From assembly GCA_949317995.1 (NCBI GenBank), contig OX439040.1, positions 72,451,972 to 72,515,971 of the forward strand: 64,000 bases of DNA, in the 5' to 3' direction. Shown one piece after another: positions 1 through 64,000 of this stretch (positions are counted from its first letter, which is position 1; each line of letters begins with the position of its first letter). The DNA is from Acholoe squamosa. Its lineage: Eukaryota > Annelida > Polychaeta > Phyllodocida > Polynoidae. The notes beneath the pieces were generated by a model. It saw only the letters and a list, made by a program, of their open reading frames with translations. It did no database searches and was not told where the DNA came from. A program made the translations under genes and the position numbers.

Positions 1-105
1 AATTATACAGGCAGAAATCAGAATAAAACCAAAAGCACCATCATGTAGCAGTGCTAATGAGTCTATTTACCAGCATTGCATAGGCTTATCCACCAAATGA
101 TCCTA

Positions 106-994
106 CACTGCAAAAATGGTGTTTAGATTTTAAACATGTTTAGGTCTAAACATGTTTAAAACCTAAACATATAGGTCAGTTAGGTGTCTCATCGACTACA
201 CATTTAGGAAATAAACACTTTTATTCTAACTACATAAACGTTTAGGCTAAACATGTTTAGATGTTTAGAGTTGAAACAGTTGAATAATAGGTGTTTAGAT
301 TTAAACATAAATATGTTTAGATACTTGGATGTTGAATCCACACCAGGTAGTAGCACTACCTTTGAATGGACTATCTGCAAACAGTTATAATCAATTGTTG
401 TGTCAAATGTCCCCAAATCCCATGTTTATCATGTTTTCATTATATAGAGTGTCATGTGAATAGAAAGGGCAATAGAAAATTGACTAGATTCACCTTACAC
501 CACCATCATTAAATTAATTAGCATAAAATAATCAATAAGCCCCATGACTGACCTCTATTTGGTGTTATTCTGGAATAGATAAGGCAATGTTCTTCCTGCC
601 AAGCTGTTGTACTTTCTCAAGTTTCTCATTCTGATGCAGTACACGTATACACGTATATAGCTGTGGCTGACGTCTTTGGAGACTTTGACAAGTAAATACC
701 TGCTGATGTCCCCCCAGTAAATGAGAAAACAAACAAAATATATCTCTTTTTTTTTAATGCATACCTGTCTCCATCAAATCATTTAAACATCCAAACACAA
801 AAATTCATAAACACCTAAACACAAAAATTCATAGATATCTAAACACAAAGTTTAACCTAAACACCCACATTTCTAATCACTTGAGCTAAGCACATTGTTT
901 GAATAAACATGTTTAGGAAATTAATGTGATTACAAAAACGTTGCAAGAATATGTTTAGAATTGTGTTTAGGATCTAAACACCATTTTTGCAGTG
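106..994. mobile_element. 0.89-kb TIR element, copy 1 (TA target)
   Basis: A non-autonomous DNA transposon. It begins CACTGCAAAAATGG and ends with the exact inverse, CCATTTTTGCAGTG; the terminal repeats match for about 23 bp. It is flanked by TA on both sides (104-105 and 995-996), the target duplication expected of Tc1/mariner-like insertion. The interior is built from many short palindromic units such as TTTAAACATGTTTAGG on the left and TTCATAAACACCTAAACAC on the right. No transposase is encoded, and the short open frames inside are by-products of the repeats. Two further copies lie at 30026-30915 and 59434-60272. Superfamily assignment is inferred from the TA duplication only. Confidence 0.88.
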
Positions 995-996
995 TA

Positions 997-2430
997 GATG
1001 TGTCTCTCTTCTGAGGCCAAATTTAGGTATCACTGACCAGGGCTGCCATCACTAGTATGCAGAAGTGCCAAATATTTAATACCCAAAATCCTCTCGTATA
1101 GGATACACCTCGCGTATAGCATGTACTCTGACATTGAGGACTGGCTCGACATTTTTAAAGTGACATAACTTTTGTTCTGCCTGGTGGATTTTCAAAATTC
1201 AAAGGGCGACTGTCCTCTGAGGAAAGCATTGAAAAAACATTGGGGAGGTTTTAGGTGATGCCCTCCCCCAAACCCCCTCCCTCCATCTGGCTCTGAATTG
1301 GTCTACAAGCTGTGTCTTATACACAAGGATTTATGGCACATTGGAATAAACACAGTATTTATCATTTAGACACTGTTGTACAAATGTCACTGGGGACTAT
1401 GGTTTAACAGATAGATTCATTATCATTGAGAGTAAGTCAGCTAAAATGGTCTTAATGGTCGGTAGGTTTGCAATCAGTTGAACTGCTCCCATTTCTGCTA
1501 CTCCCTGATAGAAGCTGGTGGGTTTCACCGTGAGCAGCTCTAAAATAGAAAAAGGCAAGGTTTCCTCTGAACACTGCTGATAGGAAGCTGTATTCCTCAC
1601 ACCCCCTAGGATTATAAAACCTCACAAACCTTAGGGAACCAATATGGAGGGCAGGCCTGTGTGTCATCGTTATATCAGAATTGGTAGAGAAGTCATAGGA
1701 GATCAGCGACCTCCAGGACTGGGTAGTGCCTGAGTACTATGGGTCATGTGGGCTTAGCGAGGGTTGCCATGGATCCCAGCACTACTCATGGTCAGGGGTT
1801 TGACCTCCTTTTGGATTGCCAATGATGTCATAGACCATACACTAATTTCCCCTGTCCCTTGTACCATTGGGCATTTAACACATGGGGGTTTATATAAAAA
1901 TAGAATATAGCAAGGAAAAACAACCATATTAGGCACCAGGTGCAGCTTACAGCATTCTCCCGAAATCAGGCTGCGGCTTATATGCGGGGACAGCCTTCAC
2001 CAGAGGCATAGGAAGTGGATCTTCATTGTGGGGGGGCCCAGTAGGGGCCCCACCAAAACCTCCCTGAATTGTCGGCTTAAGCGCGATGATGCCTTTACAT
2101 ACATAGATAGAATTTTACAGAAAAGTAATTTGGAGGGAATTTTAGACATGATTTGAGGCTCAGGCCCCCATTTTACCTATCCCAAAGTTTTAGCTTCTTA
2201 TCCAATCTATTATGAATTCTTGGCAAATTTTTTGGGGGGGGCAGACATACTCAGGCCCTCCTTCCTTGGTGATAGGAGGGGCCCACCCCTGGCCCCCACT
2301 TCTCCTACGCCCCTGTACACATAGGGTTTCATAGTATGAGTGGTACCAATAGGATAATGGACGGGAGCATTTCTTCTCCTGATCGATCTGTGGCCACCTG
2401 GTGTATTGCCTCAGGAACTTCAGGGGTAAG
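997..2430. other. No gene seen; decayed repeats
   Basis: No coding signal. Positions about 1410-1570 align with 19340-19470 and 24230-24350 in the tandem duplication, so this is an old dispersed repeat copy. At 2029-2310 there are G- and C-rich runs (seven or eight G in a row at two places). Short frames here are not supported by any motif. Confidence 0.6.
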
Positions 2431-2439
2431 ATGATGTTT

Positions 2440-2960
2440 GCACCCATGGCCTAACCCTAAGGGTCACTATATCTAGGGTTAAAATGGTGAAGCATGCATG
2501 GAGAAGAAAGGAGTAGGACATAGATGTGTTAGGGTGTGGTACATATTAATGCAGAAGGGGACCCACTTCATTACTAGTCTGTCAGTTCCCTCTGTCTTCT
2601 ATTAGCTGGGCTGCAATCAGATCAAAGTCTACCTACAGGTGGTATTATTCATATCCATGAGGCATGGCTGATTACCTCTTCACAGTGGAACAGAAGTTTT
2701 ACAGTGGAGACAGATTTATCTTTGAGCAAGACGTTTCATCATCTTAACACCAGTTATTGCCATTGAAGGATGGAAGCAAACAGAAATCATCCATCTAAAT
2801 TCTGCAAAGCTTCATCTTCAATGGACACAATCACTGGCTTACCATTGTACCAGTGCAAAACCTGCTGGATTATCCTGGCCTGCGTAATGAGTGACTGTGA
2901 GGGTCATGTGGCATTCTAGGGGGTAAAATGGTGTATTTCTCTCGATACGATGCCAAGACA
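2440..2960. repeat. Dispersed repeat C, copy 1
   Basis: This stretch aligns by eye with 11570-12060 and in part with 10500-10660. Shared landmarks are the runs CTCTGTCTTCTATTA, GATTACCTCTT and CTTAACACCAGTTAT in the same order and spacing. Read on the minus strand, the best-conserved part precedes a GTAATC splice-donor-like site (exon edge near 2676). The 11.8-kb copy keeps an open frame there, while this copy has stop codons. It may be an exon relic of a duplicated gene or simply a repeat. Confidence 0.6.
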
Positions 2961-3119
2961 GTTATTTCATCATAAATGCTTGGGGCGTGGAAAAAGTGCA
3001 CAAGCAAGGGAACATGGACTAACTAGGGAAAGGGCATAGCTACTAGCACTAAGCCTTAGTGGCAGTTGGGAGGTGTTTTAAGTGATGGGATGATTGGGTG
3101 CAAATCTCCAATATTTTCC

Positions 3120-3620
3120 TGGCCGAGTAGGTGGAAAATGTTGATTCCCACTTAAGATCCAAACAGACCTAACTGAAGGTAATTTATACCAATAAAGATG
3201 CAGGTCCACTGAGTCCCATGGTGCTTACTCCTGGGTGAAACCTTTCACAATGTTTACATTTGTCACTGCTTTGCTCTACATGAACAGGACCTGACTAGAT
3301 TCTAGACCATCGTATATTGGTCATGTGTATTCTGCTTTGGCATCCAGGTTTATGATTTTTTTCCTCTGCCATTGGCTTATAAATAAATGATCACCTGAGA
3401 CAAAGAAACTGTTCTCAATGGCTAGTAGCTAAGCTAATGTAACTTACAGAGCCTTCTCATTGGCTGAGAGCCTATTGCAACAGCACCCTTGTGGAAGGGA
3501 AGTGTAGTTACTCAAGACCTTCTATAGAAGGAGTCACAATGCCTGGGGAGCTGTCATTCTCCCACTCAGTTAGTCCAAAGACACAAGATGTGATCTGAAA
3601 GGAGGATGGGTAATTTCCCT
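3120..3620. repeat. Old duplication, pairs with 17640-18160
   Basis: Landmarks such as AATTTATACCAAT, ATGATCACCTG and GTACCAATCAAG-like runs occur here and at 17.64-18.16 kb in the same order. The two blocks are diverged and contain no gene. The 17.6-kb copy is followed directly by the left edge of tandem unit 1. Confidence 0.55.
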
Positions 3621-3839
3621 CACAATCTCCCGACAGAGCACCAATCAAGTAGTGATTCCATTAGTTAACCACTGTAAAGTGTGGCATGTAGGCAATGTCT
3701 GCCGCATGACTGGTGCTATCTAACTACTTTCTCCCTCCAGCCACAGATAAGCCAGTGCGAGTTGAGATGTGTCTTGTGTGGTTTTACTATATAGAAGATG
3801 ACCCTCTGTAAAGGTACTTGGACACTTTCAGGATAGTCT

Positions 3840-4240
3840 AAGACTTGAAGCTATAAAAATATGACATAGAGCTATGCTTGCAGAATTGATCTGATGGCTA
3901 TCTATAGATGAATGAGGATAAAAATCATAAACCATAGTGATAGGATGCCTGTAATTTATAGGCCCCTTTACCATAGGGACAGGCGCTGCCCATGCAGAAT
4001 GACAGAAAGGATATGCTCTATAGTTGGGTCATGACCATACAATTTACTGTCTATATACCTCTTGACAGACCTGGCTTGCTGACCTGGGATGCCAAACCTC
4101 TTGAGAGCAAAGAGGCCTAACATTCAAAGAAGGCCACTCATGAATACTTTATGTGCTAAGCCCTTGTTGCAAATCATCAAAATTCGCAACAAGTGTTTCC
4201 TTTCAAGCATTGTATCATACTGTCTTCTGTTAAAGGCAGT
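3840..4240 (+). repeat. Dispersed repeat E, copy 1
   Basis: This is a diverged copy of a repeat of about 300 bp. It is found in the same orientation at 21960-22260 and 28090-28390, and inverted at 43940-44230, 53560-53800 and 63690-63990. The core landmark is the CTGACCTnnGnTGCCAAAC string followed by an AAGGNGGCTNNTCA-like run and a poly-pyrimidine region. No reading frame is conserved among all copies. Confidence 0.6.
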
Positions 4241-4590
4241 TGCATGAATAATTCCCAATAATTCTTTTGGGAAACTGTAAGGTACACAGATTCAACTCAG
4301 GCTCCTTGGACACTGAACATACATCAAGGATTTTTAGTATTGGTAGCACAATTATTTTCATTATGATCTGGCTCGGAAGGTTGGAGTAACACATTCAATG
4401 TACAAACTGCTAAAGCTGCCTTGCAATGGAATGTATCATTCAGTGAGGAAAAATTATTATTGCAGACAACAGCAATACACAATATATCTCACAATTATAT
4501 ATTTGATGTTGATTTTGATTATGAGCAAATAGCAGAGAGAATAGCAGTCCATTAAACAATCACACTTAGGATATTGCGGACTGTTCATGT

Positions 4591-5279
4591 ATGTCTTTAA
4601 GGGATAAATTCAAGAAAGGTTTTGCTGTAGTGCATATGAATGCCAGAAGTGTAAGAAATAAATTTACTAAGATAAAAGAAAATTTTGATAAAAGTCATAT
4701 TGACATTATTTTATTCTCAGATACATGGTTAAACCAAACTGACTCTAGTGATTTATATAGCTTCCCTAGGTATAACCTATTTCGAAAAGACAGGATCAGT
4801 ATTTTCAGGGGAGGTGGTTTATGTGCACATATGGATGAGGGATTATCATGGTCTGTAGACATGTCCAAACAATTAAATAGAACTAATGAACACATAGAGA
4901 TTCAGTGGTTGCAGTCGGCAAAGGGTACCAGCAAAAAATGTATTATTTGCAATGTCTATAGGCCTCTATCTGGTAATTTAGTGGAATTCTGTAATACAGC
5001 ACGTACTTTATTTTTGCAAATTGACAACCTAGATAGTTATGATGTATTTAATGTTAACATGCTAGCCAATACCCCAGAGAAAGAACATTCTTAGAGAAAC
5101 ATTTGATCACTTTCATTTTGTCCAACTTATAAATGAGGTAACAACTACATCAGGTACTAATACATGTATCGATTTAATATTCTCAAACTGTGACAATATC
5201 ATTTCTTGTGGACCTCTAAATATTCACTTATCTGATCATCTTCCTATCCATGTTCAAAGGTATCAAATACATGTAAAGA
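4591..5279 (+). pseudogene. AP-like endonuclease domain of the CR1-like ORF2
   Basis: The domain nicks target DNA to prime reverse transcription. The first frame, 167 codons from ATG 4591, holds VVHMNARSVRNKF (the N of the NxRS motif), ILFSDTWLN, GGGLCAHM and CNVYRPLSG. It runs into a stop at about 5094. After a frameshift the domain continues at 5100-5279 with GTNTCIDLIFSN and HLSDHLPIHV, the conserved C-terminal D and SDH motifs. Two catalytic positions look damaged: the Glu of the usual SETWL is Asp, and the usual GDFN reads NVNM. The protein is therefore inactive even apart from the frameshift. The upstream part of ORF2 is missing. Confidence 0.88.
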
Positions 5280-5323
5280 AGAATTATAGAACTTTTTTAG
5301 GCAAGTCTTATAACAATTTTGAT

Positions 5324-7821
5324 TTGGATCGCTTTTATGCTGACTTGGAAAACTGTGACTTGAATCGTTTTAACCAAAGTGAAGATCCATCTCTATGTTG
5401 GAATATATTGGAAAACATGTTGAAACTTATGTTGGATAAACAAAATCCTGTAAAGTGTTTTAAGGTTGTCGACAAACCTAGTCCTTGGATGTCTAATGAG
5501 TTACTCGAGAGGATCAATGACAAAAATTTCTTATTTTAAAATTAGCACGACGATGCATGGATATAATATCACGGCATAGAGCTCGGTTTTGTCGCAATGC
5601 TGTTAATCAGGAAATTGAATGTGCTAAAGAGGTCTATTATTCCAATTTATCTGAAGCTTATAAAAATGATTCTAAAGACTTCTGGAGTGCAATGAAAATT
5701 CTTCCATCCCGTAAAGCTACAACCAAATCCATTACTCTTACTGATGAAAATGTCCAGGTGATATCAATTGAAGATACCTCTACCTATATTAATAATTTCT
5801 TTGCTGAGATTGGACCTCGCTTAGCAAAACAACACAATAAAAATTTTAATTTTTAATGGTACGCGTTGTGAAACAGATATGCCTGATATGAATTTCACTG
5901 ATGAAGAAATCATTGTATGTTTGCAAAATATTGATGTGACCAAGTCCTCAGCCATTGATTATTTGTCAACAAATATCTTTAAGAAAGCTATGTTAAGGTT
6001 TCCACAAAAATTTATCAAGGTCATAAATTTAATCACTACTACCGGTATTATACCAGATTGCCGAAAAGTTGCCACTGTAACCCCGTTACCTAAAGGCGGT
6101 GATCCTTCAAATGTTTCCAACCTCAGACCCATTAGTGTTCTCCCTGTTCTTGGTAAAATACTAAAAAGGTTGATTTATAACAAGTTGAGTTTCCATTTAA
6201 AAAATTATGATATTTTGTCAAAATTACAAGGTGGCTACCAAAAATCTCATTCTACACTTGATTCGATATCTGTTTTGGTTGATGATGTATTAAAAAAATA
6301 GAAATAAGGCCATTTAAAAAAAATTATCAGCTTAACTGATCCGCCCGCACCATATAGAAATGGCCTCATTCTAGTTTTTATTTCAAATTTCCTTAAAAAA
6401 AACATGTAAAAATCCAGCATCCACTGAATAGTATTCTTCTCATAACAAAAAAGTTCATATCTCAGCAATTATTTTGAGTAGAAACCTAATTTAAAAAGCA
6501 TAACAATCCCCATTTATCCATCTACAATGTGAGTGTGTTGTTTACATAGGGGTAATGATCAATCTATTGATGATAGAACCCAGAAATAGTATTTTACAAA
6601 TTTATTTAGTAAATAAAAATAAAAAAGGCCCTCCCTCATCACTCTAAATCCAAATAAAAATAAATGAAAAAAAAAGCCTCCCTCCCGCACCATTTTATTC
6701 AGAAATGTATCCGCAAAGCTGAAATTTTTTTAAGTGGCCTAATGGAAATATTACACTGGCTGCCTTTATTGGTATCAAGAAAAGCTTTTGATTCTGTAAA
6801 TCACAAAATATTATTAAAAAAAAATTAGAGAAGTATGGTATCAGAAATAGAAATCTCACCCTCATAGAAAATTACTTATCTCGGAGGCAGCAATGTTCAA
6901 TAGCAAACCATGTCCGCTCTGGCAAGGCCAACCTGACGTGGGTCCACTGTTTTTTTTTACTATATATCAATGATTGTATCTCTAAAAATGATATGCATAA
7001 ACTATGCTGTACGCAGATGACTCTGTATTATGTCTCGGGAAAAAATTTAGACACTTTAGCAATACAACTTACTACAGCCTTAAACGCTTTTTCAAAATGG
7101 GTTACTGCCAATTAGCTAACTATGAATGAATCTAAAACAAAAATAATGACTTTTGCTTCTTCAAAATAATTAAACAAACTTCAGAAACCGAATATTGTCT
7201 TAAATGGTAAACAACTCATGAATGTTCTGTCATATAAATATTTGGGGGTTACCTTGGACCCAGAACTGGGTTTTGATATGTATTTGAGAATTGTAATAAA
7301 AAATGTACGCTTTAAGTCCTTGATATTGTACAAAACGAGGAAGTATCTGTCTATTGATGCAAGAGTCAGATTGTTAAAGATGCATATACCCCCAAATATT
7401 GACTATTGTGTCGTTCTTTCTTTGTGTCTTAAAACCTGCTTGGGAGTTCATTTATTAACATCAACTATCTTAGTGCATAGAGATGCAGGGGTGCCAATGT
7501 TAGAGCCAAGAAGACTACATAACACAAGAATGCTTGCCTTTAAGAGATCATTAACTGAAGATTATTATAAAGCCTACTGTGAGAATCACCAGATTTTCTA
7601 GTGCACCAGTACTGAAATATGAAAAGAGAAATTGTACATCTTATGCCAAATCACCTGAATGTCTATGCGCTCAGACTTGGAATGGTCTTGATATAGATAT
7701 TAGAAATATAAGGGATGCAGATGCATTTAAGGATGCGTCTCAACTTGCGATTTGACTTATGGTTCCTCTGCCTAGGTTGTTTCTCACTAAGAAGTACTGG
7801 TATAAACTGAGGAAGGTGTAG
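5324..7821 (+). pseudogene. Reverse transcriptase and C-terminal region of the CR1-like ORF2
   Basis: The linker frames at 5324-5539 and 5557-5856 lead into the reverse transcriptase at 5879-6301 (TPLPKGGDPSNVSNLRPISV and LQGGYQKSHSTLDS). The frame is then interrupted by a 434-bp TIR element. It resumes at about 6743 with NITLAAFIGIKKAFDSVNH; the first Asp of the usual FIDLKKAFD is Gly, and one extra A shifts the frame. The catalytic YADDS box survives at about 7009-7035, but the preceding PQGS box is destroyed. The thumb follows (SKWVTAN, LTMNESKTKIMTF), then YKYLGVTLD and the C-terminal region at 7218-7601, ending with AQTWNGLDIDIRN and a final KKYWYKLRKV near 7821. At least six frameshifts or stops make this a clear pseudogene. 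Confidence 0.9.
6307..6740. mobile_element. 434-bp TIR element nested in the reverse transcriptase
   Basis: The left end reads AGGCCATTTAAAAAAAATTA and the right end, inverted, AGGCCACTTAAAAAAATTTC, both followed by a CAGC-like run. It is flanked by an imperfect 10-bp duplication, AATAGAAATA (6297-6306) and AATGGAAATA (6741-6750). Excising it rejoins the retrotransposon between VDDVLKK and NGNITLAAFI, where the family has no gap. The interior is A/T-rich with two CCCGCACCAT runs and no transposase. The 9-10-bp duplication suggests Mutator- or hAT-like mobilisation; that is inference. Confidence 0.85.
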
Positions 7822-8130
7822 TTACCGCGCCTTCTCGAGGGTATGGGTGGGGGTATACATTAATTTTGTACTTAAAGTAAAAATTGTGCCTCCGTTGTTC
7901 CTAATAAGAATGTTATTATGATGTCAATTCTCATGATGTACGGTAGTTTATTTACATGGTCAGGTCACAACAACATTTTTAAATGACGACCTGGTCATTA
8001 ACTGTTTAGCTGCTAGTATTAAGAAATCCCCATTTTACAATGGATGAATGTTTTTGTTTTTTTTCCAAGTGTACCAATGTATACATGATGACAAACTTAT
8101 TGGCCAAGTAAAGTTTAAACTGTTCTCAAA

Positions 8131-8560
8131 AATAGGTAGGCTATAGCATAGCACACTGCATTTGCTGTGCAATTGTGTAACACAAATTGCACGTGTTTTC
8201 TACTGTGGTGATTTGGAAAAGGAGGGGGCCCCAAAGGAGGGGGCGCAACCCCTACTTTCGGGCAAATTTTTGGGTCCAAAATATGTAGTTAAACTCTTAA
8301 GTACTGGGAAAAAGGGGGGCGCACGCCTCCGCGCCCCCTCTAAACCCGCCACTGTTCTAAAATTCCAAAAATCATAATTGCCCTGCAAATATTGACCTGA
8401 ACCTGAATAATCTTCTATGCACTAGGTCTAAAGCATTGAAAGACCACGTTTCCATTGCATTTGGCTGTTCAATGGTTTGTTTAATGCAAGTACACATACC
8501 GTCTCCATTATAAAGAGAGAGGTTCACACAGGCTGGTATCGACAGAGTAAGCACGGATTG
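8131..8560. other. G/C-rich low-complexity patch, no gene
   Basis: Positions 8215-8355 contain alternating GGGGGC/CCCCC runs (for example GGAGGGGGCCCC and GGGGGGCGCACGC) that are much richer in GC than their surroundings. Two opposed short frames overlap it but have no family features. It may be the tail of an old element. Confidence 0.5.
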
Positions 8561-8564
8561 TTCT

Positions 8565-8760
8565 TTGTCCACTAAAGTGGGTCTATACAGAAAACATCAA
8601 GGCCACAAGCCTGGTATTGATTGGATCGTTGTGACAGGTCCAGGCCTTCCACGTAGAAAGCCTTCTGTGGGCAACTCACTGAGCAACATATCAAGCAGCT
8701 CTGTAAGAGGAACAACCAGTTTTGCATTCTCCCTACGGAAGAACTATTCTTTCTTTTAGC
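8565..8760 (-). repeat. Dispersed repeat, inverted copy of 42690-42790 and 62380-62490
   Basis: The run AAGTGGGTCTATACAGAAA followed by CACAAGCCTGGTATTGATT appears inverted at 42.7 kb and 62.4 kb within the tandem array. The open frames here are shared only as far as the repeat is. Confidence 0.65.
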
Positions 8761-8894
8761 ACTGGTCATTTGTTTCTTCATCCTAACCTACTACTAAAGC
8801 TGGCATTCAAAAGGTATACATTTCACATTGATCTATTTTTTACCTTTTCAAATTTTTTTTATAACAGAAAATGAGCAAGTGATCTGTCAGCTAT

Positions 8895-9325
8895 GTGCCC
8901 GCGATATACCCACGACCTCGTCATGCATATTGATATGTGCTATATGCACGACCAGGTCATGTATATAACTACCCACTAAATGCACGACCATCTCAGAAAC
9001 AGGACAGATATGCATATAAGGGTCACTTACACACACCATGTCGTGTGTATAACTACCCACTATACACACAACCATCTGAGAAACAGGACTATATTGGTAA
9101 TAGGACACAAAACAATCATCTGATGAACAGGACTTTATTGAAAAATGTAGTCCTGTGTCTTAGAAAAATGTAGTCCTGTGTCTTTTAAAAATGTAGGCCT
9201 GTGTCTTAGAAAAATGAAGTCCCATCCTGTTTCTCAATTGGTTGTGTGTATAGTGGGTACTTATACCCACGTCCCAGTCGTGTGTATAATACTTCAAATA
9301 CACACGACGTCGTTGTACGTTTATC
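8895..9325. repeat. Foldback with internal minisatellite
   Basis: The sequence around 9050-9087 (CCCACTATACACACAACC, then CTGAGAAACAGGAC) is repeated inverted at 9224-9260. Outer flanks also repeat ATACCCACGAC-type runs in both directions. The loop contains about four copies of AAAAATGTAGTCCTGTGTCT between 9139 and 9230. The many short frames on both strands are produced by this symmetry. It looks like a foldback transposon or a hairpin-forming minisatellite. Confidence 0.75.
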
Positions 9326-9661
9326 ATCGGCCGTTAGCTATGCGGTCCTGCCTGAGCATGAGGCCATTATAAACGATATGATTAAATGGAGCACATGGAA
9401 TGTCAACACCCCGACACTCAGAGCAGACAGAAAGGCACCCGTGAATGAAGGGTGTGAATATAGTCAGATGTGGTACCATTCATTGACTATGATTTTGATG
9501 TGTAGGGTCAGGAGTGTTTTTTTAAATGCAACATGACTCATGTTCTTCATAACATCATAACGCTGTGTCTTATAATATGTTAGTAGCTTTCATAGGACTG
9601 AGTGTTTTGTCTGGAGTTTCAATTACGTAAGTTTCATGCTCGGTCCATGGAGCTTTCAGGC

Positions 9662-10021
9662 TCCCACAATTCAAAATTCATAAGTGACAGTAAAGTGCCA
9701 TGCTGTTACTTCATGAAGCCATTGGCTGGGCGTGCTGGCTGAAGGATGGTAAAGAAGGGTATATAGAGGATTTTGTGTTGATCTGGAAGTAATTCTTTTT
9801 ATTTTAACACAGCTTTGACTCTTTATCAACCTTCTTGTGGTATCATGATTTTGTAATGCACAATGCCTTATTATTAACATGCTGCATACATCCTCAAAAC
9901 CTTCTGAAACCTTAAGGGGGTTATCCATGCTTAAAGAGTTAATGTTGCATATTGCCGATGTAATATTCACAGTGACATCTAAAAACATATGATGCAAGGT
10001 ATCTGAACTCATTTTTAACAC
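9662..10021. repeat. Repeat D, copy 1 (keeps an empty insertion site)
   Basis: This copy of a repeat of about 300 bp is closely similar to 29661-29940, to 29937-30023 and, more diverged, to 30918-31165. The run GGTATATAGAGGAT at about 9759-9772 is the uninterrupted version of the site into which the 30-kb TIR element inserted. The minus-strand frame of 116 codons has no family features. Confidence 0.8.
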
Positions 10022-10932
10022 TTTGACTCCCTGTACTCAAATGCATTCATGTATTATAGGACAACAGACAGTCTCAACATGAAGAACGTAGTTGTCTATT
10101 CTCTAATAATATCATTCATATATCTGCAGTAGCTAAATATCCTTCTCAGATGCTGACCAGAACGTCGGGTGCAGAGAACTGATTTGACTTAGAGAATGTC
10201 TGAGAGTTTTTTTTTGGGGGGGGGGGCAGCTTATTTTAAGAGAAAAATAATTTGAGCATGGCAGATGATGACAACTGGTTGAGGAACATGAACAAATGTA
10301 TTCATCTATCAGCATTTTTAACATATACCTATGCTATGTTTGTCATTTATACAAATGGGTGTTTGTATCTAATGTAAGACAAATGTATTTTTTCTATATT
10401 CAATGAAAACACTCACGCCGACAACTCATTTCATTAATCAAACAAAGCTCCTTAGAGCTATCATTCCATGTCATAGGATGACCTTATCAACCAGCTTTGG
10501 CTATACAACTGGTCAGTAGGAGTGTGACAGGGGGATTATGGGTTTATTACTACTCTGCCATTCTCCTCTGCCTTATAGTAGTTGGAATGTAATCAGACTG
10601 ATGGCTAATGCAGGTGGACATTCCTGCGCCTTGGAGGCATGGCAGACCAACTCATAGTGTATGAGGGATAAGGCAGGTGCTACCTTAACGACAAAGCTCC
10701 TCTTGAATGACACATTACTTTCCCCATTTCAGCTACTATTGTTTTGTTTCTTAATAGAGTATACAAGGTCAGAACATTGGCTAATGCTAGAGTTTACATT
10801 TAATGTCACTAGAACTGTAGAATGTCCAATCAGTATTACTATTGTAACCGGTGCACCCCCAGTCGTTCTATTTAGGGGGTCACTGCCCTAGATGTTGCTA
10901 TTGCTCACACCACCTATAGCAGGTGATCTCAG
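10022..10932. other. Non-coding; partial repeat C copy at 10500-10660
   Basis: No gene is seen. A run of nine to ten G follows eight T at 10207-10227. Positions 10500-10660 resemble 2555-2700 and 11690-11800 (repeat C), including the CTCTGCCTTATAGTAG and AATGTAATCAGACT parts. Confidence 0.55.
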
Positions 10933-11154
10933 CCCAGCAAATTGTCGTGAGTCCTCGTCAACCTGTGTGAAGTGGCTCACACATGTCGCTAGATGGAACA
11001 CGACGTCGTTATAGCACAAGATCACCAGGAATAGCAATTGCTATGCCACGTGAGTCTAACACACATTGGCGAAAGATGACGGAATGAGTTATCACTCAAA
11101 AAGGAGTCACCATTGATGACCAATCATGGCGACGGAAGACGACAATTTGCTGGG
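10933..11154. mobile_element. 222-bp TIR element (CCCAGCAAATTGTCGT)
   Basis: Perfect 16-bp terminal inverted repeats, CCCAGCAAATTGTCGT at 10933-10948 and its inverse at 11139-11154. The symmetry may extend a few bases outward to GATC on both sides. The interior is rich in CGTC/GACG and CAC/GTG palindromes, and no protein is encoded. No target duplication could be fixed. Confidence 0.8.
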
Positions 11155-11284
11155 AGGGATCAAATATGTGTAGCAATTTATGAGATTGCAAAAGTATAGA
11201 AACAATCGGTCAGATTAGTAAAAAAATTACCCGACCAAGGGTAGTGGAACTAGCACTATAGCAGGGAAATGGACAGCAGTGTCC

Positions 11285-11556
11285 TCCTGGAGGCCATTTC
11301 TTAATGTACTACGACTGCACACATGCACTACAATTTAAAACTACCAAGAATAAGTCAGGCTATCGCAGATGAGACCCTACGACTCCTCTGTACGATCAGC
11401 AGCTATGCAGTAATTACATAAGGATTTGTAGAGCAGTCATACTGATGCAGACATTAGTTATTACTAGTGCATAATACTGTAATGGCATTAACTTAAGGCT
11501 TCTCACTACGACTTGAAGGACAGCAGTCGTAGTGTGTTAAGAAATGGCCTCCTGGA
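11285..11556. mobile_element. 272-bp TIR element (34-bp arms)
   Basis: The left end at 11285-11318 starts TCCTGGAGGCCATTTCTTAA and reaches ACTACGACTGC. The right end at 11523-11556 is its inverse with three mismatches. The interior is non-coding. It lies 130 bp from the previous TIR element, between two repeat C fragments, so it may have been inserted into repeat C. Confidence 0.8.
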
Positions 11557-11569
11557 CTGTGTAGTGATG

Positions 11570-12060
11570 GAATAATATGGGCCACGAGGGCAAGTCCAGG
11601 GTTAGAGATGGTAAGGCATACCTAGAGAACAGGACTGAGGTGTGCAAGAGTTCAGTATAGCAAGTGGCAGTGGCGGACTTGGTTACTAGTCGGTTAGTGT
11701 CCTCTGTCTTCTATCAACAGTAATGTAATTAGTCCAAATTCCGCCTACACACAAGACTATTTGCGTCCAAGACGGATAGGTGATTACCTCTTGAGCAATA
11801 TAGGTTGTACAATGAAGACAAATATGTTTTTGAGTAAGGCGTTCTGTCAGCTTAACACCAGTTATCCTGGAAGGATGGAACCAAACAGCAAGTTCATTTA
11901 TATTCTGCACAGCTTCACCCTCCCCTGGCCTTAAAGCTGAGCTGAATTAACCATGATTGTCTTACTACAGGCAATCAGTGGCAAACCTGTGGGATTATTC
12001 TGCTATTGATAATGAGTGACCATGAGGACCATGGGGCATTGTAGGGGATATAGATGAATA
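11570..12060. repeat. Dispersed repeat C, copy 3, with an open minus-strand frame
   Basis: This copy keeps a 74-codon minus-strand frame (11686-11910) containing FHPSRITGVKLTERLTQKH and ending ...TTYIAQE at a GTAATC donor-like site near 11787. The 2.7-kb copy encodes FHPSMAITGVKMMKRLAQ in the same place but with stops. I do not recognise the peptide. It may be an exon relic, but a simple repeat is equally possible. Confidence 0.5.
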
Positions 12061-12239
12061 ATTGTTCGTGCATTGCCCTGTAAAGGGTAATGGAGAGTCA
12101 TTGGTGACCCCTGGTATTCAATTCTTACACAACCACTGACGTCACTTCCCTCCTCCTCTACCTCTACCTCATACCATTTCAAACCACCGCCTTCATCACA
12201 TCTCAAAGTTGTACCAGCGTCGCCGATTCAACGCCTGCA

Positions 12240-12400
12240 ACATACACATATGGGGGTATTCCACCAAAGCCGATGATATTGCCGGGCCGATTATGGCTTT
12301 TCCTCATCCGTGATGGTCATCGTGTATGAATCTGGGATGAAAATTGTCGGCCCGATTTGCCCACAGTGACAATCGGATGCCCTTTTCTGCCCATTTTCAT
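12240..12400. repeat. CGATT-rich foldback fragment
   Basis: Repeated GCCGAT, GGGCCGATT and GTCGGCCCGATT runs in both orientations, of the same character as 13440-13700. It is probably a fragment of the same hairpin-type repeat. Confidence 0.5.
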
Positions 12401-12539
12401 CGCTCTTCCACTGAGGACATTGTGACCACTGGGTACCATCTGCGAGTGAGTGACGAATTTTATCTCACCTTGTGCCTTCCTTGCGGCCGACACTCAAGGG
12501 TGAGAGGTCCCGCGGGTTGTATCCACACTGAAGTGAGAT

Positions 12540-12895
12540 TACCCTTGTGGCGTTGCATGCCCGGACCCTAGTCTAATGGGGAGAGGGGATGATGGTGACC
12601 GCATCTATGGGAAGGTAGAAATCACGCCCCTACACATTTACCGAGGCAATGGTTCTTTAACATCCGTCACTACATAGGCATAGTGAGAGATGGACAGGCC
12701 TGTTTCAAGTCATTTGTCTGCCATGACCGCCGAGAGACTTTCCAGCACAGCCTAGCCAGAGCAGGGAGGAACTCAAATGACACCTTACGGCGACGTTTGG
12801 AACGACCACTATGCCCCGGCCGGGCCGGGAACCGAACCCACGTCCTTACGGCCTGTGAGCGGACGCGCTACCGACTGCGCCACGCCTCCCGACAT
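12540..12895 (-). mobile_element. tRNA-derived SINE
   Basis: On the minus strand the 5' part is tRNA-like. The A box TGGCGCAGTCGG lies within 12864-12882, followed by TAGCGCGTC. The B box GGTTCGGTTCC lies within 12827-12839, at a spacing normal for a tRNA. Both are RNA polymerase III internal promoter elements. The tRNA-related head begins GGGAGGCGTGGCGCAG near 12890. The body contains GACGGATGTTAAAGAACCAT near 12660, a run of the kind found in SINE bodies. The 3' end is not certain and may extend to about 12400. This is a SINE rather than a functional tRNA: no plausible acceptor stem closes. Confidence 0.82.
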
Positions 12896-12931
12896 ATCTG
12901 TGATAAAGGTGTTTTAGTATATAATTTTTTT

Positions 12932-13355
12932 AAAGTCATAAAATGGGTGTCAGAGAACCACCTGCTTTCTTGTAGTGCATAAGTAATAATGTCAGAGTGT
13001 TTTCCTGTATAGCCTTTTATTGCTGACATTGTGTGTGTGTATTTTTAAGTGAAAAAGTGATTTAGAACAACACTGTACTATCATATGCTCTAAGAATGAT
13101 AGAAGATTATGAATAATAATTCCCTTTTGCAGTAGTGCTGTCACCTGGTGAATACTACACATTACATACATAGGTCTTAGGAACCCATTAAGTTGCCTCT
13201 ATAGGTCTTAGGAACCCATTTAGTTCCCTCTATAGCTTTGCACTTGCAAAGCAAATTCTGTCAGCAATAAAAGGCTATACAGGAAAACACTCTGACATTA
13301 TTACTTATGCACTACAAGAAAGCAGGTGGTTCTCTGACACCCATTTTATGACTTT
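12932..13355. mobile_element. Foldback with perfect 97-bp arms
   Basis: Positions 12932-13028 (from AAAGTCATAAAATGGG to TTTATTGCTGACA) and 13259-13355 are exact inverse copies over 97 bp by direct reading, separated by a 230-bp loop. The loop holds a 31-bp tandem duplication (ATAGGTCTTAGGAACCCATT..., about 13170-13232). No target duplication is evident. The lack of any mismatch between the arms contrasts with the decayed surroundings and implies a recent origin or gene conversion. Confidence 0.88.
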
Positions 13356-13439
13356 CAAGAATTAATAAATCATTATAGTCTGCTGTGTTCAGCATCCCAA
13401 GTACTATTGTCAGAATTGATGGTGGTGGGAGTATTGAAT

Positions 13440-13705
13440 TGCCAGCCCGATAGTTTGGCCTCCCGATTCTCACCCGATTTTTTCTGTCAGAACAGAAAAA
13501 ATCGGGTCTGAAAAAAACTATCGAAGACCATCGGCGATGGTTTCCGATGCATTTCCGATTATTTTTTTAGCTCCTCCACTGAACCCGATTCTTGGCCGAT
13601 ATCGGCCCGATCGTCTCCGATTCTCAATTTCTGTCGCCGATGCATCGGAAATGCATCGGAGATGGACTATCGGCCAAGAATCGGTTTCGGTGGAATACGG
13701 CCAAT
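13440..13705. repeat. Compound hairpin of CGATT units
   Basis: A perfect 15-bp stem at 13473-13487 and 13492-13506 (CCCGATTTTTTCTGT and its inverse, 4-nt loop) is followed by a second interleaved hairpin. In that one CCGATGCATTTCCGAT and CGATTCTTGGCCGATA each recur inverted before 13690. The same CGATT motif family occurs at 12240-12400. The element probably abuts the start of the Ngaro-like retrotransposon. Confidence 0.75.
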
Positions 13706-13825
13706 ATCCAAAAAATCGTCACACACATCATAAGTATACAATTTATTCTACACATTGCTTATGTTTTTATAAACTCTGTATACCGATTATACTGGATTTT
13801 GTGAGATTAACTTTGGTGGTTTGAA

Positions 13826-14685
13826 ATGGCCCTTCCGGCCAAGGCCACCCTTAAGACAAAAAGGGCTACTAAGCAAACAGCTCGTGCAGTTAGAACATTA
13901 AGGAGTGTTGCCACTGTGACGGTTGCCCCTGGTTGTGCAAATACAGTGGTTATACCACCACCTGCACAACCTAAAGACAAAACTGTAACAAAACTGTAAC
14001 GCCGGCATGATGTATCAGGCGAGGTCACCATTATGGACCCATGTTAAGGACCACACTACTGTGAATGACACCAATAGGTCGCATGCTCCAATACCTCTCA
14101 GAGAGTATCAATCCTTGAGGACCACATAGCCCACATTAAGAGGGACGTAGGGGGAATTAATGCAAAATTGGACTTGCTTATAGACTCAAATTTCCCCCCT
14201 GAACACCTCCAGGGCCCATAGCACTCCAAGGCGGGGAAAATCCTCATGCCGCGTGCTGGAATTCTCAGCCCGCTAGCCTAAGTCCAACCCTGCCCGCCTA
14301 CCATTCATACTCGACAACATGCCTACACTACGATAACTTCAGACAGCACCAGGAGTGGGCGAGTACATCAGTAGGGAGCTTCTTAAGGAGAAATATCAAC
14401 TTCAATCAACCAAGGGTAAGGCCATCTTCATTAATAACCCTTTCCAGACTCAATTTCATGCAAAACCATACATGTACCTGGAAAGATCTGGTTGTTATAC
14501 CCTAAAGCAAAAGCTGGACTCCTGCCCCTCTCTCACAGAACTCGAATACATTAATGCACTGTCATGCATGCTTACAAAACCAGAGGCCTATGAACCCAAG
14601 AACCTCCAGTATATGCTCGAGCATTTAGCAGAAGTTACAAAGGACGCCAAGGAGTGCCACTGGCCAGGCGTTGACTATGGTGGAC
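13826..14685 (+). pseudogene. Gag-like ORF1 remnants of the Ngaro-like element
   Basis: An ATG at 13826 opens a basic N-terminus (MALPAKATLKTKRATKQT) that stops at 13999. A helical segment follows in another frame near 14116-14220 (HIAHIKRDVGGINAKLDLL). A third segment begins at 14355 with VGEYISRELLKEKYQLQ and includes LQYMLEHLAEVTKDAKECHW, which resembles the shared C-terminal domain of DIRS-type Gag. Frameshifts separate the pieces. Assignment rests on position and general resemblance. Confidence 0.6.
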
Positions 14686-14873
14686 ATGTACATGTGTTCT
14701 ATATCAATGAGGCGGCCGTACAGGTACTAAATACCGGTAGGGGTCATGATCCGGTATTATTAGACTGCGCCAGGAGTACATGGATGATACAAGCAATGTA
14801 CAACATTACTGTAGCATATTACCACATCCCGGGTGTTGAAAATGTTCTAGCAGATAACCTGAGCTGAGCCCAC
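14686..14873 (+). pseudogene. RNase H C-terminal fragment of the Ngaro-like element
   Basis: The frame reads HVHVFYINEAAVQVLNTG, then RSTWMIQAMYNITVAYYHIP and GVENVLADNLS. This is the typical end of the RNase H domain of DIRS and Ngaro elements (the family usually has sDN, HIPG and N..AD.LSR). The Asp of the usual DN is replaced here by IN. The fragment is fused in frame to a gag-like sequence at its 5' side, which marks the deletion joint. It cannot be active. Confidence 0.82.
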
Positions 14874-14916
14874 ATGGATAGCAAGTATTATCAGGCTGCA
14901 AATGATCAAATAATTA

Positions 14917-15839
14917 ATGATAAACTCGCTGTTATTGCACCATGTGACTATTTTCTCAAATGCATCCAACCTCGCATTGCTTGCAGATCCGGTGCTAGGC
15001 TGGCTACAGCGATGTGCAGCATCCCGGCAGGAGCAGGCCAGGGCAGCAGGAGCAATCAAAAACCAGCTATCCACTATGAGGTCCTACCTCGCCTTCGCCT
15101 TCTCAATGCAAATCGACCCCAGCTACCCCAGCTACCAAGCGATGACCGCATACCTGGAGTACCTGTCTCCTGGATCTGTTCAGACATCCCAAGATCAGGC
15201 TGGCACTCGAAGCACTCAAAAGAGACAAAATATATGTACCAAAACCCAAGCTCCCACTACCGATGCAGACACTCAGGGCGGTCCTAGTACAGTACAAACA
15301 GGACCCTGAGGGCCGGGTGCTCAGGGCAGTGGTACTCCTACTCTATTACGGACAGTCAGAGTTACTCCCTCAGTCAATGCATTCAACTATACCTACCACC
15401 TCACAAGAGGAGATGTAAGGCTGACCCCCCAGTTTGGCATGGTGAGGATCAAAGCAGGACCAAGTGAGGGAAGTGACAGTACCCCCAGTGCACCCCGCCA
15501 AGTACTGCCCCCTCACAGCACTCCTCCAGGTCCAGCAGGAGACACCGACCCTGTCACCACGGGACCCTATTTTTATGTTCACAGACACAAAGGCCCCCAT
15601 TCCTCTGTCATACATGAACACACAATGGCAGGCAGTACTGAAGGCCCTCAACATACCGACCGTGCCTTTCAGCCTACATTCACTCAGAAAGGCCGTGGCC
15701 ATAGAGGCCACGAGCAGGGTGTACGGACCAACAGGTCATGGACCATGGCGAGTGGACATCAGGGGCATACAAGGCATATACACACAGACCCCAGTACACC
15801 CAACGTCAGATGGCCATTGCAGCCATGCTTAACCAGTGA
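14917..15839 (+). pseudogene. Tyrosine recombinase of the Ngaro-like element
   Basis: This enzyme integrates a circular DNA copy of the element. The N-terminal core-binding half reads ADPVLGWLQRCAASRQEQAR, then TMRSYLAFAFSMQIDPSYPS and AMTAYLEYLSPG. After frameshifts, VVLLLYYGQSELLPQS marks the first Arg box, with Gln where Arg is expected. The second box is intact, HSLRKAVA at 15677-15700 (H-x-x-R). One frame over, DHGEWTSGAYKAY (15741-15779) supplies the HGxW box and the nucleophilic Tyr, followed by THRPQYTQRQMAIAAMLNQ and a stop at 15837-15839. At least three frameshifts and the lost Arg make it a pseudogene, but the recombinase identity is clear. Confidence 0.88.
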
Positions 15840-16300
15840 CTATTGTCCTATTTTACCATAAACTGACTCCACAAGACTATTCTTATAAATGTTATCCAAC
15901 CATGTCTTTTAATCAATCAGGTCTTATATATACAATCTCACCATTCAAAATATTCCCACCACCACCCTCATCTACCAGCTTGTCCTTTCTTCTTTCACTT
16001 CTCGGCAGGTTTGCCCATATTTTACATTTATTATACACCCACACCTTAAATGTCATCGTATTTAATTCTTAAATCCTCTTCACCCTTATCATTTCACTCA
16101 ATATCGTTCAGTACCATATTTTACATTTATCATACATAACTATATATGTGTTGTACTATTATGCATATCACTATTAATTCATTCATATCTACAAAACCGG
16201 TATAAATGTACTTGTGTATATATACCTTATTATTCACCGGTTGGTCCTACTAAATACAACACACATGGTTTATTAGTACTAAATATAATAAACTTTTTAT

Positions 16301-17435
16301 ACCTCCAGCCTGCCTCCTCTCTATATTCTCTGTTAGTGGGGGATCAGTAATGATGCCAGCCTTATATATTGATGTTATTGTGGGTGGGACAGCATTTACA
16401 TTCATAGTCTAATTTGTGTGTGTGCTGGTAATGTCCATTTGGCAGTTATGAGGATAAGATGTCAAGCCTCACTTGTGCCTTAAAGTGATTTGCATCAACA
16501 GGTCCCCATAAAATGGCATGGCAACTGTTGGTGTATCGCATGTAGCATTCCCAGGGTGTGAATGTAACTGTTGGCATGGTCTAATACTTATATCAAGGAC
16601 AATATAGGGAGTGTCTACAATGGAGACAGACTAGGAGCTGGATGGTCATATCATACATGGATAGAAGGTAAACGACAAGGATGGTTGAGTTATCTGTGAA
16701 GAGGGCCATGGGATTGAGATGCTCTAAAAGAAGGCAGAAATTCTACTAGGTCTCTGAATCCAAAGCAACTGCAGACAGCGCCTTTTCAGTTGGTAGTAGA
16801 ACAGTAGAATCCTTGTCCCAAAGTTGCCGGAGATGTGTCAGTATTTCCACAGAGGTTCCTTGTACAACTACACTGACATCTGGGGCTCTGCCCTGCTCTG
16901 AACACTGCAATGTGATTATGGTAGCTAACTGTTCAGTTATTTTTCACAGTGTGGCATAATTACAAGTGGGGTGATCAAACATGTTTGAAATTGACCAACT
17001 TGATTGTCCTCACTTATGCCCCCACATGCACCGTTGTCATGATTGTCTGCAGTCCCCTTAATGCTGGGCAAAAGCTGTACATCTGATCCAAAGATTATCT
17101 ACGTCATCTTAGAGGTCTGTTCTATCTATAGGTTATATAGATGTTGGATTGAATCCTGCTGCATACAAACTGTGTCTATCTAGACCGCTTCATCTAAGAA
17201 GCTCATTCTAAGTCATTAGACTCAGGGTGTAGTGCCTTACAGATGGTATGGTAATGATATTGGTGAGTGATTTAGGTGTATTCTCATCCCAATCTACACC
17301 TCGGGAGATGGAAGAGTCACGCACACACAATATATAGCAAGGCTGCTGCTTTATAAAACCTAAAATTGCCTAGAGCTTTTAGCTGTCCATCATGTTTATA
17401 TTTTCCTGACCCATTAGGTTCCAACATCAAATCCA
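16301..17435. other. Non-coding; old repeats
   Basis: No gene is visible. Positions about 16960-17060 share GATCAAACATGTTTGA and a TGCAGTCCCCTTAA end with the 41861-42034 TIR element, so a degraded relative may be present. The rest shows no motif. Confidence 0.5.
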
Positions 17436-17654
17436 CACTGAAAAAAAGTCTTCCTGACAAAATGACATGTATATCCATGTCAACTTGATTTGACACATAG
17501 AGCACATGCCATTGGGACATGGCACATATGTCACCATGACAACTGTCTTCATTACGCATCTCTAGTGGAGTTGACGAACCAAATGTGAGAGTGTCAACCT
17601 CATTCAGTGACCTGTGAAGTATGTGTCAAAGCGATCAGTCTTCTTTTCTCTGTG
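17436..17654 (-). mobile_element. Short (219-bp) deletion copy of the 968-bp TA element
   Basis: In reverse orientation this carries both ends of the element found at 18.2, 23.0 and 34.8 kb: CACTGAAAAAAAGTCTTCCT at one side and TCTCTGTG at the other. The middle 750 bp are missing. Shared internal runs include TTTGGTTCGTCAACTCCA and GTCAAATCAAGTTGACATG, both read on the minus strand. Flanking TA is not clear for this copy. Confidence 0.78.
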
Positions 17655-18162
17655 CAGTTCTAAACCAACCTAACTCAAGGCGGCAATTTATACCAATGAC
17701 CACCCATGTGCATGGTGTTTTCCCCATGGCTCGAACCTTTCAAAGTTTCACAAAGGTCACTGCACTACTCTAAATCAACAGGCCAAAGTGTTTTCTAACC
17801 CATAGTGCAGTGACTGTGTGTATTGTGCTTGGACTTGTAGGTCTGTGCTTTTTCCTTGATCCCACTAAAATACCTTATTTGTTGCAAAGACGTAAGCAAG
17901 CCAAAGAGTAACTCACTCTGTTGAAGCATAAATAATCTGCTAAAGTGCTCTCATTGGCTAATAGATGATCACCTGTGACAAAGCTTTCATCAGTCCATAG
18001 CTATTCAGGTGTAACTAACAACGTTAGTCAAGACAAAAGATATGATGACAAAAGATATGATGACAAAAGATATGATGACAAACTAGTCAAGGGAAGAGTG
18101 GTAATTTACCCCAGGATCTACTTAGCCAAGTACCAATCAAGCAGTGATTTAGTTAGCTAGTC
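17655..18162. repeat. Old duplication of 3120-3620, with a 15-bp tandem repeat
   Basis: The block pairs with 3.1-3.6 kb. At 18032-18076 there are three exact copies of GACAAAAGATATGAT in tandem, which give a DDKRY-repeating short frame that is not a gene. Confidence 0.65.
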
Positions 18163-18169
18163 TAGAACA

Positions 18170-19121
18170 CTGATCGCCTGACGCAGACTGCACAGGTCAC
18201 AATTTGTCTCCCACAAGATATGTATGAAGGCATGTCGAATAAGGTTGACGCTCTCATATTTGGTTCGTAAACTCCACTTGACATGCGTAATGAAGACATG
18301 TCACATATTTCTGATCCATTCACCTGAGTGCTAGGTAATACTGTGAGACAATTATTTACGGGTCAAGAGCAGTCAATAGCTATGTACCAATGGTTCAACA
18401 AGACAGGCCTATAATAGAAGGCAGGGGATATTATAGTCCCACAGGCCTGCAACACTAAGGTGCTTTTTCCTATCTACAGCACTTCTACTTGACTGAGGAC
18501 CTCTATGCAGTCCATAAGACAAGGGCATGGAGGTGCATGGCAATGCCATATGTCTCCCTATACTGTAGTTACTGAAATTATAGATTGTGGGTTGGAATAC
18601 AGTCCTTTGGTATTTTCACTGACCCACACATAAGGTGTCTGACCTCTCAAGTTGAAGTATTCAGGATGGTGGGTGTCTATTTTGATATTCAATAACAAAT
18701 GCAAATTTAACAATGAAATAGAATTCACTACCATTCATTGATAGTATTTACAGACCTTAGTGATCTATTCTTCATGAAAACTAAATGACACAGATACATC
18801 AAATGGCTCAAGTGTTAGTAGTACTTCTTGGTAGTGATTAATCCTGGTACCAAAATGGTTGTTTGCCCCATCTAGTGGAATATCCTAGAACAGTTATGTA
18901 TGTCAAGCCATCACATGTCAAGTGCCTTTGACATGGCTGTGACCCTAGTCAACTCACAGATAACGTGGCATTTTAAGGCATGTCAAATTATATGAGGATT
19001 ACTGTGTGTTACAGTTGTCATGGTGACATATGTGCACATGTCCTAATGACATGTGCTCTATGTGTCAAATCAAGTTGACATGGGTATACATGTCACTTTG
19101 TCAGGAAGAATATTTTCAGTG
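18170..19121 (+). mobile_element. 968-bp TA element, copy in unit 1 (left end clipped)
   Basis: Same sequence as 23025-23992 and 34798-35765. It ends in TTTTCAGTG followed by TA. The interior is dense in GACATG/CATGTC and TGTCAAATCAAGTTGACATG palindromes. No transposase is encoded. Confidence 0.82.
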
Positions 19122-19960
19122 TATGTCTGTGCTCATGCTGAGCTGTCAGGAAATTGGAAGAACACCGGGGAGGAACTACACTAATTAAACATCCCCCCTA
19201 TCTCATGCAGTTAGCCATTCAGACATCATGTTAAAATGCCCTACACCAAAACTGCATTTGCAAAGGGAAAAGAGAATGAGATAGAAAAAAAGTATTGTTT
19301 GTTGAAAGCTTCACTTTCCCTTCCTCGATTCTAAGGGCTTGACCAGATAGAACATTGAGTGGCCAGCAGGTGGGCAATCAGTGGAATTGCTCCTATTTCT
19401 GTTATTCCCTGAAACGAGCAGGTGAGTAGCACACTGGAAAGCTCTCTATAGAAAAATGTGAAAAGGGTATCTGGAATTGGATATAGACCTGATGAACAGT
19501 CTAGATAGTAAAACTAAGATGAAATATCCAAAATATTAGGAGAATGAAACACATATTCCATATTTCTATCTTAAAAGTTAGAAACATTTATTATAGTGAT
19601 ATTTGCTGAATTCTCAGACAATCTCCTCTACCGCAAGTACGATACCATTTTATTATCTTAACCTAAGGTTTTTCATCTTGTGTACACCCACAATCATTTT
19701 GTATCATGAAAGCTTACAAACTGTTTCTCATTATTTTCGTCTACATAAAGAAATGTTTACTCTGTATAAAAGATATGGAATTATTCAAAAAGGCAATGCT
19801 GGAATTTAGCTGAAATATTAGTTAGCCTATGTTCACTTATAGCTTGTTCAAACAGCATTTTAGGTAGCTGGTGCATGCCCAACCTACCATTGCCTCCTGC
19901 GCCTGAGGTATTCTGAAGAAGAATTGGGTTAGAGAAGAAAAAGGTAATAGAAGAAAGGCA
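19122..19960. other. Unit 1 stretch without a gene
   Basis: This corresponds to 23993-24863 of unit 2. The frame at 19603-19809 (70 codons ending KRYGIIQKGNAGI) is preserved in unit 2 at 24478-24708, but the duplication is too recent for that to show selection. No family is recognised. Confidence 0.55.
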
Positions 19961-19990
19961 CGTACTACAGAGCCCTGGAGGTGACATTTC

Positions 19991-19991
<1 letters not shown>

Positions 19992-20077
<86 letters not shown>
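19992..20077. repeat. (TATC)n(TA)n microsatellite
   Basis: About nine TATC units followed by about 24 TA units. It lies just inside the left end of the compound foldback. Confidence 0.95.
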
Positions 20078-20080
<3 letters not shown>

Positions 20081-20439
20081 GAGTGCCTTATATATTACCT
20101 ATGATAATTACTTCATTCTACTTGTTATGTATAACTAGCCATCTTATATACATAACACAATTGGTGCTAATGGTGGTTACATATATAGACCTGTATTTAA
20201 GCATAAGCAGACTCTCTGTGTTGGCTGGGTTTGAGCCTTATGTATAACCAGAAGGTTGGAGTGCTAGTTGCTATGGTCAGGAATTTCCATAGTAACAGGA
20301 CATGATCATCTACAGTGTGGACCAGCACCTGCACCACGGGAAAGTTCTTCCAGGCAGGAAGTCTGACCCCCTGTACGAGCCTTGGCTTCCTGCACAATCC
20401 TGTACAAACTACGATCCTGTACACCCCCCCTACCCCCTG

Positions 20440-20730
20440 TGCTATCCCTATACAACCCTGTACAACCCCTGTACGATCCCTGTATGATTCTGTATGATCC
20501 CTGTATGATCCTATACAATCCATGTATGATCCCTGTACGATCCATGTATTACCTGCTGATGTACGATGTACAGGCACCATACAGGGTTGTACAGGGATCA
20601 CACAGGGATTGTACAGGAGAATTGTGCAGGATCATACAAGGGTTGTAGAGGTAGTGTACAGGGTTGTGCACAGGCAGTGTACAGGGTATTGTACTGGTAG
20701 TGTACAGGTAGTGTACAGGTAGCATACAGG
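20440..20730. repeat. 11-bp minisatellite in mirrored orientation
   Basis: The left half consists of CCCTGTAYGAT units. From about 20573 the right half consists of their inverse (GTACAGGGAT and GTACAGGTAGT units). The whole forms a long imperfect hairpin. Because 11 is not a multiple of 3, all frames stay open in a repeating way, which explains the cluster of overlapping frames on both strands. Confidence 0.85.
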
Positions 20731-20949
20731 TACACAGGTAGCATGCACAGGCCACCAGTCTGGAAACCGATGCCATGACATCCTGACAACAAGTGGTTGC
20801 TGAGTGACCAGCAAGCATCCAGGCTATTTATAGTAACAGTTTTAGTCTGTCTTATTTATATATATCTGTGGTTATACATAAGAGAAACAGCAAGCAGAGA
20901 GAAGTGGGTCAATATACATAACACTCATATAGTAGGGAGGTATAAACAT

Positions 20950-21180
20950 GGGGGTGGGAGGGAGTGTTCCATGTTCCATGGAGCTCCATGCTGCTTCATG
21001 CTCCAATCTCTGTGTTGCTTTATGTTCCATGCTCCATAATGCACCATATTCCATCATGCTCCTTAGACATAAGAGCTCCATGGTGCTCCTTGTTCTGTGG
21101 TGCTCTATGCTCCCTTCCCCATGCCCCTCTTCCTCTCTCACTCCTTTCCTCTCCTTCCTCTTACCCTGTATTTTTTCTTT
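20950..21180 (+). repeat. CCATGCTCC-type low-complexity tract
   Basis: Degenerate 10-bp units around CTCCATGCT and GTTCCATG give way to a pyrimidine-rich run (CCTCTTCCTCTCTCACTCC). The same tract lies at 26766-27020 in unit 2. Confidence 0.75.
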
Positions 21181-21216
21181 CCCTCCTTCCGTGCCCATTC
21201 CTTCAGATAGTAAGTA

Positions 21217-21219
21217 GTA

Positions 21220-21286
<67 letters not shown>
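21217..21286. repeat. (TA)n microsatellite
   Basis: An uninterrupted TA run just inside the right end of the compound foldback. It produces spurious Ile-Tyr frames on both strands. Confidence 0.95.
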
Positions 21287-21289
<3 letters not shown>

Positions 21290-21314
21290 GTCACCTCCAG
21301 GGCTCCGTAATACG

Positions 21315-22973
21315 CTGCATGTGCTGTGAACCTTGTCTATATGGTGTATTAAAGCACCTCTCATCCTCGCCAGTACTCTACATTATAGGGTGTCTGTAGT
21401 TCTTTAGTACGATAAGCCAACTGGTGCAGAAAATAATTTGATAGATTCTCAAAACCTTATACAGTTTTCTTTCTTGCATTTAAGGTGAAAATACCTCTGT
21501 AAAACCTCTCCCAGAGGATTTTGGCAGAGGTTTATGGTAATAAAAGTACAGCACAGGACAGCTGTTTCAAAACACATTTTTTTCATATTTATGTAGAAGA
21601 AGAGTAATGTACCAAGCAATACCAACTACATTGGTGTATATTGGATTGGCCTGCAGGTAATCTATAGTAAAGCAGGCATGATTTTGGATGGTAAGTGAGG
21701 TAACCATTGGATGGTAAGTGAGGTGTTCCACTGTTGGCTTAAAAGTAATGGTGACATGTCTAGGTTTGCAAGAGTACAGTTTAGGGATATTGGTCCTATG
21801 TGTCTGCCTAATATGATACACAATCAATATATTGTTCACCTTATTTGTCTTGATACAGATCTTTGTTTATGTTGGAGCCAAGGTATTGCCACAGGAGAGG
21901 TCAGAGTGTTCTTTTAAACTAAACTGGAAAACCAGAAAAATAATGTACACTGTGAAAGCTGGAGGTCCCGGGAAGGTCTAACCAGAATCATGAACACCCT
22001 CGGGAGAGCTATAGCCACTCTGCATGCAGAGTGACGAAGGCTTCCTGCTCTGTATCTTGGTCACGATCATACACTCCTAATGGGCCTGGCTCACTGACCT
22101 TTGGGTGCCAAACTACTTCCTTCAGAGGAAGTATCCTCAACCTGTGAAAAGGGCTGCTCATAAACTATTTTTATGCAAAACCTTTGTTGCTTCTTTTGTG
22201 TTTCCTTTTTAGGCTATATACTAAACATCCTTACTTTAATTGCATTTGCATCAATAATTCTTCATGGCCCATGGATATTGCAAAGAACCGGAGATTCAGC
22301 ACAGAATCCCCGGCGACTACTTCCTGAGTTTAGAAACATCCTATAAGCCACATAGGATGGAGATATATTGAAGTGGGACCAGGAGTTTCTGAGATGTTAT
22401 GAGGCACAATGTCTAAAGCCATCATCCATGTCATATTGCATATGGGCCAAGCTCTGGGAGTGAACAGAAAAAAAAGAGACAGTAGCAAATAAACTCATCC
22501 ATCAGAGACTACCAGTTCATAATTACCTCATGAATATAGATGGTTAAAATAGTGATTATTGGTTGCAGCTCTTGGAGGCTTCCTCTGATGTTGTTGATTG
22601 CCATGATTGACAACTGATTCTTGTCAGTTAAACACTTGAAGGACTGCATAACACCACAAGGTTCATCCTTTGTCACATTCTTTACTTGTAGGATAATTAA
22701 GAGAGGGTTTATCTAAGTCTCCCATGCTCATACATCATCAGAATTAGAAAGGCTAAAACAACCAAATGACAAAAACAAGCAAATGACAAAAACAACCAAA
22801 TGACAAGCTTTCTGAGCAATGGCAGGATTATTAGCCTTAATTGTACCAGTAGGGCCATTAGCTGGCCCTAAGGCAACCGGTTCACAGAGAAAATATTCTT
22901 ACTCACATGAGTCTAGACCCAGACTCATGTCGCCAAAATAAGTATTGTTTGAGACTCAGCCTGATCCTTGGAC
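21315..22973. other. Rest of unit 1: repeat E copy and possible exon relic
   Basis: Repeat E lies at 21960-22260. On the minus strand at about 22528-22690 the frame reads PCGVMQSFKCLTDKNQLSIM, then NNIRGSLQELQPIITILTIY and IHE, directly before a GTAATT donor-like site. The unit 2 counterpart is 28745-28960. I do not recognise the peptide. Three AACAACCAAATGAC-like repeats occur near 22757-22806. From 22868 on, the first arm of the 29.1-kb foldback is present. Confidence 0.5.
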
Positions 22974-23024
22974 TCTACATGTACTCTACACTATATCATT
23001 ATCGTGATTGTGTGAATGTGTCTA

Positions 23025-23992
23025 CACAGAGAGAAGAACACTGATCACCTGACGCATACTGCACAGGTCACAATTTGTCTCCCACATGACATGTATGAAG
23101 GCATGTCGAATAAGGTTGACGCTCTCATATTTGGTTCGTAAACTCCACTTGACATGCATAATGAAGACATGTCACATATTTCTGATCCATTCACCTGAGT
23201 GCTAGGTAATACTGTGAGACAATTATTTAAGGGTCAAGAGCAGTCAATAGCTATGTACCAATGGTTCAACAAGACAGGCCTATAATAGAAGGCAGGGGAT
23301 ATTATAGTCCCACAGGCCTGCAACACTACGGCACTTTTTCCTATCTACAGCACTTCTACTTGGCTGAGGACCTCTATGCAGTCCATAAGACAAGGGCATG
23401 GAGGTGCATGGCAATGCCATATGTCTCCCTGTACTGTAGCTACTGAAATTATAGATTTTGGGTTGGAATAGAGTCCTTTGGTATTTCCACTGACCCACAC
23501 ATAAGGTGTCTAACCTCTCCAGTTGAAGTATTCAGGATGGTGGGTGTCTATTTTGATATTCAATAACAAATGCAAATTTAACAATGAAATAGAATTCACT
23601 ACCATTCATTGATAGTATTTACAGACCTTAGAGATCTATTCTTCATGAAAACTAAATGACACAGATACATCAAATGGCTCAAGTGTTAGTAGTACTTCTT
23701 GGTAGTGATTAATCCTGGTACCAAAATGGTTATTTGCCTCATCTAGTGGAATATCCTAGAACAGTTATGTATGTCAAACCATCACATGTCAAGTGCCTTT
23801 GACATGGCCGTGACCCTAGTCAACTCACAGATGACCTGGCATTTTAAGGCATGTCAAATCATATGAGGATTACTGTGTGTTACAGTTGTCATGGTGACAT
23901 ATGTGCACATGTCCTAATGACATGTGCTCTATGTGTCAAATCAAGTTGACGTGGGTATACATGTCACTTTGTCAGGAAGACCTTTTTCAGTG
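23025..23992 (+). mobile_element. 968-bp TA element, full copy in unit 2
   Basis: Begins CACAGAGAGAAGAACACTGA after TA (23023-23024) and ends CCTTTTTCAGTG before TA (23993-23994). Its length, 968 bp, equals that of the copy at 34798-35765. The ends are only loosely inverted (CACAGAGA versus CACTGAAA). Non-coding. Confidence 0.85.
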
Positions 23993-24884
23993 TATGTCTG
24001 TGCTCATGCTGAGCTGGCAGGAAATTGGAAGAACACCGGGGAGGAACTACACTAATTAAACATCCCCCCCTATCTCATGCAGTTAGCCATTCAGACATCA
24101 TGTTAAAATGCCCTACACCAAAACTGCATTTGCAAAGGTAAAAGAGAATGAGATAGAAAAAAGGTATTGTTTGTTGAAAGCTTCACTTTCCCTTCCTCGA
24201 TTCTAAGGGCTTAACCAGATAGACTCATGAACATTGACAGTAAGTGGCCAGCAGGTGGGCAATCACTGGCATTGCTCCTATTTCTGTTATTCCCTGATAC
24301 GAGCAGGTGAGTAGCACAATGAAAAGCTCTCTATAGAAAAATGTGAAAAGGGTATCTGGAATTGGATATAGACCTGATGAACAGTCTAGATAGTAAAACT
24401 AAGATGAAATATCCAAAATATTAGGAGAATGAAACACATATTCCATATTTCTATCTTAAAAGTTAGAAACATTTATTATGGTGATATTTGCTGAATTCTC
24501 AGACAATCTCCTCTACCGCAAGTACGATAACAATTCTAAAATACCGTTTTATTATCTTAACCTAAGGTTTTTCATCTTGTGTACACCCACAATCATTTTG
24601 TATCATGAAAGCTTACAAACTGTTTCTCATTATTTTCGTCTACATAAAGAAATGTTTACTCTGTATAAAAGATATGGAATTATTCAAAAAGGCAATGCTG
24701 GAATTTAGCTGAAATATTAGTTAGCCTATGTTCACTTATAGCTTGTTCAAACAGCATTTTATATAGGTAGCTGGTGCATGCCCAACCTACCATTGCCTCC
24801 TGCACCTGAGGTATTCTGAAGAAGAATTGGGTTAGAGAAGAAAAAGGTAATAGAAGAAAGGCACGTACTACAGAGCCCTTATCT

Positions 24885-24885
24885 A

Positions 24886-24937
<52 letters not shown>
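24885..24937. repeat. (TA)n microsatellite
   Basis: A short TATC run followed by about 25 TA units. Confidence 0.95.
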
Positions 24938-24940
<3 letters not shown>

Positions 24941-25059
24941 GAGTGCCTTATATATTACCTATGATAATTACTTCATTCTACTTGTTATGTATAACTAGCC
25001 ATCTTATATACATAACACAATTGGTGCTAATGGTGGTTACATATATAGACCTGTATTTA

Positions 25060-25147
25060 GCGTTTAATCAACGTTATGATAGAGCACGCGGTCGTGGAAT
25101 ATTGAACCATAGACCCACAAGTGCTCTATCATAACTTGATTAAAGCA
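25060..25147. repeat. Short hairpin element
   Basis: GTTATGATAGAGCAC on the left and GTGCTCTATCATAAC on the right pair perfectly. The symmetry continues outward through TTTAATCAA and TTGATTAAA. The loop is about 30 nt. Confidence 0.8.
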
Positions 25148-25398
25148 TTTATCGAACATATTTCTCCATTTTGTATCAATTTCTTACCTTATAACCCCAG
25201 AATTAATCCAGGAGAAGACATTTTGTAAGTGCATGCGATCCGCTAGCTTTGCCAAACCGCCATGGCCATGTTGTTGTTCTGTCCAACATACCTCCACCTT
25301 TACACTCATTTTTCGGGTATAATCCAATAATGTCAAGTCCTGTACTTCTAACACCGCCAAATATACGATATCTAGTTGGTGTTCGCCTTCATTTTGTC

Positions 25399-25621
25399 TC
25401 CATTTTCTTCGAAATAAATAAGAATCCATTGATTTTCCATACCGATCCAACGCACACGGCCCGGTACACGGCCATTGCTTCTTGTTGACAGAGCGGGTAG
25501 GTGCCCGGATGTAAAAACTAGGTCAGCCACACGTCGAGCAAGGAATGGCCGGACGGGGCGGGTCCCGACTCGTATCGATGTGGCAAATCAATGGATTCTT
25601 ATTTATTTCGAAGAAAATGGA
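25399..25621. mobile_element. Foldback with 37-bp perfect arms
   Basis: Arms 25399-25435 and 25585-25621 (TCCATTTTCTTCGAAATAAA, then TAAGAATCCATTGATTT) are exact inverses. The arm sequence is related to that of 41497-41755, which carries AAGAAGAATCCAATGATTTT. These are therefore two members of one foldback family. Confidence 0.85.
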
Positions 25622-25774
25622 GGAAGTTGGCATGGCATGTTCATCTAGGATATCTAAGGATGGTTCTGTGTTAATAACTCCACCAGGCTCCATATATTCT
25701 AGGCTATCTAGGTGTGTAAACTTCAGGTATGTCGGAAAACTTTTTCAAATCCTCCATGTGCAGTGGTTTCTAGC

Positions 25775-25830
25775 ACCGGTCTGCTTGGTATAGTGGACAG
25801 TGAGCTCGTCGGGGATCGATTCCCCGTTGA
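25775..25830 (+). mobile_element. tRNA-like (SINE head) fragment
   Basis: An A-box-like TGGTATAGTGG (25786-25796) is followed after only about 15 nt by a B-box-like GGATCGATTCC within 25811-25825. The spacing is too short for a normal tRNA, so this is a deleted SINE head or a chance match. Confidence 0.5.
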
Positions 25831-26269
25831 ACCCAAACGGTTTTAACTGGAAAACTATGGCGTGGTTGACTTTGTATACTTCGCCAATTTATTATCATGT
25901 CCAGATTGAAACTAGCAGCCTCTTGAAGATGAAGAAAAGGTCTCAGAGTGTGTTATGGTTGGATAAGGAACTGGGGTTATGAGCAAAAAAGCACAGTTGA
26001 GGCTGAGATAATTAGATAATTAAGCATAAGCAGACTCTCTGTGTTGGCTGGGTTTGAGCCTTATGTATAACCAGAAGGTTAGAGTGCTAATTGCTATGGT
26101 CAGGAATTTCCATAGTAACAGGACATGATCATCTACAGTGTGGACCAGCACCTGCACCACGGGAAAGTTCTTCCAGGCAGGAAGTCTGACCCCCTGTACG
26201 AGCCCTGGCTTCCTGCACAATCCTGTACAAACTACGATCCTGTACACCCCCCCCTACCCCCTGTGCTAT

Positions 26270-26560
26270 CCCTATACAACCCTGTACAACCCCTGTACGA
26301 TCCCTGTATGATTCTGTATGATCCCTGTACGATCCTATACAATCCATGTATGATCCCTGTACGATCCATGTATTACCTGCTGATGTACAGGCATCATACA
26401 GGGCTGTACAGGGATCACACAGGGATTGTACAGGAGAATTGTGCAGGATCATACAAGGGTTGTAGAGGTAGTGTACATGGTATTGTACGGGCAGTGTACA
26501 GGGTATTGTACTGGTAGTGTACAAGTAGTGTACAGGTAGCATACAGGTACACAGGTAGCG
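26270..26560. repeat. 11-bp minisatellite, unit 2 copy
   Basis: Mirror-oriented CCCTGTAYGAT and GTACAGGNAGT units, corresponding to 20440-20730 with small unit-number differences. Confidence 0.85.
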
Positions 26561-27039
26561 TGCACAGGCCACCAGTCTGGAAACCGATGCCATGACATCC
26601 TGACAACAAGTGGTTGCTGAGTGACCAGCAAGCATCCAGGCTATTTATAGTAACAGTTTAGTCTGTCTTATTTATATATAACTGTGGTTATACATAAGAG
26701 AAGCAGCAAGCAGAGAGAAGTGGGTCAATATACATAACACTCATATAGTAGGGAGGTATAAACATGGGGGTGGGAGGGAGTGTTCCATGTTCCATGGAGC
26801 TCCATGCTGCTTCATGCTCCAATCTCTGTGGTGCTTTATGTTCCATGCTCCATAATGCACCATATTCCATCGTGCTCCTTAGACATAAGAGCTCCATGGT
26901 GCTCCTTGTTCTGTGGTGTTCTATGCTCCCTTCCCCATGCCCCTCTTCCTCTCTCACTCCTTTCCCCTCCTTCCTCTTACCCTGTATTTTTTCTTTCCCT
27001 CCTTCCGTGCCCATTCCTTCAGATAAGTAGTAATGTGAA

Positions 27040-27050
27040 GAGAGACAGAC

Positions 27051-27090
<40 letters not shown>

Positions 27091-27200
27091 GACAGAGAGG
27101 AGACAGAGAGAGAGAGAGAGAGAGAGAAAGAGAGGAGGAGACAGAGAGGAGAGACAGAGAGAGTCAAAGACAGAAGCAGACAGAGACACAGAGAAAGGGT
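27040..27200. repeat. (GA)n purine-rich tract
   Basis: Long GA runs interrupted by GACAGAGAGGAGACAGAG units. The tract is absent from unit 1. It gives rise to the 168- and 218-codon low-complexity frames on the two strands (Arg-Glu or Ser-Leu repeats), which are not genes. Confidence 0.92.
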
Positions 27201-27385
27201 GGATAGGGTGCCAAAGGGGGGGGGAGACTTCCTGGCTGGATGAACTTTCCCACACTGCAGGTGCTCCCAGTGAATGCTATTTATAGTAACAGTTTTAGTT
27301 TCTCTTATGTATATACCTCTTCTTGTTATGCATAAGACACACATCCAGACAAAACAGAAGTCTATTTATGCTTATGCAACTGGGC

Positions 27386-27388
<3 letters not shown>

Positions 27389-27445
<57 letters not shown>
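27389..27445. repeat. (TA)n microsatellite
   Basis: A pure TA run at the right end of the compound foldback, unit 2. Confidence 0.95.
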
Positions 27446-27448
<3 letters not shown>

Positions 27449-28089
27449 GTCACCTCCAGGGCTCCGTAATACGCTGAATGTGCTGTGAACCTTGTCTATA
27501 TGGTGGATTAAAGCACTTCTCATCCTCGCCAGTACTCTACATTATAGGGTGTCTGTAGTTCTTTAGTACGATAAGCCAACTGGTGCAGAAAATAATTTGA
27601 TAGATTCTCAAAACCTTATACAGTTTTCTTTCTTGCATTTAAGGTGAAAAAAAACCTTTTGGCAGAGGTTTATGGTAATAAAAGTACAGCACAGGACAGC
27701 TGTTTCAAAACACATTTTTTTCATATTTATGTAGAAGAAGAGTAATGTACCAAGCAATACCAACTACATTGGTGTATATTGGATTGGCCTGCAGGTAATC
27801 TATAGTAAAGCAGGCATGATTTTGGATGGTAAGTGAGGTAACCATTGGATGGTAAGTGAGGTGTTCCACTGTTGGCTTAAAAATAATGGTGAAATGTCTA
27901 GGTTTGCAGGAGTACAGTTTAGGGATATTAGTCCTATGTGTCTGTCTAATATGATACACAAACAATATATTGTTCACCTTATTTGTCTTGATACAGATCT
28001 TTGTTTATGTTGGAGCCAAGGTATTGCCACAGGAGAGGTCAGAGTGTTTTTTTAAACTAAAGTGGAAAACCAGAAAAAAAAAGTACACT

Positions 28090-28960
28090 ATGAAAGCTGG
28101 AGGTCCCGGGAAGGTCTAACCAGAATCATGAACACCCTCGGGAGAGCTATAGCCACTCTGCATGCAGAGTGACGAAGGCTTCCTGCTCTGTATCTGGGTC
28201 ACGATCATACACTCCTAATGGGCCTGGCTCACTGACCTTTGGGTGCCAAACTACTTCCTTCAGAGGAAGTATCCTCAACCTGTGAAAAGGGCTGCTCACA
28301 AACTATTTTTATGCAAAACCTTTGTTGCTTCTTTTGTGTTTCCCTTTTAGGCTATATACTAAACATCCTTACTTTAATTGCATGTGCATCAATAATTCTT
28401 CATGGCCCATGGATATTGCAAAGAACCAGAGATTCAGCACAGAATCCCCGGCGACTACTTACGTAAAACCCCTCATATAATCCACATCCTGAGTTTAGAA
28501 ACATCCTATAAGCCACACTAGGGGATCTGAAATGGCCTATAAACAGGGCTTTATGATATCAAGTTCCAGATATATTAAAGCTGCCTTATGAAAACATAGG
28601 ATGGAGATATATTGAAGTGGGACCAGCAGCTTCTAAGATGTTATGAGGCACAACCCATCATCCATGTCATATTGCATATGGGCCAAGCTCTGGGAGTGAA
28701 CAGGAAAAAAAGAGACAGTAGCAAATAAACTCATCCATCAGAGACTACCAGTTCATAATTACCTCATGAATATAGATGGTTAAAATAGTGATTATTGGTT
28801 GCAGCTCTTGGAGGCTTCCTCTGATGTTGTTGATTGTCATGATTGACAACTGATTCTTGTCAGTTAAACACTTGAAGGACTGCATAACACCACAAGGTTC
28901 ATCCTTTGTCACATTCATTTTTACTTGTAGGATAATTAAGAGAGGGTCTCCCATGCTCAT
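28090..28960. repeat. Repeat E copy and possible exon relic, unit 2
   Basis: Repeat E lies at 28090-28390. The minus-strand frame at 28745-28960 corresponds to the 22.5-kb relic and ends at the same GTAATT site. It differs from unit 1 by few bases plus short indels upstream (VKMNVTKDE here, VKNVTKDE there). Confidence 0.55.
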
Positions 28961-29107
28961 ACATCATCAGAATTAGAAAGGCTAAAACAACCAAATGACA
29001 AAAACAACCAAATGACAAAAACAACCAAATGACAAGCTTTCTGAGCAATGGCAGGATTATAAGCCTTAATCGTACCAGTATAGTAATATCATAAAGCAAC
29101 CGGATCA

Positions 29108-29363
29108 CAGAGAAAATATTTTTACTCACATGAGTCTAGACCCAAACTCAGGCAATGTCGCCAAAATAAGTATTGTTTGAGACTCAGCCTGATCCTTGGA
29201 TGATACTCAGGCAAAGCAAGAGTATCATCCCAGGATCAGCCTCAAGATCTGCCTGAGTATCATTCAAGGATCAGGCTGAGTCTTAAACAATACTCATTTT
29301 GGCGACATTGCCTGAGTCTGGATCTAGACTCATGTGAGTAAGAATATTTTCTCAGTGTTCGTA
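29108..29363. mobile_element. Foldback with arms of about 105 bp
   Basis: The left arm runs from CACAGAGAAAATATTTTTAC to GATACTCAGGCA. The right arm (about 29255-29363) is its inverse with few mismatches and ends TATTTTCTCAGTG. The short loop contains AGAGTATCATCCCAGGATCA. Unit 1 retains only the left arm (22868-22973), so one duplication breakpoint lies in this hairpin. Confidence 0.87.
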
Positions 29364-29660
29364 TGACCCTGACTTCTACAGATCATGGCGCTCCTGGTTG
29401 TACTTTACTTGCTTCTTATCTCTGCCCTTTACTTACATTGAAAATGTAAATTGTAGCAAAGTATGCATTTCAATTGAAATGCACAGTTTTTCCTCAGACA
29501 TTAGAATCTAATAGCTATGACAAGTTGGATAAACATGCAGTGCGGGCACAACATTAGTCAGGATTGAAAATATCTGAAATCCACCCTCAGTATTGAAGAA
29601 ATATTTTACAACCCAGAAAAGGAAAAATATCTGTGCATTTCTAGTTTACCAGTATTTTTT
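29364..29660. other. Non-coding, nothing recognised
   Basis: Single-copy-looking A/T-rich sequence between the foldback and repeat D. Confidence 0.5.
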
Positions 29661-31165
29661 GCGTGCTGGCTGAAGGATGGTAAAGAAAGGTATATAGAGG
29701 ATGTAGTGTTGATCTGGAAGTAATTCCTTTTTATTTTAACACAGCTTTGACTCTTTATTAACCTTCTTGTGGTATCATGATTTTGTAATACACAATGCCT
29801 TATTATTAACATGCTGCATACATCCTCAAAACCTTCTGAAACCTTAAGGGGTTTATCCATGCTTAAAGAGTTAATGTTGCATCTTGCCAGTGTAATATTC
29901 ATCGAGACATCTAAAAACATCAGGGCAATATTAAAATCCATAAGCGACAGTAAAGTGCCATGCTGTTACTTCATGAAGCCATTGGCTGGGCGTGCTGGCT
30001 GAAGGATGGTAAGAAAAGGTACATACACTGCAAAAATGGTGTTTAGATTTTAAACATGTTTAGGTCTAAACATGTTTAAAACCTAAACATATAGGTCAGT
30101 TAGGTGTCTCATTGACTACACATTTAGGGAATGAACACTTTTATTCTAACTACATAAATATTTATGCTAAACATGTTTAGATATTTAGAGTTGAGACAGT
30201 TGAATAATAGGTGTTTAGATTTAAACATCAATATGTTTAGATACTTGGATGTTGAATCCACACCAGGTAGCAGCACTACCGTTGACTGGACTATCTGCAC
30301 ACAGTTACAATCAATTGTTGTGACAAATGTCCCCAAAATCCATGTTTATCATCGTTAATTTCATAGAATATCATGTGAATAGAAAAGGCAATAGAAAATT
30401 GACTAGATTCACCTCATGCCACCATCATTATCATCAAATAATCAATTAACTCCATGAATGACACCTATTTGATGTTATTCTGGAATAGATAAGGCAATGT
30501 CCTTCCTGCCAAGCTGTTGTACTTTCTCAAGTCTCTCATTCTGATGCAGTGTGTAATATATGTACACATATATAGGTGTGGCTGACATCTTTGGAGACTT
30601 TGACAAGTAAATACCTGCTGATGCCCCCCCAGTAAATGAAAAAAAAATATATCTCTGTTTTTTAATGCATACATGTCTGCAAACCTTAAATCTCCATCAA
30701 ATCATTTAAACATCTAAACAAAAAATTCTTAAACACCTAAACACAAAAATTCATATATCTAACACAAAAGTTTTAACCTCAACACCTACATTTCTAAACA
30801 CTTGAGCTAAGCACATTGTTTGGCTAAACATGTTTAGGAAATTAATGTGATTACAAAAACGTTGCAAGAATATGTTTAGAATTGTGTTTAGGATCTAAAC
30901 ATCATTTTTGCAGTGTAGAGGATGTTTTGTTGATCTGGAAGTAATTCCATTTATTTCAGCTTTAACCCAAGTGTAACCTTCTAATGATATCACTATGTTG
31001 TATTGCACAACGCCTCATATTTGACATGATGCATGTACATGATATTGTATCATCAAAATCTTATGAAACCGTGAGGCATTTATTTATGCTTAAAGAGTTG
31101 ATGTTGCATCTTGCCAGTGTAATATTCACAATGAAATCTACAAACTTTAGGGCAATATTAGTATC
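29661..31165. repeat. Repeat D tandem copies split by a TIR element
   Basis: A first copy occupies 29661-29936. A second begins at 29937 (ATAAGCGACAGTAAAGTGCC) and is interrupted at GGTACATA (30017-30024) by the 0.89-kb element. It resumes at 30918 with GAGGATGTTTTGTTGATCTG and continues, diverged, to about 31165. Confidence 0.85.
30026..30915. mobile_element. 0.89-kb TIR element, copy 2 (empty site known)
   Basis: Starts CACTGCAAAAATGGTGTTTA and ends ATTTTTGCAGTG. It is flanked by TA at 30024-30025 and 30916-30917. The same repeat D sequence without the insertion reads GGTATATAGAGGAT at 9759-9772 and about 29690-29703. The target was therefore one TA, duplicated on insertion. It is closely similar to copy 1 throughout. 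Confidence 0.93.
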
Positions 31166-31650
31166 AAGTTACTGTTAATGGCAAGGTCAAAATGATCCTC
31201 ATAAAGATATTGAGTTTTCTACTGATTCACATTCGCCCCTCAGTTTTCTCTACCTTGTGAGAGGTTCAACCGCCAGAGGTAATATCTGAATGGATGCAAT
31301 AATTGGTAGTGCGCAATAGCTTTCATTTAGCTTTATTGTAAGCTGCTACACGTTAGCGCCTCCTCAAAGAATTGCTAGCTCAATTTTACTTAAGCAACAA
31401 TTCCGTAAATGTGCATGCTACTAGGCACGAATGAATAGCTTTTCTTCTTTCTTCCCTTCCCTAATGCCTACTCAAATTTCTAATTTCTTAATACTGCTGA
31501 CTGTGTAAAGCATATAATACGAGGGCAGTCACTGGGTGACCTCAATGGGTGCATTCCTTGTTTTTCTACATTTGCAATCAAGGCAAAGCAGAAGGTCTCC
31601 CAAAAGTTCTGTGTCATAAATGTGCAGTTAATACTGCAGTGTCAGACTAC
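31166..31650. other. Non-coding, nothing recognised
   Basis: No frame, repeat pair or motif stands out. Confidence 0.5.
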
Positions 31651-31960
31651 AATTCATGATGTGTTTGTGCCACCTTTGTTAGAGACACAAATAAAAGTTC
31701 CTAAATTACATTTCTGATGTCAGGGAATCCAACCAGGGCACTCAGATTATGTGACTGGTAGCCATTTGGAATTATTGATTAATATGGCTGCCAGGGTTCT
31801 AAGAAAAACTTGAAAATTGCATATATATCTTCCCTTCCAATCATGTTAGAGAGGCAAATAAAAGTTCCTAAAGTATATTTTTGAGGTCAGGGAATCCAAC
31901 AAGGGCACTTAGAATAATGTGGCTGGCAGCCATATTGAATTAGTAATAACACTTAAAAAT
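31651..31960 (-). repeat. Repeat F, tandem pair (about 168-bp period)
   Basis: Two neighbouring units share AAATAAAAGTTCCTAAA, GTCAGGGAATCCAAC and GGCACTNAGAATNATGTG-like runs. The inverse of the same unit flanks the 2.93-kb TIR element at 34480-34603 and 37536-37770. Confidence 0.8.
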
Positions 31961-32200
31961 CAGTAGTAAATCACAGTGTAATATTCGGTAATGCAAGTCC
32001 TGTCTAGAAAGATGCCATGTCATCTCCAAATTATAAATGCCATGTCTTCTAAGAGGGAAAAGTAGAAATGATAAAGATCTAATACTTTCCTAAAAGGAAT
32101 AGAGTATGCTTGAAGAGATCCTTTATAGAGGTAATACATTGTCCCTCTCTGTAGAGTGGGAACATGAGAGAGGTAGTCACACCTCTCTACACTGCATATT

Positions 32201-32237
32201 AATGCAACCCTAAATTGTTTGCATTTAGGGTTGCATT
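32201..32237. repeat. Perfect 14-bp hairpin
   Basis: AATGCAACCCTAAA and its exact inverse are separated by a 9-nt loop. The CCCTAA motif is embedded but not tandem. Confidence 0.8.
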
Positions 32238-33034
32238 AAATTTCATTTAATGCTTAGAAAAACTGTCCTCATAGGTTACATCGGATCTATAGGGCTCAGT
32301 ACTGAGGCCTAGTAGGTCTGCCATTGCTTGATCCGGCACTGGGCAAGATAAGCACTGATAACAACCAGCATGATAGGTACCAGGTATTACATAATGTACC
32401 AGAAAAAATACTGTGAAGATATTGACATACATTCTACACTAATGCAATGACCTAGTCCAGAGCCTAGATGTAAAATGAAATTAAGAGGAAAGTGTCTCCT
32501 AAATCCAGCATAAGGAGGAGCTGAAACCAAGAATCAAATCAGATTCAAAAGATAGGAAACTACTACGGGATAAGCTAGAGACTTGTCTCAACCCTCTCCA
32601 TGATGCACACCATCCTGCGGGTTTTGTAAACATTGTAACTGGGAAGGTGGTCGTTCATTAATCTGGGAATGTAGATGATTCTGTTTGTTTGGGCAAAGGG
32701 CAAATAGATACATTTGAAAGGGCTTGGCCCAAAGGATTCACCAAGAAAGTTGTTACAATGTCCTTATCCCGCAAGCATATCAAGGCAGCTGATACAAAAG
32801 TGTACAACACTGAGCTGATATACACCAGGGCCATGGGGCTTCAGTGCTGTTTACGTGATTATGACACATAGACACTAATGGCTCATGAGCTGGAGCCACA
32901 GCGAATTCTCTCAAGGTAGAGATGTCGGCAGGGCACTACAATACCATTATGTGCAGGATTACCTAGACAGATTTCGACACAATATCTTTAGTTATCTATG
33001 TACAAACCAGTGAAGTGTACCTGATATTTGACAG

Positions 33035-33205
33035 GTAAAAAATGATAGATAATCAATAGTTTTAAGGAACAAGATTCAGTTGATAGGATGATACAATGAT
33101 CAAAGACAAAAAAGCTTCATGTAAATCAATTGTAGATAAATAAAATTCTATTAGAAATGATGAAATTACTTCTGTAATAGATTACTAACATTTGTTTCTT
33201 GGCAG
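33035..33205 (+). other. Relic spliceosomal intron in the pseudogene
   Basis: The coding text YLIFD is followed by CAG|GTAAAAAATG at 33034/33035. After 171 bp a TTTGTTTCTTGGCAG acceptor ends at 33205, and reading resumes exactly in frame as R-YNDGGIK (codon AG|G). This GT-AG intron shows that the copy arose from genomic DNA, not from a processed transcript. Confidence 0.82.
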
Positions 33206-33431
33206 GTACAATGATGGTGGTATAAAAGAATCTGGTAGAAATGGAAGAGATGAGGGGTCGAGTCAGGTCTACAACTTGTCCTGCACTTTCACCACAAAAA
33301 AAAGTACTGACTGTCAGCACCAACAAAAAGCAATTGAATTGATTGTGCAAAACATGATCTCCCACAAAGATGAACTCCCTTCAAGACTAGTAAGCACTGA
33401 CTGTGACCCTGCTCCTGTTGAATTGCACTTA

Positions 33432-33770
33432 AACTCGTCAATAAAGACGAGTTTAGGGTAGTCAAGGCCAAATGACGACCTAAACTCGTCATACTGACAA
33501 TACAAAGTCATCATACTGATGACTTAGGTGGTCAGGATGACGACCTAAAGTCATCATTTTGACAACCTAAAGCTGTAGATTTAGGTATTTTCAACCTGAG
33601 GACCTAAAGTCGTCTGCACTGACTAGTTTCGGGCCTCTCAGGTTTTCAGTGTAGGTCGCTGATACCAGCGACCAGTTTTTGCGACCAGAATTGTGGCTTA
33701 TTCCATATCAGAAAATCACGACCACTTTTTAGCGACCAATATTTTTGTGTTTAGCGACCTAAACTAAGAT
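33432..33770. mobile_element. Hairpin-rich insertion interrupting the pseudogene
   Basis: Between DPAPVEL and DEADTII there are about 340 bp made of short mirrored units: GACGACCTAAA, CTCGTCATACTGA, TTTAGCGACC. A 10-bp perfect hairpin (TAAACTCGTC, 6-nt loop, GACGAGTTTA) starts it at 33429-33455. It is probably a palindromic transposable element; clean terminal repeats were not established. Confidence 0.6.
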
Positions 33771-34320
33771 ATGGCCCATATGATGAGGCAGACACAATCA
33801 TCATCCAAAAATTGTGTCGGTAAAAAAAGACAAATTTCTTATAGTTGCAAATGATACTGATGTGTTTGTACTTCTCTGTCACTTTGTTTTCCATGGATCC
33901 ATACATTAAATGTCAAGTGGTAATGGATATTCTACTGTTCTCAAATCGCTAAAGCCAGGGAAACACTCCCTCAGTGCAATTGGAGAGAGCTCCCTTTGAG
34001 GATGTCTAGCAACAGGCATCTCAGTTTGTCTTAGCAAGTTATGGACATCTTACATGTGAATCCATGACAGCTGCCCGTCATAAGATATGGTCCAGCAAAA
34101 TATCGAGAAGCCTCAGTGGACCACCAAGGCTCAAAAGCCTGCCCCCAACAAATGAGGCTTTCCAGGAAAACATTCTCAGGGATCACCTACAATTTATATG
34201 CATGGAAATATGCCAATGAGCAAACCTCATCTCAGCTAGATCCTTTGCAGAATGGATGGACCAAGGGAGCAACAAGTGCATCCCAGTGATGAATATGCAA
34301 AATGTGAGGAAGAAAAGTTT

Positions 34321-34479
34321 GCTGATAACACATAAAAGAAACGGCAAACGAAATAGAAATGATACTATATCTACTTTCAGATTTTGATATTCATGGCTTT
34401 ATTATATTACATCCACATCAGAAATAAATGAAGGTGGCTAAGTTGGCTTTTCTATTTGATATATGAAAGCAATCATGTT
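34321..34479. other. A/T-rich stretch after the pseudogene
   Basis: No further family motif is seen; the expected C-terminal tail of the family is not visible. Confidence 0.4.
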
Positions 34480-34603
34480 ATTGGTGCAAAACCCATTATT
34501 TATTCAGAATGACTGCCAGCCTCATAGTTCTAAGTGCCCTGGCTGGATTCCCTGCCCTCAGGAATGTGTTTTAGGAACTTTTTGTTTGCGTCTTTAACAT
34601 GAT
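34480..34603 (+). repeat. Repeat F, left part of an interrupted unit
   Basis: Contains AAGTGCCCTGGCTGGATTCC, TTTAGGAACTT and AACATGAT. It ends at the TA target of the 2.93-kb element; the unit resumes at 37536. Confidence 0.8.
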
Positions 34604-34797
34604 TAGGGTAAAATTGGGTAGTATCGCGAACCAACACATGATACAACCAAAATATGCCTCCCCGAGTAAGGCACAGTGATCCGGCAGTGCCGGTTATGGC
34701 GTGTACAGATATGGACCATGGCCCCTCTCAGCACCCGTGGGAATGGCACTGGTTGAGGGATCGTATGGTGAGAGGTAGGGGTGCTGAAGACTATCTA

Positions 34798-35765
34798 CAC
34801 AGAGAGAAGAACACTGATCGCTTTGACACATACTGCACAGGTCACAATTTGTCTCCCACATGACATGTATGAAGGCATGTCAAATGAGGTTGACCCTCTC
34901 ATATTTGGTTCGTCAACTCCATTTGACATGCGTAATGAAGACACGTCACATATTTCTGATCCATTCACCTGAATGCTAGGTAATACTCTGAGACAATTAT
35001 GTAAGGGTCAAGAGCAGTCAATAACTATGTACCAATGGTTCAATCAAGGGAGGCCTATAATAGAAGGCAGGGGATATCATAGTCCCACAGGCCTGCAACA
35101 CTAAGGCACTTTTTCCTATCTACAGAACTCCTACTTGACTGAGGACCTCTATGCAGTCCATAAGACAAGGGCATGGAGGTGCATGGCAATGCCATATGTC
35201 TCCCTGTACTGTAGATACTGAGATTATAGATTGTGGGTTAGAATACAGTCCTTTGGTATTTTCACTGACCCACACATAAGGTGTCTAACCACTCCAGTTG
35301 GAGTATTCAGGATGGTGGGTGTCTATTTTGATATTCAATAACAAATGCAGATTTAACAATGAAATAGAATTCACTACCATTCATTGATAGTATTTACAGA
35401 CCTTAGTGATCTATTCTTCATGAAAACAAAATGACACAGATACATCAAATGTCTCAAGTGTTGGTAGTACTTCTTGGTAGTGATTAGTCCTGGTACCAAA
35501 ATGGTTGTTTGCTCCATCTAGTGGAATATCCTAGAACAATTATGTATGTCAAACCATCATGTCAAGTGCCTTCGACATGGCCGTGACCCTAGTCAACTCA
35601 CAGATGACATGGCATTTTAAGGCATGTCAAATCATATGAGGATTACTGTGTGCTACAGTGGTCATGGTGACATATGTGCACATGTCCCAATGACGTGTGC
35701 TCTCTGTGTCAAATCAAGTTGACATGGGTATACATGTCATTTTGTCAGAAAGACTTTTTTCAGTG
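34798..35765 (+). mobile_element. 968-bp TA element, copy nested in the 2.93-kb element
   Basis: Flanked by TA at 34796-34797 and 35766-35767. It begins CACAGAGAGAAGAACACTGA and ends GACTTTTTTCAGTG. Same length as the 23-kb copy, differing by scattered substitutions. Confidence 0.87.
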
Positions 35766-35805
35766 TAATGGTTTGGGTTGTATCGTGATGCTTTGGGCGG
35801 TATCG

Positions 35806-36436
35806 TACAGAGCCCCTAATAGGACATCCCAAATAAAAGATTTTCTGGAGAAAAAAATATTCTTGCAGCTACTGGACAGTTCTTGCGGGTACAGGAACAA
35901 AAATTCTTGCAGATGCACAAAACATTCTTGCGGATGCACAAAAAAATTCTAGCGGGTACACAAAATAATTCTTGTGGATGCACAAAACATTCTTGTGTTA
36001 CACAAAAAATTCTTGCAGGTACACGAAATAATTCTTGCAGGTGCACAAAATAATTCTTGCAGATGCACAAAACATTCTTGCCAATACTCAAAATAATTCT
36101 TGTGGATGCACAAAGATTTCTTACAGATGCACAAATATTTGTGTGGGTACACAAATCATCTTCCTTTAACTGCATGAATTACTTCTGCATCTGCAAGAGT
36201 ACTTTGTGCACCCACAAGAATTATTTGTGCACCCGCAAGAATGTTTGTGCACCCAAAAGAATTATTTGTGCACCCACAAGTATTATTTATGCACCTGCAA
36301 GAATGTTTGTGCACCCGCAAGAATTATTTATGCACCTGCAAGAATGTTTGTGCATCCGCAAGAATTATTTGTGCACCCACAAGAATATTTTTTTAGGGAA
36401 AAAATATTTTTGGTATGTCCTATTAGGGGCTCCGTA
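35806..36436. mobile_element. TIR element with mirrored 20-22-bp minisatellites
   Basis: The left end TACAGAGCCCCTAATAGGAC and the inverse of the right end TACGGAGCCCCTAATAGGAC are nearly identical; weaker symmetry extends about 35 bp further out on each side. The left half (35870-36130) is made of ATTCTTGCGGATGCACAAAA-type units. The right half (36190-36395) is made of the inverse GTGCACCCACAAGAATTATT units. The element as a whole is a giant imperfect hairpin. The long frames on both strands (Cys-Ala-Pro-Arg-Ile repeats) are produced by the minisatellite and are not genes. Confidence 0.88.
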
Positions 36437-37532
36437 GTATCGCGCATTTCACAATACAACCAAAATCTAATGCTTCTTCCCATAGGGCCTGTATCACGCA
36501 CATGCCTTCACACCTTTAGCCGTGTATAGCCGTGGTTCAGGTGTGAAAAAACGAGGGTCAGGGTGACTGCTTTCACACCTACCAGGTGTGGACTAATAGC
36601 CTGAATATTACACCAATGTGCCGTCATGCCTTTGGCTACCATGTGACTATGTTTCCTCACCTTAGTTATATTTCAAGTTTTCACTTTTTACCTTATATTA
36701 TGTGCGCAATATAAGAACAAGATGTGCGTTATACAGAGCTTATTTTAGTTACTACTGATCTCTATGGGAATATGCTATTAACACATTCAGGTCTATAGTG
36801 TTTTACACTAGATTTTGGGCATTAGGGGGTGTCATTACCTTTCAAAACTGTTTGAATCATGTTGATATTCCTACTAGAAGTGAAATGGTGGTGGTCTAAG
36901 CTAAACACATGGGTACAAATCCCGGAATCCTGATTGTCCGTATCTATTGTGATAAGGAAGATACAGCTTTGATTACATTGCATTCATATTCTCAAAAATA
37001 ATTATTTGATCAAACTTCAAACATGCATATTTCAGGAACCCCTTCATCAATTGAGATGAAATAAAGTGCATATTGTAGCAATTTAGAATGATCCACATGG
37101 TCACATGGTACCAAATTCATTTGGTTACCATGGCAACCAAATTCATGCAAAAAACACTATTTTCAGTACTTTGGTTGCCATGGCAAGCCGTTGAAAATGA
37201 ACCAAATACACAGAAATCTTTTCTGCCATATTTGTTTGCATGGAAAAATCTCAAAAGTAGGTTTTCACTGAAAAAAATAACATTATTTTACATTTTTTAT
37301 GATTTTTTGATTACATGGTATGGGTGACCGAATTTACAGCCTTGAGTACATATCATGCTAGTAAAATAGATATATAGTTCAGGTAACAGAGCAACATTGA
37401 AACATGAGTAGATATAATGTGGACAGCTGCTGCAAAAAGAATTTTTGAAAAATTTTTAAAACTTCAGCAATTAGGTCACTGTAAGTGCAGGTGTGTAATA
37501 CAATAACATGCACGATACTACCCAATTTTACC
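36437..37532. other. Interior of the 2.93-kb element, no gene seen
   Basis: A/T-rich sequence. A small direct repeat TGGTTACCATGGCAACCAAA / TTTGGTTGCCATGGCAAGCC lies near 37120-37190 around the palindrome CCATGG. No domain is recognised. Confidence 0.5.
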
Positions 37533-37535
37533 CTA

Positions 37536-37800
37536 GAAGGGAAGATTATGCAATTTTCAAGTTTTTTGTAGAACTCTGGGGGCAATATTGATTAATAATT
37601 CAAAATGGATGCCACCTACAAAATTCCAAGTGCCCTGGTTGGATTCCCTGACATCAGAAATGTACTTTAGGAACTTCTATTGTGTTTCTAACATGATTAG
37701 AAGCCGGGATATGCCATAAGTTCTTTTCTAGAAATCTGGCGGCCATCTTGAATATCTCAATTTCCCCAAAGGTGGCACAAACACATCATGCTGGAAATGA
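37536..37800 (+). repeat. Repeat F, right part and one further unit
   Basis: The interrupted unit continues to about 37595. A complete unit follows (AAGTGCCCTGGTTGGATTCC, CTTTAGGAACTTCT, AACATGATTAGAAG). At 37775 the run AAAGGTGGCACAAACACATC is the inverse of 31660-31680. Confidence 0.8.
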
Positions 37801-38215
37801 TTAACCAGACCCTATAGATGAACAGTTAACAGAGAAAAAAAGTTTATCGGGGAATTCTGGGTTGGGCTCAAAATCCCTCCTCCACTGCTGGACTATGGCA
37901 TACATAGATATGTAAATAACAATGTGACACAAATATGGCTATGATGAATTGCAGTTACATTTCAGAATCATTACAGGTCAGGGACTATAAATATGTGAAA
38001 CCAGAAACATGAGACTTGGATATGGTGTATTTGAGTTTGCCTGTTATCAATCATCATACTGTGGAGATTTAGATGATGTGCCACAAGACCATCTACATGT
38101 AAATTCCCAAATGACTTGGTACCGTAGCATTATAGAATGGGACTCTATACAACCATACTCTATAGTAAGCCCTCGATGAGAGAGGCCAGTGATGTGATCG
38201 TACACCTCATACCTC
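37801..38215. other. Non-coding, nothing recognised
   Basis: No repeat partner or frame stands out. Confidence 0.45.
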
Positions 38216-39600
38216 TGGGGCTGATAACACTAACCCATAGCCTGAAGCAGTTTGTGTGACAAAATTGTGTGGGATACTAGAGTGTATAACAACCTACAGT
38301 ATGGTCCAGTTAGCAATACTGTTCAGTCTGGGTTTTTTTTCTCTGTGGCATGGGGACATGAAAGTTCAAAGCACAATTCAGACCAAGGTCCCATTTGATA
38401 GATCCTATCATCTGTTCCTTTTAATTACAAATTCAAAATTTAAAGACCTATTACTATCCATCTCAGAGCTTCCCTTACCCCCATGTATCACTGTAAAGGG
38501 ATGGGGGAGACTTTAGAGAAAAAAATAGCCCTACGTTTGGTGCTTCTGAAATGGGATCCAACCTCATATATGAGATGTGCCTTATACGTGGGGTATTATG
38601 GTATAAAATGGCAAAGGCCATCATATTTAGATATGACATTACATGGTAGATTCATCAGGATGAATCATCTAAGATTAACCCCCAGAGTATATGTGCACCA
38701 TCATTTAGAATCAGTGCCTTTCATCACAACAGTTGATCCTTGAGTGGTATTGACAGATGGTAAACCTACTCAAATATGATATGCAAGGAGGGTGATTGTG
38801 CCTGCCATTTGCTAAGGGCTCCTACCGTTCTCTGAGCCATAAACCTGTCTGGTTTCTTTGTTCACTAGAAACAAGGCTTGGTATCCAGGGGTCTGTAAGT
38901 GTATGGACACTGCACAGTGTTATCTATGACACTTGTCCAACATACCATAATAGTACTTGTGACACCACTGAGGCCTGTGACACATTGTTGGGAGAATAAC
39001 AGCATGTATAAGCAGCTCCTGCTCTTTGTTACCTAGCTGCCCATTTTCTGTCCAAACTTTAGTAAAGGTTAAGAGGTACCGTAAAACCTAGCAAATAAGC
39101 CATGGTTTATAGACCATTTCAGACCTCTGGTGCAGGGTTTTACTAATATAGACTAAAGGAAGGAATGGGACCTTTTCCGACACCTGGTGCCGCTTATATG
39201 AAGCCATGAACTCATGGTGAGGCTTTTATGCCAATGCAGCTTATAGGCAGGGTTTTTATGGTACTTAACTAAGCAGGGCCTTTCTACAACAGGTCACCTT
39301 CCATGTACCATCTCTGCACCATATTAGTTCCTCTCAATTTAGCACTATTCTGTAAGCAACAATTGTAAAGTCATATTTTAATTTTGATTGCTATAGTCCC
39401 TAAGTTTTTGTGATGTTTTTTTATAAAAACACTTACTTTGGTTTTACCTAAGTAAATAGCGCTCATACATCATCATACCATTGACCATAGACAATTCAGA
39501 GGCACAACTTACCCGCAAAGGAAAATAGAGGCACATGGGCACATTGGCATTCTTGATGTGACACAATTAATTCATATGAGTTCTATCTTATATAGCCTAG
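38216..39600. repeat. Repeat G, copy 1 (pairs with 45300-46070)
   Basis: From about 38640 the sequence aligns with 45.30-46.07 kb: CCATCATTTAGAATCAGTGC, GTGATTGTGCCTGCCATTTG, ATAAACCTGTCTGGTT, TGACACTTGTCCAACATACC. The alignment is broken at 39077-39263 by a TIR element. Near 39420-39510 both copies, read on the minus strand, show an exon-like interval of about 64 bp bounded by AG and GTAA sites, which may be chance. Positions 38216-38640 have no clear partner. Confidence 0.75.
39077..39263. mobile_element. 187-bp TIR element (TACCGTAAAACC)
   Basis: Left TACCGTAAAACCTAGCAAAT, right (inverted) TACCATAAAAACCCTGCCTA, both leading into ATAAGC. The undisturbed counterpart at about 45714-45724 reads AAGTGGTACTTACC; here GGTAC appears on both sides of the insert. 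This indicates a short (2-5 bp) target duplication. Related end sequences occur at 39795-39830 (ACCATAAACCCTGTGTATAA). Confidence 0.8.
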
Positions 39601-39884
39601 TCCACTGTTTGTCAGGACACACTGAAACACATCTGAGCACAGAATTTATATGGGCCACCATGTATATCCATATGAACTATGAGGCAGGTTGTCATGAGCA
39701 TTGATCGTGACATGCACAAAGAGAGGGTAAAGTGGAAGGTGTAATGGGAGAGTGTCAGGGAAATTGGAAATTTCATACACACAAAACATGCTATGTACCA
39801 TAAACCCTGTGTATAAGGTGCACCCCATATATAACACCCACCCAGATTTTGTCGGCATAAATGATAAATTAGAAATGATATAAC

Positions 39885-40794
39885 TGGGGAGGGTAAAAAA
39901 TTAAGAACATTCAAAAAATTCAAGACCGAGTTCAGGCTCGAACACTATCTATTTAAAATTAGCAATCAAAATCACAGGACTTTATTAGCGCAATACAGAC
40001 TTAGTTCCCATAATCTTGGTATTGAGATAAGGAGGCATTGTATGCCCTCCAAACCTAAATGTGACAGAGTATGTCTATACTGCTCAACTGGTGCTATTGG
40101 TCACAAATCATAGAAAGTGTGCATATGGGGCCTCACATGTCATTCACCCAGACATGTGCCCAGAATCATGAAAAATAATTCTTATAAGTATGCTTCTTTT
40201 ATGATAGCAAGGACACATCTGACATAAATGATAATGTGATTTTCTTAATCTACAGGTCAAAATAGTCTGGACCTGAGATTTTCATGGAGGTATGATGATT
40301 GTTTCTGTAGGAAATGAAGCCCCCAACATGGCTTGTAACTTAGGCCCCTAAATGTTATTCGCCCAGACACAATTTCGCCCAGACAATTTTGGGCCCATTT
40401 TACCCCCCTGGAGCCCAAGATATTCATATGGGACCATCAAAACCCATATGTAACACAAAGATCTCATCCAGCCTGACACTTTGAGCCAAAAAAATAGAGG
40501 GGGAAACAAAAATTCGAAGAGAAGGGGCTGGAATACCTCCAAATTCATCATATGCAAACCTTCTATGATTTTCGACCTATTAATGATGAGGTACATTTTC
40601 TGACAACATGTGAACTACATAAGGCAGCTCAAACAACTCTTGAAAATCATATAGTTGGTAAAATCTTTTATTACCAGTATATGTCAAATATGGATAATTT
40701 TGTTATGGTTATAAAAGAAAGTGACCCTAGTATATTAAATGCACTTGCAAAGTTTGTGTATACTGCATTGAAGCAGAGGCAGCAGCAGCTTTGA
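39885..40794 (+). pseudogene. C-terminal fragment of a non-LTR retrotransposon ORF2, split by an insertion
   Basis: The first part at 39893-40105 reads KLRTFKKFKTEFRLEHYLF, then RTLLAQYRLSSHNLGIEIRR, CMPSKPKCDRVCLYCSTGAI. The second part at 40575-40794 reads NDEVHFLTTCELHKAAQTTL and ends AKFVYTALKQRQQQL. Together these give the C-x2-C ... E-x-HFL-x2-C module found at the end of many invertebrate non-LTR ORF2 proteins. About 460 bp lie between the halves (40106-40570), containing CATTCACCCAGACA and TATTCGCCCAGACA direct repeats; this is probably an insertion. This fragment is not the end of the 4.6-kb CR1-like copy, whose C-terminus differs. Confidence 0.7.
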
Positions 40795-41266
40795 ACTACC
40801 CACTGTGGAATTCAACTATTATTCTAGGTACTATATACATATTGTACGGTTTCACCTTTTATCATATCATCACATACATAAAATGTAATGTATATAAATA
40901 TATGAGTTATAGGTATGGTACAGTTGACCCATCTAGGTTATGTATGCTGTGTCTGTATTTGTGTATCTTTGTAGGGATTTTTTTGTCTACATCATGCGTT
41001 GTAAACGTGCTTGTGTGTGTGAATGTGTGAGTGATCGTGTGAGTGATCTGTGTTATACAGAATTATCTGTCTTCATAGATTTAGTTCTGTGGTACTATAT
41101 ACTATGCATGTAGTCTATAGAACATAGAGCATATACTTTATTGTAGTAGACTTACTGTATGACACATAGGTCAGCAATGACCTCACCCTTTGTTGTCAAT
41201 AAAAGTTATTATTAATATGACTCCTCTTCTAATCAATGGATTTTCAAAATACACACAAAAAAAGGT
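40795..41266. other. Non-coding, nothing recognised
   Basis: A/T-rich, with GTGTGTGAATGTGTGAGTGA repeats near 41015-41045; no gene. Confidence 0.45.
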
Positions 41267-41496
41267 CTTGACTTCTATTAAAGCTGCATAGTAATGCAAT
41301 ATAGCATAAATATGACAGCCCAAGGTTTGTATATTGACGAATATTACATGAGCCGATCCTCCCAGCTTCGCTCTGCGAGAAGCCATTGTTATTGTTCCTT
41401 GCCGAGACCTGTACCGCTGTGTTTACACACACTTTTTGTATGGAATCCAACCATGACAAGTCTCCATATTAAAATGTACAGATCCTTAGATAGTCT

Positions 41497-41755
41497 ATAT
41501 GATCCCTCCATGCTTATTATTATATTCAAAATAAAGAAGAATCCAATGATTTTTCCATCGTAAGGGAGTCGCGGTGAAGCCATTCCTACCCGCCTCCTCC
41601 TCCGACGAATTGTGTCAGTGACCCGTATGTATGTCAGAGGACAAACAGGGCAGACTCCAAGAATGGCCAGACCACAACCCACTTTCGATGGAAAAATCAT
41701 TGGATTCTTCTTTATTTTGAATATATTGGACATAATAAGCATGGAGGGATCATAT
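41497..41755. mobile_element. Foldback with 64-70-bp arms
   Basis: The left arm 41497-41560 (ATATGATCCCTCCATGCTTA ... TTTTTCCATCG) and the right arm 41686-41755 are identical inverses except for six extra bases (GTCCAA) in the right arm. The loop contains two runs of CCTCCTCCTCCGACG type. The arm is related to 25399-25435. The 131-codon minus-strand frame spans both arms and is a symmetry product. Confidence 0.9.
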
Positions 41756-41860
41756 TGACCTGATATACTTAAATATTTAGACACTAATGAAATAGTCTGT
41801 CCCAGTTACTAGTGTAGTCACTGTGATTTGATGAGAACTACTGAATTTCCCTTTTGCTAA

Positions 41861-42034
41861 AACCGACTGCAAATGGACTGTTTCAATCATCTGACTGGAT
41901 CAGTAGTCAAGGAGGAGCTCTGTGTGCGGGGACGTCCATCTGATCGAGTCAGGACGGATCAAACATGTTTGATATGCTCTGATCCGATCAGATGTCTCAA
42001 TCAGATGATCGAGATAGGTCGTTTGCAGTCCCCT
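41861..42034. mobile_element. 174-bp TIR element with verified empty site
   Basis: U1 reads CTTTTGCTAA, then the element, then TAACCTCTCTCAT. The paralogous U3 site at 61591-61610 reads CTTTTGCTAACCTCTCTCAT without it. TAA is thus duplicated, a 3-bp TWA duplication typical of PIF/Harbinger. The right end inverted reads AGGGGACTGCAAACGACC; the left end is AACCGACTGCAAATGGAC. The interior is made of GATCAGATG/CATCTGATC palindromes. A probable relative lies at 16960-17060. Confidence 0.92.
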
Positions 42035-42869
42035 TAACCTCTCTCATCTCCCCTCTCAAATCAACAGAACATGATGCTAGCGTTTCCACTTTAATCTGCT
42101 GCAGACATTTAGCTCTGTCAATACATCCCTCTGGGGAATGTTGACCAAACTGATGCTGGTACTTTGTGATTCATGGCCTACATAATCTGGTTCTACTCAT
42201 CACACAGAAATTTATCTTGGGAGGATGTTCCATATGTATTTCACACTCAACATTGATCCCTTTCTACAACACAGTTATACTACATTTGCTCATTTCAGCA
42301 CACCCTGACTACCATATTTCAAGAATACCTGATACCTTTAGCACTTACATATAACCTGCCCTCACTTGAGGTCATCTAAAGAGGATTTTGGGTGTCAGGG
42401 TGCCCTAACCCTGAAGCTAGAGTAAGATTGACCCTTATAATTGTAAGACCTCTGCACTAAAACAGGCATTTATGGCATATATATGTCCATTGGGAAGATG
42501 TCCCATTAGAATATCTTTTTAGAAAAAAATAAACAAATATATATATGCACAAGATTTATAAATATATAATATAGTATGGTTGGATAGAGGTATGAGCAAC
42601 TAATGCAAAAGATTAGGCATAGATCACTGGTAGGTAGTGTGCACAACTGTCGGCTCCTTGATTAGAATTGCCACTGAGGTGCCATTTTCTATGTGAAAGG
42701 CATAGGCCATATTGATCAAATCAATACCAGGCTTGTGGACTAGATGTATTTCTGTATAGACCCACTTTAGGAGACAAAAGAGCAAGCCTTATTTACTCTG
42801 TCAATGAGTACTCCCTTCTTTTTATGTTTAATGCAGTGGACTCAGGTACACCTGTGAAGAAGACAAGTG

Positions 42870-43090
42870 GATTGTAATGATAGTGAGTGTGCTACCATCA
42901 AACCTCAGTGTAGGTACAGCCCCATTGATAACTGAGAATGGTGCATTCTGCTGCCTACCACATGGCTTGACACAGGACCATAGTGAGTCAATTACTCCCC
43001 ACCACCTTTATGAAATGGGCGGGTACATGGCTTCCCACTACTATCTGTCATCAGTCGACCACACCCAGAGGTGTTAGCACACTCTCTGTG
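42870..43090 (+). repeat. Array block 'GATAACTGAGAATG', U1 copy
   Basis: About 180 bp that stay more similar among the three units (here, 52030-52210, 62860-63040) than most of the array. Runs such as CTTGACACAGGACCATAGTG and ACCCAGAGGTGTTA are shared. A frame of about 66 codons (TAPLITENGAFCCLPHGLTQ) is open in all three but has indels between copies. Unknown. Confidence 0.6.
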
Positions 43091-43939
43091 ATAGGTGCTT
43101 GATACATAATGGCTGGTCCTTTGACTCTGCTCAAATCTTGATACCTCTTGGGTTGTTTTATATCAGATAGGACAATATGTGGGACTGAATCAACACAGTC
43201 AATATGTTGTGGATTAAAATTTCTTTATTCAAACTTTGAATAGGCTCTTTACCTCTTGTTTTTCAAGCTTACTTCCTCATGAAGCATGAACATCATTTTC
43301 AGGTATAACAGTAACAAGAATTTTAGGATTAAGTGTAACCTAATAAAAATCTTCCTGGTGTAGATAGGTTCGAGGAAAGGATGGAGATACAAGTTAACAA
43401 AGCCTAACCAGGAGCATATGGATCTATAGAAGGGAGAGTGATGTAAACCTGTTGCCTTATGATCAGCTAACAGCTTTGATAGTAGCACTAAGGCTAATGA
43501 GCCTTTCTATTTTTTCTGATAGGATAGCATATATCAGTGGGGATAGATAAGAAAGCAGTGAGTTCTGCCACTTGCATCTCTGTCTGATCTACTCGATAAG
43601 AAAAGGAAAATAAGAATTATGACAATTGACAGTATCAGTCAGATGAAATTGAAGGTACCTCCGGTCTAAGTGAAACTCTTTGTATTTTGGAAGCTGCTGG
43701 CCAAATATTGATATATCTAAAAATAAAACAAAATAATCAACTACACTCCAGACATTACTCTCTCAGTGTACAGAATACACGGTAGGTTACAATATAAACG
43801 GCATGCATAATAGCCCAACCAGTTTAGGTTATCAAAAGATGGGAAACTCCATCATTTTATATCAAAGTAGTCTCCAAGGGCTCTAGACTGAATCATCTCA
43901 GCATCCCAGGGAATTATTCATGTACTTGCTTTCAAGTTA

Positions 43940-44230
43940 ACCTAACATAGCATGGTATTATGTCTGAAAGGAAACACACAAAAAAGGGTTTTAATGATCT
44001 GTGACAAAGGCTGCACACATGAAGTATTCATGAGTGCTCCTGTTCACAGGTCAGAGGGATATCCTCCCACAGGAAGTAGTTTGGTACCCAGAGGTCAGCA
44101 GGCCAGGCTGGTCAGGAGGTATACTGTAGGCTCTATACAGGGACTCTATGGTTGTGACCCAAGTACACAGCACAATGCTTTTTGTCATCATGTATTGGGA
44201 GTGACTATAGCTTTACCTATGGAGTAGAGG
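43940..44230 (-). repeat. Repeat E, inverted copy in U1
   Basis: The inverse of the 22.0- and 28.1-kb copies. The core CAGGAAGTAGTTTGGTACCC is shared with the 53.6-kb copy. It shows that the 18-29-kb duplication and the 42-64-kb array share ancestry on opposite strands. Confidence 0.75.
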
Positions 44231-45299
44231 TATACAAATACTGACGACCTATCAGTGCTATACTTTAGGATTATGATTCTCCTTTACCTCTTGCCTCTAG
44301 ACCTTTGGCTATTTTATCCAGGTTTTTAACATCAGTGTAAGACATAATACTGACTTCTATTTGGGGTTAAAACAAAGCAATGGCTGCATGATCAAAGAAA
44401 TACCTTTTATTAAAAAGAAATAAGCAATGACAAGAGACATCTTAATTGTGTACAGGATCTTTTTTGGCTAGACCCAATTGGCCAATATCCAAAAGCTGTA
44501 CTCCTACAAATCCAAGTAGTATTACTTATTTGCTAACAGTATTACACTATTACATTGTAGATACAGATACTACTTATCAGGTTATGCCACTTTCTATCTA
44601 GTCTCATGTCTACATTACTGTACTATCAATGCCTGCTGGCAAATGCAAGGTTTACTGATGTCCCAGGACTGATGTGGTGGATATTGATTACTACATTGAT
44701 CTTTTCCCATACATAATATTCTGAACAGGAAGTGCATTATCTGACTAATATATTGAATAGAGAAGGAGATAAAACTAATGCTTACAAAGGACTACAGTGA
44801 TAAATGCAGGATATAGCTGAACCGATGATAAGAATTCTATATAGAGACATGACAATAAATGAATAGTTGATACTGCAGTGTTATATCACAATTCACAAAT
44901 GCCAGGAATGCATTCACAACAGGAATCTATCACAAATAACTGCTATTTAATGGCATACTCAAAATTAGAATACATAAGAACACACACTCAATTATAGCTG
45001 TATTGCATGGGGGCTACATCTCATGACAATTACGGCTCAGGGACTGCGAGATCTATAATTGCATGTAAAAATTAGGTAAAAATAGGGTTTAATAGGGGTT
45101 TAATAGGGGATCTTGGTGCCATGCCATAAGGGCAATATTCTATAATATCATATTGTTGTTGAACAAACCTCATGCATTGTCATTTAAATTGGCATTAACC
45201 ATACAAGTCGGTCTTCTTATAAACCCCTTTGGTACCTTTGGTCTAATTATAAACAGAAATACATCATTGCATCAGATTTAGACATGACATGATATTGCA
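44231..45299. other. Non-coding, nothing recognised
   Basis: A/T-rich; a GGGTTTAATAGGGG direct repeat near 45080-45110 is the only structure seen. Confidence 0.45.
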
Positions 45300-46070
45300 A
45301 ACTAGAGTTGATGGATCGTCAAGGCAACCACTAAGGTGGATATCTATCTCAGCCATCATTTAGCATTAGTGCATAGTGCCACACTGATCCTAAACTGACA
45401 TTGACAAATAGTTAGTTTACCCAAATACAGTATGCAAGGAGAGTGATTATGCTTGCCATTTGCCATTGGCTGCTACCAGTCTGGGATCCATAAACCTGTC
45501 TGGTTGTTTACCGACTGGTCACTAAGCCTGTATGCATAAGGGTCCATGAGTGTCTAGACAGTGTGCGGTGTTATCTGTGACACTTGTCTGACACACCATA
45601 ATGGTACTTGTGGCTGACATGTAAACATAGCAGGATACGCACAGCATGTATTTGTAGTTCCTGCTCTTTGTTACCTGGCTGACAATATATTGTCCTAACC
45701 GAGGTTAGTGTCAAGTGGTACTTACCAGGACCTTCTACCACTCGCCTTCCTATCACAGGCAATATAAAATATTTCCTAGGCACCATCACCATTACACCAC
45801 GTTAGTCTTCCCTCAATTCACCAAATGTTATTTCTCAAGTAATCGTTGGATATTCTTTTTGATCTATCTAGTGGCATATTCCTAGGAATGATTTATGAAC
45901 ACTTACCTTGTAAACAGTGCTCACATGATGTTTTACATTTGGCCCTAAAAGATTCAGAGACACAACTCACCTACAATAGAAGAAAAATACAAATATTAGG
46001 TTATTTGCATTCTAGGTGGAAGGCAATTGATTTAGATGAATTCTCCCTGACAACGAATACAAGATAAGCA
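45300..46070. repeat. Repeat G, copy 2
   Basis: Pairs with 38640-39600 and, for its first 80 bp, inverted with 56995-57080. It preserves the uninterrupted target (AAGTGGTACTTACC near 45714) of the 39.08-kb TIR element. Confidence 0.75.
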
Positions 46071-46692
46071 CAGAGGGGCAAAATACAAGTAAATGTAGAT
46101 TAGTTTGATCACAGGAGCATTAAAGTGTTATTCGGGCTATCCTTTTAGGACTTATCAGACCCTGTAGTAATGGCATGGTGCAAGAATGAACCCCTGATGA
46201 GTAACCCACCACGGTATTATGCTTGTGTTTAAATGACTGAAGGAATTATAGAGCATTAGAGCATCGCCCAGAGCATCTGGAGGTCATTGACAGGCTGAAG
46301 CTGTCTATGTGTTTGGACACACTGAAACCTCTGAGCACTTCATTTTGGTAGCTAGGAATGATATCTGCATAAAATATGAAACAGGAATGGAATGTGATAT
46401 GTGAAAAGGGAGGAGAAACTATGAATCTTTGAGTAGTAGGAAAGTGTGCTTGTCCTCCTCATAGACTATGGAGCAATAATGGAGAGATAGATTGCCCCCT
46501 TAATCCTCTTCAGGGGAATTTGGTGCCTCCTAGAAAATCCCAATCACGATTGATTGAAAGTCTTTATGCAGGAAACAGAAATATGTTTTGATGTCATCAT
46601 AATGGATGCAAATGAATACCCAGAGAACAGCTATGGTCATTATATGCCCCTGTATATAATATCTTAAGACACAGTCACTGGGGGCTAATTGC
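46071..46692. other. Non-coding array sequence
   Basis: No gene recognised. Confidence 0.4.
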
Positions 46693-46804
46693 CATAATAA
46701 AGCCAACAATGTCCATGATTTCTCTAGTCAGTTGTAAAGCCACCATATACCTCATATCTCTGCCGTCCTCATGGAGGCAGGGCAGTTTACAACTGTGTAC
46801 CAGG
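46693..46804 (-). pseudogene. Exon-like 112-bp conserved block, U1 copy
   Basis: On the minus strand an AG at 46805-46806 precedes a 112-bp open interval reading LVHSCKLPCLHEDGRDMRYM, then VALQLTREIMDIVGFIM. The U2 copy (53991-54102) has the same length and five substitutions, and ends exactly at a GTGAGT donor. Here the donor position reads GCAATT, so the exon, if real, is dead in U1. The flanks diverge much more than this interval. The protein family is not recognised. Confidence 0.5.
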
Positions 46805-48459
46805 CTATTAATTGAATTGTTCTTAGTCTCCAACACATTATAACAACGTCCCATTGCTATGTTGTGCATCAAGGTTTTTTCTGTCTGGTCAGACTTCACA
46901 CTGCCCCCTCTCCTGATTACCTGTACCATCAGATAATCATGCCAACCCATGCTGACAGTCTACTTGACTTTTAGGATTGTACTGGGGTGACCAATGTCTC
47001 TCCATGGCACAAAACAATGTCTCCTACTTTTTGCCAAGGTAACGGGCATTTAAAACCCATTCACTATGCATGAAGCCATAGCAGAAGTTGTTATGAACAA
47101 TGTGATTTTAGCAATCCATTATACTGTTTCACAACACTGCATAAATTACATATTGGGTAATAACCTTGATGTTTCTCACAAAAGAAAATGATAGCAATAT
47201 TAAAATTAAATCAAAAGAATTGTTATAATTGTTGATTTCAATCCTCCCACTTACAGTATGCACCTATCTTTAAGCTTAGATTCTGGCTTTCCTGTAAGCA
47301 GCAGTTTGGGCCTCAAAATGTTGTCATTGACGTTACTTCAATAGATACATGCCAAGTCCTGTTCACAATTGGACCGCACAGAATCCCCATACGCCATATT
47401 TGGCATCTGAAATATATATTATGTCTATATCCTGATCTGCATGTTTTTTGTTATGTGGTTCTTATGGAAAAATGCTATAGCAGAAAGGCAGGGCTGTGTG
47501 TGGCCTTGATTTTTTTTTTTCAGGAAATAATAAGCTCAGTACCTCTATTGTCTAAGGCTCTTTCCTCATTATTTTACATTGCTGCCTTCCTTTGCTGCCC
47601 CCATAAAGAAGTCAGCTAATGCAATCTTTTTTTTCCGAGAACTTAATAAACATTCATTTTTATGATATTCGAGTGAAATGGATAAGGACTGAATGTCTCT
47701 AACACCACACTCCGTATGACCCTGGCTCCTTCAGATGGTCACATGATATCAATCCTCTCTCCTCATTGGTTAATTCAATGTCCACCATTTCTTATTTTTC
47801 TATTTTGTAACTTTCGTTACACAATTATGTTGTGCTTGTTTGAGTTGGGCTGCACAGAAAGCTTGTCATTTTAATTATCTTTATAAAATCTTTTTAGTCT
47901 AAAGTGACTTCATTTAGTTAGATTGCATGTGTGTACTAAACAGAGGTCACTATGAATCTATATGTCATGTTGTGATCCTGGAGACTTGTTGAGTGTATTT
48001 TCTCAATGTCATGGAGGGTTTTAGCAATTTGAGGCAGATTTAATGGACTGGTCAAATGGAGTCGCAGTTTTAGATTAACTTGATAACAACAAGTGGGGAA
48101 CGCCACATTTTGGAATTGTGGATGGGACAGGAAAAATCAATAAACATTTTCATGATATTCATTACAGTATATTACCTTGCATAAGATAAATCAGAACAAG
48201 TCTTGTGTCACTTAGTTTACATGCAAATCATGACTGCCACAGTGGCATTAACAAAAACTCTAAATATTGGTTTTAGCAACCCCATGAGTTAAAATCTCTT
48301 GACAAGTTTTAAAAGCATCAATTCAAGTGTGCCTTATTTAACTAAGGCCCAATTATTTCATTAGCTAACAGCATGCCAGTGGATTTCCTTGCCAGACACA
48401 AATACATTTGCCCAGGTTAACGTCACTCGTATTTGCTTTTAACAAATGGGTCAATGTAC
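46805..48459. other. Non-coding array sequence
   Basis: Parts at about 46960-47130 and 47500-47640 pair with 54320-54480 and 54880-55090. No gene is recognised. Confidence 0.5.
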
Positions 48460-48760
48460 TTAAAGACCCATTAAAATCTCCCACCTGTCATTTGACATTT
48501 CATGCAGGTATTTGTAGACTCTGTGCTGAAGTTCTTTAATATAGATTTGTACTAATTCCATGAATATGTGCTTAATTGATAAACAGTTACCACATTCTGC
48601 TTTTAGCAGGAGCTGAAGTGTAGTGTAACACAAAAAAAATAAATCAATAGCTAAGTATAACATCCATTCAGATAGAGTGATTTGTGAAGAAACCTCTTGA
48701 GTATCTAAAACAGGCACACTCCCCCATATAATATGCAGAAGTATCTTGTCAGCCATGCTG
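48460..48760 (-). pseudogene. Possible exon relic (MADKILLHIIWG...)
   Basis: Minus-strand text ADKILLHIIWGSVPVLDTQE, then VSSQITLS follows a TTTATTTCAG acceptor-like run ending near 48757. The U2 counterpart (about 57920-58010) reads IADKKLQHITWDSPPLLDTK, then EVPLQIVIS after TTTTTACATCAG. Both are open through this interval. I do not recognise the family, and chance openness cannot be excluded. Confidence 0.4.
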
Positions 48761-49085
48761 AAATAAAGACCCTGTCCTGAATATTTGTAGTTTCTTCTCT
48801 CATAAGCTGGACAAAACTGATGTGCAGATATGGAAGAGCAGAAAACTCAATATCTTTCTATTGAACATTTTGTAAACACCATAAACAGTAATTTGATATT
48901 AACATTATCCTGAGGTATGTAGATTACATAGCGAAGATACAATCAAGGTGAAACTGTCACCTTTAAGGTAAGCATGATGCTTCAAAGTGAGCGATGATAC
49001 ATGCAACACGTCACCAATGAGGCATTGTGAATTATAGAACCATTATGCAATTAGAAGCTTACTGCTTGGTCAGAGGAGGGGTTGG

Positions 49086-49470
49086 AATAAATAGATAGAA
49101 CTAAACGACCGTGGTGTACGAGGTGGTCGATCCACCACGAGGGAGTTGTCTCCCCCAAGGGCGTTAGCCCGAGGGGGAGACAACTCCCGAGGGGTGGATC
49201 GGCCACCGAGGACACCAGGGGAGTTTAGTTCTATATTTATTTTATGTTTTTAGAGGGTTTAATTAACGGAAAATTAGCAAAATCCGTTACCGTAGTTCAC
49301 CGCACAAGCGACGGTCCGCCATTTTGAATGTTTACATGCAGCCAGAATGAGGCTGCAGTGGTGGATCTGCCGCTGTGGTGGATCGACACACGTTACGCCA
49401 CTGGGGGTGTGGCGATCGGCCGCACAATGCTATCTCTACAGGAAGAAGTTATTCACATAAAATAAATGTA
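49086..49470. mobile_element. GC-rich terminal-hairpin element, copy 1
   Basis: A very strong hairpin forms 49086-49241. The outer arms are AATAAATAGATAGAACTAAA and its near inverse; the core stem GGGAGTTGTCTCCCCC pairs perfectly (49141-49156 with 49173-49188) around a small GGGC-GTTA-GCCC loop. It is followed by about 230 bp including GGTGGATCTGCCGCTGTGGT and ends near ATTCACATAAAATAAATG. The same element lies inverted at 56036-56346. No protein. The class is unclear. Confidence 0.8.
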
Positions 49471-49573
49471 ATTACTTCCAGACCAAACTTAAAATCCTAT
49501 AGTGCTTCAGGCAGTATAGCTACCCTGTGGTAGTCTTCAATGACTACATGAAGTAAAGCGTTGTGCTCTTCTA

Positions 49574-49970
49574 TCACATAATTGCTACTGATTGGTGGAA
49601 TTTGTATTTTGGGCATCCTAAGCTATATATGTGTGCAGTATCCCATAAAGAGCTCCTCCACAATTTGTTTACCTCACTGCTTTTGCCACCTTGTGTGATT
49701 AATACTGAATTGATTAATTGGCGTACCACCAACAGGTAGCCTTTGTTCACTAGTGGAATCAATCATCAGTGTTTTATCTGACAGTACACTGGGGAGGGAG
49801 AGGTCTGGGTATGACAGGTGTGAGCTGGAAATATGAACCTTGGTAACACTGTTACCTGTGTCATGAAATAACCCAGTGGCCACAGAACATTGAATCAACA
49901 TTGGGATAACATTGAATATGGTCAGGAAGCATGGAGCAGAAGCATTCCAGACCTTACACATTATATGGAC
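49574..49970 (-). repeat. Array block with shared minus-strand frame
   Basis: The frame includes SSSHLSYPDLSLPSVLSDKT, then LMIDST; the U2 copy (58860-59000) gives SYPDLSFPSVPSDKTLMIDS. The match could reflect either an exon relic or mere paralogy of non-coding DNA; there is no recognised family. Confidence 0.45.
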
Positions 49971-51300
49971 TTGTAGGCGAACACATCACATGTAGATGAT
50001 ATCCACCCCTTCAACATGGGTATCCCTTGTCCTGCTCTGTGTGCAGGGTTGTTGACATTCTGTATGCTCCATCCAATAATGGCCTTTTAATTAGACACCC
50101 TTCACACAGAATTGCATGGCTAACAGATCACCTGACTCTTGCACAACACCCTCATCAATTAGCACTGTAGAGGCACATGACAACCTGCTAGTTTTTGTGT
50201 GTACAATAAAGAATACAATAAAGGTTGTGCAATAGCTATAACAACAATATGTTTTCTCACTTATCTCACTTTAGTCCTTCAAGAAATGCATGTTGTCTTC
50301 AAGTTCATCCATCTTTGTCTCTAATGAATGTAATAGTCTTATTCGGTGAATTCAAATGGTACCCCTTGAACAGTTATTCTGCCCTCCACGATTGATTACT
50401 GCTTTTAAATTGGCTGGGTAAATTGATCAGTTGTACACCAGTGGAACCTTTTCAGTTCAACTCATTTTCTCCAAGAGCTGCTTTAATTTGTAATCTGCAC
50501 CTCAACAGTATTGCACATTAGGGGGAAGTTATGGCTGGCAATTTAAGGTGAAATTCACATACTGCTGTTATTGAGTAGGTCGCTCAGCATTACCACTGTA
50601 GATTTTAATGTGGGAAAAGCTGTTTGTTTTACTTTCTCATTAGAATGTTTTGTACCTTTGGAATGATTACCTTTACACTAAGTCTTTTCTTATTTGCTTT
50701 TACTAATATCAAACTGAAAAATCTCACTTGGTCGTTTGCCACAGCTACTGCTGTATAACACTGTATACATGGAAATTTCCCTTCTGCAGGTCGGTCACAA
50801 TATCATGGGAGAAGCATGCTCTGTACAAAATCACTAATTGTCGCACAACCTTGAAAAGTGTGCATACTGCACATTTTATTCCATGTACCAGATTACAACA
50901 TTGCCCAGCCTGCTCATTGTGATCATACTAGTTAGAATAACAACAGCATTCCACGCGTCTAATTTGAAGTTAAAGGAATCAGACCCAAAAAGTCTTTAGT
51001 ACCTGCCCACTATCTATATACAACAGAACCAAGGGATTAAAGGGAGATTATTGAAACATTAAAAAGAAAGGATCAAAGGGATCTCTTATAGTAGCTTGCA
51101 GAGAGTTATATCCTAATGGCTAAACATTCAGGCTTCCTGAGGTAAGCTCTATACCTATTGTATAGGACTAACTTGTATGCAGATTGTGCCTTGACATGTC
51201 ATTATGAATAAATACCACCTTAACAGGTTAGCATTCGTTCAGTGCTGTAAGTTCATGGCAATGTGTATCCATGCTTAGCTAACAGGTAATCACTGTTCTT
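49971..51300. repeat. Array segment pairing with 59280-59400 and 60290-61330
   Basis: Runs such as CCTTCAAGAAATG, GAGCTGCTTTAATTTGTAA, TTTGCCACAG and CATTCCACNCNTCTAAT are shared in order. The U2 copy is split by the 0.89-kb TIR element (59434-60272). No gene. Confidence 0.75.
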
Positions 51301-51332
51301 TACAGTGCCAATCTGTACTGAAGTGAGAGTGT

Positions 51333-51500
51333 TCATAGGTGGTCCTGTGGTCTATGTGTTTAAGACGCCCAGCTATGGTGTGAAAGGTCCCAGGTTGTAA
51401 TCTTGGTGGGGCCAAAGACACTTTTCACCTAACATTCCATTTGTGGTTCCACCAGGATTTGATCCTGGGACTTCTCACGGCACTGGAGAATGCCTTGAAA
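51333..51500 (+). mobile_element. tRNA-derived SINE, with a second inverted tRNA-like part
   Basis: An A-box-like TGGTCTATGTGTTTAAGACG (from 51348) and a decayed B box GGTTGTAATCTTGG (51393-51406) lie at normal tRNA spacing, inside GGTCCCAGGTTGTAATCTTG. A second, inverse B-box-like CCAGGATTTGATCC lies at 51450-51463, giving a head-to-head arrangement. This is a SINE relic, not a tRNA gene. Confidence 0.68.
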
Positions 51501-51930
51501 AGTGTCTGATCCTCATTTTTCTCATGTCCATCCCTAAATCCCCCTTGCAAGATACGGATAAAGTCTGCTTCAGGTAATGAAAATACTACCTATTATAGAC
51601 AATTTGTGTTACATACAATTACGGCATTATGTTCATGTGAAGTGCATTGGAAGACTTATGAAACCTTACTTAGGATTTCTGGAAATATCACTTCCAGACA
51701 GTCTCTATGACAGAGTGGCACAGCAAATAACATGTTGTGTACTATAGTTTACATATGTGCGATGGTTGAATATGAAAAATACTACACTGCTGTTCCCCCA
51801 TAACTATAGTCACTGTAAGATTGGTAGTCTTGAAGTATATTCTGTATTTATATGGACTGCCATTATTGCACACTAAACGAGGCATTCCAATGAAAAGTAG
51901 CAATAACGTTTTGTGTGTTTGAATATTTAA
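51501..51930. other. Non-coding, nothing recognised
   Basis: Linker between U1 and U2; no partner or frame seen. Confidence 0.45.
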
Positions 51931-53049
51931 CCTTAGATGGATTGCAGCGATAATGATTGTGCTACCATGAATTACATAAAGTCAGCGTGCATCCATTTTC
52001 CTGTTGCACTTTGCAATTGTCATATCAGACAACCCCATTGATAACTGAGAATGCTGCATTCTGCTGCCCACCACGTCGCTTGACACAGGACCATAGTGAG
52101 TCAATTAGTCCCCACCACCGTAGTGAAAGGGGTGGTGGGTACATGACTTCCAACCACTACCTGCCATCAGTCGACCAGACCCAGAGGTGTTACCACACTC
52201 TCTGTACTTGATACAGAATATCTGCTTTTGTATCAAATAGGAAAATATTTAGTTCTGAATCACACATGCAGAATGTTGTGGATTGAATTTCCTTTATTTA
52301 TACTTTGTGTAAGCTCTTTGGCCTATTTTTGGAATAGATTCAAGCTTACTTCCTCACCAAGCATGAACAGCATTTTCTAGTATAACACTAACAAGAATTT
52401 TGCGATAAATCAGAAATATAAGTTAATCAAAATCTTTCTGATGCAGACACAAGTTAACAAAGCTTTACCAGGAGCATCAGGATCTGTAGAATGCAGAGAA
52501 GGTAGATGTGAACTCGTTGTCTTATGGTCAGCTAACAGCTGTAACAGCAGCATTAAGACTCCTAAGTCTAACATTGCTCACAGAGCTTGTCATTTCCTGA
52601 CAACATGTGATGTCCCTTTTCGGCTGTTGAAACCTTTCTCTGTTTGATGATTGAAGAGCATGTTAGTTTGGGGATAGATAAGCAAGCACTGGTTTCTTCA
52701 ATCTACAGCTATTTCTGAACTATCCCATAAGAGAAAGAAAAGAAATTATGCAAATAAATAGGATCAGTCAGATGAGGGCTCCTCAGGTCTAAATGTACCT
52801 CTCAGTATTTTGGAAGCTGCTGGCCAAATATTGATATATCTAGAACTTTAGAAAGCATTGATTTTTCAAGTGTCTTGGTTGTCACTTTTTTTATTTTTAC
52901 AATGATTTCAGTGTCTCAGAATTTTGCTGTTCTTGACCTTAAAGCTTCCCTACACACTATAATGGACAGTGAATACTACACTTCTCCAAATTTACATCAT
53001 TTGTCAGATTAGAGAATACATAAGCAAATGTCCACGACCATGGGATATA

Positions 53050-53195
53050 TTTTAGCGCCTCCCACGCCGCGTAGCAGCGGTACCGCGAAGCGGTACGAGA
53101 GTGCGCTATGATGATTTCATTTGCCCCATGTGATGAGGTCTCACAATACAAAATTACTGAATACCGACATTAACGGCGGGAGGCGTTTTTTTACG
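53050..53195. mobile_element. CpG-rich TIR element
   Basis: Left TTTTAGCGCCTCCCACGCCG, right (inverted) AAAAAACGCCTCCCGCCGTT. The interior has GCAGCGGTACCGCGAAGCGG-type palindromes near 53073-53095. It contrasts sharply with A/T-rich surroundings. The boundaries are approximate. Confidence 0.65.
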
Positions 53196-53559
53196 CGGTC
53201 ACAACCGCATTTCTTGTTACATTGTATTCCCCCAGGTGGAACTGGCGTATCCCACAGAGCCATTATATGTATGGCTAAAGGGTAGGTTACAATATAAACA
53301 ACCTGCATTAACAGCCCAATATGGCATGGTTATCAAAAGAGGAGAAACTTCATCATTTTATACCAAAGTAGACTCCAAGATTCTGGACTGAATCATTTGT
53401 TCAAAACCTCCTTCTCCTGCTATTCTATATTATTTGAATTCTATCTGCATGACAAATTATATATTCCATGTAAACTCCAGGAATATATTGTGCCAAGATT
53501 TAATTGAGGAAATAAAGGTTCAGCAGCCATGTAAAATCATGAAAATGATGTGGTAAAGC

Positions 53560-53800
53560 TGGAACCAAAAAAAAAGTTTTGATGATCTGTAACAAAGAGC
53601 TGCACACATGAAGTATTCATTACTGGCCTTGGTCAGCAGGACCTCGCCCACAGGAAGTAGTTTGGTACCCAAAGGTCTGGGAGCCAAGGATTTATGTAGG
53701 TTCTATACAGAGACTGTATGGCTGTCACCCAACTACACATCATAATGTTTGTGTCATGCTGCATTGGGAGTGACTATGGCTCTCTCTAGAAAGTACAGGT
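53560..53800 (-). repeat. Repeat E, inverted copy in U2
   Basis: Shares CACAGGAAGTAGTTTGGTAC with 44.06 kb. On the plus strand this copy ends at AGTACAGGTATGT, a donor-like site that is absent or altered in the sister copies. Confidence 0.7.
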
Positions 53801-53990
53801 ATGTAATATTTACAACCTCACTATACATGCTTATGTATTCTCTATCACATGTGCACACCTTTTTCAATGCCGATATTGGAATGCAAATGAACACACAGGG
53901 AACAGACAATTTAGTTGAGAGGAGCTCTGGTTACTATATGCCCCTGTCCTATAATAGTCCATATCAACAGTTGTGCTGAGGGATACTCAC

Positions 53991-54102
53991 CATAATAAAG
54001 TCAACAATGTCCATGATTTCCCTAGTCAGTTGTAAAGCCACCATATACCTCATATCTCTGCCGTCCTCATGGATGCAGGACGGTTTACAACTGTGTACCA
54101 GG
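53991..54102 (-). pseudogene. Exon-like 112-bp conserved block, U2 copy
   Basis: Minus-strand text LVHSCKPSCIHEDGRDMRYM, then VALQLTREIMDIVDFIM. It is bounded by AG (54103-54104) and by a good GTGAGT donor (53990 downward). Five substitutions separate it from 46693-46804, four of them changing the residue. It is better conserved than its flanks but without a clear excess of silent changes. Confidence 0.5.
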
Positions 54103-56035
54103 CTATTAATCTATCTGTTCATAGTTCCCAACATGCTATAACAACTGCTCATTCCTATGTTGTCCATCAAGTATTTAGTTTTTGTTGTTGTGTTTTTGCC
54201 TGCTTATTTTGCCTTCTCTCTTTCCCAGACTTCACATTGGCCCCTCCTCTGATTAACTCTACCATAAGAAAATCCTGCTGGTCTCTTCTGACAGTCTATT
54301 TGACCTTTAGGACTGCAGCTGGCTGACCAATTGCTTGCTATGGCACAAAACAATTTCTCCCACTTTCTGCTGAGGTAACAGGCATTTCAAAACCCATTCA
54401 CTATGCATGAGGCCATAGTAGAAGTCACTATCAAATGTTTGATGTTAGCTATCCATTATACTGTTTCACAACACAACATTTGCATGTTGAGGGGAAATCT
54501 TAGTGTTTCTCACAAAAGAAAATTATTGCAATTTTAAAATCAAATTAAAATCATGAGGATTTGTGATGATTTTTTCTTTACATTCTAAAGCCCCATGCGC
54601 CTATTAGCACCCGCACTAATAGGCCATGCGCTGAGGTCCTGGATTTGCCATTCTTTACTGCAACTGATATATGCCAAACCTTGTTTTTTTTTTAAATCAT
54701 TTTAATGAATACAGTCATATACAAAGTAAATGCATTTAATTCCTACCATGTGCGTGTTGCACTACTTCTGCTAGGCCCTCTTAGAAGACAATGATGCTAT
54801 TTTACAAGAAATTACTGTACGGAGACATTAAGTGCACTTTGAGATTACAGAAACCCTTTGAGCCACAGATAACTTCTGAAATGGCCTGCGTCTTTTGTTT
54901 GATGGCAGCTCTAATGGAAAAATACTTTATTACAAAGGCAGAGAAATGTGAGGCCTGGAGACTTTTCAGGAAATAATCAGCCAATACCTCCATTATCCTA
55001 GGATTTGTCCTCATTGCACATTGCTGCCCTCATATCCTTGGGTTACCATATAAAGATCAGCTAATGTAATCTCGTCAGCTTTAGCCATCCAAGCCTCTCA
55101 GGGTAGTGGTGATACATATTGAATCTCTTCCAGTCAGGTTTTAGATTTAGTTCAAAACATTTAAACCCTGGAAGAAACTACAAAGAGCTATCATTACTAG
55201 GACCTCCCCTTTCTTTTCAATAGTGTCTTGATTCCAGGCAGGATATATCATACAAATCATGTATAAAGTCATACATAAATCTATACTAATCTTTCCCTCT
55301 CATCCCTAGATATCATTCATAGTAAGCTTTTTTGAAAATGGTAGCTCTGGATGCCAAAATTGACATTTACAAAAGGTATTGTTATCAGCACCCACATTGG
55401 TAACTCATAAACAGTGAAAATCCACTGGCAAGTTCTAAAAGTATCAATTCAAGTATGGCTCATTAAACTAAGCTCAGATTAATTCATCAAGCAGAGGCTT
55501 TGTCATGGCTGTCCTTGCCACACAAAACTGAATATGTCAAGATGCTTTTAACAAATAGAATAATGTCCTCAAACTTCCATTAAAATATCCCACCTGTCAT
55601 TTGGCTTTTTAAATTCTGAGCACGGATTAATTTCAGGAGATGTTCCTGAATTCTCTGTCTCGTTTGTCTGAGTACCAAATAACTATACCCAGCAGAATCC
55701 ATTATGATTAATAGTTAAATCAATAACTAATTTAAGTATCCTCCAAAATCAACAAACAACATTTCAATTATGATTGACACATTGTTTCACAATATGAAGA
55801 TAACTGACCATAATATGAAATGGTTATGTGCGCATGGTTGTTGCAAACTTCTGGCAGCAATAACCAAACAACGCTTATCACTAATACAGGAAACCTTGCA
55901 CACGAATTATTGATATTCTCACAGGTTTCCTTGTTTTTATGAACCCTCATAACTCAATTAGCTAATTATCTATATATAAGGGAACAATTTGTTTAAATCT
56001 ATAATGGTATAGCTAATGAAAGACCTAATAATCAC
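54103..56035. other. Non-coding array sequence of U2
   Basis: Scattered alignments to 46.8-48.5 kb are seen (for example near 54880-55080 and 55570-55610). No gene is recognised. Confidence 0.5.
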
Positions 56036-56346
56036 CTTTATTTTATGTGAATAACTTCTTCCCATAGAGATAGCATTGCGCGGCCGATCGCCACACCCCC
56101 AGTGGCGTAACGTGTGTCGATCCACCACAGCGGCAGATCCACCACTGCAGCCTCGTTCTGGGTGCATGTAAACATTCAAAATGGCAGACCGGCGCTCGTA
56201 CGGGGAACTACAGTACCAGATTTTGATAATTTCTCCTTATTTAAACCCCCTAAAAACATAAAATAAATATAGAACTAAACTCCCCTGGTGTCCTCGGTGG
56301 CCGATCCACCCCTCGGGGGGTGGTCTCCCCGAGGGGTGGATCGGCA
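56036..56346. mobile_element. GC-rich terminal-hairpin element, copy 2 (inverted, truncated)
   Basis: The inverse of 49086-49470, starting TTTATTTTATGTGAATAACT and reaching the hairpin. Here the hairpin is shortened to an 18-bp perfect stem CCGATCCACCCCTCGGGG (56301-56318) pairing with 56327-56344 around 8 nt. It sits at a place not equivalent to the U1 copy, so the two are separate insertions. Confidence 0.8.
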
Positions 56347-56379
56347 AATTTGCTTTCTATGGTAGGTCTAGACTTCTAT

Positions 56380-56960
56380 GTCTGGCGGGGAGGGGGGGGT
56401 TCCAATGGGTCCGGTGTCCAAGTAAATTATCTGGAAGGGTCGGGACAATGTGTCCGGACATTTTTTACCCGCTTTGGGTGAGGTGACCTACTTACGTCTA
56501 CCCAGGTAGCACACAAAAATTTGGCAACGTTGGGCCAACCAGCTGCCAGAAATTTGGACACATCTAGAAACTTGAATTTTGATGTTTTGATGGCTGTATA
56601 TTCGTTGCACTTCTTGATCATGTAATTCATGTCTGTGGCTGAACATGCAGGGTTGGCGGAGGGTGCAGTACTCACACACGGGGTTGGCGGAGGGTGCGGG
56701 ACTCACGGGCGGGGTTGGCGCAGGGTGCGGGACTCACGGGCCGCCCGGGGGATGAACGAATCAGAACGCACGTACGTCTGGCCGTCGGCCCGACGTCCGT
56801 TCAACCAATGAGAGCGCACGGTGTAGTGGGGACGTGCCAGCCAGTAGATGCCGATGTCGCAAGGCAAAGCACGTGGCGTACGGCAGACTGAGGCCCTGAA
56901 CGTAGGTACGGAGTGGCGGATTTGCCGAAGATCTCCTTCTGGAGACTATTTATTGCACAT
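56380..56960. promoter_or_regulatory. CpG-rich island with CCAAT motif
   Basis: CG dinucleotides are frequent here (for example CCGTCGGCCCGACGTCCG near 56780) in an otherwise CpG-poor array. The run AACCAATGAGAGCGCACG (from 56804) resembles an NF-Y CCAAT box of housekeeping promoters. Three tandem units of about 32 bp, GGTTGGCGGAGGGTGCGGGA, lie at 56649-56745. Upstream, CACACAAAAATTTGGCAACG and TTGGGCCAACC form a palindromic repeat. It could be an orphan promoter or a young transposon fragment not yet depleted of CpG. Confidence 0.5.
56649..56745 (+). repeat. 32-bp tandem repeat, three units
   Basis: Three units starting GGTTGGCGNAGGGTGC and including GACTCACGGGC (first unit variant). GC-rich, located within the CpG island. 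Confidence 0.85.
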
Positions 56961-58340
56961 CATATTTGAGTAGACTCACCATTTCTCAATGTCACTTTAA
57001 GTTCAGCGTGGTGCCATGCACTAATGCTAAATGATGGCGGACATAGATATCCACCCTAGTGTTTGGTTCTTGATGGTCCATCCAGTCTAATCCTTGCTAT
57101 TGTGACATGTCCAAACATAATGCCATAATGATAATGTATTACTTTGTACAGGTAGGTAAAGGGAGCACCCAACTGGCTTTATAAAAAAAAACATTGTCCT
57201 ATGGCATGACATCAATACCCCCCCCCCGTCACCTGGCTATTAAAAACACAGTGGTTTTACCTTATAACATACCTAAAGAAGATAACCATAACCAATTCCC
57301 ACAGACCTACTGTGGCCTTTAATCCCTGAGCTGTGATCATTATAAGATGTAACTGCAATGCAATAAATTCTGATCTAATAGCAGTTCCTAATTATTCAAC
57401 TTTAAAGTATGTCATTAAATAGCAGTTATTTCTGGTGAATACCTGTATCATTCGCTGTCCTGAATTGTAATGTGAGTGTGCTTTTTTCTTTATTACAAAT
57501 AATTGTAATTGGACAGAAGTCCCTATTAATTTCACTCAGTAGCATTCTAGTTTTTCCTATGGTGAATGTATAATTAGCTGTCCTGGATCGTAATATGACA
57601 CTGCATTATGAACTCTGCAATCATTGCACACGAGTAGGTCCTGATTAGAACTGTTAATGAATCCTAATTGCAAAGTGACCAGAGAAAAATGGATTTAATT
57701 ACGGCTCTAGCTCATTCTCTCTTAGATTTGCACTACTTCCATTGTTACATCCTTTAGACAGTGAGCCGTATATAGAAAGTGGAAATCTGAGTAGGCACTA
57801 GAAGCAGCAAAATGGAAAATTTATTCATTTGAGCATGTTAGCATTAAATGGGGTGATGAAGCAATAGGGAAATACTGCATGCTAAAACTGATTTGATGTA
57901 AATTTTGACATTCTGCTTTTCCAGATATTACTATTTGTAAAGGAACCTCCTTAGTATCCAATAAAGGTGGACTATCCCATGTAATGTGCTGAAGTTTCTT
58001 GTCAGCGATACTGATGTAAAAAGAAAACAATCTCGTGTCCTGATGATTCAAGGTTTCATTGCACACTAAATGACAATGGGTATAAGTGAAATGAATCTTC
58101 TCTCACAATCTGAATAAAACCAATGGACAGATATGAAACATAAGAAAACTTTCAATATCAAGGTTCTTTCGAGGTTCATTATCTCTATATTGAAACCTTT
58201 GTGACATTACTGCAAACAGTAAGTTGATATTAACCTTACCCTGAAATCTATAGATTACAGTGAAGATACAACCAAGATGAAACTGTCACCTTTTAAGGTT
58301 GGCAGGATGCTTCAAAGTTTCAACATGTCAGACTAATCTT
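56961..58340. other. Array sequence; inverted repeat G fragment and exon-like relic
   Basis: Positions 56995-57080 are the inverse of 45300-45385. A CCCCCCCCC run occurs at about 57220. The minus-strand relic IADKKLQHITWDSPPLLDTK lies near 57940-58010, followed by a GGAAAAGC run rather than a clean donor. Confidence 0.5.
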
Positions 58341-58975
58341 TACCATTCTTTAGCCAGTCCAGCTAGCCTGTGGTAGCCTTCAATGACTATATCGTCGGCA
58401 GTGTGTAACAAGGTTGTATCTGCATATTCAAAGTTTTACAGGAGAGGCAAAAGAAGTGTTGCAAAAGCCATAGCACACAGTTGACATAACCTTATTGCAT
58501 AGGGTTCTGTAGATACATATGTCGTATATAGATCTTCAATACTTTCATAGAGGGTAGATAAAGGTCAATAGATTTTAAAACAGAAAAGGAACTCAATTTT
58601 TCCAAAATGTTAGTTACAACCTTGTTGTACTGAGGGAACGAAACGAAGTAGAGTGGTGTGCTCATCTGTCACATAATTGCTGATTGGTGGAATTCATATT
58701 TTGGGGGCCCTAAGCTACGTAGGTGTACTGTATCCCATAAAGTAGTGAGAGCTCCTGCACCAAGCCTTTGCCTCACTGCTTTTGTCACCTTGTGTGATAA
58801 ATACTGAAACAACACCACCACCTTATGTAACCACCCAGGCATGTTTGGGTAGAGGCATACCACCAATAGGTAGCCGTTGTTGACTCAGTGGAATCAATCA
58901 TCAGTGTTTTATCTGATGGTACACTGGGGAAGGAGAGGTCTGGGTATGAGAAAGAGTTTAGGTGTGAGCTGGAAA

Positions 58976-59277
58976 GAGGAACCTGTGTCAGAAAGTGGAA
59001 TAACCCAGGAGGCACAGAATGTGGAATCAACATTGGGATAACGTTGAATAATTATGGTCAGGTAACAGTCAGTGGAAACAATCCAAACTTTCCACATCAG
59101 ATTATCAGATTGACCTATCTAGGAAAGAGGAACCTGTCTCAGATAGTGGAATAACCCAGGAGGCACAGAATGTTGAATCAACATTGGGATAACGTTGAAT
59201 AATTATGGTCAGGTAACAGTCAGTGGAAACAATCCAAACTTTCCACATCAGATTATCAGATTGACCTATCTAGGTGA
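58976..59277. repeat. 151-bp tandem duplication
   Basis: The stretch from AGAGGAACCTGTGTCAG through GATTGACCTATCTAGGAA is present twice in a row (GAATCAACATTGGGATAACG at 59024 and 59175), differing by a few bases. U1 has only one copy, so the duplication arose after the units split. Confidence 0.88.
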
Positions 59278-59433
59278 ACACATTACATGCTCTGAGCACA
59301 GGACAGGGCTGTTGACATTCCATATGCTCCATCTAATCATGTCACTTATAATGGTATTTTATTTAGATACTGTTCAGACAGGATTGCATGGCAAACAGAT
59401 CATGTGACCCTCACACAAAAACCTCCTCAACTA

Positions 59434-60272
59434 CACTTCCAAAATGGTGTTTAGATTTTAAGCATGTTTAGGTCTAAACACGTTTAAAACCTAAACATAT
59501 GTGTCAGTTAGCTGTCTCATTGACTACACATTTAGGAATAAAACATGTTTCTTCTAAACACCTAAACATTTTTGCTAAACATATCTATAAGATGTTGTTT
59601 AAACGTATTGAATAATAGGTGTTTAGATTTAAACATCAATATGTTTAGACACTTGTATGTGTGATACACATGAGGAAGCAGCACTACCTTTGAATGGACA
59701 ATCTGCACACAATCACAATCAATTGCTTTGGCAAATGTCCCCAAACCCTATGTTTAACATGGTAACATTTTATAGAATGTCATCAGAATAGAAACATCAA
59801 TTGGGATTTGACAACATTCACCTAACACCAGCACAATTAGTGTAAACTAATGAATAAGTTCTATGACAGACACCTATTTCATGACAGTTTACAAAAGATA
59901 AAGCAGTGTCGCCCCTGTCAAGCTGTTGTACTTTCATAAGTCTCTCATTCTAATGCAGTTTATACATAATGTAATACATATAATTTATATACCTGTGGCT
60001 AATTCTTTTTAAAGACTTTGCACTCGTAAAAAGTCCCCCAGAAAGTAAATTAAAAAAAGATAATCCTATATTTTCTTAATGCATACATCTGTGAACCTAA
60101 GTTCTATCCAATCATTTAGATATCTAAACATAAAATTTCATATCAGAAAATTTCTAAACCTAAACACCTAGATATCTAAACACTTGAGCTAAACATGTTG
60201 TTTGGCTAAACATATTTAGGAAGTTAATGTAATTACAAATTACAAAAGACGTTGCAAAATATTTTTGCAGTG
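59434..60272. mobile_element. 0.89-kb TIR element, copy 3 (diverged, 839 bp)
   Basis: Begins CACTTCCAAAATGGTGTTTA and ends ATTTTTGCAGTG, flanked by TA (59432-59433 and 60273-60274). It is more diverged than copies 1 and 2, and about 35 bp next to the right end are deleted. It interrupts an array segment whose U1 counterpart (about 50170-50210) continues without it. Confidence 0.88.
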
Positions 60273-61339
60273 TAGTTCTGTACAAGGACATGAAATCCTG
60301 CTGGCGTGTGTACATGTTGTGAAGAATGCAATAAAGGTTGAACGATGCCAATAATCTTTTCTTAGTCCTTCAAGAAATGTGTTCTCAAGTTCAACCATTT
60401 TTGTCTCTATCAGGCATGAATACATTGCTAAAGAGTACATTTAAGTAATGCATTAATTGGTTCAGTATCACAGTATGGAATCTCAAATGGATGCAATAAT
60501 CTAATACAGTGAATTGATATGGTACCAGCCAAAAGTTAATCTGCCCTGCTCTCCAGAAATAAAATGTTGCTTTTAAATGGTCAGAGAAAATTCATCACTT
60601 GTATGCGAGTACATCTTATATTTTCTGAGAGCTGCTTTAATTTGTAACCTACACCTCAATATTGTGACAAAGAAAATACAGCCAGCAATTAAAGGCACAA
60701 TTCACATACTGCTTTTAGTGTAAGCACATTAAGTAGGTATCACCTTACTCACCACCACTGTTGTACATATTGATAGGAGAAATGTTGCTCATCTAAGTTC
60801 TTATTAAAATGTTTTGTACCTCAAGAATGATCAGTTTTAATGACACAACTGTAGGTCCATCAATGCCTTTTCTTTATTAGCATTTTCTAATATCGAACTG
60901 GAAAAGCCCACTTGCCCATTTGCCACAGTCACTGCTGTTTAACACAGTAGATATGAAATTCCAGTTCTGCAGGTTGGTTACAATATCAAGGGAGAAGCAG
61001 GTGCACCCTGCATATTTTATTCTATGTACCAGATTACAACACTGCACACCCTGGCCATTGGGATCATACTAGTTAGAAAAACAACAGCATTCCACACTTC
61101 TAATGTGTGACTAAAAGTGAACTCAGATCCAAAAAGACTCTAGTACCTGCTGACTACTCACAGACAACAAAAGTCTTTGAAGTGTGAGGAGATTAACAGG
61201 AGACATCAAGAAGTAGGGATCATAGGGGAATCTCTCACATAGCTTGGGGAGCTCAGGAGAGTCATAGCGAGTAATTTAATATACCCTAATGGCTAAACAT
61301 TCAGACTTTAACAGGTAAGCTCCATACCTTTCGTAAGGG

Positions 61340-63465
61340 TCTTGACTTCTATTAAAGCTGCAGAGTGTCTAATATGTATGTGGACTGTGCCCTCACATGT
61401 CACTATGCATGAATGCAGCCCTAAACTAGTTACTATGCAGGTATAGGTTTAAAACTTGTACATAGTTGATTCAAATTATTCATCATGTGCATGACCTGAA
61501 ATACTTCAGTCTTTAGACATTAATGAAATAGCCTGTCTCAGTTACTAGTGTAGATAGTCACTGTTATTTGATGAGAACTACTGAATTGACCTTTTGCTAA
61601 CCTCTCTCATCCCCCCTCAACTCAATAGAACATGATGCTAGTGCACCATGGTTTCCAATTGTACCACTGCAGACATTTAGCTCCAGCTTCCCCTCTGGGG
61701 AATGGAATACACTGTTGACCAAACTGATGCTGGTAGTGTATGATTCATGGCCTTCCGTTGTACATTGCAGGGGCCTGGAGAGTACCTGATGGTATTATCC
61801 TCAGAATACCAGAGCACATTCTCCTGCACATAGACATGATACACTTTGCATACCTTAAATCTGACACAACATCAAAGGTTCAAGGGGCTCTATCTACTCA
61901 TCACACAGAAATTTATCTTGGGAGGATGTTCCATATGTATTTCACACTCAACATTGATCCCTTTCTACAACACAGTTATACTACATTTGATCATTTCAGC
62001 ACACCATGGCTACCATATTTTAAGAATACCTAATACCTTTAGCACTTATATATAACCTGCCCTCACTTGAGGTCATTTAAAGAGGATTTTGGGTGTCAGG
62101 GTGCCCATCACCCGGAAGCTAGAGTAAGATTGATCCTCATAATTATAAGACCTCTGCACTAAAACAGGCATTCATGGCATATGTATGTCCATTTGGAAGA
62201 TTTCCCATTAGAATATCCTTTTTAGAAAAAATAAACAAATATATAATATGAACAAGATTTATAAATATATAATATAGTATGTTTGGTCAGAGGTATGAGT
62301 AACTAATGCAAAAGAGTAGGCATAGATCACTGGTAGGTAGTGTGCACAACTGGTGGCTCCATGATCAGAGTTGCCACTGAGGTGCCATTTTCTATGTGAA
62401 AGGCATAAACCTTGCCATATTGAGCAAATCAATACCAGGCTTGGACTAGATGCATTTCTGTATAGACCCACTTTAGGAGACAAAAGGGCAAGTCTTGTTT
62501 ACTCCATCAATACGTGCCTGTGTGAACCTTCATGATGTAGACTGACTGTGTATATGCATTAAACAGAAACATTGACCAGGCAAATGCAGTCGAATAGGAG
62601 TTGTCAAAATATTTTTAACACTCCCTCCCTTTCCAAAGACCTGTTAACCCTCCCTTGTTGTTGAGAAATGAGCACTCACTTCTTTTTATGTTTAATTTAG
62701 TGGACTCAGGTGCACCTGCGAAGAAGACAAGTGGATTGTAACGATAGTGATTGTGCTACCAAGAAACCTCAGTGTAAGTACACACATATACATGTATAAA
62801 TTATGATTCAGCATGCATTCATTTTCCTGTTGCACTTTGGAACTGTCATATCAGACAGCCCCATTGATAACTGAGAATGGTGCATTCTGCTGCATACCAC
62901 ATGGCTTGACACATGGCCATAGTCAGTCAATTACTACCCACCACCGTAGTGAAAGGGGTGGTGGGTACATGGCTTCCAACCACTACCTGTCATCAGTCGA
63001 CCACACCCAGAGGTGTTAGCACACTCTCTGTGACAGGTTATTGATACACAATGTCTTCTACTACAACTCTACCCCAACCTTAAAGCCTTTTGTTTTGTAT
63101 CAGACAATATTTGGGACTTCAATACAAGCACTATGTTGTGGATTAAATGGCCGATTAAATTTACATGTTACATAGACTCTTTAGCATATGTTTGAATGAA
63201 ATTTAGCTTACTTCCTCATCAAGTATGAACATCATTTTCAGGTATAACGTTAACAAGGATTTCATAATAAATTATAAGTAAAATCTTTGTGATGTAGGTA
63301 TGTTGGAGGAAAGGACAGAGATACAAGTTATGAAAGCCTAATCAGATGCATCAGTAAAAGGCAGAGTGATGTTGACCTGTTGCTTTATGGTCAGCTAGCA
63401 GCTGTGATGGCAGCATTACGGCTAATAGACCTGACATTGCTCGTAAGGTCTGTCATTTGCTGACA

Positions 63466-63524
<59 letters not shown>

Positions 63525-64000
63525 ACAAATGGCCTACATAGCAGCCCAATCTTTTAAGGTCATCAAAAGAGGAGAAACCCCTTCATTCTCCACCAAAGTA
63601 GTCTCCAAGGGCTCTAGACTGAATCACCTGTTCTTGACATCTTAGCATCCTAAGGAATCATTCATGTACTTGCTCTCAGGTTCACTTAAGACAGCATGGT
63701 ATTATGCCTGAAAGGAAGCACACAAAAAAGGGTTTTGATGATCTGTAACAATGACTTCACACATGAACTATTCATGAGTGCTCCTGTTCACAGGTCAGGG
63801 GGGCATCCCCCCCTGAGGAAGAGGTTTGATACCGGAAGGGCAGTGAGCCAGGTCTGTCAGGAGGTATACAGTAGGCTCTATACAAGGATTGTATGATTGT
63901 GAGCCAACTTCACTGCAGAATCCTTTTGTCATTCTGTATTGGGAGTGACTCTCCCTATAAAATAGAGGCATACAATGCTGTCAACCTATCAATATACTTT
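61340..64000. repeat. Tandem array, unit U3 (runs off the window)
   Basis: Pairs with 41267-44230 in order. It holds the empty TAA site for the 41.86-kb element (61598-61600), the GATAACTGAGAATG block (62860-63040) and repeat E inverted (63690-63990). At 61740-61880 it carries about 120 bp absent from U1 between GATTCATGGCC and CTACTCATCACACAG. Confidence 0.85.
63469..63520. repeat. (TA)n microsatellite
   Basis: A pure TA run in U3, absent at the matching position of U1 and U2. Confidence 0.95.

Follow-up and report, generated by a model that had tools for sequence, protein, structure and literature searches.

The X in AcademX, a lineage of the Academ superfamily of DNA transposons, stands for an XPG-type nuclease. 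AcademX elements are described as generating target-site duplications of 3 or 4 bp and AcademH elements duplications of 9 or 10 bp, and this difference in length seems to be related to the encoded enzymes, helicase and nuclease (PMC10045372, in excerpt). In bivalves, Academ elements have been amplified and have a mean length of 5,565 bp (PMC10294476, passages). Short duplications are also given for other elements: ISL2EU generates AT duplications and has an accessory nuclease (YqaJ exonuclease), and PIF/Harbinger elements generate TWA duplications (PMC4482050, selected passages). For the DDE transposases as a whole, 20 superfamilies are listed for Repbase in a passage of a further account (PMC9587614).

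Here, we describe a broken gene and the element around it in a window of 64,000 nucleotides from the polychaete Acholoe squamosa (the whole stretch of DNA that was analysed; all positions are those of the window unless a locus is named). The element is best read as a dead cut-and-paste DNA transposon and the broken gene as its own transposition protein, a reading to which we assign a probability of about 0.75. The gene remnant and the terminal inverted repeats (TIRs) around it are laid out as follows, with sister copies and relatives elsewhere in the genome denoted by L numbers.

31656..31950 (approximate), + strand: left TIR, outermost ~105 bp missing here, tandem subunits ~165 bp apart
32083..32294, + strand: upstream coding remnant, YFPKRN...LYTAY*CNPK, MLRKTVLIGYIGSIG (match to copy L028)
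32383..32916, + strand: middle coding remnant with NDLVQSLDV..., IQHKEELK..., VYNTELIYTRAMGLQ and LMAHELEP, stops inside (translation, sister copies)
32967..33034, + strand: exon end, EVYLIFD and the AG of an Arg codon (translation)
33035..33205, + strand: 171-nt GT-AG intron, phase 2, in the Arg codon of FDR-YND (exon joining, sister copies)
33206..33429, + strand: next exon, YNDGG...IELIVQNMISHKDELPSRL... (translation)
33430..33765, no strand: short repeat-rich insertion in the exon, ends approximate (absent from copy L026)
33766..34400, + strand: downstream coding remnant in several frames with DEADTIIIQ, DTDVFVLL, KPGKHSLSAIGES, LPPTNEAF and the tail EQQVHPSDE... (translation, sister copies, peptides of relatives)
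34480..34604, - strand: right TIR, inner part
34604..37535, no strand: nested later insertion with a perfect 23-bp TIR, TAGGGTAAAATTGGGTAGTATCG, and TA at both ends
37536..37895, - strand: right TIR, outer part, with the terminus TAGTCCAGCAGTGG... at 37895

Translation of the reading frames confirms the ordered series of family motifs given in the preliminary description: all seven are present on the + strand and in the same order, i.e., VYNTELIYTRAMGLQ (within 32662-32868), LMAHELEP (in 32872-32916), EVYLIFD with the first two bases of the Arg codon (ending at 33034), IELIVQNMISHKDELPSRL (within 33206-33458), DEADTIIIQ (in 33755-33820), DTDVFVLL (in 33787-33906) and LPPTNEAF (in 34010-34216). 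The extent first proposed, 32480..34320, does contain these motifs, but the remnant is longer: matches to sister copies identify further coding pieces at 32083-32294, 32383-32547 and 34246-34400, and with sister coding pieces as queries the remnant (32083-34400) takes up almost all of the interval between the TIRs. It was rightly called a broken copy, being interrupted by stops and frameshifts, and the Cys-rich part is mostly gone from the downstream remnant. The insertion at ~33430-33765 was judged against L026, the sole copy aligned there. A short insertion rich in GACGACCTAAA-type repeats was noted here and for L079, and an 80-bp part, 76% identical, recurs upstream of the gene of the divergent relative L075.

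A colinear protein alignment is provided by peptides from L074 and L075, which lie on two other contigs. Three of five such peptides match the window at E<=0.01, in motif order and at the coordinates originally described; the matches fall at 32401-32892 (E 4e-24), 33808-33903 (E 0.003), 34001-34192 (E 4e-15) and 34034-34132 (E 3e-6), the last two overlapping each other. The remaining two peptides have no match in the window. Since 20 shuffles of the window in blocks of two bases gave 0 matches to these peptides, the motif series exceeds what is expected by chance.

The arrays of inverted repeats that had been placed on either side of the gene, at 31.65 and 37.8 kb, are real, but they form a single TIR pair, the right member of which is interrupted by the nested element. 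The pair is continuous only when 34604-37535 is taken out (alignment score 354 vs 221). This places the broken gene within a single element that extends from a truncated left end at ~31656 to a right end at 37895. The suggestion that the arrays might have carried the gene was a guess, and a correct one, as TIRs bracket the gene in the window and in sister copies. Another placement of the ends, at a 24-bp match (31656-31679 / 37768-37791) with a CATG duplication, was rejected because the repeats of sister copies continue to TAGTCCAGCAG.

The nested element contains an inverted-repeat array at ~35790-36450, and one part of it, 34794-35767, shares 94% identity with 23021-23994 and with 18164-19123. 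The window also has a large direct duplication in pieces (18164-22972 and 23035-29200), 92-97% identical and with unequal gaps between the pieces. A broken LINE-like element at 4570-7601 shows weak matches to Exo_endo_phos_2 and RVT_1, below the cut-offs. Open frames at 14337-15861 include the stretch HSLRKAVAIEA, which, we assume, recalls a tyrosine recombinase; the three frames scanned there gave no Pfam match. Rfam has 0 matches in the window.

The intron said to sit in the Arg codon of FDR-YND is found at 33035-33205: it is 171 nt long, runs from GT to AG and divides the codon as AG|G, and joining the exons across it gives ...VYLIFDRYND.... Intron sequence with a GT donor is retained at the same place in the sister copies L026, L028 and L032, which bears out that the gene is unprocessed. 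The acceptor AG is intact in the window only; L026 and L032 have AA in its place, and L028 has lost it by deletion. An unbroken gene was found in none of the 10 window-family copies examined. In the divergent L075, the same Arg codon contains a donor-like AG|GT, and two codons further on the frame closes; no acceptor was located for it. A retrocopy, i.e., a processed pseudogene, would be expected to lack introns, and the retention of intron sequence by the window copy and by three aligned sister copies speaks against it, as do DNA units bounded by TIRs; no evidence in support of this origin was found, and its probability is negligible.

The window copy has sisters elsewhere in the genome. A 261-bp piece of the gene yields 16 matches in the 1.48-Gb genome, at 10 loci including the window. 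Eight of the nine other loci have window-family TIRs next to the gene, five of them on both sides (L026, L028, L029, L031 and L034); three have them on one side (L030, L032 and L033), and at L027 the gene is present with no TIR on either side. When the window is counted, the gene is enclosed by two TIRs at 6 of 10 loci. Upstream exons and a Cys-rich tail can be seen in coding pieces of the sister copies, and both are mostly lost from the window copy. The gene-bearing copies L029 and L034, each with two ends, measure about 2.8 and 3.7 kb and are internally deleted. Such dispersed copies together with internally deleted derivatives are a mark of cut-and-paste DNA transposons with TIRs.

A defined end sequence on the TIRs is a second mark of this kind. 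In one table of termini, from which two chance rows (E 0.8 and 5.8) were excluded, all 12 outer termini start with TAGT, eight of them reading exactly TAGTCCAGCAGTGG, and seven of the nine ends listed for short loci read the same as the TAGT termini; no terminus was found at L035-L038. A TIR search returned at least 55 matches; five short derivatives (L069-L073) were examined. Both outer ends are present in L069, L070 and L073, the left end of L070 having TT instead of TA. A convincing gene match is absent from L069, L070, L071 and L073, and L072 retains coding remnants.

Five two-ended elements (L029, L034, L069, L070 and L073) were scored for target-site duplications, and four are bounded by an exact duplication of fixed length, 3 bp: CAT, CTA, GGA and TAT. 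The exception is L073, flanked by GAT/CAT; the gene-bearing L029 and L034 both have exact duplications. From base composition, at least four of five such duplications have a p of about 5e-7, a value that goes with a boundary chosen after the first two elements; two of the three later ones agree with that boundary. A TA duplication was considered and replaced by one of 3 bp, because bases beyond the TA also repeat.

These ends bear on the possibility that the window holds a dead ordinary host gene, duplicated along with flanking but unrelated repeats. The presence of an intron would suit such a history, as would L075, a more complete relative without TIRs in the fetched flanks. Against it, the gene is enclosed at unlinked loci by TIRs that share a defined terminus, and the two-ended L029 and L034 with their exact 3-bp duplications contradict it, leaving this origin highly improbable.

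A protein search gives at least 67 matches at E<=0.001, many of them with 30-55% identity. Four divergent loci were compared, L074 and L075 for their long open frames and L076 and L077 from matches of ~45% identity; over matched pieces, the relatives have 24-57% amino acid identity. Related TIRs or end repeats lie beside three of the four. L074, which has an open frame of 281 residues and is 50% identical to a window piece over 64 aa, carries its gene between TIRs at positions 3939-4264 (326 bp) and 6443-6774 (332 bp) of that locus, whose outer part matches the outer TIR of the window family (E 5e-9 and 2e-13); neither the extreme ends of L074 nor a target duplication could be made out. L077 has a related repeat on one side, downstream and inverted (E 1e-17), and L076 a weak one on one side, upstream (E 1e-5). 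The most complete relative, L075 (G000:C3:53025500-53033499), has N-terminal Cys pairs, a Cys-rich tail and at least one stop, with no TIR within ~4 kb on each side; it could be a decaying domesticated copy. The preliminary description had spoken of a copy of an uncharacterised metazoan gene. That it is a copy of an ordinary animal gene is not supported: the gene fills the TIR element, the sister copies share its layout and end repeats accompany three of four relatives, so the gene is best read as the transposon's own.

The main rival to this reading is gene capture, in which a TIR element using another element's transposase would on a single occasion have acquired an animal gene, intron included, and then amplified it as a Pack-type element. 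Several observations are in line with capture, such as the lack of TIRs around L075, the existence of short derivatives (four of five without a convincing gene match, L072 with coding remnants) and the fact that no transposase domain was recognised. Capture is also consistent with the divergence within the family, which is spread about equally over codon positions 1/2/3 (858/745/829 differences in 5,037 codon comparisons). Of 31 pairs compared with stop codons excluded, 25 have a dN/dS below 1 (range 0.48-2.41), which counts towards the transposon's own gene. The equal spread would be seen in copies that decay following a burst, and likewise in a passenger gene; taken as a whole, the substitutions fit an own gene and a passenger alike. 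However, the gene spans the interior of the element and is no mere patch in it, and the related end repeats beside three of four divergent relatives, on both sides only in L074, count against capture, because a single late capture does not predict them. We therefore regard capture as unlikely.

The transposon's own gene, by comparison, is supported by the long TIRs, the mostly 3-bp duplications, the dispersed gene-bearing copies, the short derivatives and the end repeats of the relatives, and it explains together why the gene is multi-copy, broken and intron-containing. Weighing against it are the TIR-less loci L027 and L075, the one-sided repeats of L076 and L077, the DDTG of L074, the equal spread over codon positions and the lack of a significant domain match. 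An intact element would have encoded a large protein, whose tasks would have been to bind the TIRs, to excise the element and to insert it elsewhere with a 3-bp stagger. The window copy would then have lost its left outer end, been broken by stops, frameshifts and deletions, and taken two further insertions. This copy itself is dead and ordinary; what changes is the standing of an uncharacterised gene family, which now probably encodes the protein of a transposon whose ends are defined and whose target duplication has been measured.

Summing the open stretches of L075 suggests an intact protein of roughly 1,000 residues, in which N-terminal Cys pairs would be followed by a central GIWxDMAIE, by D-x-C-A, (D/E)EAD and DDT(D) in a nuclease-like part, and by the Cys-rich tail. 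The acidic motifs D-x-C-A, (D/E)EAD and DDTD, which we take to be nuclease-like (PIN/XPG motifs), are partly conserved among copies and relatives; L074 has DDTG where other copies have DDTD. The relatives presumably resemble a group of multi-copy animal proteins, themselves uncharacterised, that contain IFDRY, HEEAD, DDTD and, at the C terminus, a Cys-rich (CXC-like) tail; the motif order of those proteins is presumably alike, and relatives within this genome keep it.

Domain searches with the window, copy and relative pieces gave no Pfam match at the curated cut-off, the best match below it being AAA_lid_14 (E 0.0026, N-terminal piece of L028), and NCBIfam gave none at its curated cut-off either. 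A DDE/D transposase was thus not matched at cut-off in Pfam or NCBIfam. The PDB returned no significant match (best E 0.067), and neither a family profile nor a solved structure of a PIN/NYN or XPG/FEN-type nuclease was significantly matched by sequence. A search of viral contigs found no relatives, and one further pattern search found nothing. Two viral pattern matches and 15 prokaryote matches were judged unrelated (best tblastn E 0.012 among these 17 loci), and plasmid matches in nine records (E 2-6) were taken as chance.

How, then, does the window family compare with the named kinds of transposon? Like ISL2EU and PIF/Harbinger (PHIS) elements, it has short duplications, and ISL2EU adds an accessory nuclease; however, the AT duplications of ISL2EU and the TWA duplications of PIF/Harbinger, as given in the passages drawn on above (PMC4482050), differ from the CAT, CTA, GGA and TAT of this family. 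Among the papers listed in a literature search, none was found that links this gene family to a transposon. It is doubtful, though conceivable, that the family belongs to a DNA-transposon superfamily beyond the 20 DDE ones of Repbase, and that its movement depended mainly on a large nuclease protein, PIN/XPG-like and without a recognised Pfam domain; if so, the uncharacterised animal genes of the family would be either transposons or genes domesticated from them. Set against its published description, the AcademX lineage of the Academ superfamily appears to be the closest named kind. The window family is like AcademX in having TIRs, and where AcademX has a nuclease, it has motifs presumed to be nuclease-like, without a profile match. 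The internally deleted L029 and L034, at about 2.8 and 3.7 kb, compare with the bivalve Academ mean of 5,565 bp (PMC10294476, same passages), and the 3-bp duplications of the family fall within the 3 or 4 bp given for AcademX in the excerpted account (PMC10045372). If the nuclease part is confirmed, this family would bear on how Academ-type elements fix the length of their target duplications.
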